Position numbers and translations under genes: made by a program | In this document: positions 1 through 50,207 of the stretch, one piece after another | Layout: each line of letters opens with the position of its first letter | How positions within the stretch are numbered: the stretch's first letter is position 1 | From: a virus | Virus record (IMG/VR): IMGVR_UViG_3300026484_000298 | Span: 1 to 50,207 of that record | Length of the DNA stretch: 50,207 nucleotides | Reading direction: 5' to 3' (one strand) | Notes under the pieces: generated by a model | Database searches by the model: none | What the model was told of the DNA's origin: nothing | Seen by the model: the letters and a program-made list of their open reading frames with translations, nothing else

Positions 1-132
1 TACTATCTTTCAATTCCTAGAATTCTATTGGTTCGAATCAATTTCCTTCTATTCAATTATAAAATATCTATAGAAAGGAAGCCTTATTTTAAAGTCTTTA
101 ACTAAAATATATTATATACAAAAGGAAAATCC
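1..132. other. 5' flank upstream of the beta-prime-like gene
   Basis: No gene is supported here. It holds TTATAAAATATCTATAG at 57-73, which recurs at 13060-13076 and, less one base, at 14865-14880; this could be a promoter or a repeat remnant. An AAAGGA ribosome-binding site lies at about 121-126. A GGTTCGAATC string near base 30 resembles a tRNA T-loop, but the surrounding stems do not pair. Confidence 0.4.
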
Positions 133-1599
133 ATGCCAATGAAATTATTAAATACGGAATTATTTTTAAATTCTCCGTTATCAGGTCCTTCTCAAACAAG
201 AGAAATAAAAACAGCTAAAACATTTACAAGAAATTCAGCTAATGAACTTGTACCAAATTCTGGTAGCTTTTACGATGCAAGTATTTTTGGATTTAGTTCA
301 AGGGAAATATTTGATCAATTTGCTTATATTAAATTAGAAGAACCTGTACTACATCCATTTATATTTAAAAATTTGGGCAAGTTAGGTGGTTTATTTAGTA
401 AATGTATTTCTAAAAGTATATCTTGTATTATTGTAAACGGTATGATCGAAGAAGTAAATTCCGAAAAAAGTAATGTTAAAGGTTCGAATGGAGTTTCATT
501 TATCATAAATAATTTTAATAGAATTAATTTTGATAAGTATAAAAATGATAGAAATGAAGATTTTATAAAATTATTACAAGGGGAAAGACGGTTAATTATT
601 ATAAATAAAATCCCCGTAATTCCTATTGGATATAGAAATTATTCTAATAAACATGGTATGATTGAAGAAGATGAGATAACAGATATTTATAAAAAGATAA
701 TAAATATTAATGAATCAAAAGATTGGATAAAAGATCTTGATGATTTAGAAAAAACAGAATTTGAAAACGTTATACAAAGTATTTATAAAGATACTTCTAA
801 AAAAGAATATGTTCAAAGATATCTTCAAACGTTATATGATTATTTTTTAGGTAAGTTAGAAAAGAAAGATGGATTATTTAACGCCTCTTTATTCGCTAAG
901 AGAATTGATAACGTAGCGAGATATGTTATCAATGCGCAACCTGATATTCCAAGTGATTGTGCTGCTTTTCCTTGGCAAGGTCTTTTGATAATGTTTGATG
1001 TTTTTATTATATCTTATTTGCATAAAGAAGAAGAGATAGCTAAAAAATTAGGTTTATATGATAAACTAATAGAAGACATTGGGAAAAAATTAGAATATAT
1101 TTATAAAAACACGGAAGAATATTTAACTAATTATCCAGAGCATGAAACTATATGGATACAGATGTTAACTGATATTTTTAATAATAATCCAGAAGTAAGA
1201 GTAATTACCAAACGTGATCCAGGTTGGACACCATTGTCTTGGTGGACCTTTAAACCATTAATACTAACAGGTATTCAATATCAAATGATAGTACCTAGTA
1301 TAATTTATGCTCCGATTGGCGGAGATAGTTTCAGCACGAATTACATAATAAAAGATGAATTAATAAATAAAAAACAAACTGATATAGTTTTCGAAGATAC
1401 AGAAAATAATACTACTATAAGAACTAAAAATACTCCAGTTCAAAAAATTTATAATATTTATAATTTAATGGATGAATTAGGTCATTGTTCTCTAAATGAA
1501 ATCAGTCCAAATATTACTTCGGTTAATATAGATGAAGACGATACAGAAAGCTTCGAAGCATTAATGAAAGCCTCTGGTATTACTAAAATAAAGGATTAA
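133..1599 (+). CDS. RNA polymerase beta-prime-like protein, N-terminal half
   Basis: This 488-residue protein resembles the N-terminal half of multisubunit RNA polymerase beta-prime. Residues 245-290 follow the family block around GKRVDYSGRSVI (here AKRIDNVARYVINAQPDI, then a Cys as in the family's CGLP). Residues 361-383 follow RAPTLH...FEPVLIEG (here RDPG...FKPLILTG). Where NADFDGD with the three magnesium-binding Asp should come, I read YAPIGGD at about 392-398, so two of the three Asp seem to be missing. The usual N-terminal zinc-binding Cys cluster is also not seen. AAAGGA precedes the ATG. The second half starts two bases after the stop, so the pair is probably cotranscribed. Split beta-prime genes are known in jumbo phages, but a degraded active site is not expected there. 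Confidence 0.7.
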   Translation: MPMKLLNTELFLNSPLSGPSQTREIKTAKTFTRNSANELVPNSGSFYDASIFGFSSREIFDQFAYIKLEEPVLHPFIFKNLGKLGGLFSKCISKSISCIIVNGMIEEVNSEKSNVKGSNGVSFIINNFNRINFDKYKNDRNEDFIKLLQGERRLIIINKIPVIPIGYRNYSNKHGMIEEDEITDIYKKIININESKDWIKDLDDLEKTEFENVIQSIYKDTSKKEYVQRYLQTLYDYFLGKLEKKDGLFNASLFAKRIDNVARYVINAQPDIPSDCAAFPWQGLLIMFDVFIISYLHKEEEIAKKLGLYDKLIEDIGKKLEYIYKNTEEYLTNYPEHETIWIQMLTDIFNNNPEVRVITKRDPGWTPLSWWTFKPLILTGIQYQMIVPSIIYAPIGGDSFSTNYIIKDELINKKQTDIVFEDTENNTTIRTKNTPVQKIYNIYNLMDELGHCSLNEISPNITSVNIDEDDTESFEALMKASGITKIKD

Positions 1600-1600
1600 A

Positions 1601-2785
1601 ATGCAAATACATGATAGTACTTCTTTATACAATGGAGAAATTATAAGTCCAAATGTTTTTAAAGCTCCGGAATGGTTTTTAAAAAATAAAGAACATTATA
1701 GAACCGAAATTCTAAAAACAATGAAAGAAACGGGAAAAGTAGATAATGAACAAGTTAAATTTTTAATTGAGCAAATGACTCTTAATAAAATAAAACCAAA
1801 ATACCCATTGAATAAAAAAACAATTGTTAATTTTTATTCAAAGATGTATGATGAATTCGGTAATGAAGATTTCAGATGGAGGTATCAATTGATTTATGAA
1901 TTTGGTTTCTTTTTAAGTACATTGAAACCAAGTTCATTTTCTCCGGAAAGTATGATTCTTCCAGAGGATTTTAGAATTAAAAAAGAAAAAATTTCTTTAA
2001 AGTATCATAATTCTCCTAAGAAAGAAAAAGATATTATATTAGCAAATAAAGAAATTGATGAATTAGCAGAAGAACTTATGGAATATTTTAGAAAAAATAA
2101 AATATATGCAGCTGATTTAATTGATTCTGGTGGTAAGGGTTCCTCTGATGATATTAGAAAACTTTTACTTGGCGTTGGATTAAGTATAAATTCCGAAGGA
2201 GAAATTAATGATGTAATTCTTAATGCTCATTCAGAGGGTTTAACTAAAACACAATTTTTTAATTATAGTTCTCAGGGTATTGTTGCGTTGTATTCTAAAT
2301 CAATGAATACTTCTAAACCTGGATATTTAATTAGGAAATTATATACCACAATGGAAAGTTTAGAATTATCCACCAGTAAAGATTGTGGTACAAAAAGATA
2401 TTTAAAATTTAAAATCCATTTAGGTGAAGCAGGAGAGAAAATTTTAAATAATCTCAAAGGTAGAATTTATAGTACAAGTGCTTCTGGAAGTTCATTAGAG
2501 CAAATAAGTACTAATTTAAAAGATATTAAACATTTATTAGGCAAAACTATTTATTTAAGAAGTGCTCTTTATTGTCAAGCAAGAGATGGTATTTGTAAAA
2601 CATGTTATAATCCATTGGCTCAGGAAGAATTACAATTAAAAGATCATTCGAAAATTGGTCAAATTTCGGTTGCCTCATTTGCTGAATCTTTGGTAAATAT
2701 TACTTTAAAAAGTTCTCATACTGGATTATCGTTAGACGCTGAAGAAGTTAACCTGATTGAGGATATGGAACGATATTCAAAATAA
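1601..2785 (+). CDS. RNA polymerase beta-prime-like protein, C-terminal half
   Basis: This 394-residue protein matches the second half of beta-prime. Residues 175-190 (SGGKGSSDDIRKLL) follow the family's SGARGSxxQIRQL. Residues 213-247 (GLTKTQFF...SKPGYLIRKL) correspond to the bridge-helix block GLTEFEYF...SGYLTRRL. DCGT is at 261-264. CQARDGICKTC at 325-335 matches the zinc-binding segment CQARYGVCAKC. LKSSHTG at 369-375 matches MRTFHTG at the start of the trigger loop. The protein stops soon afterwards, so the trigger-loop partner helix and the usual C-terminal region are absent. It follows the N-terminal half by one base, and a hairpin comes soon after its stop. Confidence 0.8.
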   Translation: MQIHDSTSLYNGEIISPNVFKAPEWFLKNKEHYRTEILKTMKETGKVDNEQVKFLIEQMTLNKIKPKYPLNKKTIVNFYSKMYDEFGNEDFRWRYQLIYEFGFFLSTLKPSSFSPESMILPEDFRIKKEKISLKYHNSPKKEKDIILANKEIDELAEELMEYFRKNKIYAADLIDSGGKGSSDDIRKLLLGVGLSINSEGEINDVILNAHSEGLTKTQFFNYSSQGIVALYSKSMNTSKPGYLIRKLYTTMESLELSTSKDCGTKRYLKFKIHLGEAGEKILNNLKGRIYSTSASGSSLEQISTNLKDIKHLLGKTIYLRSALYCQARDGICKTCYNPLAQEELQLKDHSKIGQISVASFAESLVNITLKSSHTGLSLDAEEVNLIEDMERYSK

Positions 2786-2791
2786 CTATCT

Positions 2792-2818
2792 TTAGTTATC
2801 TATTTTAGAGATAACTAA
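2792..2818. terminator. hairpin after the beta-prime-like pair
   Basis: TTAGTTATCT pairs with AGATAACTAA across a short loop. It belongs to the dispersed palindrome family of this window and may terminate or stabilise the upstream transcript. There is no clear T-run. Confidence 0.4.
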
Positions 2819-2844
2819 TCTATAACTTAATAAAAGGATTTATT

Positions 2845-3108
2845 TTGAAAAAAATTGATTTAGAAAAAGCTATAGCTAAAGAGTTTGATTGTTCAAATAA
2901 AGAAGCAGCTAATATTCTAGAAAAAGTAAGTACTATAATATTCGAAAGTGCTTTAGAAACAGGCGATGCACCATTTGGTAAATTTGGTAAATTTAAAAAA
3001 GTTAGAACTGCAGAAAGATCTGGAATTATGAAAGGTGTTGATTGGGTTTCCCCAGCACATAATACTCTAAAATTTTCTCTTTCTAAATATGGTAAAGAAA
3101 CGATATAG
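2845..3108 (+). CDS. HU/IHF-like DNA-binding protein
   Basis: This 87-residue protein has HU-family layout and length: N-terminal helices (KKIDLEKAIAKEFDCSNKEA), then FGKFGKFKKVRTAERSG where HU has IGFGTFEVRERAARTG, then a short beta arm and a C-terminal helix KFSLSKYGKE in place of KAGKALKD. HU proteins bind and bend DNA as dimers. In a phage they may help genome compaction or act as a transcription cofactor. The start is TTG with AAAGGA upstream. The Pro that intercalates at the tip of the HU arm is not in an obvious equivalent position, so DNA bending may differ. The stop codon lies inside a hairpin followed by the TCCTGTCG element. Confidence 0.75.
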   Translation: MKKIDLEKAIAKEFDCSNKEAANILEKVSTIIFESALETGDAPFGKFGKFKKVRTAERSGIMKGVDWVSPAHNTLKFSLSKYGKETI

Positions 3109-3147
3109 TTAATTCTATATCGTCTTCTCCTGTCGTTAAATTTCGGA
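3101..3147 (+). promoter_or_regulatory. hairpin plus TCCTGTCGTTAAATT element, copy 1
   Basis: Stem CGATATAG/CTATATCG (3101-3122) overlaps the stop codon of the HU-like gene. TCCTGTCGTTAAATTTCGGA follows at 3128-3147. The same 20-mer occurs after another hairpin at 21321-21340, and a close version at 29133. Its position between genes suggests a terminator plus processing or promoter signal. The function is not known to me. Confidence 0.55.
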
Positions 3148-3220
3148 CTATTTTTATTCTTAGTTATCTATTTTGGAGATACCTCCAAAATAGTTGAAGA
3201 AATAAATAACTATTAATAGT

Positions 3221-3600
3221 TGAAGAATTTTATAACAAGTCTTAATATAATCTTAACAAGGGTGTTTAAAGCCCTATTTTTAGGGCTTTGGTATTCTTGA
3301 AAATACTAAGATTTCAAGAATCGTCATAAGGTCTAAATATTTTTCTTGAAATAACTATTTGTAGTACGTGGTACTCTTAGTTATCTATTAATAGTTATCT
3401 CCAAAATAGTTGAAGAATTTTATAACAAGTCTTAATATAATCTTAACAAGGGTGTTTAAAGCTCTATTTTTAGGGCTTTGGTATTCTTGAAAATACTAAG
3501 ATTTCAAGAATCGTCATAAGGTCTAAATATTTTTCTCGAAATAACTATTGGTAGTGCGTGGTACCCTTAGTTATCTATTAATAGTTATCTCCAAAATAGT
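3221..3600 (+). repeat. two tandem 190-bp repeats (left array)
   Basis: The string TGAAGAATTTTATAACAAGT recurs exactly 190 bases apart (3221 and 3411), and the next unit is cut short at 3601. Each unit has a 9-bp GC-rich stem (AAAGCCCTA/TAGGGCTTT, 3268-3289; one mismatch in unit 2), then a stem TTCTTGAAA/TTTCAAGAA, then GTAGTACGTGGTAC or near variants. The same unit occurs three times at 14931-15500 in reverse orientation. Units differ by only a few bases, suggesting recent duplication or gene conversion. Confidence 0.95.
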
Positions 3601-3612
3601 TGAAGAACTAAA

Positions 3613-3620
3613 TATAAATA
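3613..3620 (+). promoter_or_regulatory. TATAAATA box, possible late promoter
   Basis: TATAAATA lies 16 bases before the terminase ATG. T4 late promoters use this octamer at -10 with the gp55 sigma factor and the gp45 clamp. In DNA this AT-rich it can arise by chance, so position is the main support. Confidence 0.35.
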
Positions 3621-3635
3621 AATAAAGGAAATTCA

Positions 3636-5573
3636 ATGTCTAATATAATTACTGATAATTCAGTAGCTCAAAAATTAATGACTAAGTATAAAAGTATATC
3701 TCAAACTGGTTCAAATAAAAGTTTTAATAGAGAAACAGAATATCTAAAATGTAAGTTATCTGCTTTATATTTTATAAAAAATTATGTTACTGTTCAAGTC
3801 CCAGGTGGATTAATAAAAGTTGGTGAAGCCGATGAGTGGCTAAAGACTCCAAAATATTCTGATTTTATTAAATTAATTCAAGAATGTGATAATGTTGCTA
3901 TGATGGCATCAAGACAGCATTATAAGACTACTACCGTTGCTCAATATCTATTATGGGTTTTATTATTTCATCCTAAAGTTAAAGTAGAGTTTCTAACCCT
4001 AAAGCAAAAATCTGCTTTGGATTTTGTCGAACGCATGTATAGTATGCTATCATTATTACCAAAATGGTTACAAGTACCAAAAAGTAATAAAGGTGAAAAA
4101 CAAACGTATCTTGAATTAGCAAATGGTTCTAGATTAAATTCGAATTATGTTTCCGGAGCTATTAATCCAGATACTGTTGGTAGGGGTATGACAGCACCTG
4201 TAATTTATATAGATGAAGCTGCCTTTATTCCTCATATGGATATTGTTTGGGGTTCTTTACAACCAGTCGTTTCAAAAGCTAGGGTTCTTGCTAAACAGAA
4301 TAACTTCCCTACCAACGTTATTATGACTACTACTCCAAATGGTTCTAATGGTAATTTCTTTTATAATCTTTGGCAACAATCTTGGGATTATTCCGAGGTC
4401 TGGAATACTGATTCAAATAGACCGGTTGAGAATCATGAAGAAATTCTTAATTCTCATGATTATAGAAATAACTTTGCTAAGTTAGAATTGCATTGGTCCG
4501 AAACGGGTAAGGATGATGATTGGTATAAAAAACAACAAAAAGAACTACAATTTAATATGAGAAGAGTTAATCAAGAACTTAACTTAGTTTTCTTAGGTTC
4601 TAACAATGCTGTTTTTCCAGATGAAGTGCTTGAACAATTTCAAGCAGTTCCCCCAGCTTTAGTTCTAGATTTAGCTTATGGAGAAAAATTAGATTTATTT
4701 GAAGAACTTGATCCAGAAAAATTATATTTAATGGGTGTTGATAATGCTGCTAGTACGGCTGCTAAAGCCGATTTCAGTACTATAGTAATTACAGAAGCCG
4801 AAACAGGAAAACAAGTTGGAGAGTATAAAGGTAAATTTAATATTATTAAACGATTCGCTGCTGTGGTAAAATCAGTTATTTTACAATTGCAAGTAGCGTG
4901 TGGATTAACTCCAAAAACATTAAGTGTACTTATAGAACGCAATTCTTTTGGTATTGGAGTTATAGAGGAAGTTATTTTTGGAGAAGCTCCTGAAAAAATA
5001 AAATTTGAGTATGAAGAATTTTTACATTATACATTAACTAAAAGCTCTGGCGAAAGGGTTCCTGGTATTATGACGAATAAAACAAACAGAGAACAATATT
5101 TTAATCTTTTACTTAGTCTTTTAAACACTGATCCTAAATTAGCGCAGGGTAAACATTTGCAAAATGAATTGAGAACTTTGGAGCAAAAAGCAAGCGGACG
5201 ATTTGAAGCAAGTCCTGGACAACACGATGATGTCATCCTAGCTTATGTTTTCACTTTATGGTTAAGGCACAATATGATCCAAGAAGGAGATTTACTTACA
5301 GAAGATACTCCAGAAGGGTTAAAGATAACTCAAGCAGAAATAAATACTTATCTAAATGTTACTTTCAGTACTATGGAACATGATTTTAAATTAGAAAATA
5401 AAATAATAACCAAGCTTCCAAAAGAAATACAACATGCTGGAAATGTTTTTAAAGATAAAGAAGATGAAAAAGAATTAAGAAAAAATATATTAAATGAATA
5501 CGGAGTAGTTAATTATACAGATACTAATGTTGAAGATGATGATAATTATATGGATGATTACCAGATATTTTAA
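3636..5573 (+). CDS. terminase large subunit (T4 gp17-like)
   Basis: This DNA-packaging motor ATPase/nuclease would act at the portal vertex of the prohead. The ATPase domain shows a Walker A variant SRQHYKTT (about 92-99), as in T4-type terminases (CRQLGKTT), and Walker B VIYIDEAAF with D193 and E194. TTTPNG near 230 is the coupling motif. The RNaseH-like nuclease domain starts at LMGVDNAAS (D369), with later acidic residues in IERNSFG and the GQHDDVILA block that fits the third metal-site Asp. Its 645 residues are near the T4 length of 610. AAAGGAAA precedes the ATG. No small terminase subunit is visible nearby. Confidence 0.93.
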   Translation: MSNIITDNSVAQKLMTKYKSISQTGSNKSFNRETEYLKCKLSALYFIKNYVTVQVPGGLIKVGEADEWLKTPKYSDFIKLIQECDNVAMMASRQHYKTTTVAQYLLWVLLFHPKVKVEFLTLKQKSALDFVERMYSMLSLLPKWLQVPKSNKGEKQTYLELANGSRLNSNYVSGAINPDTVGRGMTAPVIYIDEAAFIPHMDIVWGSLQPVVSKARVLAKQNNFPTNVIMTTTPNGSNGNFFYNLWQQSWDYSEVWNTDSNRPVENHEEILNSHDYRNNFAKLELHWSETGKDDDWYKKQQKELQFNMRRVNQELNLVFLGSNNAVFPDEVLEQFQAVPPALVLDLAYGEKLDLFEELDPEKLYLMGVDNAASTAAKADFSTIVITEAETGKQVGEYKGKFNIIKRFAAVVKSVILQLQVACGLTPKTLSVLIERNSFGIGVIEEVIFGEAPEKIKFEYEEFLHYTLTKSSGERVPGIMTNKTNREQYFNLLLSLLNTDPKLAQGKHLQNELRTLEQKASGRFEASPGQHDDVILAYVFTLWLRHNMIQEGDLLTEDTPEGLKITQAEINTYLNVTFSTMEHDFKLENKIITKLPKEIQHAGNVFKDKEDEKELRKNILNEYGVVNYTDTNVEDDDNYMDDYQIF

Positions 5574-5587
5574 TAAAGGGAAATTTT

Positions 5588-6508
5588 ATGGCAAAAACTC
5601 AAGAGGAACATATAACTGATTTTAAAAAAATTCATGGAAATAAATACGATTATTCAAAAGTAAATTATATTAACAATACTACGAAAATAGAAATAATTTG
5701 CTTGATTCATGGAAGTTTTTTTATAACTCCATTTAATCATAAACAAGGTACTATATGTTTTAAATGTTTATATAATTCAAAAAAAAATAAATACTTACAA
5801 AATAGTATTAATGATTTTAAAAAAATTCATGGAAATAAATACGATTATTCAAAGGTAAATTATATTAACAATACTACGAAAATAGAAATAATTTGTCCAA
5901 TTCATGGAAGTTTTTGGCAAACTCCAAATGCTCATAAAAAACATGGTTGTAAATATTGTAAATCATTTTGTAAAAAAACTCAAGACGAGCACATAAACGA
6001 TTTTAAAAAAATTCATGGAAATAAATACGATTATTCTGGTATTAGTTTTAAGAATACAATTACCAAAATAGAAATATTATGTAATCAATGTAAAAAATCA
6101 TTTAGTCAGAAACCAAATGATCATAAACAAGGACATGGATGCCCATACTGCGCTATAAAAATTAAAGAATCAAAAGGAGAGCGAAAAATAAGAGAGTATC
6201 TAGAAGAGCATTGTATTAATTACAAACAAGAATATTCTTTTAAAAATTCATCTATTTCTCGATTAAGATTCGATTTTTACTTAGTAGATTTAAATATTTT
6301 AATAGAGTATGATGGTCAACAACATTTTGAAGCGGTGATGATATTTGGTGGCGAAGAATCTTTTAAAAAAACTTTAAAAAATGATATTTTAAAAAATAAC
6401 TTTTGTTTAAAAAATAATATTGATTTAATTAGAATAAAATATTCCGATTATAAATATATAGAAAATATTTTAAAAAATAATAAAATTTTTCTTGAGAAAA
6501 ATGGATAG
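5588..6508 (+). CDS. Vsr-like homing-type endonuclease with three zinc-ribbon-like repeats
   Basis: This 306-residue protein begins with three tandem repeats of about 55 residues, each opening DFKKIHGNKYDYS and followed by Cys/His pairs such as CxxC near the repeat ends, like the DNA-reading zinc modules seen before phage nucleases. The C-terminal part has GERKIREYLEE, a conserved RFDFYL segment and ILIEYDGQQHFE, the signature of Vsr/PDDEXK-type nucleases such as the homing endonuclease I-Bth0305I. Repeats 1 and 2 are nearly identical in DNA, so they arose recently. It lies immediately behind terminase with its own ribosome-binding site, a common position for a mobile free-standing endonuclease. 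The next gene converges on it. Confidence 0.75.
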   Translation: MAKTQEEHITDFKKIHGNKYDYSKVNYINNTTKIEIICLIHGSFFITPFNHKQGTICFKCLYNSKKNKYLQNSINDFKKIHGNKYDYSKVNYINNTTKIEIICPIHGSFWQTPNAHKKHGCKYCKSFCKKTQDEHINDFKKIHGNKYDYSGISFKNTITKIEILCNQCKKSFSQKPNDHKQGHGCPYCAIKIKESKGERKIREYLEEHCINYKQEYSFKNSSISRLRFDFYLVDLNILIEYDGQQHFEAVMIFGGEESFKKTLKNDILKNNFCLKNNIDLIRIKYSDYKYIENILKNNKIFLEKNG

Positions 6509-6528
6509 TATCTATACTATCCATTTTA
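6497..6528. terminator. bidirectional terminator between convergent genes
   Basis: AAAATGGATAGTAT pairs with ATACTATCCATTTT with almost no loop, A-rich on one side and T-rich on the other. It sits between a plus gene ending at 6508 and a minus gene ending at 6531, as expected for a two-way terminator. Confidence 0.75.
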
Positions 6529-6530
6529 TT

Positions 6531-6869
6531 TTATAGATAATCTTTTATATATTCTGGATATATTGGATTATCTTTATAACCGTTGATATCACTAAGGACA
6601 TCTTCTAACCATCTAATTCCTGCTTTTAATCGTTTTATAGGAAAACTGATATCTTTATAAGTTACCTCGAAAAACAAATCTTGTCTACCACCTGTAGTTT
6701 CATTTTCATCTCCTTGGTCCCCTTTTGTAATTATTGTACCAAGTACTTTAACTTCTTCTGCACCTAATGATTTTATGAATTCTATAAAATCAATTTCCTC
6801 AGTTTCCTTTAATACTGTTCCTTGCCACACACAAACTATACCATCTTTTAAAACTTTTGTTTTTAACAT
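6531..6869 (-). CDS. unknown phage protein, 112 aa
   Basis: I do not recognise this protein. It is small, mixed alpha/beta in appearance and slightly acidic, with no Cys, signal peptide or membrane segment. A central GDQGDENETTGGRQD stretch looks like a surface loop, and the protein ends with IYPEYIKDYL. AAGAGG precedes the ATG. It follows the 166-residue gene by one base in the same direction, so the two are probably cotranscribed. It ends at the two-way terminator. Confidence 0.75.
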   Translation of the reverse strand: MLKTKVLKDGIVCVWQGTVLKETEEIDFIEFIKSLGAEEVKVLGTIITKGDQGDENETTGGRQDLFFEVTYKDISFPIKRLKAGIRWLEDVLSDINGYKDNPIYPEYIKDYL

Positions 6870-6870
6870 A

Positions 6871-7371
6871 TTATACCTCTTCTTTTTTTATTTCTTTATT
6901 AAACTCTTTAATTTGAGTCAACATATCATTTATATTTTCCATAACATAAGCATGTGTTCTTATTGGACCACTGCCCATGAATTGAAAATTCGTGGTGTAT
7001 TGAATAACACTTTCAAAATCTTCTTTACTTAGAATTGCTTCTAAGTAATCTTTATCTGCGCTATCATAATGATGAGCCGTATCAAAACCTAACCAAAAAT
7101 ATTGAGCATCAAATAATTGTTTATCAACTTCGGTAAATGATAATTTTCCAGAACTATTAATTTTAAGAACTTGTTTTGGAAAGCTACCTTGCTCTGAAAA
7201 TGTTACACCACCATGACAATAAATATCATTATAATAACAAAAACCTTTTTCAACCATATTTCTATATTTATTAATTGGTATACCAACGTATCCATTTAAT
7301 TGGCCAAAATGTCCAACTAGTGTTTTTACAGCATAACCATCTTTAGTAAAATTTTCTATTACATGTATCAT
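6871..7371 (-). CDS. conserved phage protein of the GYVGIP...HGGVTFSE type, 166 aa
   Basis: Function unknown. The segments LNGYVGIPINKY, IYCHGGVTFSEQG and FWLGFDTAHHYD resemble a small protein that I have seen in many unrelated tailed phages, where Gly-Tyr-Val-Gly-[IV]-P, His-Gly-Gly-[LV]-T-[YF] and a GFD-x-x-H motif recur. The conserved His and Asp could be metal-binding or catalytic, but I know of no assigned activity. The ribosome-binding site AAAGGA is strong. The ATG overlaps the stop of a possible 35-codon ORF upstream in a TAATG arrangement. Confidence 0.8.
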   Translation of the reverse strand: MIHVIENFTKDGYAVKTLVGHFGQLNGYVGIPINKYRNMVEKGFCYYNDIYCHGGVTFSEQGSFPKQVLKINSSGKLSFTEVDKQLFDAQYFWLGFDTAHHYDSADKDYLEAILSKEDFESVIQYTTNFQFMGSGPIRTHAYVMENINDMLTQIKEFNKEIKKEEV

Positions 7372-7478
7372 TATATTTCCTTTGTTTTATTAACTTCTGT
7401 ATTAATTTCTTTATATACCTTTTTACTTGTTGCTCCTAAAGTCATATAAAATACCTTAGTTATCTGGTTAGAATTCAT
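7371..7478 (-). CDS. possible 35-aa small protein
   Basis: An open frame starting MNSNQITKVFYMTLG runs 35 codons and ends with TAATG overlap to the next gene. The overlap suggests translational coupling, but there is no clear ribosome-binding site ahead of its own ATG. It fills an otherwise empty 130-base gap. It may equally be leader sequence of the downstream gene. Confidence 0.25.
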   Translation of the reverse strand: MNSNQITKVFYMTLGATSKKVYKEINTEVNKTKEI

Positions 7479-7502
7479 TAGAGAAACAATTATTAATAGA
7501 TT

Positions 7503-7784
7503 TCATAATTTTAATCTATTGTATAATTTTAATTTGTCATCAGCTGATAATTGATTAAATACTTTATCTAATGGATATTCTCCATAAAGATGATTTTTAT
7601 ATTTTTCAATTTTTTTAGGTTTATAACAAACTTCCATTGTTCTAAAGTATTTATTCTGAACGAAAGAAACTATTACTGTTTCTTTATTACTGTTTTCAAA
7701 ATCGAAATCTTTAACTTCATCGTAAACCTTATTTGGTTTACCGCTTAACAATAATGTAATTGGGTTTTTTATATAGATACCCAT
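7503..7784 (-). CDS. unknown small protein, 93 aa
   Basis: I do not recognise it. The N-terminus GIYIKNPITLLLSGKPNKVYDEVKDFDF and later basic segments suggest a compact soluble protein. No membrane helix or Cys motif is seen beyond single Cys residues. AGGAGAAGT lies ahead of the ATG, which overlaps by one base the stop of the 58-residue gene upstream, so the two are translated together. It belongs to the minus-strand accessory operon with the radical SAM gene. Confidence 0.7.
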   Translation of the reverse strand: MGIYIKNPITLLLSGKPNKVYDEVKDFDFENSNKETVIVSFVQNKYFRTMEVCYKPKKIEKYKNHLYGEYPLDKVFNQLSADDKLKLYNRLKL

Positions 7785-7960
7785 TACTTCTCCTCAGAAA
7801 CAATTTTATGACATTTAAATGGTTTATTGTTATCAAGTACGTGCTTAATTTCAAATAAACCATAACCTGCTTTATTAAACGCATTAAACGTTTTTTTATT
7901 TTTTCTTTTACTTATTCTTTTATCAATAGAATTGATAATATTGTTTATGTATTCGAACAT
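7784..7960 (-). CDS. unknown small basic protein, 58 aa
   Basis: The frame is open further upstream to a TTG at 7990, but the ATG at 7958-7960 has AAGGATAAAA just ahead, so I chose it. The product is Lys-rich (SIDKRISKRKNKKTFNAFNKAG) with net positive charge, so nucleic-acid binding is possible but unproven. It follows the radical SAM gene by about 23 bases and overlaps the 93-residue gene by one base. Confidence 0.65.
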   Translation of the reverse strand: MFEYINNIINSIDKRISKRKNKKTFNAFNKAGYGLFEIKHVLDNNKPFKCHKIVSEEK

Positions 7961-7983
7961 TTTTTTATCCTTAATTTTATATT

Positions 7984-8928
7984 TTAACAACTGCTATATC
8001 CACCACAACCGATATATCCATCACTATCATCACTATCATCTTGAATCGATGAAATTCTTGTCAGTTTAAGAGACTCTATAAATTCGGAAGTGGTTGGGGT
8101 ATGTAATATTTTATTTCCTTTCCAATCGGAGCTAAGTACACCATCTGATTGCAAAATAACTTCATATACTTCATCTAATCCAAAAGCAGGTAATTCTTCA
8201 AAAACTTCGGTTGGTTCAAAACTACTCTTATGAAATTTAATTCTGTAATTTCCTATTTTGAAAATAGTAGTTTCGCAAACCGGACACTCTTCCATGATAG
8301 ATATACAATCATTTTCTCTTAAAAAGGCTTCCATCTTATTAATAGAAAAATCATTATATTGATTACGGAAACTAATTGAATTAACATTCACGCTTTCTAA
8401 AAAATCAATCCATTTAAAAATACTTAATTCCATTTCATCAGTAACAACGCAATTAATATTAGGAGTAAAACAATACCGTTTTAAATTACTATTAATTAAA
8501 TGAAGATCGTATTTATTTGGAATATCTTTCGTTTCGAAAATCTCTTCATTAGTGATATCAGAAATAGCATGACGAGAAATATTTACAAAATCAATACCGT
8601 TTAATCTAGAAAAAATAAATTTATTTAAAAATTCATTCCCATTTGTTGTTAAAACAACTTTATTGAATTTATTAGCATTTTTATATTTATTTATTAATCG
8701 CAACGCTTTATCAAACACTGGGCTTAATAATGGTTCACCACCACTAATAGATATCTGTTTAAAGTTATCTGGTAAGTTTTCTAAAGAAAATTCCAAACCT
8801 GCTAAAAAGGCTTTTTCTTCATTTACGGTTTTCTTTTCCCATTCACAAAAGTTACATTTTGCCTGGCATGCTCCAGGCAAAACTATTGTAAAATTTGGAT
8901 TTGTATTATGTGTATTTATTCTTAACAT
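7984..8928 (-). CDS. radical SAM enzyme, MoaA-like fold, with Gly/Cys tail
   Basis: CQAKCNFC (C21, C25, C28) is the radical SAM iron-sulfur motif. ISISGGEPL near 60 is the SAM-binding GGE motif, and VVLTTNGNEF fits a later strand of the partial TIM barrel. A second Cys pair, CPVC, lies near 210. The C-terminus is acidic and then Gly/Cys/Ser-rich (DGYIGCGGYSSC). Its ATG overlaps the stop of the 213-residue gene upstream, and with no clear ribosome-binding site this start depends on coupling. The substrate is unknown. It is far from the plus-strand radical SAM cluster and differs from it in sequence. Confidence 0.85.
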   Translation of the reverse strand: MLRINTHNTNPNFTIVLPGACQAKCNFCEWEKKTVNEEKAFLAGLEFSLENLPDNFKQISISGGEPLLSPVFDKALRLINKYKNANKFNKVVLTTNGNEFLNKFIFSRLNGIDFVNISRHAISDITNEEIFETKDIPNKYDLHLINSNLKRYCFTPNINCVVTDEMELSIFKWIDFLESVNVNSISFRNQYNDFSINKMEAFLRENDCISIMEECPVCETTIFKIGNYRIKFHKSSFEPTEVFEELPAFGLDEVYEVILQSDGVLSSDWKGNKILHTPTTSEFIESLKLTRISSIQDDSDDSDGYIGCGGYSSC

Positions 8929-9563
8929 CCAGCATTCTTCTCGTAATAGTTATATCTTCCTAACTCTTTTAAAACTATATCTTTAAAAGCTTTTGGTTTA
9001 GATTCTAAAATAACAAATATTTTATTTAAGATTGTCCAATCATCCGGATTGCCTAAATAATTACTACCGCCTTTATACCGTCCGATATTTTCTAATATTG
9101 GACTTAGTATGGTAATTTCTTCTAAGCAGTTTAATAAAATTATTCCTGTTTTATCTTCATAACAGAAAGTAATTAATTTTAAACTGTTTAGATGAATTAA
9201 AGTATTCCTTTTTAAGAGATTTAATTCTTGAGTAGATGGAATACTTAAAAATTCATAAATTTTAAATAAAGTTGGTTGACAAAATTCTTGTATTTCATTC
9301 TCTGAAATATCAGTACAGAAACATTTTAGTTTTTCAAAATCTTTATCATTAAATAAAGCATTTAATATTAAAAAATTTGCCTCATTTAATTTATCAATTA
9401 CTTCTTTAAATCGATAATTAAAATCATATGATAATTCCGTTAATTGATATCTGAATTTACCGATACTAAAATGATCCATAATTTTTAAAATCAATCCATT
9501 TGTTGAATTATTTAAAAATTCATTTACTAAGTTATTTGCTAAGCTATTTGGTACAATATACAT
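8922..9563 (-). CDS. unknown protein coupled to radical SAM gene, 213 aa
   Basis: I do not recognise it. It appears mainly helical and Leu-rich, with scattered Cys and no membrane segment. AAAAAGGATAATT precedes the ATG. It ends ELGRYNYYEKNAGC, and its stop overlaps the start of the radical SAM gene. The coupling makes it a candidate partner: an adaptor or a substrate with a Gly-Cys C-terminus. Nothing in the sequence proves this. Confidence 0.7.
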   Translation of the reverse strand: MYIVPNSLANNLVNEFLNNSTNGLILKIMDHFSIGKFRYQLTELSYDFNYRFKEVIDKLNEANFLILNALFNDKDFEKLKCFCTDISENEIQEFCQPTLFKIYEFLSIPSTQELNLLKRNTLIHLNSLKLITFCYEDKTGIILLNCLEEITILSPILENIGRYKGGSNYLGNPDDWTILNKIFVILESKPKAFKDIVLKELGRYNYYEKNAGC

Positions 9564-9605
9564 AATTATCCTTTTTAAAAATTTAAAAATAAATAAAAAC
9601 TATAG

Positions 9606-9632
9606 ATAGTTATCTCTAATAGAGATAACTAT
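9606..9632. terminator. hairpin terminator between minus-strand genes
   Basis: ATAGTTATCTCT pairs with AGAGATAACTAT over a 3-base loop, just past the stop at 9640 of the upstream minus gene. It carries the AGTTATCT/AGATAACT core of the dispersed palindrome family. Confidence 0.5.
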
Positions 9633-9639
9633 AGATAAT

Positions 9640-9972
9640 TTAACTCATTTCCCAAATATCAAAATGACCAACCATAGCAAATATACCAAATTGTTCTGGC
9701 TCTATAATCTCTCTAATATAAGGTTGAGTTAAATAAGTACTAATTATAAAACCTTTATAAGAACCTTTTAACATATCACTAAGTCTTAAACTCCCGTCGA
9801 TACCAGAACCTTGCTCTCCAAAAGCAATACCATGATGTTTTCTAAGCATTTTCGTATAACCAAAAGGAAGTGCTTGTTTCTCATGATATTTAATTAAAGC
9901 GTTTAATAACTCTTTAGCATATTCAGAATCGTTTACTTTAAATATATAATCTCTTTTAATTAACTCATTCAT
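9640..9972 (-). CDS. unknown protein, 110 aa
   Basis: I do not recognise it. The sequence contains RKHHGIAFGEQGSGIDGSLRL and ends GIFAMVGHFDIWEMS. The string GxxFGEQGS faintly recalls the GGVTFSEQGS of the 166-residue gene at 6871-7371, so a distant relationship is possible. AAAGGAGAAAAT precedes the ATG, one of the best ribosome-binding sites in the region. It stands alone between a structured leader (9973-10091) and a hairpin. Confidence 0.75.
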   Translation of the reverse strand: MNELIKRDYIFKVNDSEYAKELLNALIKYHEKQALPFGYTKMLRKHHGIAFGEQGSGIDGSLRLSDMLKGSYKGFIISTYLTQPYIREIIEPEQFGIFAMVGHFDIWEMS

Positions 9973-10091
9973 ATTTTCTCCTTTAATAAGAACCTGTGAC
10001 CAGGACTACGTTCTCGTAGTTTTATAGTCTTTCGACAACTCGTACCTGCTTCATTTTAAGCCCAGCTTGGCCATTAATTAAATTTTATACA
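9973..10091 (-). other. structured leader between minus genes
   Basis: This 119-base gap contains a perfect stem ACTACG/CGTAGT (about 10004-10019) and GC-richer DNA than its surroundings. No ORF is supported. It may be an untranslated leader of the 110-residue gene. Confidence 0.35.
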
Positions 10092-10292
10092 TTATTTAAT
10101 TAAAGATAGCTCTAATTCATCTTTAAGTTTTCTATGATTCATAGGTATCTTAGAAAAACTTAAAACCATTAAACCCTCATTTGGAAAGTTAAACCCTAAA
10201 AAATTTGCATTAATCGCTGTTTTAGCAATTACACTTATTTTCCATAGTTTTCTCATATTGATATCCCTAACACTAATTTTTAATAAATGCAT
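10092..10292 (-). CDS. unknown small protein, 66 aa
   Basis: A small basic protein (MHLLKISVRDINMRKLWKIS) with no recognised family. GAGGAGTTCAAA upstream of the ATG is a good ribosome-binding site. It is moderately hydrophobic but without a clear membrane helix. Structured intergenic DNA lies on both sides, so it is probably transcribed alone or with the following gene. Confidence 0.65.
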   Translation of the reverse strand: MHLLKISVRDINMRKLWKISVIAKTAINANFLGFNFPNEGLMVLSFSKIPMNHRKLKDELELSLIK

Positions 10293-10489
10293 TTTGAACT
10301 CCTCGTTCTTTTTAATCGTTAACCATTTCTGGCGCCTTTTGGTTTTATCTCAATAAAACCTTATAGAAGTAATTCTTATTTATTTATCGGAGGGTAACAC
10401 CATCTCGATTACTAAAATATTTTTTAAATTACTTCTATAAAGTTTTATATAATAACTAAGGAACCATCCTTAGTTATTACTATTAATAG
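10293..10489. other. intergenic region with long imperfect inverted repeat and terminator
   Basis: AAAACCTTATAGAAGTAATT (about 10354-10374) and AATTACTTCTATAAAGTTTT (about 10427-10446) form a long imperfect stem enclosing about 50 bases. A terminator hairpin AATAACTAAGGA/TCCTTAGTTATT follows at 10451-10478, serving the minus gene that stops at 10490. Confidence 0.55.
10451..10478 (-). terminator. hairpin terminator AATAACTAAGGA/TCCTTAGTTATT
   Basis: A 12-bp perfect stem with loop ACCA lies 12 bases past the stop of the acidic-repeat gene. The same hairpin core occurs at 11007-11032 behind the SPFH gene, so a terminator sequence has been duplicated. Confidence 0.75.
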
Positions 10490-10819
10490 TTAGTCGTCTG
10501 AAGTTTCTTCGTCGTCTGAAGTTTCTTCGTCGTCTGAAGTTTCTTCGTCGTCTGAAGTTTCTTCGTCGTCTGAAGTTTCTTCGTCGTCTGAAGTTTCTTC
10601 GTCGTCTGAAGTTTCTTCGTCGTCTTTTTCAGGAATAGTATAATTATCCATTACAACACCATTATCTGTAATACTAGTAATAGTGCTAATTGTATCCAAT
10701 TGATATGTTCTGATTCTACCATCTGCGACAATTACTAAACTCTCTTCTGTTCTTTCAATTTTAGAGACCTTGTCTCTAAAAATACTTGTACCATCATTTT
10801 TATTTATCGCTACTATCAT
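10490..10819 (-). CDS. small protein with (DDEETS)7 acidic tail, 109 aa
   Basis: The first 64 residues look like a small beta-rich domain (IFRDKVSKIERTEESLVIV..GRIRTYQLDTI) of unknown family. The last 45 are seven near-perfect copies of DDEETS encoded by an 18-base repeat at 10493-10618. The tail is strongly negative; DNA mimicry or binding to a basic partner is possible but inferred. Repeat number is likely to vary by slippage. AAAAAGGAATT precedes the ATG, which overlaps the 3' end of a decayed gene upstream. A hairpin terminator follows the stop. Confidence 0.8.
   Translation of the reverse strand: MIVAINKNDGTSIFRDKVSKIERTEESLVIVADGRIRTYQLDTISTITSITDNGVVMDNYTIPEKDDEETSDDEETSDDEETSDDEETSDDEETSDDEETSDDEETSDD
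10493..10618 (-). repeat. seven 18-bp tandem repeats inside a gene
   Basis: Plus-strand unit GTCGTCTGAAGTTTCTTC is repeated seven times without a visible change and encodes DDEETS on the minus strand. A multiple of three keeps frame when copy number changes. Confidence 0.95.
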
Positions 10820-10990
10820 CTTTTAATTCCTTTTTAATTTCTTTAATAATATTATTATAATTTTCCTCAGATAACTCTTGATCATTATAATAATAAACCT
10901 TTACTCTTCCATCCAATGTACAATATGCTGGCCATCTTCTCTATGAAGAAATCCATTTTTATAATATTTTAGTATTCAATCACTTTTCAT
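10800..10990 (-). pseudogene. decayed gene with one nonsense codon and one frameshift
   Basis: From ATG at 10990 the frame reads MKSD, then TGA (10976-10978), then ILKYYKNGFLHREDG. After losing one base near 10929-10934 the reading continues in another frame as PAYCTLDGRVKVYYYNDQ to a stop at 10800. The joined sequence has the ...NGxLHREDGPA..DGxxxxYxN style of the short repeats seen in many phage and bacterial proteins. AAAAAGGATAATT precedes the ATG. TGG to TGA plus one missing C in a CC run would explain both defects. A sequencing error at the second site is possible. Confidence 0.6.
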
Positions 10991-11006
10991 AATTATCCTT
11001 TTTAAA

Positions 11007-11032
11007 ATAACTAAGGAACCATCCTTAGTTAT
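11007..11032 (-). terminator. hairpin terminator ATAACTAAGGA/TCCTTAGTTAT
   Basis: An 11-bp stem with loop ACCA, just past the stop of the SPFH gene at 11045. It is identical in core to the hairpin at 10451-10478. Confidence 0.75.
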
Positions 11033-11044
11033 AACTATAGATAG

Positions 11045-12349
11045 TTATTTTAATTTATCGATTATATGAAGATTTGTAAGTTCTTGTAACGAACCAAGGT
11101 TATTACCATTACCAACATTACCACCATTACCACCAGTCATAACTGTAGTAGGCATAACTACTTTAATATTAGGCAATGCTTTGTATTTATATTGAGCAAT
11201 TGCTTTATCTGTTTCTAATTGAAGAATGTCTTTACGAACCGCACTATACATTGCTTTCTTAACTTTAGCTTCAGCTAAACCTTTAAACTCAATAGCCTTT
11301 GCTTGTTGAAACGCAGATGCAGCATTTGCTTTTTGAATTCCAAGATTTGCAGTTGCTATCTCAAGTTCTTTATTTTTACGAACGACTTGCAGATCCGATT
11401 CTTTTTGCTCAAGTTCTACTTTTTTTTGCGCACGAATAACTTCAGCATCTTTTTCTTTAAGCATTTCTTGTCTTGCTTGAACACGCTCTCTAGTACCTTT
11501 AAGTTCCGCCGTAATAGCAGATTGGCGTTCGTTCTCTTGGTCTTCAATAAGACCTTGACGTTTAGCAATTTGTGTTTTCTTACGAGTAATAAAAGCTTCT
11601 AATGCTGTCTCAGGTCTAAAATCATCAATCGTAACTTGAACAATTTTAATACCGTATTGTTTGATTGGAAGATCTTGTCTTAAGAAAACTCCTTTATCAT
11701 TTGTCTGTCTTTTATTTAAATAAATAAATGAATCTCGTTGCGTTCTTTCTTTTGGATTTTGATTATTTAATCCAATATTAGAAGCATTTTTTTTCACTAA
11801 TTGTTTAACTCTTTTGGTAACATAGAGACCATTGTTGCCTTGGTCTTCAACTCTAGCTTGGTACTCATTCTGACCACCTTGCATAAATGATTCTCCAGTT
11901 ATCTGGTTTGCAGTATAGGTAAGAAGTTGTTTAGATATTGGATTCAACCCACTTCTTAAAAGATTATCTTCATTTAAATAAGCTTTATGCATTTTTACTA
12001 AGAGTTCTGGATTAGCAGATAATCGGTATCTAATAGTACCACCTATCCAACCCATATAAGTATCAGCAAAAGTAATTCTCTTAAGGGTACCCATTGATTT
12101 ACCTTTTTCATCTACATAACTGATTGTTTGAAACTGATCGTAATAAGTTACAGTTGATACAAAAGGCCATTTAAAATGTATACCTGGTTCAATGACGCCT
12201 TGTAGCTCGCCCGAAGGAGGTCTTTCAACCGCATACTCAGTACCTTCAACTACATAAAAACTATTGAATCCGATTATTACCATTGTTATAGCAGCTGCTC
12301 CAATCATACCTAACTTCTTTAATCCATTTATTACATCACTTATTCTCAT
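11045..12349 (-). CDS. SPFH/band 7 (stomatin/prohibitin-like) membrane protein
   Basis: This 434-residue protein has one N-terminal membrane helix (about 14-34, AAAITMVIIGFNSFYVV), then the band 7 opening VVEGTEYAVERPPSG...GVIEPGIHFKWPFV, and further SPFH features around 90-260. A long coiled coil follows (about 260-370, rich in Glu, Lys, Gln and Ala) and a Gly/Asn-rich tail. SPFH proteins form ring or cage assemblies on membranes. In a phage it could protect or remodel the host membrane or regulate host proteases such as FtsH, but that is inference. AGGAAATATA precedes the ATG. A structured leader lies upstream and a hairpin terminator follows. Confidence 0.85.
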   Translation of the reverse strand: MRISDVINGLKKLGMIGAAAITMVIIGFNSFYVVEGTEYAVERPPSGELQGVIEPGIHFKWPFVSTVTYYDQFQTISYVDEKGKSMGTLKRITFADTYMGWIGGTIRYRLSANPELLVKMHKAYLNEDNLLRSGLNPISKQLLTYTANQITGESFMQGGQNEYQARVEDQGNNGLYVTKRVKQLVKKNASNIGLNNQNPKERTQRDSFIYLNKRQTNDKGVFLRQDLPIKQYGIKIVQVTIDDFRPETALEAFITRKKTQIAKRQGLIEDQENERQSAITAELKGTRERVQARQEMLKEKDAEVIRAQKKVELEQKESDLQVVRKNKELEIATANLGIQKANAASAFQQAKAIEFKGLAEAKVKKAMYSAVRKDILQLETDKAIAQYKYKALPNIKVVMPTTVMTGGNGGNVGNGNNLGSLQELTNLHIIDKLK

Positions 12350-12475
12350 TATATTTCCTATTTAATTTTAAATTATTTTTGCTAAAAACTTAGCGACATT
12401 AGCGCATATACAGTATAGATATTTTTACATAACAACCTCCAATAAAAAATAAATTGTTCCTTCCTTTTAACACCT

Positions 12476-12519
12476 TATCGCAGGTATTAAATAACTAAGC
12501 TTTATAGTCATGCTTTAAA
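12476..12519 (-). promoter_or_regulatory. shared upstream element, copy 1
   Basis: TATCGCAGGTATTAAATAAC continues through AAGCTTTATAGTCATGCTTTAAA. A near-identical copy lies at 14787-14831. Both sit just upstream of the first gene of a minus-strand unit (SPFH; 126-residue membrane protein), so a minus-strand promoter or leader is likely. Confidence 0.45.
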
Positions 12520-12665
12520 GTTTTTACAGACCATTTGGTTTAATAAAACTCTCTTAAAAGAGTTATATACACCCAGAATTTATTCTGGACCTACATCTAA
12601 AATAAGTCATACTCTTTTTGGAAAAAACTTCGTTCTCACCTTTCTAGGAAGAACCCAAAGTTCCT

Positions 12666-12704
12666 CTAAAGTAATTTAAATCTAAAAGATCTAAATTACT
12701 TTAG
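12666..12704. other. long perfect hairpin
   Basis: CTAAAGTAATTTA pairs with TAAATTACTTTAG, a 13-bp stem, with a smaller AGATCT palindrome in the loop. It could be a transcript end or part of a folded RNA. Confidence 0.5.
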
Positions 12705-12920
12705 ACGTGTTGTTGATTTTTGGTACTTTAATGTGGAATTACTATGTACCAAATAGTAATTAGTTATCGTTAGATAACTTAGTAATATACTCAATTTATA
12801 ACTATCTTACTTTGGAAACCTTTCAATCAGGCGTTAGCCTTCAAGTATGAGAAAACCGTTTCTGATAATTTAAAACTTTCGTATAGATACTACCTTGATA
12901 ACCCTAACGAATTATCTAGA

Positions 12921-12950
12921 ACCATCTCGGACCATCTCGGACCATCTCGG
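12921..12950. repeat. three tandem copies of ACCATCTCGG
   Basis: Three exact 10-base units in a row, followed by ACC. A related string, ACCATCTCGA, occurs in the intergenic stretch near 10400. The purpose is unknown. Confidence 0.85.
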
Positions 12951-13144
12951 ACCCCACATATTTAAATATATAATTCTCTATCGGTAACTTTCCATTACCA
13001 ATCTTAATTAACTTAAAGTAAAAATATCTTAGCCTTTCACTAAAACCTCTTTACTCTGTTTATAAAATATCTATAGTTGATAGTACTTATTCTAAAGTAC
13101 TTATCTTTACTTTAATTCGATAAACCAGAGAATTCTCTCTTATA

Positions 13145-13600
13145 TTACATATCCTTTTTAATTAAATTTTTAGCATTTTTAATACGTTTTTTATAATCTT
13201 TATCCGTTTCGTTTTTAGATATAGGATTATATTTTTTATAACTTCTGATAATATCATTTCTAGTAATTACAAAAGTATAACTATAATTACCATCATTAAC
13301 TTCTACCTTATAAACTTTCTGTTTATATACCTCTTTAATATTTTTATTAGTAATTTTACCAATGTAAAATTCTAGTATTTCTAAGGTTATCCAAAGTATT
13401 GCTATCCAAGAAGAAAATCCGGCAGATGATGCTATAATTATCATTTTTTTATTATGACCTAATTTAGATAAATCATACATTTGAAATAATAAAATAACCG
13501 TTAAAAAAATAATAGGATAGATACTAAAACCCAATCCCTTGGAATATTCTAGGATTAATAATAACCCTAGAATGGTTTCCATTCTAATTAATTTTTTCAT
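13145..13600 (-). CDS. membrane protein, 151 aa
   Basis: The protein opens with hydrophobic stretches (METILGLLLILEYSKGLGF, SIYPIIFLTVILLFQMY, MIIIASSAGFSSWIAILWIT), so about three membrane helices, followed by a basic soluble tail rich in Lys. The frame is open to 13618, but the ATG at 13600 follows a perfect GGAGGGAG ribosome-binding site and gives MKKLIRMETIL, so I start there. It overlaps the end of the Cys-rich zinc gene upstream. It is an unknown family, perhaps an early membrane protein altering the host envelope. Confidence 0.7.
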   Translation of the reverse strand: MKKLIRMETILGLLLILEYSKGLGFSIYPIIFLTVILLFQMYDLSKLGHNKKMIIIASSAGFSSWIAILWITLEILEFYIGKITNKNIKEVYKQKVYKVEVNDGNYSYTFVITRNDIIRSYKKYNPISKNETDKDYKKRIKNAKNLIKKDM

Positions 13601-13922
13601 ACTCTCCCTCCTTACCAAGCTTAACTATACGTCTAACAACGCTTAATTTTAAACCAGTAATTTTAACTAAAGTATTCATATTTTTAATAATTAAATACTT
13701 ATTAAAAATTTCCTTCTGTTTTGATCTTACTAATTTTTCATTAGAACATTTAAGGCATCTTTGTTGATTTTGACTTTTTAAATTAGTAGCATTTTTAATA
13801 CAACTTGATTTACAATTATGACAAAAACAATTATAAACAGCATGAGTATCAATACATTCTTTATAACTAAGTATTTCTATAAATCCAAATCTTTTACCAA
13901 CTAAATCTATTCTTTTTGACAT
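13584..13922 (-). CDS. zinc-finger DNA-binding phage protein, 112 aa
   Basis: The start LVGKRFGFIEILSY followed by YNCFCHNCKSSCIKNATNLKS and RCLKCSN is the GKxFGxLxV + CxCDCG..xxxxxLxxGxxxSCGC architecture seen in small phage proteins related to HNH/AP2 homing-endonuclease DNA-binding parts. The C-terminal ITGLKLSVVRRIVKLG may be a helix-turn-helix. No nuclease His-Asn motif is visible, so it is a DNA-binding piece or a nuclease remnant. ATG at 13922 has AAGGATAAGT ahead; a GTG one codon earlier is also possible. Confidence 0.6.
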   Translation of the reverse strand: MSKRIDLVGKRFGFIEILSYKECIDTHAVYNCFCHNCKSSCIKNATNLKSQNQQRCLKCSNEKLVRSKQKEIFNKYLIIKNMNTLVKITGLKLSVVRRIVKLGKEGEYEKIN

Positions 13923-13925
13923 CAC

Positions 13926-14159
13926 TTATCCTTTTTTAATTAATTTATATATACCAAAAATAGGTTCTTTTAATTCATATCCTATTTTAACATCATTTTT
14001 AAAAACTGGAATTAAAGGATATTTTCCAGATCTTATTCCATTATCAAATGAAATAATATCTTTTATATTCTTTAATTCATTTGGTTTTTGTCCATTTAAA
14101 TTATATGGAAATAATTCCATACCTCTAAAATTAAAAACAATATTCTTCGTGTGTTTCAC
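13926..14159 (-). CDS. unknown small protein, 77 aa
   Basis: Starts with GTG behind AAAGGATAAGT. The protein (KHTKNIVFNFRGMELFPYNLNGQKPNELK) has no recognised family, no membrane segment and no Cys. It repeats the motif KxGYELKEPIFGIYKLIKKG near its end. It lies in tandem with the zinc-finger gene, whose start is three bases after its stop. Confidence 0.65.
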   Translation of the reverse strand: MKHTKNIVFNFRGMELFPYNLNGQKPNELKNIKDIISFDNGIRSGKYPLIPVFKNDVKIGYELKEPIFGIYKLIKKG

Positions 14160-14180
14160 ACTTATCCTTTTTATAGTATA

Positions 14181-14209
14181 AATAAAAGAATTAAAATAAT
14201 TCTTTTATT
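14181..14209 (-). terminator. hairpin overlapping the end of a small membrane gene
   Basis: AATAAAAGAATTA pairs with TAATTCTTTTATT over a 3-base loop (13 bp), and the stop of the 61-residue gene is within it. It is AT-only, so stability is modest. Confidence 0.45.
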
Positions 14210-14376
14210 TTAAGAGAACGAATTGATAATTTACCAGATAAACTAGCAATTATTAATCCACCTCCAATCAAGCTCCAAAAGAAAAAACTATCAGGGATTT
14301 TAATCCCAATAATAATTCCTAATGTTCCAGCTGCTAAAATAGCAGTAGTTAAATTTATCTTTTGATACAGTAACAT
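14191..14376 (-). CDS. small membrane protein, 61 aa
   Basis: Two hydrophobic segments (TTAILAAGTLGIIIGIKI and FFFWSLIGGGLIIASL) with a short Pro/Asp turn form a likely hairpin of membrane helices, and the tail is basic. The family is unknown. It follows the 126-residue membrane gene by nine bases. Its ribosome-binding site is weak, so translation may depend on the upstream gene. Small double-helix phage proteins can be holin-like, but nothing else supports that. Confidence 0.6.
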   Translation of the reverse strand: MLLYQKINLTTAILAAGTLGIIIGIKIPDSFFFWSLIGGGLIIASLSGKLSIRSLKIKELF

Positions 14377-14385
14377 ATCTAACGC

Positions 14386-14766
14386 CTAAGCAATCGCATT
14401 ATCTGCTCTGAAAAGAGCAATTAATGAAAATATACTTAGAATAGGTATAAACGCTAATACTATTATAGCTATTCTAAAACCTTTTGAATAACCAACTGCA
14501 ATTAAACGTTTATTATACGATGATACATATTGATATAGTGTACCAAATGTTACACCTAAACTTATAAAATTGACAATATTATAAGTATCTTGGAAATCTA
14601 GAAACAGTTGTAATAAGGTAAATAACAATACAAAGAATAACAAAGTACTTATTGTAGCTATTATCATAAAATTAATAAAGTCTTTTCTATTTCCATTGAA
14701 CTCTTTTCCACCAAAGAAAACTATATTCATCCAGATGTTTAATCCATTTATTATAAAATTTTTCAT
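14386..14766 (-). CDS. membrane protein, 126 aa
   Basis: Three to four membrane helices are visible: MIIATISTLLFFVLLFTLLQL, IVNFISLGVTFGTLYQYV and FRIAIIVLAFIPILSIFSLIAL. The family is unknown. AAAGGTTATT precedes the ATG. It is the first gene of the minus-strand series, and the 44-base shared element lies immediately upstream at 14787-14831, so transcription probably begins there. Confidence 0.7.
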   Translation of the reverse strand: MKNFIINGLNIWMNIVFFGGKEFNGNRKDFINFMIIATISTLLFFVLLFTLLQLFLDFQDTYNIVNFISLGVTFGTLYQYVSSYNKRLIAVGYSKGFRIAIIVLAFIPILSIFSLIALFRADNAIA

Positions 14767-14786
14767 AATAACCTTTCATCCCGCTT

Positions 14787-14831
14787 CATCGCAGGGTATT
14801 AAATAACTAAGCTTTATAGTCATGCTTTAAA
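14787..14831 (-). promoter_or_regulatory. shared upstream element, copy 2
   Basis: Matches 12476-12519 almost base for base, with one extra G. It lies about 20 bases upstream of the minus-strand membrane gene starting at 14766, supporting a promoter/leader role. Confidence 0.45.
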
Positions 14832-14930
14832 TAAAATATAAAGAATTATATAACTCTTTACTGATTATAAAATATCTATATAAAATATAACTTATTTTAA
14901 AGTAAAAATACACGATAACTATTAATAGAT

Positions 14931-15532
14931 AACTAAGAGTACCACGTACTACCAATAGTTATTTCAAGAAAAATATTTAGACCTTATATTGATTCTTGAA
15001 ATCTTAGTATTTTCAAGAATACCAAAGCCCTATTTTTAGGGCTTTGAACACCCTTGTTAAGATTATATTAAGACTTGTTATAAAATTCTTCAACTATTAA
15101 TAGTTATCTATTTTAGAGATAACTAAGAGTACCACGTACTACCAATAGTTATTTCAAGAAAAATATTTAGACCTTACATCGATTCTTGAAATCTTAGTAT
15201 TTTCAAGAATACCAAAGCCCTAAAAATAGGGCTTTAAACACCCTTGTTAAGATTATATTAAGACTTGTTATAAAATTCTTCAACTATTTATAGTTATCTA
15301 TTTTAGAGATAACTAAGAGTACCACGTACTACCAATAGTTATTTCAAGAAAAATATTTAGACCTTACATCGATTCTTGAAATCTTAGTATTTTCAAGAAT
15401 ACCAAAGCCCTATTTTTAGGGCTTTAAACACCCTTGTTAAGATTATATTAATACTTGTTATAAAATTCTTCAACTATTTATAGTTATCTATTTTAGAGAT
15501 AACTAAGAGTACCACGTACTACCAATAGTTAT
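14931..15532 (-). repeat. three tandem 190-bp repeats plus partial copy (right array)
   Basis: AACTAAGAGTACCACGTACT recurs at 14931, 15121, 15311 and 15501, exactly 190 bases apart. The units are reverse complements of those at 3221-3600. Each carries the GCCCTA..TAGGGC hairpin. In the second unit (15214-15235) the loop reads AAAAA where the others read TTTTT, as if the hairpin tip had flipped. The two arrays form inverted repeats flanking about 11 kb. Confidence 0.95.
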
Positions 15533-15639
15533 CTAGTTATCATTAACAAGCTATATAGATATATTAGAACATATCTCTATAGAAAGGGAATACTCTGAGA
15601 AAAACATTTCTGATAAAGAATGGATAAATAGATTTAATT

Positions 15640-15647
15640 TATAAATA
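15640..15647 (+). promoter_or_regulatory. TATAAATA box upstream of helicase
   Basis: The octamer lies 117 bases before the helicase ATG in otherwise empty DNA. It could be a late-type promoter, but chance occurrence is likely in this composition. Confidence 0.25.
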
Positions 15648-15763
15648 CTCGAAAAAATAATGAAATTAAAAATAATTTTTGTAAAGAAAATAATAAAAAT
15701 TAATTAGAATTTCATATAAAGATTTTAAAATATAGAAAATATTTTAAGAAAAGGAATACTAAA

Positions 15764-17509
15764 ATGTCGGAAGAAATAACATATCAAAATTTTATACCAT
15801 ATCAGGTATGGAATGATATTTTAACGAGAGGAAATATATCTCAGGGAATAAAAGATTTTCATTCAGATGAAGTAAATCTCTTAGTAAACTGTTATGATAA
15901 AAATCTAAAATATTTAGATATGCAAAAAATAGAAGAGTTTGAAACAATAATACCTGATTGGGTACTAGTTCCAAAATTCTTCTGGAAAGAAAATGCTTCT
16001 AAATTATCTCATTTAAATGCTTATCTAGATTTAGAACCTAAGTTAAAACAATTTGAAAAAGAATTATCGGAATATAATAAAGAAGTTATAAATCAAAAAC
16101 CAAGAATATACAAGTCTGAAATTATCCCTAGAGATGAACAATTACCAGCATTCGAGGTTCTAGAAAAATTAAGATACTCAGAAACAGAAGCATTCAATGG
16201 TATTATTCAGGCAACTCCTGGTTTTGGTAAAACTGTTTTAGCAGTTCATTTAATTCATTTATTAAATTTTCAGAAGCCGATAGTCATTGTACCTAAGGAT
16301 ATTTTAGTAAAACAGTGGAAAGAAGCTTTTCTAAAATTCTCCAATCTTAACGAAAATGATATATTTTGTTTGGAAGGATCGGATACAACCAATATTAAAA
16401 ATGGTTTAAGAAATTCTAAAGTAGTAATCGCTAAAGTACAATCTGTTTTATCTCAATTAAAAAGAATACCTTATAATGAATTACAAGATTTATATAAAGA
16501 AATTGATCTTTTTATATTTGATGAAGCTCATGGTTCAGGAGCGAAGGGGTATGGTAAAGTATCTAGTATTTTTAAAACTAATAATGTATTAGGATTAACT
16601 GCAACACCATTCAGAAGAGGTATTTCTGATTTTCTATTACAAAATAGTATTGGAGAAGTAATCTTTAAATCGGATCATAAAAACTTTCATCCAAAAATTG
16701 AAATTTTTGATTTGAATTCGGATGATGGTTCTCCTTTAGCCTTTTCTAAAAAAGAATTACAAACGTTAATATGGGCAGCGAAAACTGATTATATTAAATT
16801 TCTTACTTTTTATAATATGTTTCTATATGAAAAAGATTTTTATTTTGATTATTTAGCTAAATGGGTTAAATACCAAAGAAGTCAAGGACATGTTTCAGTA
16901 GTACTTTTTACAACTATTAAAATGATAGATAAATTTATAGAACATTATAAAAATTTATTTACAGAAGAAGAATGGTTATTACTACCAGAAGATGAAAGAC
17001 CATTAAAACTTATAGGAAATTCTAAAATAGATTCACAAAATTTAGCAAAAGCTAAAAATAAAGAACTTAGATTAGAATTAAAAGAACATAAAGAATTTCT
17101 TAATCAAAGAGTAAAAAATAAAGAAATTAAAAGAAAAGAAGCTAATGAATTGTATAAAGAAAAATCATCTGAAAGTAAACTAGAACAAGAAGCTAATTTA
17201 GCAAATGCTCTGGAGATTTATGAAAACCGTATTAAAACTTGTAAAAATTTAGTATCTAATTATGGATTATTAAGTGCTGGTTTTGATAAAGAAGATCTGA
17301 GTCATATTGTTTTTGGTTCACCAATTATCGGTAAAGTTACTGTTCTTCAAAGTATTGGAAGAATTGTTAGGGTAGCCGAAAATAAACAATTTCCTTTGGT
17401 ACAATTCTTTTTTACAAGTACGTTTACTAAGTATCAGACGAATGCTAAAATGATTTTAAAAAGAAATATCGAAAGTGAATTTAATGAATCGATTTTTGAA
17501 TATAAATAA
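15764..17509 (+). CDS. SF2 DNA helicase, UvsW-like
   Basis: A 581-residue superfamily 2 helicase. Walker A is TPGFGKT (151-157), motif II DEAH (253-256), motif III LTATPFRR, and motif VI is VLQSIGRIVRV near 535. The N-terminal ~130 residues resemble the small DNA-binding domain ahead of the helicase core in T4 UvsW. UvsW unwinds recombination intermediates and R-loops and switches T4 from origin-dependent to recombination-dependent replication. A charged coiled-coil insertion (about 425-485) sits in the second RecA-like domain. AAAGGAA precedes the ATG. It opens the plus-strand replication module. Confidence 0.88.
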   Translation: MSEEITYQNFIPYQVWNDILTRGNISQGIKDFHSDEVNLLVNCYDKNLKYLDMQKIEEFETIIPDWVLVPKFFWKENASKLSHLNAYLDLEPKLKQFEKELSEYNKEVINQKPRIYKSEIIPRDEQLPAFEVLEKLRYSETEAFNGIIQATPGFGKTVLAVHLIHLLNFQKPIVIVPKDILVKQWKEAFLKFSNLNENDIFCLEGSDTTNIKNGLRNSKVVIAKVQSVLSQLKRIPYNELQDLYKEIDLFIFDEAHGSGAKGYGKVSSIFKTNNVLGLTATPFRRGISDFLLQNSIGEVIFKSDHKNFHPKIEIFDLNSDDGSPLAFSKKELQTLIWAAKTDYIKFLTFYNMFLYEKDFYFDYLAKWVKYQRSQGHVSVVLFTTIKMIDKFIEHYKNLFTEEEWLLLPEDERPLKLIGNSKIDSQNLAKAKNKELRLELKEHKEFLNQRVKNKEIKRKEANELYKEKSSESKLEQEANLANALEIYENRIKTCKNLVSNYGLLSAGFDKEDLSHIVFGSPIIGKVTVLQSIGRIVRVAENKQFPLVQFFFTSTFTKYQTNAKMILKRNIESEFNESIFEYK

Positions 17510-17518
17510 AGGATTGAT

Positions 17519-17701
17519 ATGCTGGAATATGAAGTACTGACTAAAAAATTTAACCCAGAAGATTATAAATGTAATTCTAAACAAAGGACACATAATGAAA
17601 AACAATCAATTTTTAAAAACTGGTTTAATTCCAGTTTTTATAGAAGGTTTTTTGGAATTAAAAATTCCAAAAATATTAAAGTTTCCACTACAACAACTTA
17701 A
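17519..17701 (+). CDS. possible small protein overlapping the next gene, 60 aa
   Basis: AAAGGATTGAT precedes this ATG, nine bases after the helicase stop, so it could be a real short gene (MLEYEVLTKKFNPEDYK...). It overlaps the next gene by 107 bases in another frame, and that gene has its own good ribosome-binding site. Codon use after about residue 25 looks like a shadow. It may be a decayed or leader ORF. Confidence 0.35.
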   Translation: MLEYEVLTKKFNPEDYKCNSKQRTHNEKQSIFKNWFNSSFYRRFFGIKNSKNIKVSTTTT

Positions 17702-18284
17702 AAATAAAATAGTTAAATATCATTTTGATAATTCATTAATGAATAAAAAAGAAAATTTAAAATTGCAATTATATTCATTTACAAAAGATCTCTATATTTA
17801 TTGTGGTTTTAAAACTATTTCCGAAAAGGATAAGGAACTTATTGAAAAATACATAACCAACACACAAGGAATTGATAAACATAATCTACCTAAAAACGGA
17901 ATTACTAAGAAAGAAAGATTAGAATATCTGGATAAATTATATATTAATTATATAGAAATAATTAATAAATCACTAATATTTAATAAAGAATTTATCTCTT
18001 TATCAAGATTAGATTATTTTAAAAAAATACAATTTGATTTATTAAATACCGATTCTATAAACCCAAGAACTAATTTTATTTATCAAAATGATTTTAAACA
18101 TATTGATAAATTAAAAGCTATTTTGGAACATATATATAATTTTAGTAAACGGGATGATTATTTTACAGAACTTGAATTTAAAGAATTTATGGTTAAATAT
18201 AAAGATAACTTTAATATAGAAGATATAGATATATTTAAGAACTTAAATAAAATTCCAAAACGATTAAAAAGGAGAATTAAATGA
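17595..18284 (+). CDS. unknown protein, 229 aa
   Basis: Not recognised. The first ~25 residues are hydrophobic (FLKTGLIPVFIEGFLELKIP), and the rest is Lys-rich and helical (KDLYIYCGFKTISEKDKELIEKY), with a very basic C-terminus (KIPKRLKRRIK). AAAGGACACATA precedes the ATG. Its end overlaps the start of the actin-like gene by four bases (ATGA), so the two are coupled. It could be a partner of the filament, comparable in position to adaptor genes of plasmid parMRC systems, but this is only positional. Confidence 0.65.
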   Translation: MKNNQFLKTGLIPVFIEGFLELKIPKILKFPLQQLKNKIVKYHFDNSLMNKKENLKLQLYSFTKDLYIYCGFKTISEKDKELIEKYITNTQGIDKHNLPKNGITKKERLEYLDKLYINYIEIINKSLIFNKEFISLSRLDYFKKIQFDLLNTDSINPRTNFIYQNDFKHIDKLKAILEHIYNFSKRDDYFTELEFKEFMVKYKDNFNIEDIDIFKNLNKIPKRLKRRIK

Positions 18285-19303
18285 GTCAAGACAAGCAAGA
18301 GGCACCTGACGTAAATTCAGAGACTTCTGGTAAAAAAATTAATTACGATAAATATAAAAATTATACGATGGTGTTAAATAATAAACAATTGACACCAGTT
18401 GGTTTAGACTTAGGATATAGTAGTACTAAAACTAGTTGTTTAGGTAAATTAAGTACAGAACCAACCGCTATAAATTTTAATATTGATACTGGTTTATGTT
18501 ATGGTGATAGTTCTTCTTTTATTTTCGAAGGAGAGGATTTACTGGTCGGTGAAACAAGTACAGAATCATTTAGTACGTTAGACTATAAATTTAAATACCA
18601 ATATGATCCTATCATTATGTTTAGTATTTTATTTAAACTTGGAGCAATTGATTTTAATAAAGAAGCTCAAGATCATTTAGAATTAAGATTAGGGTTATCA
18701 TTAGCCGATTGGAAAAATAAGGATGATTATGTAAAAAGATTATCTAATTTTACAGTAGATGGTAGAGTGTATAAATTTAATAATATTAAAATTATACCAC
18801 AAGGAGCTGGAGCATATATAGATTATATTAATACTTCTAAAATACCTCATCCAGATGCAGCAATGTTATTAGATATTGGATTTAACACAATTAATGGTTT
18901 ATATTTTAATAATGGTGTTCCTCAGAAAAATAATTCTAGAAGTTTTCCCGGTCATGGGGTTAGCTCTATTATAAAATCATTTTCTGATTTTTTAGAAAAT
19001 GAATACGGTATGTCTTTTTCAGATAACGAAGCTCTCGCAATATTTCTTAAAAATAAATTTATTTATAATGGTGTTCCTCAACCTAAAGTGACAGAAATCA
19101 TAACAGAATTAAAATCAAATTTTCTTAAAAAACTTAGAAATAGTATTTTAACAAGAGAACGTAAATTACTAAGTACATCAGATAAAGTAATATTTGCTGG
19201 TGGTGGAGCTAATTTATTATTCGGAACTTCATTTCCACCTAATGTTGATTTCGTTCAGGAAGAGAGATTATACTCAAATGTTAGAGGATTTATGCTAGCA
19301 TAA
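18281..19303 (+). CDS. ParM/StbA-like actin-type ATPase
   Basis: This 340-residue protein has the actin-fold signature: phosphate 1 loop VGLDLGYSSTK near residue 40, phosphate 2 LLDIGFNT near 200, and adenosine motif FAGGGANLL near 308. IIPQGAGAYIDY near 170 fits ParM-type proteins. ParM proteins form ATP-driven filaments that move plasmids. Phage relatives include filaments that place or segregate phage DNA. The N-terminal ~30 residues are a polar extension. It is coupled to the gene upstream and followed by three small genes, which could include a DNA-binding adaptor. Confidence 0.85.
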   Translation: MSQDKQEAPDVNSETSGKKINYDKYKNYTMVLNNKQLTPVGLDLGYSSTKTSCLGKLSTEPTAINFNIDTGLCYGDSSSFIFEGEDLLVGETSTESFSTLDYKFKYQYDPIIMFSILFKLGAIDFNKEAQDHLELRLGLSLADWKNKDDYVKRLSNFTVDGRVYKFNNIKIIPQGAGAYIDYINTSKIPHPDAAMLLDIGFNTINGLYFNNGVPQKNNSRSFPGHGVSSIIKSFSDFLENEYGMSFSDNEALAIFLKNKFIYNGVPQPKVTEIITELKSNFLKKLRNSILTRERKLLSTSDKVIFAGGGANLLFGTSFPPNVDFVQEERLYSNVRGFMLA

Positions 19304-19318
19304 TTAAAAAGGATTAAA

Positions 19319-19687
19319 ATGAATAATTTACCAAGTGAAAATTATTTCGAACCAAGAAGAGGTCAACCAGGTCAACCTCAACAAACTGCTCCAGTTACTG
19401 GAGCAGTTCACGGAAGAACTATACAAACGGACGATGAATGTAATACTATTTTAAACAGCATTTCTCCTGAATTAAGAAATGCCTTTATTTTATTAAGTAT
19501 TAAAAAATTAAGTACAGATAGCATATACTTTGATTTTTTTAAAATTAAATCAGAAGAAGAAGTGTTAAGTAATCAAGTTACGGATGAATTAGTTCAAGAA
19601 AATAGAATTGAACCATCTCAATTAGTTGAACAACCAATAACTGATCAAAATAATCAAGCGGTTGTTGGAGCATTCAGTGACTGGTAA
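19319..19687 (+). CDS. unknown small protein, 122 aa
   Basis: Follows the actin-like gene by 15 bases with AAAAAGGATT ahead of the ATG. The N-terminus is Pro/Gln/Arg-rich and disordered-looking (FEPRRGQPGQPQQTAPVTG), then a short helical domain (CNTILNSISPELRNAFILLSIKKL), then an acidic Gln-rich tail. Adjacent position suggests a filament adaptor comparable to ParR/StbB, but no ribbon-helix-helix is obvious. Confidence 0.6.
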   Translation: MNNLPSENYFEPRRGQPGQPQQTAPVTGAVHGRTIQTDDECNTILNSISPELRNAFILLSIKKLSTDSIYFDFFKIKSEEEVLSNQVTDELVQENRIEPSQLVEQPITDQNNQAVVGAFSDW

Positions 19688-19699
19688 AAAGGAAATTAA

Positions 19700-20056
19700 A
19701 TGAAAAAACAAAATGAACTAAAAGAAGATATAATTAAATCATTTCTTCAAGAGATAAAAAACATAGATTTAGGAGTTTCAGAAACATCCGAAAATACTAA
19801 ATTAGTAATAGGAGGAAATACTAAATTTATAAGACTTAACCCAGAAGTTAATTTAAAACAATTAAATACCTTTGCAAAAGGATCGAATCTTCAATATGAA
19901 TCGTTCATTGATTTTTTTATAGAATATTATAGTCTTAGAATAACAAGTATAATTAAAAAAGTAGCCAAGTTAAATAATATAGCTTCAAAAGAAATCGTTT
20001 TACCGATTATCTCATTTTCACCAACGGAAAATGATACAATATTAATAAATACATAA
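19700..20056 (+). CDS. unknown small protein, 118 aa
   Basis: Not recognised. Soluble, helical and Lys/Glu-rich, with a possible DNA-binding or oligomerisation segment (LKQLNTFAKGSNLQYESFIDFFIEYYSLR). AAAAGGAAATTA precedes the ATG. It lies 12 bases after the previous gene, so it is in the same transcript. No Cys, signal peptide or membrane helix. Confidence 0.65.
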   Translation: MKKQNELKEDIIKSFLQEIKNIDLGVSETSENTKLVIGGNTKFIRLNPEVNLKQLNTFAKGSNLQYESFIDFFIEYYSLRITSIIKKVAKLNNIASKEIVLPIISFSPTENDTILINT

Positions 20057-20065
20057 GGAATAAAA

Positions 20066-20353
20066 ATGTTAAATATTTTAGGTTTAGTAAACGGAGATCA
20101 AATCATAGGCGATTGCACAGAAGATCATGATGGTATTAGTATTAAATATCCAATGAGTTTAGTTATGGATCCAGTATCTGGTGGTTTAGGAATGATGCCA
20201 TATTTATCAATGTATACTGGAGAATTATCAAAAGAAAGACTAATTGATACTAATCATGTGGTTACTAATCTTACGGAAGATGAATTAATGGATGAGATTA
20301 AAACAAAATATGCCGAGTACAGAGAATCGGTATTAAAAGATTTAGAAGCGTAA
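20066..20353 (+). CDS. Sm-like phage protein, 95 aa
   Basis: The sequence LNILGLVNGDQIIGDCTEDHDGISIKYPM...GLGMMPYLSMY...THVVT-like spacing fits the small Sm-like proteins found in T4-related marine phages (pattern NGExIIG, then I.xPM, then MMPYL, then a hVV segment and a C-terminal helix EL..EY). Sm-like proteins form rings and can bind RNA, but the function in phages is not settled. AAGGAATAAAA precedes the ATG. It is placed between the actin-like operon and the clamp gene. Confidence 0.65.
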   Translation: MLNILGLVNGDQIIGDCTEDHDGISIKYPMSLVMDPVSGGLGMMPYLSMYTGELSKERLIDTNHVVTNLTEDELMDEIKTKYAEYRESVLKDLEA

Positions 20354-20415
20354 GCTTCTTTATCTAAGTTATACAAAACATAGAAATAATTTATAATAAA
20401 ACAAAGGAAACAATA

Positions 20416-21291
20416 ATGGAAAATTTAGAAATTAATATCGCAGGTATGGAAGCTCAAAATGTACCGGGAAACACAGGAAACACATCATTAAATGATTTTA
20501 AACAAGAGGTTGCTCCAACTCCAGTAGTTCATGATAATACACCAGCACCTACTGCAGGCGTTTACCAAATTGGTAAAATTAGAAGTTCTTTATACGGTGG
20601 TTTAATTAAAATTCTTTCCTTTTTAAGTGCAGGTACTACATCACAGGACATTATTAGAATTAAAGAAGGGAGATTAAATTTAATTAAAAATGCTGGTTAT
20701 ATTTATGCGGATTTAAATATCTTTTTTGATAATCATGATTTAGATATTATTGATCCTACTAAAAATACTAAGTTACTTGGTCTTATTAAAGGTGGTGATG
20801 AAGTAATGTTTGTTAAAGATGACAACAATTCTAGATATTTAATTACTTCTTTAATTGATGGAATTCCAAGTACTAGTATTACTTTACCTCAGGCTGAAAA
20901 CCAATCATCATTAAATATAAGTGCTCCTGATTTAGGCGAATTAAAAATAAGAACCGAACTAAGCATTGATTTAGTTGAAACTATTCAAAATGCTTCTAAA
21001 GCAGTTGAATCAAACTATTTAAAATTTGAATTAGATGATGATTTAAAAATAATTAGTATTAGTACATCAGATGATATATTTAAACAAGACTTTACAGTTA
21101 CTGATAAAGAAACGACTATTTATAAAATATTCAATCCATTCGCATTTACTAAACCAGATGAATTTTTTGCTGAGTTTTATAAAAATGGAGATGATATTTG
21201 GATTAAAACAATTTCTACTATTGGGATGGTACAATTAGAATACAGTGAAAAAATTGAAATAGTTTCTGAATTCGATTCATTTGCTTTATAA
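20416..21291 (+). CDS. probable sliding clamp (T4 gp45-like)
   Basis: After a ~45-residue disordered Pro/Thr-rich extension, the protein follows the gp45 layout. A helix KILSFLSAGTTSQDIIRIKEGRLNLI precedes YIYADLNIFFDNHDLDIIDPTKNTKLLGLI, matching the family's IYAxAxI...FDVAIYDLNxFLGxL. A later SIDLVETIQNASKAV helix and a closing VQLEYSEKIEIVSEFDS strand also fit. The clamp tethers polymerase and, in T4, activates late transcription. Length is 291 against about 228 for T4, owing to the extension and loops. AAAGGAAACAAT precedes the ATG. A hairpin plus the TCCTGTCG element follows. Confidence 0.6.
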   Translation: MENLEINIAGMEAQNVPGNTGNTSLNDFKQEVAPTPVVHDNTPAPTAGVYQIGKIRSSLYGGLIKILSFLSAGTTSQDIIRIKEGRLNLIKNAGYIYADLNIFFDNHDLDIIDPTKNTKLLGLIKGGDEVMFVKDDNNSRYLITSLIDGIPSTSITLPQAENQSSLNISAPDLGELKIRTELSIDLVETIQNASKAVESNYLKFELDDDLKIISISTSDDIFKQDFTVTDKETTIYKIFNPFAFTKPDEFFAEFYKNGDDIWIKTISTIGMVQLEYSEKIEIVSEFDSFAL

Positions 21292-21294
21292 AAG

Positions 21295-21340
21295 AAATCT
21301 AAGACTTTTGTCTTAGATTTTCCTGTCGTTAAATTTCGGA
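21295..21340 (+). promoter_or_regulatory. hairpin plus TCCTGTCGTTAAATT element, copy 2
   Basis: AAATCTAAGAC/GTCTTAGATTT is an 11-bp stem with loop TTTT (21295-21320), directly followed by TCCTGTCGTTAAATTTCGGA (21321-21340). The 20-mer is identical to copy 1. It separates the clamp gene from the tail genes. Confidence 0.6.
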
Positions 21341-21378
21341 ACAGAAACAAAGATATAATTAATTATAAGGAGTGTTCT

Positions 21379-24300
21379 ATGGGAGCTAATAGTTCAGAAT
21401 ACGAAAAATTATCTAAAACGAAAGCTGAAAAATTAGCTGAAGAACAGGAGAACCATTGGTTAAGTAAAAAATATTCAGAGAAGTTTTCTAAGTTAGCTAT
21501 TCCAGGAGCACTTGCTCCAATATTAGGTAGTGCAGCTGGTAGTGCTTTAGCAGATGAAGGAAAATCATCATTAGCTGATTATGCTACTATGGGTGGATCT
21601 GCTCTTGGTGCTTTAGCTGCACCAATCGCTTGGAGAAATATGGATAGAACCAGTATTAAAGATGTTGGTGATATAAGTACTCGTTCAAAAGGTATAAAAA
21701 AAGGAGAGTCTTTAAGTGCTGCCCAAGTAACAGATTCTGCATTAAGTGCCGGTAAAAGTATGAAAAATGCTTCTATGGTTGGTATGGCTGGAGCTTATGG
21801 ATATGGAGCACTTACTGGAAATATGATGGATCCTGCTGCTATGGCACTTGGGATGAAAGTACCAAACGCTTTAAGTAACCCAGGTTCAGCTGCTTTTCTT
21901 GGAGGTAATATTTTATCAGATGCTAATTATTTAGGTGGTGTTGGCGAAACTCATATGGCTGCTTTGCCTGGTAAAGCATTAGAAGGCATTGGTGGAATGA
22001 TTGGTAAAGATACTGGTATTGGTTCTGCTCTTATGGAAAGTGGTTCTAATATAGCGGATATGACTGGTTTTGATGGATCAGCTATTGGAATGATTTCGTA
22101 TATGATGGCAACAATGCTTGGTTCTAAAGCAATGTCTGGTATAAAATCAAAAGCAAATAAAAGCGATAAAAAATTTAATTATAAATCTGCTGATTTAGGT
22201 AAAAAAGCTTCAAGTGATATCCAAGTACAACAATATGATGGTATGGGTTCAGCTGCTGCTCAAATAAATTTATTAAATGTAACTGGACAATTAACACCTG
22301 CCGAATCATTAACCTTGCAATACTTACAGAGTATTGATAAACATTCCTCTCATCTAAATGCTATTTTTGATTTAACTAAATTACTTGTTGATAAAGACGG
22401 AGATGATGAAACATTTATTACACATAACGAAATTCTTGATTTAGTATCAGAAGGCCAGAATACTGATTTTACAACGACAAATGATTATAAAAGTACTAAA
22501 AAAATTGGTGCAGTTCAAAAGAAATTAGATAATGTTGAAGAATGGTATGAAAATTTAAAAATTAAAACACATGAAGTTTCAACTGATTTTAATTCATTAT
22601 TTAAAGTTGGTAGTTTAACTGGATCGATATTTGGTAAATCTGGATCCGAGCAAATTAAAACTATGTATGGTATGGATGAAGAATCTAAACTAGAAAATGC
22701 TCAAGTAAAAACAGCTAAAGAATTAAATATTCCTACCAATATGGTAGTACTTGCGGAAATGAAAATTGGAAGTGTTTTAAAAACATCCGATACTATAGAA
22801 GGAAAACAATTAGCAATCCAAACATTTTCTGCCAGTTTATTACAATCTATGCTTCAACTTGATTTAGATTCAAATAATAAAGATTCTGGTGGTGATGGTT
22901 TTTTTAATAAAACACAATCTAATTTAGATGCCTCTGATAAATCTAGCAACTGGAAAGATTTTAAAGATAAAGGTTGGGATAAATTAGGAACACTTCCTAT
23001 TTTAGGTTCAATTGCTGGATGGCATTGGAGAAAAGAAGGAATTAAAAAAAGAGAATCCGAAAAAAAAGAAGAATTGGAATTATACAATTCCGAAGTGGAT
23101 TCTGGTATTACTTCGGTGGATGAATTATCCCTTGGTTTTATGGAAACTCAATTTCCATCACTTTATCTAAATAATTTAGATTTAGATAAAGAAAGAAATA
23201 TATGGTTAGAAAAAATATTTAAAAAATCAACAGATATCTCTAAAACAGATATCTCTAAAACAGATATCTCTAAAACAGATATCTCTAAAACAGATAAACC
23301 ACTGAAAGGTTCTTTTCTTAAATTGTCGGGTACTGAAGATAAAAAGGAATTGTCAAATACGGAAGATAAAAAGGAATTGACAAGTACGGAAGATAAAAAA
23401 ACTCAATCTTTTTTATACGATGCTTTAACAGGTACTTTTAAATTAGAAAAAGAATTGGTTAATTCATATAAAGAAACTTTTTCAAAAAATATAGAAGATA
23501 TTAATAAGTACTATGAAAAAGAAATAAAAGATAATCCAAAAAATAAAGAATTTCTTCAATCTAGAAGAAACGAAGAAATAGAAACGAGAAAAAATCAATT
23601 ACAAGAAAAATATTCTCAAAGTAATGGTATCGGTACATCATTGCAGGATTCTCAAGATGCTGAAGCAAAAGAAGAATACGATAATAAAATGTTAGAAGCA
23701 TTTGAAGGAATTGTGGTTCTAGCTAAAGAAAAAGAAGAGGATAAAGATTACAATAAAACTTTTTGGCAAAAACGAAAAGAAAATGCAGTATCAGTTAAAG
23801 ACAAAGCTGGTGGTTTAATGTCATCTTTAGGTAATCTAAAAGGAAGTACTTTTGGAAAAACTATTGGTAATGTTCTTGGTGCTGGTGCTAGTCTAGCGAA
23901 AACTTTTTTACCATTTGTATTTAAAAGTATTTTAACAACTGCTATGAAATATAAAAAAGCATCTTCTTTAGCTGTTCTAGCAGGCGCTGGATATTTAGCA
24001 TCTGAATATTTACCTACTTTCTCGGATTCGATCGATAAAGTACAAAGTGGAATTAAATTAGCATTTGGTAAATCCATTGAAAACGAAAACGGTTCCGAAA
24101 GTTATTCAAATACTCAAATTGCTGGGTTTGCTTTAAGTGGTATGGGGTCTATGATAATGTCATTGCCTGCACCACACGCTAAAGGAGTTGGTGCAGTAAT
24201 GATGATGCTAGGGGCAGGAATGTCGGCTGATTGGAAAGCTATAATTCAAAAAACCGTTCAGAAACTTCCATTTATTGGAGATATGCTTGGTTATGTTCTT

Positions 24301-24810
24301 TCTGATGAAAAAATGGCTTCTATGGGACTTGATAAAAAAGGATTAAAAGATTTTAAAATTAAAGAAGATATGAATAATAAAGAGAAAGTAAAATACGAAC
24401 ATGATAAAAAAAGAGGTTCATTATTCGTTGGAGAAAACACATATGATAAAAAAGGATTAACTTATAAATTATTAAAAAATGTTGATAAAGATAATGAACA
24501 TGCGAAAAAACTTAGAGAAATTATGGGTCAATTAGATATAAAACACGATGGTAAAATCGATGAAGAAGATAGGTTAAAGGATACAAAAAGATTTGATAAA
24601 TTACACGAAGATGCTCAAAAAGAAATAAAAGCATTAAGAGAGGATACTGCTATTTTAATCCAATCATTAAATAGTAAGCCAAATAGTGATCCACAAAAAT
24701 TAAACCAAATGCAAATTCAAACGAGTATGTTATCATTAATAGCAGATACTTTAAAAAGTAATAAAACTTATATAACTTCGGTTACCAAAGATAAAATAAA
24801 AGGAAAATAA
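21379..24810 (+). CDS. probable tail tape-measure protein, 1143 aa
   Basis: This long protein has Gly/Ala-rich hydrophobic stretches near the N-terminus (APILGSAAGSALADEG, GGSALGALAAPIAW) and again at about 800-930 (VLGAGASLAKTFLPFVFK, IAGFALSGMGSMIMSL). Long helical charged segments lie between them, as expected of a tape-measure protein whose length sets tail length and whose hydrophobic parts enter the host membrane. T4 order is gp29, gp48, gp54, and a gp48/54-like gene follows by one base, which supports the call. Residues 619-638 are four DISKT repeats, followed by repeats of a TEDKKEL motif. It is about twice T4 gp29 length. Confidence 0.55.
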   Translation: MGANSSEYEKLSKTKAEKLAEEQENHWLSKKYSEKFSKLAIPGALAPILGSAAGSALADEGKSSLADYATMGGSALGALAAPIAWRNMDRTSIKDVGDISTRSKGIKKGESLSAAQVTDSALSAGKSMKNASMVGMAGAYGYGALTGNMMDPAAMALGMKVPNALSNPGSAAFLGGNILSDANYLGGVGETHMAALPGKALEGIGGMIGKDTGIGSALMESGSNIADMTGFDGSAIGMISYMMATMLGSKAMSGIKSKANKSDKKFNYKSADLGKKASSDIQVQQYDGMGSAAAQINLLNVTGQLTPAESLTLQYLQSIDKHSSHLNAIFDLTKLLVDKDGDDETFITHNEILDLVSEGQNTDFTTTNDYKSTKKIGAVQKKLDNVEEWYENLKIKTHEVSTDFNSLFKVGSLTGSIFGKSGSEQIKTMYGMDEESKLENAQVKTAKELNIPTNMVVLAEMKIGSVLKTSDTIEGKQLAIQTFSASLLQSMLQLDLDSNNKDSGGDGFFNKTQSNLDASDKSSNWKDFKDKGWDKLGTLPILGSIAGWHWRKEGIKKRESEKKEELELYNSEVDSGITSVDELSLGFMETQFPSLYLNNLDLDKERNIWLEKIFKKSTDISKTDISKTDISKTDISKTDKPLKGSFLKLSGTEDKKELSNTEDKKELTSTEDKKTQSFLYDALTGTFKLEKELVNSYKETFSKNIEDINKYYEKEIKDNPKNKEFLQSRRNEEIETRKNQLQEKYSQSNGIGTSLQDSQDAEAKEEYDNKMLEAFEGIVVLAKEKEEDKDYNKTFWQKRKENAVSVKDKAGGLMSSLGNLKGSTFGKTIGNVLGAGASLAKTFLPFVFKSILTTAMKYKKASSLAVLAGAGYLASEYLPTFSDSIDKVQSGIKLAFGKSIENENGSESYSNTQIAGFALSGMGSMIMSLPAPHAKGVGAVMMMLGAGMSADWKAIIQKTVQKLPFIGDMLGYVLSDEKMASMGLDKKGLKDFKIKEDMNNKEKVKYEHDKKRGSLFVGENTYDKKGLTYKLLKNVDKDNEHAKKLREIMGQLDIKHDGKIDEEDRLKDTKRFDKLHEDAQKEIKALREDTAILIQSLNSKPNSDPQKLNQMQIQTSMLSLIADTLKSNKTYITSVTKDKIKGK
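23233..23292 (+). repeat. four tandem copies of GATATCTCTAAAACA
   Basis: This 15-bp unit encodes DISKT in frame. The same unit occurs five times in an unrelated gene at 38439-38513, in the same frame. Confidence 0.95.
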
Positions 24811-24811
24811 A

Positions 24812-26269
24812 ATGAGTAATACGAATGTGGCTATAATTGGAAAAATCCCAGGATATGGAATTACTTTAGATAAAGGAAATAATTTTGGAAAAATATTATT
24901 AAGAGATATTACTTACATAGATATGATTCCAGCAACTTATACAATAAATCCAGGTATGTTAGGAGCAGGAGAAGATTTAAGCAATTTTTATGTATACGAT
25001 TCCGGTAATAAAGATACTAGTGTTTATGCTATTTTTAAAGGAGTAATTGCTGAAATGGTAAAATACACCAAAGTATCTTTTAAAACGATTGCTAAAAATC
25101 ATCCAATTTTAAGTGAGGAATCTTTACTTAAATTAGCTGAGCCTATTTTTAATAATTGGAAGCGTTGTTCTTCTGTTAGAATTCTAGGAGCAAATGATAG
25201 TACCTTTACGGAAACTATTTCAAATAACTTTACTGATAATAATTCTGGTTCTGATATAACTGCTAAAGGTACTGCACTTGGTCAGAAAACAATGGATTCA
25301 TTTTTACCAAGTATCAATAAAGCTTTGGGTGGTCAATCAGTCATTGGTAAAATGCAAAGTATGAGTTATGGTTCAGCACTTGACGCATTAACGAATGCTA
25401 GTACTCACTCAGGATTGGTTTCGTTATTAAGTGGTAGAATGCTTGGTGTTCAATTTGCCACACCAAATGTTTGGCAAAGTTCTAGTTACAATAGTACACT
25501 TAGTTTATTTATAAAATTAGCTGCTCCTAGTGGAGATCCAGCAAGTATTTTAAATTATATAACTATTCCTATTCTAACTATGATGGCGACAGGCGCACCA
25601 ATTACCAGAAATGGGGTTACATATGCAATGCCTTTAGTTTGGGACGTTAGAGCATACGGTATTACTCATTTTAAAATTGGGGCAGTTGCTGCAATGGCAA
25701 TTTCTAGAGGTTCTTATGAAACTGTTTTTAATAGTTCTAAACAACCAATGTTAGTTGATGTAAGATTAACTATAGTACCATTAATGCAAGATTTCGCGGT
25801 TCAGTATAATGGTACTGGTACAAAAGGATCTAGTACGGCAAAAACAATAGCTACTGGGATAGATAATCTTAAAGAATTAACCAAAGAACAAGAAGAATTA
25901 AAAAAAGTAGCAGATGAGGCTAAGAAAAAAATATCTGGTGCGGCCAGTTATGTAATGGGTACCGATATTGGACAAAATATTGAGATGGCGTTAAAAGCAA
26001 TGTCTCATGTATTTACTCAAATATCGAAGGAAGTTGACGCAGCAGTAAGTACAAAAGGTGATGGAAATAAAAGCATATATGGTGATAGTGGTTTGGGTGT
26101 TCAATCACCTGGAGATGAAATAGACGGATTAAGTGGTCTTAATTACGAAGGACTTGGATCAGCTAAAAGAACAGATTATATGATAGTTGATGATTATGAA
26201 TACAAAGAAGATGAAAAAGCAGATAAATATTATAATGGGTTTGCTAATTCATATACTTTTAGAATTTAA
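24812..26269 (+). CDS. baseplate tail-tube/cap-type structural protein (gp48/gp54-like)
   Basis: The middle of this 485-residue protein reads TPNVWQSSSYNSTLSLFIKL, then a PSGDPASILNYITIPILTMM segment, PLVWDVRAYGITHFKIGAVAAMAISRG and MLVDVRLTIVPLMQDF. T4-type tail-tube caps and related baseplate tube proteins carry the same order: W-x-S-S/D-Y..L..v.L.sP.GD, a hydrophobic P-L-L block, then a P..v.a and a final idV.ltI. An N-terminal ~90 residues and a Gly/Asp-rich C-terminal tail are extra. It starts one base after the tape-measure candidate. The precise homologue (gp48 or gp54) cannot be told apart here. Confidence 0.55.
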   Translation: MSNTNVAIIGKIPGYGITLDKGNNFGKILLRDITYIDMIPATYTINPGMLGAGEDLSNFYVYDSGNKDTSVYAIFKGVIAEMVKYTKVSFKTIAKNHPILSEESLLKLAEPIFNNWKRCSSVRILGANDSTFTETISNNFTDNNSGSDITAKGTALGQKTMDSFLPSINKALGGQSVIGKMQSMSYGSALDALTNASTHSGLVSLLSGRMLGVQFATPNVWQSSSYNSTLSLFIKLAAPSGDPASILNYITIPILTMMATGAPITRNGVTYAMPLVWDVRAYGITHFKIGAVAAMAISRGSYETVFNSSKQPMLVDVRLTIVPLMQDFAVQYNGTGTKGSSTAKTIATGIDNLKELTKEQEELKKVADEAKKKISGAASYVMGTDIGQNIEMALKAMSHVFTQISKEVDAAVSTKGDGNKSIYGDSGLGVQSPGDEIDGLSGLNYEGLGSAKRTDYMIVDDYEYKEDEKADKYYNGFANSYTFRI

Positions 26270-26341
26270 TTTATTAATAGTATTATTAATGGTATTATTA
26301 ATAGTACTATAAATATATTCTTTATATTATAAGGAGTACAC
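26270..26341 (+). promoter_or_regulatory. intergenic AT repeats with TATAAATA box
   Basis: Three near-copies of TATTATTAATAGTA-type sequence, then TATAAATA at 26308-26315, then AAGGAG as ribosome-binding site. This is a plausible late-promoter position for the portal genes. Confidence 0.3.
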
Positions 26342-26848
26342 ATGCATGAAAATTTAGAAATTATTATGGCTGCTAGTTTTGGGATAGTTTTACCAATAAG
26401 TTATACAGTTTATCAATTATTTAAAGTTAAGCAAAATTCTAAAATTGATGAAAAATCTAACGAAAAAATATCTTTGGATTCTGCTAAAAAGGCATTGGAT
26501 ATTTTAGATGATCTTATTAAATATAAATTCGAATACTATTTATATAAAGAAATACTTCCAATGTATATCGGAAATGAATCTAATAAAAAAGAAGTATTTA
26601 AAAAGAAAGATTTCATTGATTTAAAAACAAGATTCTTTAATGATATTAAAATAAGTTTATCTAATGAGGCGTATAAGGATATTCTAAGAATTCATAGTAA
26701 GACAGGAATTGAAATAATGGTTCATCAAAAGTTTAGTACTTTATTTAATAAAATCGATTCTAAATTTTTAAACAAAGAAGATGATTTTAAAGACAATATG
26801 TTTTTTATGTCAGAAATTAATAAAAAACTAAATCAAAAAGGAAAATAA
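26342..26848 (+). CDS. unknown protein with N-terminal membrane helix, 168 aa
   Basis: One N-terminal hydrophobic segment (IIMAASFGIVLPISYTVYQLF) is followed by a soluble, Lys-rich helical domain. Type III topology with the domain in the cytoplasm is likely. AAGGAGTACAC precedes the ATG. Its stop overlaps the portal start by one base (TAATG), so the two are coupled. It may assist head assembly at the membrane, as T4 gp40 does for the portal, but I see no sequence evidence for that. Confidence 0.6.
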   Translation: MHENLEIIMAASFGIVLPISYTVYQLFKVKQNSKIDEKSNEKISLDSAKKALDILDDLIKYKFEYYLYKEILPMYIGNESNKKEVFKKKDFIDLKTRFFNDIKISLSNEAYKDILRIHSKTGIEIMVHQKFSTLFNKIDSKFLNKEDDFKDNMFFMSEINKKLNQKGK

Positions 26849-29106
26849 TGAATTTACAAGAAGCAGAAGATTGGGGAATGTATGATCCAAGTGCTCAAGA
26901 AATAACTCCGGATGGTCAACAACCCCCAGAGGTACCTCAACAACCACAGGAAGCCCCAGGACAAGATGCAATAGATGTTATAGATGATTTAGATAATTTA
27001 GATCAAATCACAAATGAATTTGATAAAATATATGAAGATGTTGTTAACAGTAATTCGGATATGCAAATATTTAGTTCGAATGTTCAACGAGTTGAAATTA
27101 ATAATCTTAATCCTGTTCTTAGTTCTAGTTCGCTTAATTCAAATGCTCAAGAAGAATATAAAGAAAATGAAGATCTCGATGAATTATTAAATACCAATAC
27201 ATCTGATATTTTAAAGATATTTAACAATGGAAATATTCAAAATAATAGAAAAGAATTATATGAGTTATATAATGAAATAGCTGAAATAAATCCAATAGCA
27301 TTTAGAATGTTAAAAGTTTATTTAGATAATATTTTAATTAAAAATATCCAAAACAAACAGTTTATTAATATTATAGAAAATGATAATAATGACATGCTTG
27401 TTAATTTAGAACCAAGCGTTAAGAAAAATATTTCTAATTTCATGAAAACATTTTTAGTTTATTTTAATATTCAGGATAAATTAAAAAATAATATATTACA
27501 GAATATGTTAAAATACGGTGATTTTTATATGGAAGTAGTTGATATGTCGAGTATAAGTACATTGGTAAATACTCGTAGCGAATTACTTACTGAAAGTATA
27601 ACTTTTTATGGATCTTCTAAAAATATTACATCAGAATGTTCTTTAGGTTATTTAGAATTACCAAATACCGAAAAAGTAGAAATACAAGAAAATTACACCG
27701 AGTACCAAAATGAAGAATTTATGTCTTTATTAAAAGCTAAAAATTATATTAACGAAAGTGATATGAATTTATTCAATGATGTTTATTTAGATAATTTAGA
27801 AGATCTAGAAGGAGATAGTTTACAATCAAACGTTTTTGATATTAAAACTTTTAAAGATTTAAAATTTGATGTTCTTAAAAATATATATTTAAAATTTCTT
27901 ACTCCAACATCTGTTATTAAATTAGAGAAAGATGGTATTAATTTTGGTTATTTAGTAATTGAAGATCTACCTGAGTCAGAATCAGATGAAGTAAATATAT
28001 ATAAAAGATTCGCTAATGATGATGATAACACTTCTAATAAACAAACTTTAGATAATAAAAAAACAACCGATGAAATAATTAATAAATTCAGTAAAGAAAT
28101 ATTATTTAAATTAAAGGAACATATTTCTATTTCTAATAATTATATTGATGAATTACCAGAAGAATTATCATATAGTTTAAAAGTAATACTTTATGAAAAA
28201 ATTAAAAAAAGATCTAAATTAAAATTCAGATTAATTGAGCCAAATAATATAGTTAACTTTCATACGAATATTGATAAGTTTGCTCCATACGGAACTAGTA
28301 TATTTGATCCAATAGTTCTTCCTGTGAAATTGTATACAATTGCTTTATTAAGTTCAGTTATTTCAAGATTGAGTAGAGCAAGTGTTGTTCGTAAATGGAA
28401 TATCGAAGTTGGTAAAAGAAGAAATCATTCTCAGATAGTTCAAAATGTTCAGAAAGAATTAAAGACTAAAAATATTTCATATGATGATTTATCAAGTATG
28501 AAGAATATTTCTCAAATAATGACTGATTTTAGAGATATAGCAACTGTATCCAAAAATGGTCAAAAGTTTATAGATTTAGAAATTCTTCCAATGCATGATA
28601 GAGCTTTACCAATAAATGATTTAGGCGATCTTAGAAATGAATTAATTGCTAGTACTGGTATTCCTTCTATATATTTAAATATCAGTGAGAACGTAGAACA
28701 GAGAGAAACGTTAGTTAATCTTAATGTTAGTTTTGCTAATAGTATAAGTACTCTTCAAAGTTTCACAGAAGATGCTTTAAATGATTTAATTAATACAGTT
28801 TTTCAAAAAGTACTTAAAGTAAATAATAAAGATTATAAAAATTTTAATATTACTCAGTACATGAGTTATACCTTAAATGCTCCCGTAATTTTACAATTAC
28901 AAAATTCAGAAGCTGTTATTTCTAGTATAGGTAACTTAGTTGGTACTATAAAACAAGCTGGTATTAATATAGATCCAGAAGAATTATTTAAACTTTATGC
29001 TCCAAATTTACCTTGGGATAAATTTAAACGAAGTGGAGAAAAAGAAATTAAAGAACAGTTAAAAGAACAGATTATCCAAAGTCTTGCTCAACCACCAGAA
29101 CAATAA
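26848..29106 (+). CDS. portal protein (T4 gp20-like)
   Basis: This 752-residue protein carries the gp20 features: FRLIEPNNIVNFHTN, then PFGTS-like APYGTSIFDPIVLPVKLY, the long helix LLSSVISRLSRASVVRKWNIEVGK (ends with basic residues as in gp20), a DLEILPMHDRALP block and TGIPSIYLN. A portal dodecamer forms the DNA entry channel at the head vertex and docks the terminase. The first ~110 residues are a Pro/Gln/Asp-rich disordered extension not present in T4 gp20 (524 residues), and an acidic loop near 395-420 is extra. It is the first core gene after the tail cap, and is followed by the third hairpin/TCCTGTCG element. Confidence 0.88.
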   Translation: MNLQEAEDWGMYDPSAQEITPDGQQPPEVPQQPQEAPGQDAIDVIDDLDNLDQITNEFDKIYEDVVNSNSDMQIFSSNVQRVEINNLNPVLSSSSLNSNAQEEYKENEDLDELLNTNTSDILKIFNNGNIQNNRKELYELYNEIAEINPIAFRMLKVYLDNILIKNIQNKQFINIIENDNNDMLVNLEPSVKKNISNFMKTFLVYFNIQDKLKNNILQNMLKYGDFYMEVVDMSSISTLVNTRSELLTESITFYGSSKNITSECSLGYLELPNTEKVEIQENYTEYQNEEFMSLLKAKNYINESDMNLFNDVYLDNLEDLEGDSLQSNVFDIKTFKDLKFDVLKNIYLKFLTPTSVIKLEKDGINFGYLVIEDLPESESDEVNIYKRFANDDDNTSNKQTLDNKKTTDEIINKFSKEILFKLKEHISISNNYIDELPEELSYSLKVILYEKIKKRSKLKFRLIEPNNIVNFHTNIDKFAPYGTSIFDPIVLPVKLYTIALLSSVISRLSRASVVRKWNIEVGKRRNHSQIVQNVQKELKTKNISYDDLSSMKNISQIMTDFRDIATVSKNGQKFIDLEILPMHDRALPINDLGDLRNELIASTGIPSIYLNISENVEQRETLVNLNVSFANSISTLQSFTEDALNDLINTVFQKVLKVNNKDYKNFNITQYMSYTLNAPVILQLQNSEAVISSIGNLVGTIKQAGINIDPEELFKLYAPNLPWDKFKRSGEKEIKEQLKEQIIQSLAQPPEQ

Positions 29107-29150
29107 TTACTAAGTCTTTTGACTTAGTAATTTCCTGTCGTTTAAATCTA
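29106..29150 (+). promoter_or_regulatory. hairpin plus TCCTGTCGTTTAAAT element, copy 3
   Basis: ATTACTAAGTC/GACTTAGTAAT is an 11-bp stem with loop TTTT; the stem overlaps the portal stop codon. TCCTGTCGTTTAAATC follows at 29133. It differs from copies 1 and 2 by one inserted T and loses the CGGA tail. A TATAAATA box is at 29182-29189 downstream. Confidence 0.55.
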
Positions 29151-29181
29151 AGAGATACCTTGATTTTCATCATAACTAAAA

Positions 29182-29189
29182 TATAAATA
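29182..29189 (+). promoter_or_regulatory. TATAAATA box, possible late promoter
   Basis: The octamer lies 16 bases ahead of the ATG at 29205, the same spacing as the terminase box (3613 to 3636). The matching distance makes these two the better candidates. Confidence 0.35.
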
Positions 29190-29204
29190 AAGAAAGGAAT
29201 AACA

Positions 29205-29837
29205 ATGAAATTAATTACTTCAGAAATGATTGAAGAAAGTACTAGAAATGGTAGTACTATGTGGGATTTCTTATTGGAAGAAGCTAAAGAAATTAATTCA
29301 GATGATGAACCAGATGGAAGTGTTTCTCAAGATGAAGAACAAACAGACGATGAACAAGCTCAAGAAGAACCTACCGATGATGAACAAGACGATAACGAAC
29401 CAAAATTATCAGAAGAAGAATTACAACAACTAATAGAACAGCTTCAACAATCGGAAAATATGGAAGCGGATGTTAAAAAATTATTAGATGATGGAACGAT
29501 TAACCAAGCGGATGTAGAAATCCTAGGTCAAGCTCTTCAGAGTGAACCAAGTCCAGAAGATGAAAGACAATTCCAAATAAACAATATTCAGGAAATGGTT
29601 ATTCGTTTCAGTATATATGATAAATTAAACGCTTTAGAAAATAAATTAGATTTATTTGCAGAAAATTTCCCTAATGTGGATACAACTTTTTATAAAGATG
29701 TTACCCAAATTAGGGAATATATAAAAGTTATTAATTCATTAATTTTTAATCTGGAAATTAACTTAGTTTATCAAATATATGCAAACTTAGAAATGAAATT
29801 AATATCTTTATTTCAAGAATACAAAGATCAACAATAA
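29205..29837 (+). CDS. acidic structural/assembly protein, 210 aa
   Basis: The N-terminal half is extremely acidic and Gln-rich (DDEPDGSVSQDEEQTDDEQ and onward), followed by helical coiled segments (EELQQLIEQLQQSENMEADVKKLL) and a C-terminal bundle. The T4 genes after gp20 are the acidic prohead core proteins gp67 and gp68, so position and composition fit a core or scaffold-like role. There is no sequence motif to confirm it. AAAGGAATAACA precedes the ATG. Confidence 0.6.
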   Translation: MKLITSEMIEESTRNGSTMWDFLLEEAKEINSDDEPDGSVSQDEEQTDDEQAQEEPTDDEQDDNEPKLSEEELQQLIEQLQQSENMEADVKKLLDDGTINQADVEILGQALQSEPSPEDERQFQINNIQEMVIRFSIYDKLNALENKLDLFAENFPNVDTTFYKDVTQIREYIKVINSLIFNLEINLVYQIYANLEMKLISLFQEYKDQQ

Positions 29838-29846
29838 GGATCATAA

Positions 29847-32735
29847 ATGAGTAAAACAATAACAGATAATCATGATTATGAGGGAATTCAATTACTTGGA
29901 CTTCAGCCAAAAGACAGAGCACCTAATGATTATTTAAGAATGACTGCCAAAGTATTCAATGCTTTTAAACCAATGTCTCCTGATAAAACAGTTTCCTCTT
30001 ATATAAATGGTTTTGAAACTACTATAATCAGAACTGATTTGGATGGAGAAAATATTCTTGAATTTGGAATTCTTAAAGGTTCTTGTTTTATAGATGATCA
30101 ATATATAGGCTTTACAGATGATATAGTTTTTAATTTTCCAATATCTAGTATAGTTACAAATGTTGATTATTACTTAGTACTTAAATATCAATACAGTACT
30201 CAGTGTATGTATAACCCAGCTATTTTTGATTGTATTGGAGTTAGTCAGTACGATGAAAGCAATATGTTAAAAATTGCTAAATTTAAAATGGATGGTTTTA
30301 GTTTAGTAACTTATCCGCAAAATCTTGATGATTTATTTATTCAGAATTATACAAGATTGTTTAGATTGATTTCAGATAAAGCAGTTGATTTATTTACTAT
30401 AAATAGTTTTCAAGGTGATAATATTTCGGCATCTAAATTATACAAGAATTTTAGCAATCCAGAATACAGTACCAGATCAGGCGATATAGTATTTTTAGAT
30501 ATAGATGGTTTATATAAACCAGCAAAAGCATGTAATAGAAAAATAGATAAAGCGATTGGTATGTATGTATACAATCCGAAATCAGGAGCTCATACTATAA
30601 TTACTTCTGGTATTATCAAATTCAATGAAAATATCTTACTTGATGATAGTAATAGTATCTTACAGAATATGGAACCAGGTAAAAGTTATTATCTTTTAGA
30701 TAGTTGTACTGAAAGTAATTATGCTTGGGAAAACACTCAACCATATAGACAAGGTAAGATAAGTTCTAGATTTATTCCAGGTAATGTTAGAACTGGTTTT
30801 GCTATGGATAATTCAACCTTTATGTTAGATATTGATTTTTCAGGAGAATTACAAACTGCTAATTTTTTAGAATTAACTGGATTACCTCAACAATTTCAAG
30901 ATCGATTTAATGTTATTTATTCTTATTGGATGAGTACAAAAGAAAAAGATTTTAGAAATAACTTTAAAGAAGAATTAGAAATCTTATTGCAAAATGCTTC
31001 TGAATTAGAAGATGAGTACAATGATTTAAAAAGAACGGCTGAAATTAATAAAGTAACTAAAGAAGATGTTTATACAAATACTACTTTAAGTTCAGAACCA
31101 AATATAACAATCGGTAAAGTAACTGGTCCTATAACTCCAACTAGATTAAAAGAAATAATAAAAGATAAAACTCAAGATATAAATCAAAATAAAGCAGAAG
31201 AAGCTTTAAAATTTGCCAAGATACATTTCTTTGTAAATTATATGGACGATTTTAATAATTATTTAAGTTCACATATAAATTCAATAAATGCTTTTAAAAC
31301 TAATTTAAGCTCTTTTAAATCTAGAGTACATGATGGAGTAATAAAATTTACAGATAGATTTAAATTTCCTAATTTTAGTACTACTTTTGATAGTATGTCT
31401 TTATTCACTCACGATGCTCTTCCTTTAATTAGTAAGGTTGGTAATGGTTCATCCTCATCATTTACTTATTACGATTGTCCTTCTTCTAATAAGGCTCCTA
31501 ATGCGAGCAATGCTTCGATGATTTCAAAATCCGGCAATGCTAATCAAAAAACTATTTCTGGCTACAGGTCACAGATTTCATCAGTAAATGCTAGAAGAAT
31601 TGCTTCTTATACTACTACTCAAAGTATTTCAGAAAATACCGTTTCAGGTGATACCCCAGGGGCAACCATAAAGAGTAATATAGATGTATTAATTTCAACA
31701 TTAACTAGTATTGTTACACAATTAACTAATGTTAAAAATATTACTAATAATATGAAAAGTGCTGTTTCGAGTTTTAATCTAAGTAGTATAAATAATTTTA
31801 TTAGTCTTAGTGGAACGGCATCTATGAATAATTTTAGTAAGTTATTATTTGATTTATTATTTGTCGAAAATACCAATAATTGTAGTAATCTTATTAGTAA
31901 TATTCTTGGTGGTGCTCAATATTTAAATAATACTTTATTTATGAGTGACAATAATTTAGCTAATTTATATACTTATATGAAAACTGATATATATTCTGGT
32001 TATTATATAATTAAAAATTTAGCTCAGGAATTAGAAGATATTTATAATTATATAAATACTATGAGTGGAACGGTAGGTAATGAAGAGGAAGCATTGCAAT
32101 ATCTATTGGATGCTTATCAAGTATATACGAATACTAGAAGTAGTTATATCGATAGAAAATATATTGCTTTTAAATTATATCAAGAAGCTTTAAAAGATTT
32201 TAAATACTTAGAAGCGGATATAGTAGATATTGTTTCAGATATGGCAGAATTTAATATAGAAATAGATAATCAAAATGAAACAATACGTCTATTAAATAGA
32301 GATTTGATTGACCTTGATAGTAATATTATAGATAGAATGCAGCAACAACAAACAGTAAATTCAATTTTATACATTTCTGATTACGAAAGAAGAATATACA
32401 ACTATACTTATTTAACTATTCGTATACGTTTAAAACAGAGAATGATGGAAGCCGTTCAAGTTGATTATGATATTATTACCGATGTTCTTTATCAATTAAA
32501 ATTACAAACTATTCCAAATAGAACTTTGATTGATAGAGCAGAAAAAAACCAAAACGCTTTTGACAAGGTACTTATAAATATAACTACTGAATTAGAAGGA
32601 ATGATTATAGAATACAATACATTAAGAAGAGAATTTGGTATAGATGATCCTATTTTAATATCAGATATTAATTTCAATGATCATCAATTAGCCGATCCAA
32701 ACCTAGAATGTTTTAAAATGTTTAAAACATTCTAA
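29847..32735 (+). CDS. large virion protein, baseplate or tail-fibre type, 962 aa
   Basis: The N-terminal ~340 residues look beta-rich, with a segment FGILKGSCFIDDQYIGFTDDIVFNFP typical of the start of phage baseplate/fibre proteins, which describe a value, an 'initial description' and a Gly-containing turn. The rest is mainly coiled coil with Asn/Ser-rich links (about 390-460, 760-930). No enzyme motif is visible. The gene is between the acidic core protein and a fibre, so a wedge or long-fibre proximal part is likely. Stretches such as SSSFTYYDCPSSNKAPNASN are low complexity. Confidence 0.6.
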   Translation: MSKTITDNHDYEGIQLLGLQPKDRAPNDYLRMTAKVFNAFKPMSPDKTVSSYINGFETTIIRTDLDGENILEFGILKGSCFIDDQYIGFTDDIVFNFPISSIVTNVDYYLVLKYQYSTQCMYNPAIFDCIGVSQYDESNMLKIAKFKMDGFSLVTYPQNLDDLFIQNYTRLFRLISDKAVDLFTINSFQGDNISASKLYKNFSNPEYSTRSGDIVFLDIDGLYKPAKACNRKIDKAIGMYVYNPKSGAHTIITSGIIKFNENILLDDSNSILQNMEPGKSYYLLDSCTESNYAWENTQPYRQGKISSRFIPGNVRTGFAMDNSTFMLDIDFSGELQTANFLELTGLPQQFQDRFNVIYSYWMSTKEKDFRNNFKEELEILLQNASELEDEYNDLKRTAEINKVTKEDVYTNTTLSSEPNITIGKVTGPITPTRLKEIIKDKTQDINQNKAEEALKFAKIHFFVNYMDDFNNYLSSHINSINAFKTNLSSFKSRVHDGVIKFTDRFKFPNFSTTFDSMSLFTHDALPLISKVGNGSSSSFTYYDCPSSNKAPNASNASMISKSGNANQKTISGYRSQISSVNARRIASYTTTQSISENTVSGDTPGATIKSNIDVLISTLTSIVTQLTNVKNITNNMKSAVSSFNLSSINNFISLSGTASMNNFSKLLFDLLFVENTNNCSNLISNILGGAQYLNNTLFMSDNNLANLYTYMKTDIYSGYYIIKNLAQELEDIYNYINTMSGTVGNEEEALQYLLDAYQVYTNTRSSYIDRKYIAFKLYQEALKDFKYLEADIVDIVSDMAEFNIEIDNQNETIRLLNRDLIDLDSNIIDRMQQQQTVNSILYISDYERRIYNYTYLTIRIRLKQRMMEAVQVDYDIITDVLYQLKLQTIPNRTLIDRAEKNQNAFDKVLINITTELEGMIIEYNTLRREFGIDDPILISDINFNDHQLADPNLECFKMFKTF

Positions 32736-32757
32736 AGAATTTTTAAAAGGAAATAAA

Positions 32758-33027
32758 ATGATAAAAAAAATGGCAGTACTTGATAAAGAAGTTCCGAAGA
32801 ACTTTGGAGAAGTAAAGGGTTTAATAAATAGCGTTATAATATCTAATCCAAATGATACAGAAGCTTTAGTTAAGATATATTCGGATGATATAATTATCTG
32901 GATAGGAATCCTTGATAAAACAAGCACTCAGCGAATATCTTTAGATGTTATATTTGATGATCAAATTAAGGGATTAAGCAATTCTGATAATACTAATATT
33001 ATTTTAAATATAATTCAAACTATTTAA
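32758..33027 (+). CDS. unknown small structural protein, 89 aa
   Basis: Mainly beta-strand character with alternating Ile/Val (SVIISNPNDTEALVKIYSDDIIIWIGIL), no Cys and no signal peptide. AAAAGGAAATAAA precedes the ATG. It sits 22 bases after the large virion protein and 10 before the fibre, with the same direction and codon use, so it is probably part of the virion or a fibre chaperone. The family is unknown. Confidence 0.65.
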   Translation: MIKKMAVLDKEVPKNFGEVKGLINSVIISNPNDTEALVKIYSDDIIIWIGILDKTSTQRISLDVIFDDQIKGLSNSDNTNIILNIIQTI

Positions 33028-33037
33028 AGGTTTTTAA

Positions 33038-35077
33038 ATGCAATTTACAGAAATAAATACATATGATGTAATAGAAGAAAATATTGTTAATGGTCAATTA
33101 TTATGTGATGCAGATACTGATTCAGATAATAAGGTTACTTACTCAATATCTTCTGATAATCCGGAATATTTTAGTGTTCAGGATAATAGAATTCATCTTA
33201 CTGGTGATGGTATGGAAGCTATCAATAAAGATAACCCAGATGATATAAGTAAAGAAATTACTTTTTTAACTTTTGAATTAATTTGTACAAATGATGTTAC
33301 TAATAATTCTATATCTCAATATGTTACCATAAAGGTAGCTAGAGTTATTGATAATGCACCACATGTTCTAGAACACTTCGAACATATGCTTTATACTCAT
33401 AATCTATATCCGAATGCTCATATTTCTAAAATAGTTACTGTTTACAATAGTTTTTGTACTATACAAGGAATTAATTCTAGTTATTTTGATATAGATAATT
33501 TTCCAAGTACTGGTCTAGATAATATAACTATTAAGTTAAATTCAAACGGAGTTTCTTATTTTGAAAATTTAAGATTTGAAGATTTGGATTCAGGTGATGT
33601 TGTAGTAATAGATGGGAGAAATGTATATAAACATAAAATGGAATTATTTTTAGTAGATGCTACTAATAATAAAAGTACTGTTTTTTATATAGACATTCCG
33701 GTTGTAGATGGAGATAAATATAATAATCAAGCTACTAAAAATAATGCAGAAATACAAGCTGAATTATTAGCTAATAAAATAGTAGATATAATCGAACCAG
33801 ATAAAGATAATATAAATAAGTTTACATTTGAAATAAAGAAACTTAAGCGAAAAGTAAAAACGGTTGGTACTAATTTAAATTTAAATACTAATCAAATCCA
33901 AAAGTTATATAATTTGATAATGGAAGGAATTAAAGAAAGAAAGGAATTGTTTAAATTTTCGGATGATAAAATTAAAGTAATTCTTGAAAGTTCTTTTTCA
34001 TTATTAGATAGTATATACGAATCAATAGCCGATTATTTTAAAAAAGAAATTAATAAAGATATTGAAAATAATGCTTTTATTTTAGCTCAGGCTGAAATTG
34101 GTAAAAACTTTGAAAAGTCTTCTCATGTATCTTCGAAATTATATGGTCAATTTTTATCAAAACGATATGATATGGATATAATAGATAAATTTAATACTTT
34201 TCATAAAGCAGTTGATGGAACTTTTCAAAGTTTAATTGGAGCAATTGAATCAAATATTTTACTTCCTTCTATACGAAGAGACAATGAATTAGTTTCTGGT
34301 ATTAATTATAGTACTGGTGTATCAGTGGATGCATATAATGTTGCTTTAAAAGCAGATAAAAAAGTAGAGAGTATTATGCCGAATTTTGGTTATTTAAATA
34401 CAAGATTAAATAATTTAGAAAGTATGACTATTGAGGATTGGGGTACCTCTAGTGGTTGGAAATTCGTTGGAGTTAATTTATATCACAATGGTAATGTTGT
34501 TATTGGAAATAATAATAGAACCACCGTTTTATACGGTGGTTCTATTATGGCTGAAATTAAAGTTGGGACGGGAAGTGTTACTTGGACTGGTTCGAAGTTA
34601 CAATTACATCCTTCTAGTGGAGATAGTACTGTACAAGCTAATATTTTTACAGGTACTGCAAATAAAGCTAAGTACGCCGATGTTGCGGAGTACTATAAAA
34701 AAGAAATTAAAGATAATTATCTGTATGAATCAGGAACTTTAATTTATTTAAACACCGACGAAACAAAAGAGTTTGAAGTAACTGAGAATTCTATAAATAA
34801 TATTTATTGTGGTGTAGTAACAACTTCTCCTGGTTATGTATTAAATGCTGGTATGGAAGATAATGAAGATTATGTAAATATAGCACTTGTTGGTAGAGTA
34901 CCAGTTAATTTTATAGGAAAAATAACTAAAGGTATGTATTTATATCCTGACAATATTGAACCAAATAAAGTTTTTGGATCAAATATAAAATTAGATAGAG
35001 ATTTAGTTGGAATATCTTTAGAGAACAAAACTCAGATTAGTAATGGTACTTTAAAAATCTTAGCAAAAGTTAAATAG
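33038..35077 (+). CDS. tail fibre protein with C-terminal DVAEYY domain, 679 aa
   Basis: Residues 1-110 look like a cadherin/Ig-type domain (LLCDADTDSDNKVTYSISSDNPEYFSV...HLTGDG). A helical coiled region follows (about 260-400), then a beta region with repeated AxxxxGNVVIGN. The C-terminal ~140 residues begin KYADVAEYYKKE and continue GTLIYLNTD...CGVVTTSPGYVLNAGMED...VALVGRVPVNFIGKITKGMYL. This is the pattern [YA]ADLAE.Y..d..YepGtvv...GVVST.PA..MN known from tail-fibre C-terminal domains. Adsorption to a surface receptor is the likely role. The radical SAM gene starts 34 bases after. Confidence 0.8.
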   Translation: MQFTEINTYDVIEENIVNGQLLCDADTDSDNKVTYSISSDNPEYFSVQDNRIHLTGDGMEAINKDNPDDISKEITFLTFELICTNDVTNNSISQYVTIKVARVIDNAPHVLEHFEHMLYTHNLYPNAHISKIVTVYNSFCTIQGINSSYFDIDNFPSTGLDNITIKLNSNGVSYFENLRFEDLDSGDVVVIDGRNVYKHKMELFLVDATNNKSTVFYIDIPVVDGDKYNNQATKNNAEIQAELLANKIVDIIEPDKDNINKFTFEIKKLKRKVKTVGTNLNLNTNQIQKLYNLIMEGIKERKELFKFSDDKIKVILESSFSLLDSIYESIADYFKKEINKDIENNAFILAQAEIGKNFEKSSHVSSKLYGQFLSKRYDMDIIDKFNTFHKAVDGTFQSLIGAIESNILLPSIRRDNELVSGINYSTGVSVDAYNVALKADKKVESIMPNFGYLNTRLNNLESMTIEDWGTSSGWKFVGVNLYHNGNVVIGNNNRTTVLYGGSIMAEIKVGTGSVTWTGSKLQLHPSSGDSTVQANIFTGTANKAKYADVAEYYKKEIKDNYLYESGTLIYLNTDETKEFEVTENSINNIYCGVVTTSPGYVLNAGMEDNEDYVNIALVGRVPVNFIGKITKGMYLYPDNIEPNKVFGSNIKLDRDLVGISLENKTQISNGTLKILAKVK

Positions 35078-35110
35078 ATATCATAAAGAAAATCAAAAAG
35101 TGAGATAAAA

Positions 35111-36874
35111 ATGGAAGATAAATTAATACGATCGTTAAATATCACAATTGAAAAAATATTCAATAAATGTATTTTATCAGAAGAATTGTATAATCGATAT
35201 TGTAAAACTGGGGTATTATTTATATTAAATAATACCCTTGTATCTAAAGAAATTAAAGATTTTAAAATTAATAATAAAAAGGATTTTATTATTAATTTAA
35301 ATGAAGTTCTTGAATTATTTTCGCTATTATCAAAAACAGTTAAAGAAATAGATACAAAAGTTAATACAAATATACATGAATTAATAAATAGTGAGATTAA
35401 GAAGTTAAGTATTTATTTAATAAGTATCAAATATTCTTGTACAGAAGTAGAAGCAATAAATAGATTAGAATATAAAAAACATTACGAAGAATTAATTAAG
35501 AATGATAAGGAACTTGCCGATTTTGAAAAAGAAATGGAAACATATTTCTCAAATGAAATTAAATCTAAGAATTTAAATCAATTTAAATTAAAGAAAGTTA
35601 AAGAAAGTTATTTACATGATATCGAAAATATTAATTATAATAGTTCTTTTCATGTAACTTTTCAAATAAATAAAAATTGTAATTTTAAATGTACTTATTG
35701 TTATGAAGGTTTGGATAAACTTACCGAAATTATTACAGATAATGATATACCAAAAATAGTATCAGGTTTGAAAAAATTACAAGAAAACCTAAAAAAAGAT
35801 AAATTGCCACATAAATTGTCGTTTAGTATATTAGGTGGTGAACCAACATTAGTTCCAACAAAAAGAACACAAATGCTAACTAAGCTAATGATGGAAAAAT
35901 TAGAAATACATGATGTAATTTTAATTACTAATAATTATTCTGCTCAAAAAACTATAGACTTTTTTCATCCTGATTTTCCAAAAGAATTAATCCGTTATCA
36001 GGTATCGTATGATGGTGGGAAAATCCAAGATGATTATAGAAAGGACGCTAATAAAAAAGGATCTAAGAATTTATTAACAGATGAAATTTATAAATTATTA
36101 AATTTAATGGATAAATCTTCTAAATTATCAATGAAGGCCACTTTACCGATGGAAGCTTTTTCTTCAGTGAAAGATGCAATAAATGATTATTTACAATTCG
36201 AAGATGTAGTAAATGACCAAAATGGTCATGGATCCAATTTTTCGTATTACAGTACATTTGATACTTCATCTTTATTGATGATAAATCTTAGAAAAAATTT
36301 TGCTAATAACCAAGAAAGTATTAATAGTTTTCTATTAGAAGTTGAAAACCTTTTAAAATATTTGGTTAAATTTGAAATGGATAGATTAATATTAGGTAAA
36401 TCTTTATTTACTAGATTTTTTAAAGAACTTAGATATAATGCGAATGATACTTCATGTAGCGCAGGTCAGAGTTTATTTGGATTAGATCAATTAGGGAATG
36501 CTAGATTCTGTCATAGAACAGAATATGATAACTATAGTAATTATCCTAAAGAACAAGGTTCTAAATTATTTTATGGAAATATAAATAATACTAATTTTTA
36601 TAAAATATTTAATGAATCTAAAGAATTAATTACTAATAAAAAACAAGAAGTTTTAACCGATCCGAATAATTTATGTAGAAGCTGTAAAACATTGACTTGT
36701 GTTAAATGCCCAATGGCCTTTACACCTCCTGATAGAATACTGGATACTAGTGTGTCCGGAGATTTATTTACTGATATGTATTCACATGGGTTAACGTTAA
36801 CGTGTATTGTAAATAATACTATAAGCAAATATTTATATATATTTGATAAAATAATTAATAAAAAGGTTTTATAA
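35111..36874 (+). CDS. radical SAM/SPASM-type enzyme, 587 aa
   Basis: CNFKCTYC (C190, C194, C197) is the 4Fe-4S binding motif and GGEP (242-245) is the SAM-binding strand. C-terminal Cys-rich segments, CSAGQSLFGLDQLGNARFCHR then CRSCKTLTCVKCPM, have the layout of a SPASM auxiliary-cluster domain, typical of enzymes that modify ribosomally made peptides. The first ~185 residues are a helical extension without a recognised fold. Its stop overlaps the ATG of the 15-Cys gene (TAATG), so the two are coupled. It starts the accessory operon. The enzyme probably acts on that protein, but other substrates are possible. Confidence 0.88.
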   Translation: MEDKLIRSLNITIEKIFNKCILSEELYNRYCKTGVLFILNNTLVSKEIKDFKINNKKDFIINLNEVLELFSLLSKTVKEIDTKVNTNIHELINSEIKKLSIYLISIKYSCTEVEAINRLEYKKHYEELIKNDKELADFEKEMETYFSNEIKSKNLNQFKLKKVKESYLHDIENINYNSSFHVTFQINKNCNFKCTYCYEGLDKLTEIITDNDIPKIVSGLKKLQENLKKDKLPHKLSFSILGGEPTLVPTKRTQMLTKLMMEKLEIHDVILITNNYSAQKTIDFFHPDFPKELIRYQVSYDGGKIQDDYRKDANKKGSKNLLTDEIYKLLNLMDKSSKLSMKATLPMEAFSSVKDAINDYLQFEDVVNDQNGHGSNFSYYSTFDTSSLLMINLRKNFANNQESINSFLLEVENLLKYLVKFEMDRLILGKSLFTRFFKELRYNANDTSCSAGQSLFGLDQLGNARFCHRTEYDNYSNYPKEQGSKLFYGNINNTNFYKIFNESKELITNKKQEVLTDPNNLCRSCKTLTCVKCPMAFTPPDRILDTSVSGDLFTDMYSHGLTLTCIVNNTISKYLYIFDKIINKKVL

Positions 36875-37485
36875 TGGGATGTGGTGTAAAAATTAACCAC
36901 CATCATATGGGTGGTTGTGATTGTAATATAGATACTCCTGGTCCATTAATATGTACAATGGACTCCCAGAATATTGAATGTAAATTTAATTCGGTTGAGT
37001 TTCCATCTGGTTCTCCAGTTAATGGTCCAATGTCAGGGAATGATGATAAAGCAACAACGTGCCCTGATTATAAAGAGATGTGTCCTGGTAATATGTTTGG
37101 TACTTTAGATTCTTATTTTGCTGATGCTACCGCTGGTGAAATTATAGACGATACTGATGTATCTTCTTTCTATCGTGGGGCTACTGCAGTAGCTCGCGAC
37201 AGAAAATTAACATTACCAAGTACCTCAAGTAACGTTTCTAATGGTAATTTAGTAAATAACGGAGATTATAATATGCTTAGTAATTGGGCAAATACCGTAA
37301 TAAGTACTTTAGGTCGTACCGAAAGCGAGACGACTGGAACGGAAATAGATGCAAGCGGTTGGATATCAATAAGAGATAAATTAAAGTATGTTGCTGAAAT
37401 GTGTAATGATAATTTACATTGTACTTGTGAAAATGTATGTTCTTGTAATCAGGTATGTACTTGTAATTGTGATAGTCATTATTAA
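36874..37485 (+). CDS. Cys-rich protein with CxC-repeat tail, candidate radical SAM substrate
   Basis: 203 residues with 15 Cys. The N-terminus MGCGVKINHHHMGGCDCN is His/Cys-rich, and the last 27 residues hold eight Cys as CTCENVCSCNQVCTCNC followed by DSHY. The middle (about 70-165) is Ser/Thr/Asn/Gly-rich without Cys. I do not recognise the family, though CxC tails remind me of some phage virion proteins. Being coupled to a SPASM-type radical SAM gene makes it a candidate for thioether or other cross-linking, or a metal-binding fibre part. It comes right after the fibre module. Confidence 0.8.
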   Translation: MGCGVKINHHHMGGCDCNIDTPGPLICTMDSQNIECKFNSVEFPSGSPVNGPMSGNDDKATTCPDYKEMCPGNMFGTLDSYFADATAGEIIDDTDVSSFYRGATAVARDRKLTLPSTSSNVSNGNLVNNGDYNMLSNWANTVISTLGRTESETTGTEIDASGWISIRDKLKYVAEMCNDNLHCTCENVCSCNQVCTCNCDSHY

Positions 37486-37497
37486 AAAGGAAAAATT

Positions 37498-38118
37498 ATG
37501 ATAATAGCGTTAATTAATAAAATAAAAGGTAAATTGGTAATAACTGATGTAATGAATGCTTCTCCAAAAGATTTATTACTTATAGATTATTATGTGCGTT
37601 TAGATAACAATACTAGAATATTTTATAATGAATTAAAAAGTAAAGGTTATATAGTTTCAATAAACGAAAAAGCTTTTTTAAAGAAAGAAATTATCAAAGA
37701 TGATTTAATTTTTACTTCTTTAGAATTTAAAAAACCAGACGAAGCAGAATTAACAGAATTGGATATTAAAAAGGAAAAATATTTTAGTAGTATGGATACT
37801 TATTTAAGCAATCATGTAAATAAAATACAATGGTTCAAATACATTGAATTTATTTCAATTTTTAATCAATTTGCTTCTAAGGGTCTTTTTATTACTGATA
37901 ACAATAAAGAAGATATGTATATTAAAATATTGGAGGATGGTGATGAAGGAACATTAGAAGCATTAGAATTCTATTTAACTTTACAAGATGAAATAAATCC
38001 TTTTATCCAATTGCATTTTAAAATATTACGTATTAAAGAAGAAGTTGAATATTCAGACGAAGAAGAATTCGAAGAAATTCTTGAAAAATACCCTCAATAT
38101 TCAAAAGTTAGTTTATAA
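37498..38118 (+). CDS. unknown protein, 206 aa
   Basis: Not recognised. Soluble, Lys/Glu-rich and helical, with an acidic C-terminus (EEVEYSDEEEFEEILEKYPQYSK). The first 60 residues have beta/alpha spacing (IIALINKIKGKLVITDVMNA). AAAAAGGAAAAATT precedes the ATG. Its stop overlaps the next start by one base. Placed between the Cys-rich protein and the glycosyltransferase-like genes, it may be an accessory of either. Confidence 0.65.
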   Translation: MIIALINKIKGKLVITDVMNASPKDLLLIDYYVRLDNNTRIFYNELKSKGYIVSINEKAFLKKEIIKDDLIFTSLEFKKPDEAELTELDIKKEKYFSSMDTYLSNHVNKIQWFKYIEFISIFNQFASKGLFITDNNKEDMYIKILEDGDEGTLEALEFYLTLQDEINPFIQLHFKILRIKEEVEYSDEEEFEEILEKYPQYSKVSL

Positions 38119-38966
38119 TGCTTTTAATAAATAATAGTTTTGGTGCTCGTAAAAGAGGTACCAAAACTATTCCACTTAAAATTAATAATGAATTTAAATT
38201 AGGTATTTGTACAATAAAAGAAAATTTTATTAATTTTTATAGAATACCTAATTTAAAGTTATTTAATAATAATCTTATATTTACTTATTCTCAGAGTATT
38301 GAAGAATTATCTAAAAATACGTTAGATATAAATAAAAGAAAATTTTATTATTTAAAATATAAAGATAAAATTTATTCAAATGGTTTTTATTATTCTAAGT
38401 ATTATGGAATGAAATTTTATAGTACTTACTTTTTTAGAGATATCTCTAAAACAGATATCTCTAAAACAGATATCTCTAAAACAGATATCTCTAAAACAGA
38501 TATCTCTAAAACATATGGAATGTATATTAGAGAAGAATGTAATGATTTAGAAGTACTCGATAAATTTTTAAAGGAAAATAATATTAATAAAAATGAAGTA
38601 TTGATATTAGGTAACGAAATAAATAGTTTCGCGAATACTACTAATTCAAAATATTTTTTTAATAATATTAGGTATTATTTGGTAAATAATGTTAGTAACG
38701 ATAGTGTATCAAATACATTTTTAGAGGCTTTATATAATAAGAAAAGAATAGTATTAATAAATAATTTAGCGATTGCTAATGATAATAAAGCTTTTATAGA
38801 AGCTTATTCTTATTATGGTTATTCTAATTTTTTTAATAAATTAGATAATTTAAATAAATATTGTTGGAATAATTTAACTAAAGAAAATTTTAGAAATAGA
38901 GCGAAACATATCAATAAGATTTTTAGATCATCTAAAACTTTTATTGATTTTTTAAAGGAATTCTAA
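38118..38966 (+). CDS. possible glycosyltransferase-like protein with DISKT repeats, 282 aa
   Basis: The second half has NEVLILGNEIN...NTFLEALYNKKRIVLINN, a weak match to the E-x-x-x-G-x-x-V end of GT-B glycosyltransferases. Assignment is therefore tentative. Residues ~108-132 are five DISKT repeats, which split the protein into two halves. It is coupled at both ends by one-base overlaps (start 38118, end 38966). The repeats look like an insertion in frame. Confidence 0.4.
   Translation: MLLINNSFGARKRGTKTIPLKINNEFKLGICTIKENFINFYRIPNLKLFNNNLIFTYSQSIEELSKNTLDINKRKFYYLKYKDKIYSNGFYYSKYYGMKFYSTYFFRDISKTDISKTDISKTDISKTDISKTYGMYIREECNDLEVLDKFLKENNINKNEVLILGNEINSFANTTNSKYFFNNIRYYLVNNVSNDSVSNTFLEALYNKKRIVLINNLAIANDNKAFIEAYSYYGYSNFFNKLDNLNKYCWNNLTKENFRNRAKHINKIFRSSKTFIDFLKEF
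38439..38513 (+). repeat. five tandem copies of GATATCTCTAAAACA
   Basis: Identical to the unit at 23233-23292, encoding DISKT. TTTTAGAGATATCTCTAAAA, a perfect 20-base palindrome at 38433-38452, overlaps the first copy. Confidence 0.95.
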
Positions 38967-39625
38967 TGGAATTACTAATATATCTGACTAAGTTCTGTAA
39001 CTATAAATGTAAGTATTGTTTTAAAAGAGATCAGGGTAATTCTAAAATATTATCTAAAAAATTATTAAATTTAAAATTAAACCAAGTAAATAATATAATT
39101 ATTAAAAATAATATAAAGGAATTGGATATTACCATTAGAGGTGGGGAATATTCTTTAATTAATGAAACAATACCATTGTTTCACGATATTATAAATTGGT
39201 GTAATAATCTAAAACTAAAAATTAATATTACGACTCATTCAAATTATTCTGGGAAGTTAGAATACTTTGAAAAACTATTTAAGGTATTGGACTCTAGTAA
39301 AACACAAATTACTTTTAATTTTAGTAATCATTCTGAATACAATAATATTCTAAAAAAAGCATTCCAAGAAAAAATTATTAAAATTAAAAAATTAAGTAAT
39401 TTAATTAATTTTCGATTAGCATTTGATAATTATTCTGAAACTATCTTTAGTTTAACTAAAGATAGTTTCCATAAAGAATTATTAAGTATGCCAATTATTA
39501 GAACTATTCCAAATAAAGTTTTCTTTACTTCTAAAGAATTTAAAGTACTTTTAGATGATTCGTTAAATTTAACAATTAATAATAAAATTTTTAAATTAAG
39601 GAAAGAAAATGATAAAAATAGATAA
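38966..39625 (+). CDS. radical SAM protein, 219 aa
   Basis: CNYKCKYC (C11, C15, C18) starts the protein, and LDITIRGGEYS near 60 gives the GGE motif. At 219 residues it is short: the barrel after strand 4 is compressed and no C-terminal Cys cluster is visible, so it lacks a SPASM domain. A 15-bp hairpin at 39437-39469 lies in its coding sequence. It overlaps the previous gene by one base and the next by 17, so the genes are translated together. Confidence 0.8.
   Translation: MELLIYLTKFCNYKCKYCFKRDQGNSKILSKKLLNLKLNQVNNIIIKNNIKELDITIRGGEYSLINETIPLFHDIINWCNNLKLKINITTHSNYSGKLEYFEKLFKVLDSSKTQITFNFSNHSEYNNILKKAFQEKIIKIKKLSNLINFRLAFDNYSETIFSLTKDSFHKELLSMPIIRTIPNKVFFTSKEFKVLLDDSLNLTINNKIFKLRKENDKNR
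39437..39469. repeat. 15-bp palindrome inside a coding sequence
   Basis: GAAACTATCTTTAGT pairs with ACTAAAGATAGTTTC over a 3-base loop. The CTAAAGATAGTT core recurs at 43378-43407 and 49333-49353. Confidence 0.85.
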
Positions 39626-40364
39626 TGGTATTATCGTGAAACTTGATAAAATAACTGGTATATTATTTTATGCTTTGGAATATTATATTTATTTAAAAGA
39701 AAATGATTTAAATTTTAAATTATTTTTCGAACTCCCTGAAAGTATTCATAATACATTCCGAGAAATTATTAAATATAAATATAAAGAAAAATATATACGT
39801 TTATTTGATTTTACATTAGTTAAAAAATTACCCAAATTATATTGTAAAAATTTATTAGTACTTGATTACAGTACTTTTAGATATTTAAGTAAAGATATAA
39901 TATATAAAAAATGTTTTTATAATTACACAAATGAAGAAAAATCCTTTCTTTTTGAATTTAAGGAATTCTCTTCTCTGAAAAATATAATTACCTTTGGTGA
40001 TGTAAATATGGGAGTTAAAACAATAAACGACTATCCTTTATTTTTAAATTTTAAAATGTTTAAAAAAATAAAAATTAAAAAGTATTTATATTATGAAAAC
40101 AAGTTAAAAATTGGAAAAAGATTAGATATAATAATTGATTTTCATTCTAGTTTTGATAAGCTACATTTACATAGATTTGGTTTTGATAGAGCAAATAGAT
40201 TAATACCGGAATGTAATTATTATAATAAAACAATTATTGTTACTGGCTCAGGTAATAGATTAGATAGTATTGATTTAAGATTAAATCAAGATATTAAAGA
40301 ATTAGATATAAATAATTCAACATTCGCTAATTTTATAAAGGATGCTTTAAATGAAACATATTAA
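39609..40364 (+). CDS. possible GT-B glycosyltransferase-like protein, 251 aa
   Basis: The segment DRANRLIPECNYYNKTIIVTGSG near 200 has the R-L-[IV]-P-E-C-x-[YF]-Y-N-K form shared with the gene at 41085-41933, and looks like the EA/EC donor-site end of GT-B enzymes. An N-terminal GILFYALEYYIYLKEN also matches that paralogue (GHTFEVMDYYLFLKD). No complete GT motif set is visible, so the sugar and acceptor are unknown. It overlaps the radical SAM genes on either side. Confidence 0.45.
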   Translation: MIKIDNGIIVKLDKITGILFYALEYYIYLKENDLNFKLFFELPESIHNTFREIIKYKYKEKYIRLFDFTLVKKLPKLYCKNLLVLDYSTFRYLSKDIIYKKCFYNYTNEEKSFLFEFKEFSSLKNIITFGDVNMGVKTINDYPLFLNFKMFKKIKIKKYLYYENKLKIGKRLDIIIDFHSSFDKLHLHRFGFDRANRLIPECNYYNKTIIVTGSGNRLDSIDLRLNQDIKELDINNSTFANFIKDALNETY

Positions 40365-41085
40365 TTTAAATTTTACCTTAACAAACAATTGTAATTTTAA
40401 GTGTTCTTATTGTATTCAAGGGTCTCTTCAAACTAGAACTAAAATTTTAGATATTAAAGTTTTTAGAAATATTATAGTTAAAATTTTTAAAGAGGTTAAA
40501 AAATATAATTTTGAAACTATGGATATTACTTTAATGGGTGGTGAATTAAGTACAAATAATAAATTTTTAGAATACTTTAAATTATTATTTAAGTATTTAA
40601 ATGAATTAAATATTAAAGTTAGTTTAAATTTTTTAAGTAATTTAAGTGGTAATTTATCATTCTTTAAAGAATTGTTAAAATACCAGAATGATAATATTTC
40701 ATTGACCTTAATTGGATCAATACATTCTGAATTTAAATCTATTAAAAAATTAGAAAGTATTTATAAATTGTATAGGAATCTTCTTGAATTGTCTTTTTTA
40801 GAAGATAAGGTATATGCTAAGTTTAAAGATTTTATTATTGATAATAATATAGTTACAAATTTTATAGATATTCGAGAACCCTTAGCAAATGAGAAAAAGA
40901 TAAAAAATATAAAAATATGTAATGCCCAGTATTTTAATATTTTTCCAGATGGCGAAATAAAAGATGTTTGTAGAAATTTTAAATTTAATTATAGAAATTT
41001 TAAAATAATAAATAAAGAAATAAAATGTAATAAGGAATGCCCTTGTCCATTTTTAGCAAATGAATTTAAATCTAAAGAATTATAA
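40351..41085 (+). CDS. radical SAM protein, 244 aa
   Basis: CNFKCSYC (C14, C18, C21) and MDITLMGGELS near 68 give the SAM-binding core. C-terminal Cys residues (NIKICNAQYF, VCRNFKF, ECPCPF) suggest a small auxiliary cluster site. Start overlaps the glycosyltransferase-like gene by 14 bases, and its stop overlaps the next start (TAATG). The substrate is unknown. It shares layout with the 38966 gene and is likely a paralogue. Confidence 0.83.
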   Translation: MKHINLNFTLTNNCNFKCSYCIQGSLQTRTKILDIKVFRNIIVKIFKEVKKYNFETMDITLMGGELSTNNKFLEYFKLLFKYLNELNIKVSLNFLSNLSGNLSFFKELLKYQNDNISLTLIGSIHSEFKSIKKLESIYKLYRNLLELSFLEDKVYAKFKDFIIDNNIVTNFIDIREPLANEKKIKNIKICNAQYFNIFPDGEIKDVCRNFKFNYRNFKIINKEIKCNKECPCPFLANEFKSKEL

Positions 41086-41933
41086 TGAATAAAGAAATAT
41101 TATTAACATTCTGTCCAAGCACCATCGAAACCAATAGAATTTGTGGTCATACCTTTGAGGTAATGGATTACTATTTATTTTTAAAAGATTCTGGATTTAC
41201 AAACGTTAAAATACTTATTCAGGAAAAAATATCAAGAGAAGAATTATTTAAAGCGTATTCAGACAAGTACATATTACCAGATAACTATAAAAAAGATATT
41301 ATTTTTAAAAGAAATTTAAAATATTTAATAAGTAAAGGTACTATTATATTTACCGGTGGAATTGATCATAATTACAATGTTAAGTTAATAAGTCAAAAAT
41401 TATTATTATTTAGATGCAATAAAGAAATAGATTATTCTAATTTTAAACACAAAAATGTTTATTTATTACAAGATAATAGATTTTATGATAAACCAAAAAA
41501 TATAAAAATTATTAATTATATTAAAAAAATATATTTTACTAGATATAAAAAAATTAATAAATCTGATAATAAAACTTTAGTTTATATAAATTCTAATATT
41601 AGAAAAACTTCTTTGGTTTTCAATGATGATTATTTGGTAGTTTCTGGAACGGATATAAAAGATAAAACTTATTTGAAAGCTCCAGTGGCGAATTTATTTA
41701 GCAAATTTAATAAATATTTATACACTGAAACTACTAGAAAATTTGATTGTAGTTCTAGATTGGTACCGGAATGTTATTTTTATAATAAAGAAATATTATT
41801 TAATTTTAATAAAGAAGAATATTTTAAAATTGATAAAGGTTTAAAATATAGATACGAAGATACTGTAAATAATTTTAGTAATTTAGATTTAAAAAATGGA
41901 GATACAATTTGCAATATAATAACGAAGAAATAA
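41085..41933 (+). CDS. possible GT-B glycosyltransferase-like protein, 282 aa
   Basis: Near 225 it has RKFDCSSRLVPECYFYNKEI, and the N-terminus has GHTFEVMDYYLFLKDSGF; both correspond to the 39609 protein. GTIIFTGGIDHNYN suggests a nucleotide-binding turn. These are consistent with, but do not prove, a glycosyltransferase of GT-B type. It overlaps the radical SAM gene upstream by one base and the next radical SAM gene by 25. Confidence 0.45.
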   Translation: MNKEILLTFCPSTIETNRICGHTFEVMDYYLFLKDSGFTNVKILIQEKISREELFKAYSDKYILPDNYKKDIIFKRNLKYLISKGTIIFTGGIDHNYNVKLISQKLLLFRCNKEIDYSNFKHKNVYLLQDNRFYDKPKNIKIINYIKKIYFTRYKKINKSDNKTLVYINSNIRKTSLVFNDDYLVVSGTDIKDKTYLKAPVANLFSKFNKYLYTETTRKFDCSSRLVPECYFYNKEILFNFNKEEYFKIDKGLKYRYEDTVNNFSNLDLKNGDTICNIITKK

Positions 41934-42808
41934 TTAAAGTGTGTGGAGATAAACAATTACCTTTATTTCGAATACATATAAATAATGAGTGTAATTTAAA
42001 TTGTGAATATTGTTCAGCTAAAGAAATTATGAAAAATAAAGGAAAACCTTTAAATTTATTAAAAGTATTAAAAACAATTAAAGAAATTAATAAACGAATG
42101 AAATTTAATATAGTATTAACAGGTGGTGAACCAACTAAAAATTTAAATACTTTAAATTACTTAACTAAAGAATTATTAAAATACGATAATTTAAATAATA
42201 TCGAAGTTATTACTAATGGTTTTAAATTACTAACTTATTTAGGATTATTTAAAAATAACTCTGACTTTATTGAAAAAGTTAATATTAGTTATTCATACCA
42301 TCCTTCTCAAATTAATTTAAATAATTATTTAAATATTTTTAAGAAAAGTTTTATATTAATAAATAATTTAAATATAAAAAGTGATATATTACTATATCCT
42401 AAATATTTTGATAATATAAAAAAGTTAATAATAGAAATGAAAAATTATAAATTTAAATATGGTTTTATATTTATAAATAATTATTTCGATAATGAACCGA
42501 TAGAATATTCCGAAGCTGATTATAGATTTATAAATAATTTAGAAGAAGAAGATAATTATTTAAAATGTAATTATTATTCTAAAAATAACAAATATGTTTT
42601 AAGTATGTCTGAGATTCAAAGAAATGAATTGAGAAATTTTGCCGGATTTAAATGTTCAATAAATAAATTTAGTATTATCTCAAATGGTAGTATAATTAGA
42701 GATTGTGTCCATTTACCAACTAGTATTAATAATTTAAATGATTCTATTTTATGTCCTGGTGATTGTGTATGTGATACTGATTTATATTACTTAAAAGAAA
42801 AAATATGA
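41909..42808 (+). CDS. radical SAM protein, 299 aa
   Basis: CNLNCEYC (C28, C32, C35) and VLTGGEPTKN near 70. C-terminal Cys (FKCSINKF, IRDCVHL, ILCPGDCVCD) fits a SPASM-like auxiliary cluster. The start is TTG with GGAGA upstream, inside the end of the preceding gene. The stop region overlaps the next gene (ATGA). Confidence 0.85.
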   Translation: MQYNNEEIIKVCGDKQLPLFRIHINNECNLNCEYCSAKEIMKNKGKPLNLLKVLKTIKEINKRMKFNIVLTGGEPTKNLNTLNYLTKELLKYDNLNNIEVITNGFKLLTYLGLFKNNSDFIEKVNISYSYHPSQINLNNYLNIFKKSFILINNLNIKSDILLYPKYFDNIKKLIIEMKNYKFKYGFIFINNYFDNEPIEYSEADYRFINNLEEEDNYLKCNYYSKNNKYVLSMSEIQRNELRNFAGFKCSINKFSIISNGSIIRDCVHLPTSINNLNDSILCPGDCVCDTDLYYLKEKI

Positions 42809-43737
42809 TTTTACCAAAGAAATTTATACCTAAAATAATAGTGATCGATTTAAATGATCCATGTTATTTAAATTGTTCTTTTTGTCCAAAAACTAAAGAT
42901 ACTGTATTTACTAAAAATAGTTTTTTAAAAATAAAAATCCTTTTGGATTATTTTATTTCTTTTGGTATTGAATCTTTTGAAATAACTCCAACTATTGGAG
43001 ATTCGATAAACAATCCTTATTTAATTCAAATTCTAGATTATTTATTGCATTATAATAAAAAAGTATTTATGTTTACATCATTAGTAGGTAATATAAAAGA
43101 TTTGAAAACTATTATAAATCGTCCTAATTTTTATTTAGTTATAAGTACGTACGGTCTAACTAAAAATAGTTTTAAAAAACATACTAATGTTAACAAGTAT
43201 TCTAATTTTATAATGAATTTATTATTTGTATTAAATAACTTTAAACCAAAAGATAATAATTATATAATTATTAGAAACCGCTTTGATAATAAAAAAGATT
43301 CTATACTTTTTAAATCATTAATAAATAAATACCAGTCCGATAATATTTTTTTCGAATTATATCATCCTGATATTACTTCAACTAAAGATAGTTCAACTAA
43401 AGATAGTTCTGTAAAGTTTTGTTGTAATTTTTTAATAAATTTTGGATGTGATATCAATGGTGATATTAGGTTCTGTAATTATGCTTTTGGTGCTCCAATA
43501 ATCGGTAATATTTTTAAAGATAATTTAAATGATATTCTTAACAATTATTTTCAAAAGTATTTGAATAATTCCTTTTGCAGTAGTTGTATATTATTTGATG
43601 AAGTGGATTTAGAAGGAAAGGAGAATAACTATAAAAACAATTATATACTTAGTTATTCTTTTAAATCTTTTTTAAATAATAAAAAGATAAACATAGGTTT
43701 AGTAAATATTAAAAAGGAAGACTATGCAATTAACTAA
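42805..43737 (+). CDS. radical SAM protein with TPTxGD in place of GGE, 310 aa
   Basis: CYLNCSFC (C20, C24, C27) is the cluster motif. At the position of GGE the sequence reads FEITPTIGDSINNP, with Gly-Asp instead, as in its likely paralogue (IDLTPTKGDILNIP) in the gene at 43724-45394. C-terminal CCNFLINFGCDINGDIRFCNYAFG and CSSC fit a SPASM domain. TSTKDSSTKDSS near 193 is a duplicated 15-base unit. Overlaps on both sides. Confidence 0.85.
   Translation: MILPKKFIPKIIVIDLNDPCYLNCSFCPKTKDTVFTKNSFLKIKILLDYFISFGIESFEITPTIGDSINNPYLIQILDYLLHYNKKVFMFTSLVGNIKDLKTIINRPNFYLVISTYGLTKNSFKKHTNVNKYSNFIMNLLFVLNNFKPKDNNYIIIRNRFDNKKDSILFKSLINKYQSDNIFFELYHPDITSTKDSSTKDSSVKFCCNFLINFGCDINGDIRFCNYAFGAPIIGNIFKDNLNDILNNYFQKYLNNSFCSSCILFDEVDLEGKENNYKNNYILSYSFKSFLNNKKINIGLVNIKKEDYAIN
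43378..43407 (+). repeat. two copies of TCAACTAAAGATAGT inside a radical SAM gene
   Basis: An exact 15-bp duplication encoding STKDS in frame. Its core (AACTAAAGATAGT) recurs at 39453-39466 and 49340-49352. Confidence 0.9.
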
Positions 43738-45394
43738 AGATAATTGTTCTTTATTTTTCGTTATTGAAAATAAAGAACAATTAATAATGGAAACTAAAAA
43801 AAGTATATATCATATAATTGAATCAGATTCTTGGATTAAAGATATTACGATTTATTTAGTTACTCCAACTAGTATTAAATTAAATAATAATATTAAACAA
43901 GATTTTTTATCTATTTATAATAATATATTTTTTATTGAAGAGGAATGTGTAAAATATTCGGATCATGTTTTTTTTAATATGATCTATGGTTGTTCTTTAG
44001 CGGAAAGAAAAATAAATACAGATTACTTAATATACTTGGATTGTGATATGTATTTAATAAATGATTTTCCAACTTATTTTAAAGGTGAGTTAGTTCTAGA
44101 ATCTGAGGGTTATTATAATCAGGAATCCGATAATTGGCTTAAAACTAAAAATAAATGGTTAAAAATATTAAAACAAGATATTACAAATTTTACGTATATT
44201 AATACAGAGTTTATGATAACTAAAAAAGATAATAATATTTTTCAACAATGGGAGAATACTTTTAATAACCTTTATCCTGATTTAAAAAAATTTGAAAGAA
44301 CATATAAAAAAATATATAAAGATATTGGTTTTGATATATCATGTATGGAAGAAACAAGTTTTGAATTATTAATTAATGATTTAGAACTCGATATTTTATT
44401 TTTACCGGATGTTGTTGCTAGATTGGCGGACCCATCTGCAATACCAGATAATACAAATAATATTTTATTTTTAAGCCAACACATTAAAAAAACAAATGAT
44501 ATTATTTTTGATTATTCTGATAATTCTTTTAAAGCGGATACAGTAACTATGGAATTAATTTATTCGTGTGAATTTGACTGTTTCTTTTGCGAGAAACCAA
44601 ATTTAGATAAACCAATAATATTAGAATTAAATAAGTTTAAATATTATTTGGATAAATTAACTTCGCAAGGTATCACTTGTATAGATTTAACTCCTACTAA
44701 AGGAGATATATTAAATATTCCAAATATAACGGAATACTTAAAAATAGTGGAAGAAGATGAAAAGGTTACCAAATATTATTTTTATACTTCATTAGCTATA
44801 AAAGATAAATTAGATCATAATTTAATTAATTTTATAAATAAGTCTAAGAAATTACATGTATATTTTTCTTGTTATTTTGATAATGATTTCAATTCTTTTA
44901 ATAAAATAGTGCGCAAAGATAAAGAAGTTTATATAAAAAATAAAAAAGATTCTCTTAATTTTATAAAGGATATATGTAAATATAAAATTACTTTTATAGA
45001 TAGAGTTAATAAATATTCATTAAAATATTTATATAAAAATAATCAAGTAGCTAAATTAGCCAAACTAAAAGGTATTGAAGTTATTACAGAAGAAGATGAT
45101 TTAAAAGAAAAACGCGATAAATTTTTAAGGGATACTGGCTTTTGTGAGCAATTTTTATGTTGTAGTACTTTAAAAATGAATGGTGAATTTGTTTATTGTA
45201 ATTATGGTAAATCGTATTATGATGGAGTGGTTGAAAATATAGAAAATTTTACAAATAAAAATTTATTAACATATGAATTGATAAATTCAGATTTATGTAG
45301 AAAGTGTATGTATAAAATGGAATCTGGTATAAAAGAACGTATATGGAATCCAGAACTTTATATAAAAAATTATAAAAAAGAAACTAGCATGTAA
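43724..45394 (+). CDS. glycosyltransferase–radical SAM fusion protein, 556 aa
   Basis: The N-terminal ~265 residues have a GT-A fold signature with a DxD metal site in YLIYLDCDMYL (D106, D108) and acidic/aromatic residues typical of galactosyl- or glycosyltransferases. Residues 275-556 are a radical SAM domain: SCEFDCFFC (C282, C286, C289), then IDLTPTKGDILNIP, and C-terminal CEQFLCCSTL...VYCNYG and CRKC as a SPASM-like cluster. A single chain with a sugar transferase and a radical SAM enzyme suggests that the two act in turn on one substrate. The join has no stop or frameshift. Confidence 0.8.
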   Translation: MQLTKDNCSLFFVIENKEQLIMETKKSIYHIIESDSWIKDITIYLVTPTSIKLNNNIKQDFLSIYNNIFFIEEECVKYSDHVFFNMIYGCSLAERKINTDYLIYLDCDMYLINDFPTYFKGELVLESEGYYNQESDNWLKTKNKWLKILKQDITNFTYINTEFMITKKDNNIFQQWENTFNNLYPDLKKFERTYKKIYKDIGFDISCMEETSFELLINDLELDILFLPDVVARLADPSAIPDNTNNILFLSQHIKKTNDIIFDYSDNSFKADTVTMELIYSCEFDCFFCEKPNLDKPIILELNKFKYYLDKLTSQGITCIDLTPTKGDILNIPNITEYLKIVEEDEKVTKYYFYTSLAIKDKLDHNLINFINKSKKLHVYFSCYFDNDFNSFNKIVRKDKEVYIKNKKDSLNFIKDICKYKITFIDRVNKYSLKYLYKNNQVAKLAKLKGIEVITEEDDLKEKRDKFLRDTGFCEQFLCCSTLKMNGEFVYCNYGKSYYDGVVENIENFTNKNLLTYELINSDLCRKCMYKMESGIKERIWNPELYIKNYKKETSM

Positions 45395-45403
45395 GGATAA
45401 CTT

Positions 45404-46387
45404 TTGGAAAAGATATTTATAGATAAAGATTTTAAAAAAAGAGAATCTACTTTACTCATGGAATTTCAATTCCATGATATATGTAATATTAAATGTTCAT
45501 ATTGTAAATTAAATTCCGGAAAGAATGTTCTAAAAGAAATATACTTAGATAATTTATATACTTTTATAGTAGAAAAGGAATTATATAAAAAATTTAATAA
45601 TATAGAAATAATGATCATGGGTGGAGAAACTTTAATTGATATTAAAATATTAGATTATTTATTATTAACTTTTAAAAAAATAAATAAATTAATTAAAATA
45701 TCTCATGTACTTGTACTTAGTAATTTTGTATTATGTACCGAACTTATAGAACAACAATTAAATAAAATAAAAGATTGTGGGTTTAATACAGAATTAGAAA
45801 TTACACTACATGCACAGGAATATTCTTTTGATCAATTAAAATTATTTATGAAAAATTATAATTATTTTAAAGACGATGTTATAAGTATTAATGTTCTGGA
45901 AGGTGTTTTAACCAATAAAAGATATAAAATATTGTATAAACATTTATTATCCAATTTAATAAAAGATGGTAAAAAAGTACATAATGTTTATATTTGTGAT
46001 GTTAATAAAATAAAATATGATGGTTTATGTTTTATTTCGAATAAAAATATACTTAGTACTTTTGGTATAGAAATATCTAGTTTAGGTAATACTTTTATAA
46101 ATAACAATAAAGAATATTCTTTAGGTTATATAAATGAACATTTTATAAGTTCTAAAAAATGTTTATGTAATGTTAGAAATAATTTAGTACTCGATGCCTC
46201 TGGTCATGTTAGGTGGTGTGGTAATTTTGATCAGTTTCAAGAAGATGTTATACCAGATATTAAAATGATACCAGAGCATTTTGATCAAATATTTAATTAT
46301 TTTTTTACCGATAATTACATAGAATGTCCGTATAATTTATGCATGGGTGGTATATTTAAAGAATTAAAAATAAAGGACATTGAATGA
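45404..46387 (+). CDS. radical SAM protein, 327 aa
   Basis: CNIKCSYC near residue 28 and IEIMIMGGETLI near 69. C-terminal LCNVRNNLVLDASGHVRWCG and ECPYNLCMGG resemble a SPASM domain (VxPDGxVxxC pattern). The start is TTG with AAGGATAACT ahead. It begins nine bases after the fusion gene. Its stop overlaps the next start (ATGA). Confidence 0.85.
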   Translation: MEKIFIDKDFKKRESTLLMEFQFHDICNIKCSYCKLNSGKNVLKEIYLDNLYTFIVEKELYKKFNNIEIMIMGGETLIDIKILDYLLLTFKKINKLIKISHVLVLSNFVLCTELIEQQLNKIKDCGFNTELEITLHAQEYSFDQLKLFMKNYNYFKDDVISINVLEGVLTNKRYKILYKHLLSNLIKDGKKVHNVYICDVNKIKYDGLCFISNKNILSTFGIEISSLGNTFINNNKEYSLGYINEHFISSKKCLCNVRNNLVLDASGHVRWCGNFDQFQEDVIPDIKMIPEHFDQIFNYFFTDNYIECPYNLCMGGIFKELKIKDIE

Positions 46388-47223
46388 AAATACATTATAT
46401 AATTAATAAATTATTTCAACGTTTATTTAAAACTAAAGTGGAATTAGCGTATAATTTTATCGATTATTTTATTATTAAAAAAATGGTAGCAAATAAAAAA
46501 TTAAATGATGGAATACTTTTCGATATTCCTTTAATCAGATCAAAAAAATACCAATATATACTTCCGGATAGTATTAATAACAATAAAGTATTTTATAATA
46601 AAAGCATACCAAATAATAAACTAAAAAAACAAATGATTGTTAATAATTATATATCTTTTTTAAAGATTATAGATAATCCTTTATTAAAAAAATTTAAAAA
46701 ACCTTTTAATATTACTAATTTTTATTTAAAAAATAATAAATTATATTATCAGGATGATTTTTTAAATATAGAAAAATTTGCGGAAGATAGTATATTAAAA
46801 TATCTGCTTAAAAATGTAAAATATTATTTCGAAATGCGTGCTAAAAATTCGGGAGATACTTTAGTATTTGTAATTTTAAATAAATCAGGTGAATTTTTAA
46901 AATCAAATATAAATGAATTGATTAAGGAAGCAAATAAAAATTATATAAATACTTATAAAAATATTATTATAATTAAGGAAGAGACTTTTATTAATTATGA
47001 CAAAAAAGATATTTTTAAATTATTATATATTAATTCTGAAATTAAAAATTTAGAATATTTAATTAAGTTAAATTTCAATATAAATAGATGTAAATTAAAT
47101 GAAGTGTATTATAACAATAAATCGGAGAAATACAAGGAATTTATAAATGATTTAAAGTTAATAGTTACACCAAAAATTTGCAAAAGATATTATATAGATG
47201 ATTTGGTAAAGGTAACTAAATGA
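46384..47223 (+). CDS. unknown protein, 279 aa
   Basis: Not recognised. Highly Lys/Asn/Ile-rich and very AT-rich in code, with FEMRAKNSGDTLVFVILNKSGEFL near 145 as the best-structured part. No Cys cluster, membrane helix or GT motif. Overlaps with both neighbours (ATGA each side). Sits between radical SAM genes, so a role in the same pathway is likely. Confidence 0.6.
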   Translation: MKIHYIINKLFQRLFKTKVELAYNFIDYFIIKKMVANKKLNDGILFDIPLIRSKKYQYILPDSINNNKVFYNKSIPNNKLKKQMIVNNYISFLKIIDNPLLKKFKKPFNITNFYLKNNKLYYQDDFLNIEKFAEDSILKYLLKNVKYYFEMRAKNSGDTLVFVILNKSGEFLKSNINELIKEANKNYINTYKNIIIIKEETFINYDKKDIFKLLYINSEIKNLEYLIKLNFNINRCKLNEVYYNNKSEKYKEFINDLKLIVTPKICKRYYIDDLVKVTK

Positions 47224-47687
47224 AACAATATTATGATGATTGTCTAAGCGCATTAATAAAAATAAATAACTATTATAATTTAATAGATAAAATTAAAAAC
47301 AAACCTGGTTTTATATTATTAAATTTAAAAAATGATCCAAAAAAATTAAATGAAGTAAAATGCAAAAAAAATGATTTTGTGTTTATCAAAAAAAAATATT
47401 ATGATGAACCATTAAGATATGATAAATTTTTAATAGCTTCTGCTTATAAAAACAATAAATTAATATATAAAGAAGAATATGCTTTTTATGTTCATTATTA
47501 TATGTATTTAAATGAATCTAAAAATTATTATTATTTTTTAGAAAATTCCGATAATACGGCAAATACGAAAAATGGTTTTACTGGCTACGAATTAAAAATA
47601 ACTAAAATTAATAAAAAAAGTCCTAATTTAAATAATTTTTATGTTATTCCTCAACAGATATTAAAGGAATTAAATGAACAATCATAA
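47220..47687 (+). CDS. unknown protein, 155 aa
   Basis: Not recognised. Short soluble protein with Lys/Tyr/Asn bias (YYDDCLSALIKINNYYNLIDK) and a Tyr-rich middle (EEYAFYVHYYMYLNESKNYYYF). It overlaps by four bases with the gene before and 14 with the DegT-like gene. No motif is visible. Confidence 0.6.
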   Translation: MKQYYDDCLSALIKINNYYNLIDKIKNKPGFILLNLKNDPKKLNEVKCKKNDFVFIKKKYYDEPLRYDKFLIASAYKNNKLIYKEEYAFYVHYYMYLNESKNYYYFLENSDNTANTKNGFTGYELKITKINKKSPNLNNFYVIPQQILKELNEQS

Positions 47688-48288
47688 ATTTATTACTTTA
47701 TTTGAAAAAGAAATTTCCAAATACACTGGAGCACCTTATGTGGTACTTACTGATAGTTGTTCCAATGCTTTATTCTTATGTTTAAAATACTTAAATTTAA
47801 AAAATGAAGTTATAGCTATTCCAAAAAGAACTTATCTAAGTGTACCGCAAAGTATACTTAGTTCTGGGAATAAAGTACAATTTAAAAATATTAAATGGAA
47901 AAGTAATTATCAATTAAAACCATTTAATATTTTTGATTGTGCCGTTGGTTTTCAAAAAGATATGTACTTAAAAGATACATTCATGTGTTTAAGTTTTCAA
48001 CAAAAGAAAGCTATTGGTATTGGAAAAGGTGGTGCTATTTTAACAGATAATAAAAAAGCTTATAAAGTATTAAAACGTCTTTCTTGGGATGGTAGAGATG
48101 CCAGTAAATCAATTAAAGAAGATACTGGAATTATATTTGGGTATCATATGAATATGATACCAGATGATGCGGCAAAAGGTTTATTATTATTAAACCAGTA
48201 CTCATTTAATAAAAAAGATATAAAAAGCTATAAAGATTATCCAAATATAAAAAGGATTTTTAATGGAAAAGGTTTTTCAAGGGATTGA
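47674..48288 (+). CDS. truncated DegT/DnrJ/EryC1-type sugar aminotransferase, 204 aa
   Basis: This family of PLP enzymes aminates nucleotide keto-sugars. Matches: FEKEISKYTGAPYVVLTDSCSNALFLCL at the N-terminus; FDCAVGF near 87 (D88, ring-nitrogen Asp); SFQQKKAIGIGKGGAI (K112, PLP lysine, SF..xK motif); GYHMNMIPDDAAKGLLLLNQ (family GYNYRMxxIQAAxGLxQL). It ends at 204, whereas family members have 370 or more, so the C-terminal small domain is absent. Either a truncated enzyme or a phage-specific short form. Overlaps both neighbours. Confidence 0.8.
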   Translation: MNNHKFITLFEKEISKYTGAPYVVLTDSCSNALFLCLKYLNLKNEVIAIPKRTYLSVPQSILSSGNKVQFKNIKWKSNYQLKPFNIFDCAVGFQKDMYLKDTFMCLSFQQKKAIGIGKGGAILTDNKKAYKVLKRLSWDGRDASKSIKEDTGIIFGYHMNMIPDDAAKGLLLLNQYSFNKKDIKSYKDYPNIKRIFNGKGFSRD

Positions 48289-49198
48289 TCATAAATTAGA
48301 AAGATTATATATCCATTGGGATATTACAACCAAATGTAATTATAATTGTAATTATTGTTATGCCAAAAAGGATTATTCTAAAACAGATTCTTGGCAAAAA
48401 GAAACTCAAGATAAAATTATACGAACAACTATTGCTAGTATAACTAAGAGTACTCTGCCAGTTTTTTTAGGATTACTTGGAGGAGAACCAACAACTTCTA
48501 AATATTATTTTGAGATTTTAGAATCTCTTAAAACTAAATTATTACCAAAACATAAAGATAATAGATTATATATTACTACTAATTTATCTAAAGATATGAA
48601 ATACTGGGAAGATCATCCGAAGTTAGAAAAAACTTTTATACTTGCTAGTTTTCATCCAGAATATCATAATGAAAAAAGCACTAAAGAATTTATAGATAAA
48701 TTAAAATATCTGAGACAGTATTTTAAAGTAAAAGTAAATATAATGTTAGATCCAAAATTCGATGAGGTAACTTCGTTGTGGGTTAATTACTTAGAGAATA
48801 AAGAATTAAAAGATATAATAATACATCCTCATATTATTTATCCTGATGGTAGTCCTCATACAGATATTAAAAGAATATATAAAGATAGTATTACAAAATA
48901 CGAAAAATTATATAGTTATATGCAAAACGAATACTTTTATCAAAATAAAGAATTAACCGATTTAGATGTTTTTAAAAATAATTTAAATACTTTTAAAGGA
49001 TGGGATTGTTATCAAAATAATTATGAAATTTCTTATGATGGTTATGTTTCAAGTACATGTTTTCCAAATAGAATTAATTTAGTAAAAGATATTTTATATT
49101 TTAGAAAAATTCATAAGATTGTTCCAAGAAAATGTCCACATGATTTTTGTAGCTGTGATGGTTTATTAAAATGCAAAAAGGTAAGAAATGCTTCTTAG
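48263..49198 (+). CDS. radical SAM protein, 311 aa
   Basis: CNYNCNYC near residue 25 and LGLLGGEPTTS near 73. The C-terminal GWDCYQNNYEISYDGYVSSTCFPN and RKCPHDFCSCDGLLKC resemble a SPASM domain with an unusual CPHDFCSC end. It starts within the end of the DegT-like gene and overlaps the GT2 gene by 11 bases. Confidence 0.87.
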   Translation: MEKVFQGIDHKLERLYIHWDITTKCNYNCNYCYAKKDYSKTDSWQKETQDKIIRTTIASITKSTLPVFLGLLGGEPTTSKYYFEILESLKTKLLPKHKDNRLYITTNLSKDMKYWEDHPKLEKTFILASFHPEYHNEKSTKEFIDKLKYLRQYFKVKVNIMLDPKFDEVTSLWVNYLENKELKDIIIHPHIIYPDGSPHTDIKRIYKDSITKYEKLYSYMQNEYFYQNKELTDLDVFKNNLNTFKGWDCYQNNYEISYDGYVSSTCFPNRINLVKDILYFRKIHKIVPRKCPHDFCSCDGLLKCKKVRNAS

Positions 49199-49820
49199 TA
49201 TTCTTATCCTTACTCATGATAGACCATTTCAATTCCGGGAATGTTTAAATAGTGTTTTAAAAGCAGATATTGATATTAATTTTGAAATTTTAATTAATTG
49301 TGATGATGATTCTATTTCTCAGATAACTATTGATAGTTTAACTAAAGATAGTTATCTCGAAAATAAAATAAAATTATTTAATTATTCTCCAGATAATTAT
49401 GGAAAAATATATAAGTATTTAATTAATAAATCAAAGGGTAAATATTTATATTTTTTAGAAGATGATGATTTGCTAATAACTAACTTTAGTTATCTCCAAA
49501 ATAGTTCTTATGATTATTTATTCTGTAAAAGAGTTCCTGACTTTTCAAGAGAACCAGGAAAAGTAATTAATTACTTAAAGTATCTAAAATCATTTAAAGA
49601 TAAAAAACATACAGAGTTATTTAATATTTTTAAAACGCCAGAAGAATTCATTTATTTTCAATTAGGTGATTTAATTATTAAAAAAGATACTCTTCATAAC
49701 ATCCCTCTTAGTAATAATAAATATAATGATTATTACTTATTTAAAAATAATATTGGAAGTATCCAGTACTTAAATAATATTTTATATAAACAAAGGAGTT
49801 CCCATTATAACGTCTCATGA
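49188..49820 (+). CDS. GT2-type glycosyltransferase, 210 aa
   Basis: Starts LLSILILTHDRPFQFRECLNS, the GT2 N-terminal nucleotide-binding strand, then INCDDDS near 38 and YLYFLEDDDLL near 90 for the metal site. At 210 residues it is shorter than usual GT2 enzymes. It contains a hairpin (49321-49357) and a 19-base string that is identical to one in the intergenic 190-bp arrays. The acceptor is unknown. Overlaps the radical SAM gene and, with an ATT start, the next gene. Confidence 0.75.
   Translation: MLLSILILTHDRPFQFRECLNSVLKADIDINFEILINCDDDSISQITIDSLTKDSYLENKIKLFNYSPDNYGKIYKYLINKSKGKYLYFLEDDDLLITNFSYLQNSSYDYLFCKRVPDFSREPGKVINYLKYLKSFKDKKHTELFNIFKTPEEFIYFQLGDLIIKKDTLHNIPLSNNKYNDYYLFKNNIGSIQYLNNILYKQRSSHYNVS
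49321..49357. repeat. imperfect palindrome inside the GT2 gene
   Basis: AGATAACTAT pairs with ATAGTTATCT, closing a shorter imperfect inner stem. Belongs to the same family as the intergenic hairpins. Confidence 0.75.
49476..49506 (+). repeat. intergenic repeat fragment inside the GT2 gene
   Basis: AGTTATCTCCAAAATAGTT at 49488-49506 is identical to 3393-3411 and 3583-3601 in the left 190-bp array, and is preceded by ATAACTAACTTTAGTTAT. A 19-base identity is unlikely by chance. Confidence 0.85.
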
Positions 49821-50207
49821 AATAAAAGAATTAATAGATTATAGTAAAAAATATAAATTAAGACATTTGCCAAGTGCTTTAAGTGCTTATAGTTTTTTAA
49901 AGTTCGTGTTACCATCTTTAGATTATTCTAATAATTTAGTAATTGGTAAACCATTTGGTTCTCAAGCTTGGTACTTAATATGGAAAAGATTAAACTTAAT
50001 CCAAGAAAAAGATTTAAAAAAGCTTAGTTATGGAGTAAACCATAACGATTTAGATTTTGTAGATTATACCGAAGATACTCTTGGTAATTCTTTAGGTATT
50101 GCTTCTGGATTATCTATTGGCAATAATAAAAAAACCTATTGTTTTTTATCGGATGCTAGTATTCAAATGGGTCCAACAATTGAAGCAATTAATTTTATTG
50201 GATTATC
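49804..50207 (+). CDS. transketolase N-terminal-subunit-like protein (partial, runs off the window)
   Basis: The frame reads HLPSALSAYSFLKFVLPSLD, then GKPFGSQAWYLIW, DLDFVDYTEDTLGNSLGIA, and CFLSDASIQMGPTIEAINF, which follow the transketolase N-terminal (TPP-binding) pattern: KGH...Y, TGSLGxGLxxAxG, GDGExxEGxxWEA. The GDGE of the family reads SDAS here. The most likely start is ATT at 49804, five bases after AAAGGAG (49792-49798), inside the GT2 gene's end. No ATG or GTG fits nearby. Split transketolase pairs are known; the C-terminal half would lie beyond 50207. It is probably part of the sugar pathway. Confidence 0.7.
   Translation, partial: MITSHEIKELIDYSKKYKLRHLPSALSAYSFLKFVLPSLDYSNNLVIGKPFGSQAWYLIWKRLNLIQEKDLKKLSYGVNHNDLDFVDYTEDTLGNSLGIASGLSIGNNKKTYCFLSDASIQMGPTIEAINFIGL

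Follow-up and report, generated by a model that had tools for sequence, protein, structure and literature searches.

A radical SAM (rSAM) enzyme with a variant SPASM domain is encoded directly next to a cysteine-rich protein of tail-fibre type in a 50-kb virus record (IMG/VR IMGVR_UViG_3300026484_000298; this whole stretch of 50,207 nucleotides is referred to here as the window). The pairing of this enzyme subclass with arrays of Cys units is conserved, and the fibre domain that carries the array in the window is homologous to that of array proteins from other phages. We consider it probable that the enzyme is a dedicated maturase that modifies the Cys tail of a virion protein, most likely by forming thioethers.

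The gene pair and the variant SPASM enzyme

The window contains a T4-type terminase (positions 3636–5573), an RNA polymerase beta-subunit fragment and structural genes. Both members of the pair are present as originally predicted: the rSAM gene (35111–36874, plus strand) encodes a 587-aa protein with a match to phrog_1802 (9e-18), and the gene at 36874–37485 (plus strand) encodes the proposed substrate, a protein of 203 aa with 15 Cys. The two meet in the sequence TAATG (36872–36876, plus strand), where the rSAM stop TAA and the ATG of the Cys protein have one A in common. The translational coupling suggested on this basis is a feature of the window; in relatives the two genes overlap by 11 nt or are 11–18 nt apart, but their order and adjacency are kept despite this variation. 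The pair directly follows fibre genes, as had been noted, with three fibre-like structural ORFs (962, 89 and 679 aa; 29847–35077, plus strand) immediately upstream, and a 206-aa protein (37498–38118, plus strand; phrog_25260, 1e-13) is encoded directly 3′ of the Cys protein.

No relative of either window protein was found by tblastn in 50,697 phage records (INPHARED), and an IMG/VR scan with the rSAM core identified three viruses (L002–L004) with the same gene order: proteins of ∼950–970, 89–90 and 670–680 aa, the rSAM enzyme, the Cys protein, and proteins of ∼205 and ∼280 aa, after which come further rSAM genes and glycosyltransferase-like genes. Their rSAM enzymes are 46–49% identical to that of the window and their Cys proteins 33–37%, with C36, C63, C70 and most of the tail retained. 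The shared order in these viruses, together with a tail that is better conserved than any other part of the protein, indicates that the pair is not a chance association.

The Cys residues of the 203-aa protein are located at positions 3, 15, 17, 27, 36, 63, 70, 177, 183, 185, 189, 191, 195, 197 and 199. Eight of them fall within the last 27 residues, in agreement with the original prediction, and form the C-terminal array (residues 177–203, CNDNLHCTCENVCSCNQVCTCNCDSHY; 37402–37482, plus strand). Seven of these eight are invariant in the four close relatives, and across 23 array proteins six of them show little or no variation. The N-terminal His/Cys block that had also been pointed out is present in the window and is absent from the Cys proteins of the relatives. 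Preceding the array is a fibre-type helical domain (residues 66–176; 37069–37401, plus strand), defined by AlphaFold2 and hhalign, with predicted helices at residues 93–109, 129–142 and 160–176 (pLDDT ∼73–90 per block). The tail itself is disordered in the predicted model, as would be expected if modification were needed, and equally for any poorly sampled sequence. A fold search with the model and a comparison of the family profile with the PDB gave no match, Pfam found no Peptidase_S74 chaperone in the window protein, and no leader peptide was recognised in it. The window array is built from 6-mers (CxCNxV) and arrays at other loci from 7-mers (CTCNCNY); the fibre domains of the two families are homologous (hhalign of the N-terminal parts only, E 2.7e-6, probability 89%).

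The rSAM core motif of the enzyme, CNFKCTYC (residues 190–197; 35678–35701, plus strand), is invariant in 22 relatives; Pfam matches Radical_SAM (3e-5) and Fer4_12 above cutoff, and the predicted fold resembles rSAM enzymes. The auxiliary cluster region (residues 449–565; 36455–36805, plus strand) has the arrangement C449-X12-G-X4-C467 ... C522-X2-C525-X4-C530-X2-C533 ... C565. The SPASM assignment of the original prediction holds for the seven Cys and their order (C-GX4C...CCCC...C), but not for the canonical CX2CX5CX3C spacing, from which two gaps are one residue shorter. We refer to enzymes of this kind as type A. When 22 type A enzymes are aligned, all ten cluster Cys, including the seven auxiliary ones, prove invariant, and CX2CX4CX2C occurs in the window and in every type A member with a regex match; the canonical spacing is found only in type B, the other SPASM class near arrays. 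Most environmental loci with sufficient sequence have a type A enzyme, as do the window, L002–L004, Campylobacter phages and a Clostridium prophage. Type B is a second enzyme in most environmental loci and is not present in the window.

Among the NCBIfam families common to all type A members, the PapB thioether maturase scores best (22/22, best 3.8e-54), and the next Cys-related families are the CXXX-repeat, SCIFF and QhpD maturases. Because the window enzyme lies far below every NCBIfam equivalog cutoff (38.4 bits versus 340 for PapB, NF047865), the type of bond is assigned by analogy only. By profile, the best solved relative is 5wgg (E 6e-30), which is CteB. Fold searches match anSMEcpe (best), ChlB, TigE and SuiB, all of them peptide- or protein-modifying enzymes. 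Matches to viperin and MoaA were weak and far below cutoffs, and reflect the common rSAM core. The N-terminal 168 residues contain only helices in the model, and most type A enzymes lack such an extension; its derivation from a fused copy of the small protein encoded upstream of other arrays found no support (hhalign E 0.44). Pfam gave no match to a PqqD-like RRE in the window enzyme and no RRE-like domain was recognised. RREs are not universal in RiPP systems.

Cys arrays and their co-occurrence with type A enzymes

A DNA pattern scan for two CTCNCNY-type units, blind to rSAM genes, returned 42 viral stretches, nearly all of which encode a fibre-type N-terminus and an array whose Cys units number from 3 to 17 or more. 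The corresponding scan with the window-type DNA pattern gave 14 chance or low-complexity stretches, which were kept as a control and contain no rSAM gene in 107 kb; the Cys ORFs of L019 and L027 were set aside as low-complexity and spurious. Among 289 seven-residue units, position 4 is N, D or Q in 280, position 6 is N or D in 281 and position 7 is Y, F or H in 277. Lys and Arg are absent from the arrays, so that trypsin would leave each as a single long peptide. At L053, 14 units comprise 13 DNA sequences and three protein sequences. The units thus vary more in DNA than in protein, which argues that the protein repeat is under selection.

The larger family also connects the arrays to fibre chaperones. 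A distant match to the window rSAM, at L014, lies near a CTCNCNY-repeat protein followed by an S74 chaperone, and Pfam places Peptidase_S74 (PF13884) directly after the array in L014, L050, L056, L068 and L085. The last of these bridges the two array types, with an rSAM gene directly upstream, the 6-mers CICNSD-CACNNV-CACHND-CACNY and then S74. The 206-aa protein 3′ of the window pair is related to the protein found 3′ of arrays elsewhere (hhalign 1.4e-10), and the phrog_25260 family may be an accessory part of the array/rSAM module. We also observed that many array proteins (L047, L051, L055, L077, L057) end 12–13 residues into S74 (SDERLKxxIxYl*), with the remainder of an S74-like domain in a separate ORF just downstream at L055, L057 and L077; L047 has four tandem array genes. 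At L129 (5400–7116) and L151, the start of a type A-like rSAM gene overlaps a fibre that has GHxH repeats and ends in (CT)n.

Co-occurrence was assessed in both directions. Starting from the arrays, an rSAM gene is present in the fetched stretch at 35 of 45 loci, and the remaining ten are short on one side. A type A profile search of whole records was positive in 25 of 28, a set that included all ten short-sided loci and the three close relatives of the window. The three negatives have arrays at contig ends: L038 starts at contig base 1, and the arrays of L049 and L069 reach an end of the fetched stretch (for L069, the stretch is the entire contig). Starting from dereplicated rSAM loci, with a type A profile that was trained on array neighbours and with some of the loci on contigs of the array scan, a Cys array is found at 24 of 25 type A loci versus 1 of 45 other rSAM loci (Fisher p 1.7e-16); on contigs outside the array scans only, the figure is ∼9 of 10 type A loci. 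Among the 25, the one locus without an array (L088) is a fragment of 8.6 kb. At the other exception (L100, 5965–8301), a different rSAM enzyme of neither SPASM type is encoded directly 5′ of a different, very long Cys array, and we read this locus as a separate version of the same idea; the array protein has 364 aa, mostly Cys repeats of the CSCNSDCADGCG type, and a fibre-type N-terminus.

The rSAM gene and the array are directly adjacent in unrelated phages, in both gene orders. The refuting condition named in the original prediction, homologues without the rSAM partner in most phages, was examined from both sides and did not refute the pairing, and the near-strict co-occurrence gives strong support to the enzyme–substrate relationship of the original prediction. 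It strongly implies that the array is the substrate.

Cultured phages show the same association. All 15 array-protein records in INPHARED are Campylobacter phages of the Firehammervirus type, several of them duplicate entries of one phage, and all 15 Firehammervirus records have a type A rSAM gene and the small downstream protein (in IBB_35, whose array protein is AEF56812, this small protein is on another contig). In CP220, the array protein is CPT_0180, with six CTC[D/N]CNY-type units, and the type A rSAM is CPT_0184; the CP220 paper notes both the 21-bp repeat of CPT_0180 and an excess of rSAM genes but draws no connection between them (PMC2853527). In a Clostridium rectalis prophage (L078), which has the smallest system, the genes for a tail protein of 1200 aa, a type A rSAM and an array protein of 142 aa follow one another. 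A looser resemblance is seen in the tail fibres of Achromobacter phages JWF (L082, 2658–6179) and 2-1 (L163), where a Cys cluster (CNCDCNCNCSC or CNCDCNCSC) precedes a Hint self-processing domain and a canonical-SPASM rSAM gene lies two genes downstream; a Providencia phage with the Hint domain and no Cys cluster has no annotated rSAM gene nearby. GenBank gives the array protein of CP21_105 (L016, 4138–5742) as putative N-acetylneuraminate pyruvate lyase, an apparent misannotation that recurs in phage WX1.

Beyond the pair, the window contains a long cluster (38118–50207) with rSAM ORFs at 38966, 40351, 41909, 42805, 45404 and 48263, a glycosyltransferase-like part fused to an rSAM-like part (43724–45394), a truncated DegT aminotransferase (47674), a GT2 (49188) and an apparently transketolase-like match to phrog_18761 (49867). 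Other large phages have similar rSAM/glycosyltransferase clusters after the array. A repeat of the form (SKTDI/DISKT)n, possibly a mobile short repeat, is common to two unrelated ORFs, a large structural-type protein (21379–24810) and a 282-aa protein (38118–38966). Elsewhere in the window are another rSAM gene (7984–8928, minus strand), a 109-aa ORF with a low-complexity (EETSDD)n tail (10490–10819, minus strand), an SPFH/Band_7 protein that strongly matches a PHROG of unknown function (11045–12349, minus strand; phrog_11908, 1.5e-88) and an actin-like partition protein (18281–19303).

Proposed modification and alternatives

In the mechanism that we propose, the Cys-rich protein would be a tail-fibre-type component of the virion in which a C-terminal array of Cys-x-Cys-Asn units follows the helical fibre domain, and the rSAM/SPASM enzyme would be made alongside it in the infected cell. 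The enzyme would abstract hydrogen atoms from residues of the array, and the Cys sulphurs would be joined as thioethers to nearby carbons, those of Asn/Asp or of another neighbour. There are precedents for such thioethers in the ranthipeptides, made by PapB or CteB, and in an enzyme subunit modified by QhpD. The links could form within one chain or between the chains of a trimer. The product would be a covalently locked, rigid fibre tip, stable to reduction and proteolysis and independent of disulphides, and the modification may serve a stabilising role.

Resemblance to these families makes thioethers the most likely chemistry, and an alternative, which we regard as rather unlikely, is that the enzyme modifies the array in some other way: by conversion of Cys to formylglycine, by C–C or C–O links to Tyr or Asn, or by epimerisation, with the array Cys perhaps forming disulphides or binding metal. 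The best fold match, anSMEcpe, oxidises a substrate Cys, the YhhB cyclophane maturase is among the families matched by most members, and in the units Asn is conserved at position 6, while position 7 is aromatic or His. Many loci have a canonical SPASM enzyme as a second rSAM, and a third rSAM as well; more than one step is therefore likely there. The stronger profile matches, however, are PapB, SCIFF, CXXX-repeat and QhpD, which are thioether or Cys-directed maturases, and CxAxR, the recognition motif of anSMEs, is absent from the arrays.

Two further explanations were considered. Cys-rich CxC tails resemble metallothionein-like sequences, and the pair adjoins a long rSAM/glycosyltransferase cluster in the window and in many large phages; the tail might then be a metal-binding or disulphide knot that forms without an enzyme, and the rSAM enzyme might act elsewhere, for example on a glycan together with that cluster. 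We think this improbable, given that the pairing is specific to one SPASM subclass, that it persists where a single rSAM gene lies by the array (the Clostridium prophage, L053 and L061) and that rSAM clusters without type A have no arrays. Less probable still, and in our view very much so, is that the Cys protein, instead of entering the virion, acts as a modified peptide inside the cell or after release, as an effector or a bacteriocin-like product. RiPP precursors usually adjoin their maturase, and the 11 virion bands identified for CP220 do not include CPT_0180. Against such a peptide stand the fibre-type domain, the S74 chaperone in relatives, the lengths of 140–534 aa and the tail-gene setting in unrelated phages. 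The suggestion in the original prediction that the protein could be a virion part gains indirect support from the S74 chaperones of relatives, the common fibre-type helical repeats and the place among tail genes; domain homology and position point to a virion location.

Returning to the maturation of a virion protein, we lean, by a small measure, towards viewing it as a widespread and so far unrecognised phage strategy, in which this rSAM/variant-SPASM subclass, in many cases helped by a second and a third rSAM, would cross-link fibre tips with Cys-Asn arrays of evolvable length, and RiPP-type chemistry would be used in building the virion. The recurrence of the pair in distantly related phages suggests that many phages chemically modify their own fibre tips. 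Phage rSAM genes have so far been counted and left without a substrate: CP220 and CPt10 have 11–12 (PMC2853527), one marine T4-like genome has 12 (PMC5332604) and pelagimyophages carry rSAM cassettes in their host-recognition cluster (PMC7029224). At least one subclass now has a proposed fibre-type substrate, and the concreteness of that substrate makes the question testable in cultured phages. If the proposal is true, peptide-maturase chemistry would extend from small products to viral receptor-binding structures, and the arrays would provide many naturally occurring Cys-repeat substrates together with the enzymes that match them.

Comparison with known systems

A literature search largely without subscription papers turned up none that connects rSAM enzymes of phages to Cys arrays in fibres. 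The closest cultured counterparts, CP220 and CPt10, have a CTCDCNY array, a type A rSAM and a phrog_25260 homologue, but the array and rSAM genes are 2.2 kb apart and the array is internal to a 534-aa protein. Several array proteins resemble S74 (endosialidase-chaperone) fibres in having PF13884 directly after the array, a domain that the window protein lacks. A Cys array with an rSAM enzyme is not known as part of S74 fibres.

PapB (NF047865) and the SCIFF maturase CteB (5wgg, TIGR03974) share with the window enzyme the rSAM and SPASM-type cluster architecture and a Cys-rich neighbour. The window enzyme differs in scoring below the equivalog cutoff, in its shorter SPASM spacing and in having no recognised RRE, and its partner is a fibre-type protein of ∼200 aa rather than a short leader–core peptide; for these reasons (score, precursor and spacing) we do not file the pair as ranthipeptide/PapB. 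PapB substrates have CX3D spacing, and that of the arrays is CX2N. The CXXX-repeat maturases (TIGR04115), with the second-best family score (4.5e-43), likewise act on repeated Cys, but they match 16 of 22 type A members and not the window enzyme at 1e-5, and the phage units are CxCNxV or CxCNCNY.

The pair works like a RiPP maturase pair in that a modifying enzyme is adjacent to, and co-occurs with, its proposed substrate. The substrate, at 203 aa with a folded fibre-type domain (140–534 aa in relatives), departs from the usual form of a short leader and cleaved core. The maturase of quinohemoprotein amine dehydrogenase, QhpD (TIGR03906), matches 21 of 22 type A members; its substrate is different and non-viral, and the window enzyme scores 29.7 against a 453-bit cutoff. 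QhpD forms its thioethers inside a protein subunit and is the nearest precedent for a structural protein as substrate.

Follow-up and report, generated by a model that had tools for sequence, protein, structure and literature searches.

A phage protein that joins a glycosyltransferase half to a radical SAM half, encoded in a gene cassette beside tail genes

Phages with around ten radical SAM (rSAM) genes have been known since 2010, the function of these genes being unexplained. The rSAM clusters of the Campylobacter phages CP220 and CPt10 are described as exchangeable, with no known role (Timms et al. 2010, PMC2853527), and in the pelagimyophages a variable host-recognition region by the tail genes is described as containing glycosyltransferases and cassettes of rSAM genes (PMC7029224). 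We analyzed a window of 50,207 nucleotides (the whole stretch of viral DNA, IMG/VR record IMGVR_UViG_3300026484_000298), in which a cassette of rSAM enzymes, glycosyltransferases and a shortened DegT protein is situated just downstream of tail genes. One ORF of this cassette joins a predicted GT-A type glycosyltransferase (GT half) to an rSAM enzyme (rSAM half); its features and those of the surrounding genes are collected in Table 1. Elsewhere in the window, at 133-2785, two consecutive genes match the phage RNA polymerase beta-subunit families phrog_2986 and phrog_3015. Such genes are found in phiKZ-like jumbo phages.

Table 1. Features of the fusion gene and its cassette, with the basis for each assignment (residue numbers refer to the fusion protein)
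Feature	Position	Strand	Basis
rSAM/SPASM peptide-maturase-like protein, cassette head	35111..36874	+	SPASM Cys pattern; weak NCBIfam matches (PapB, nif11, CcpM maturases), all below cut-off
Cys-rich protein, C-terminal CxCx3CxCx3CxCxC, presumed virion protein	36874..37485	+	L053 homologue carries Pfam S74 tail domain
phrog_24441-family protein, fused to rSAM in L009	41085..41933	+	no Pfam or PDB match
rSAM gene overlapping phrog_24441 gene	41909..42808	+	PF04055, E 6e-11
Stand-alone rSAM paralogue of the fusion's second half	42805..43737	+	25.7% identity, E 1e-5
GT-A + rSAM fusion protein, 556 aa	43724..45394	+	single ORF; same fusion in L009:10001-11686
Glycosyltransferase half, residues ~1-257, predicted GT-A fold	43724..44494	+	AF2 mean pLDDT 77, pTM 0.81; LgtC Z 14.1; homologous to CP220 gp089
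DxD motif D106-C107-D108, presumed metal/nucleotide-sugar site	44039..44047	+	invariant in 9 aligned GT-A relatives
E209-E210 acidic pair, candidate catalytic residue (putative role)	44348..44353	+	invariant in 9 relatives
H253, candidate third metal ligand as in GT8/GT6-type enzymes (putative role)	44480..44482	+	invariant in 8 closest GT-A relatives
Linker, residues 258-271	44495..44536	+	identity between both fusions lower there (54%)
rSAM half, residues ~272-556, twitch type	44537..45391	+	homologous to CP220 gp087; family profile matches CteB, SkfB
CxxxCxxC [4Fe-4S]/SAM motif, C282xxxC286xxC289	44567..44590	+	invariant in 7 relatives
Auxiliary-cluster cysteines C474, C492, C525, C528	45143..45307	+	sequence pattern; partly invariant in relatives
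Shortened DegT/DnrJ-type aminotransferase-like protein, 204 aa	47674..48288	+	PF01041 in two pieces, profile positions ~103-163 absent
rSAM gene overlapping GT2-like gene; pair fused in L067	48263..49198	+	
GT2-family glycosyltransferase	49188..49820	+	PF00535, E 3e-4; closest relatives above cut-off

The fusion protein and its two halves

The ORF runs from an ATG to a stop codon and encodes an uninterrupted protein, without internal stop. The preliminary description had read in it a glycosyltransferase DxD site (D106, D108) followed, in the second half, by CxxxCxxC, in an order for which no established family was known; both motifs are present, and no established family with a glycosyltransferase-then-rSAM order was found in Pfam, PHROGs, NCBIfam or the open-access papers searched, nor was a significant match to the full 556-aa protein found in the three databases. 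The DxD motif alone is no evidence, because it turns up in 79% of sequences obtained by shuffling the first half. CxxxCxxC occurred in 1.2% of shuffles. Both halves were taken as real because of their homology, not because of motif occurrence. A scan of viral contigs recovered a second copy of the same two-domain fusion in IMGVR_UViG_3300026521_000559 (locus L009), with 67% identity over query residues 1-555, and because of this recurrence in a second phage contig the ORF is not considered an assembly error. The comparison of the two copies indicates purifying selection on both halves (NG86 dN/dS ~0.21 and ~0.28 for the GT and rSAM halves, respectively; dS is close to saturation). At the sequence level the fusion ORF is confirmed as a true two-domain phage protein. 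The full-length AF2 model, made with a two-sequence alignment, had a pLDDT of 44.5, and a promoter scan gave a result no better than shuffles. Scans of bacterial genome contigs, which were of limited sensitivity, yielded no copy of the GT half and, with the rSAM half, a single distant rSAM, standing alone, in a Bacteroidia MAG.

For the GT half an AF2 model was built on an alignment of nine proteins from the window, L009, L014 (CP220), L016 and L018. A first half without a glycosyltransferase fold would have contradicted the preliminary description; this outcome did not occur, as the best structural matches to the model, among those listed, were glycosyltransferases: LgtC (GT8; VIA-align over 204 residues, rmsd 3.3), LARGE1, UGGT (GT24) and the blood-group enzymes GTA/GTB (GT6). 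The last 25 residues, H253 among them, were modelled with low confidence, and H253 is not kept in the relative L018:7321-8268. The stand-alone CP220 protein gp088 stops five residues past the equivalent His, and for that reason the fusion seems to contain the entire GT domain. With the stand-alone CP220 protein gp089 the GT half shares 28% identity over 184 aa (pairwise E 1e-9; E 0.09 within the whole phage collection), and no Pfam glycosyltransferase family, the GT8/GT6 sequence model included, was matched at E ≤ 1, for the GT half itself none at E ≤ 10. The model supports a GT-A fold for this half, close to the retaining GT8/GT6/GT24 group, and the half is predicted to transfer a sugar from a nucleotide sugar.

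The rSAM half is 34.5% identical to CP220 gp087 (E 3e-8), and a profile of seven relatives matches the solved enzymes CteB (5wgg, E 6.8e-6) and SkfB (E 3.8e-4); PF04055 was matched at E 4.5e-4, under the family cut-off. The usual GGEP-type motif is replaced by TPTKGD, which is kept as TPxxGD/E in the relatives. Beyond the core the half has cysteines at 474, 479, 480, 492, 525 and 528, and of the full SPASM motif, Cx9-15Gx4C...Cx2Cx5Cx3C, only C474-x12-G-x4-C492 and C525xxC528 are present. The Cys pattern is that expected of a one-cluster "twitch" domain, not of a full SPASM domain. Of the earlier reading of this half, an rSAM core with SPASM-like cysteines, the core is upheld by the CteB and SkfB matches and the SPASM part gives way to a twitch. 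The comparisons confirm the second half as an rSAM enzyme with a putative single auxiliary-cluster ("twitch") Cys set, predicted to cleave SAM and to form a 5'-deoxyadenosyl radical.

Homologues and the surrounding cassette

Relatives encode the two halves in separate genes close to each other, which the preliminary description had proposed to check. In the phage contigs L016 (3300024324_000425) and L018 (3300042868_011386) the GT-A homologue is directly followed by the rSAM homologue, in the order of the fusion, with overlaps of 13 nt and 14 nt, respectively; in the Campylobacter phages CP220 and F379 the order is reversed and another GT-A gene separates the two. A tree of the rSAM halves was without resolution and the stand-alone rSAM genes are homologues, one-to-one orthology not being proven. 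Other joinings were recovered as well. A protein of 486 aa (P0002, L067:16993-18453, - strand) combines a GT2 domain (PF00535, 4e-7) with an rSAM domain (PF04055, 1.9e-8), both above the curated Pfam cut-offs; it is an independent fusion in another phage contig, and its counterparts in the window are two overlapping genes. In L009:7271-9061 a phrog_24441 protein is joined to an rSAM, the window counterparts again being separate. The phrog_24441 family reads as GT-B-like by eye and is not claimed here as a glycosyltransferase; neither a fold nor a profile identity was found for it, and because Pfam and PDB profiles give it no GT-B support, only two kinds of fusion contain a certain glycosyltransferase. 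The simplest explanation of the fusion is that two genes with a joint task, next to each other and overlapping, became one.

Viral contigs were then baited with phrog_24441, which gave 19 loci, all of which (19/19) have rSAM genes nearby. With duplicate loci dropped, 28 of the 33 GT-A, GT2 or phrog_24441 genes were fused to an rSAM gene or lay at most 60 nt from one, rSAM genes making up 100 of the 425 ORFs in the same loci (23.5%); this count describes a biased sample, the loci having been picked via a cassette gene, and the clustering of rSAM genes raises the expectation. The pairing of GT-A and rSAM genes is not universal, because in L080 and L081 the GT-A gene abuts amidinotransferase and DegT genes instead of an rSAM. 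A coupling of glycosyltransferases and rSAM enzymes is nevertheless well supported as a genomic pattern, because fusions and pairings recur.

The loci L062, L066, L080 and L081 each combine genes for an amidinotransferase, a GT-A protein and a shortened DegT protein. The amidinotransferase of F379 is annotated as glycine/inosamine-phosphate type; none was seen in the cassette of the window, which ends at the contig edge, or in the L009 fragment. L016 and L018 contain genes assigned by reading as an epimerase and an LmbE-like deacetylase. In the shortened DegT protein an internal segment and the C-terminal part are missing; it is 45-60% identical across four phages, and NtdA and scyllo-inosose aminotransferases are among its PDB matches. 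The earlier suggestion that a sugar or a glycoprotein is the target of the surrounding enzymes is plausible: the other glycosyltransferases, the DegT-like protein, the epimerase and the amidinotransferase, nearby or in relatives, speak for it.

The Cys-rich protein at the head of the cassette ends in CTCENVCSCNQVCTCNCDSHY and has homologues at the equivalent position in L009, L053 and L059, of which that in L053 runs on into an S74 chaperone domain, above the Pfam cut-off. Cys-rich proteins with an S74-like continuation, recognized by eye, were also seen in L067, L072 and L074, and a Cys-rich protein of similar kind with a Gly-rich, fibre-like body in L064. The combination of maturase-like protein and Cys-rich protein looks like an RiPP-type modification of a phage tail protein. 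The maturase gene as query found no phage record; the shorter maturase homologue of L053 found relatives in Campylobacter and Erwinia phages.

Several further observations concern this gene pair. The pairing of a maturase-like gene with a Cys-rich protein is also present in L009, L053, L059, L061 and L067, and in L061 (1-14288 of a 272,602-base viral contig) the maturase, the Cys-rich protein, a phrog_24441 gene, rSAM genes and an amidinotransferase occur in one run. CP220 gp140 (L055 1-1537) contains six annotated 21-nt repeats that code for CDCNYCT, and the maturase homologue gp136 (L055 3743-4912) is encoded a few genes away. In the jumbo Erwinia phage phiEaH2 (gp083-gp086, L056 2937-6299) two rSAM genes are located near a 68-aa protein that ends in CGGSCSWTCSGGCSHGAGNR and is possibly a small precursor peptide.

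Possible function of the fusion and its cassette

The reading that we prefer, with a probability of about 0.45, is that the fusion is a two-step enzyme with coupled halves, which takes part in the synthesis of a modified sugar or in its attachment to a virion protein. The GT-A half, as a retaining GT8/GT6-like enzyme, would glycosylate an acceptor with a nucleotide sugar as donor, using a metal held at D106/D108 and probably also at H253, and the twitch-type rSAM half would make a 5'-deoxyadenosyl radical and modify the same acceptor, or the sugar attached to it, in a step before or after the transfer. The enzymes of the cassette in this phage or its relatives (rSAMs, glycosyltransferases, shortened DegT protein, epimerase, deacetylase and amidinotransferase) might together build an unusual amino- or guanidino-type glycan. 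Our preferred acceptor is a tail protein of the virion, and the most likely one is the Cys-rich, tail-fibre-like protein at the cassette head, to which the fusion is tied by the shared gene neighbourhood alone. It is the activity, the coupling of both steps, the sugar identity and the acceptor that we infer here. A wider version, which we consider possible but rather doubtful, is that diverse phages share a pathway that radically cross-links and glycosylates a Cys-rich part of the tail fibre, in which the maturase would act on the (CxC)n segment and the paired or fused glycosyltransferase-rSAM enzymes would add a modified amino/guanidino sugar; if true, the product would be an RiPP-like, sugar-decorated virion protein.

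The same gene content could be read in other ways. The cassette, fusion included, might remodel a host surface glycan (LPS or capsule) during infection, e.g. to block rival phages, and the pelagimyophage host-recognition clusters, with their mixture of glycosyltransferases and rSAM cassettes for which O-chain modification is proposed (PMC7029224), point in this direction, as do the epimerase and deacetylase genes of L016 and L018, which resemble surface-sugar genes. However, among the cassette ORFs examined no flippase, polymerase or membrane-anchored transferase was recognized, numerous rSAM enzymes would be unusual for O-antigen remodelling, and at the start of the cassette stand a maturase and a virion-like, Cys-rich protein, all of which make host glycan remodelling unlikely. 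The amidinotransferase annotation in F379 and the PDB matches of the DegT protein mentioned above would agree with a cassette that makes a small diffusible compound, aminocyclitol- or aminoglycoside-like, and BtrN is a twitch-type rSAM that acts on an aminocyclitol. We nevertheless find such a product quite unlikely, given that no cyclitol synthase was recognized, that the window and L009 fragments show no amidinotransferase, that a secreted molecule would be of little gain to a lytic phage and that the DegT protein, truncated as it is, may not be an active aminotransferase.

Phage glycosyltransferases can also modify DNA, and hypermodification of the bases of the phage DNA, to which the glycosyltransferase would attach sugars, would agree with the QueD-like and GTP cyclohydrolase genes that are present elsewhere in Campylobacter phages; we judge it very improbable, because no nucleotide- or DNA-modifying gene was recognized in the cassette, which sits beside tail genes, and because the transferases with the best fold match act on sugars or proteins. 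The joining itself could be incidental, a stop codon having been lost between overlapping neighbours that are not functionally coupled, or it could be an artefact of assembly. A small change would indeed suffice, since the separate genes overlap by just 13-14 nt in the relatives, but the fused form is kept in two contigs that differ by 33%, both halves being under purifying selection, independent fusions to rSAM occur in other cassette proteins, and an artefact would not recur, so that an incidental or artefactual origin is decidedly unlikely.

Comparison with known systems

The fusion physically links one of the many phage rSAM enzymes to a glycosyltransferase, and its recurrence with other cassette proteins turns the coupling of rSAM enzymes and glycosyltransferases into a testable rule. 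A single 556-aa protein, together with split homologues in a culturable phage, provides a handle on the substrate of the pathway, which may represent a new kind of virion protein modification.

The GT half shares with GT8 (LgtC) and GT6 (blood-group GTA/GTB) enzymes the predicted GT-A fold, the DxD, an acidic pair and a C-terminal His, and differs from them by a sequence identity of ~10%, the lack of a Pfam glycosyltransferase family match and the fused rSAM. Similarly, the rSAM half has the CxxxCxxC core and a C-terminal auxiliary Cys pattern in common with the twitch/SPASM rSAMs of the CteB, SkfB and BtrN type, but only one auxiliary-cluster Cys set, and TPxxGD/E in place of the GGEP-type motif. 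In the pelagimyophage clusters no glycosyltransferase-rSAM fusion is described in the available part of that report (PMC7029224). The CP220/CPt10 cluster contains homologues of both halves, the rSAM gp087 and the GT-A gp089, in one cluster with other rSAM genes and an amidinotransferase; the window phage, unlike CP220/CPt10, has RNA polymerase beta-subunit-like genes. In CP220 the two activities are encoded by separate genes, in reverse order and with another GT-A gene between them, whereas the window phage fuses them in one protein.
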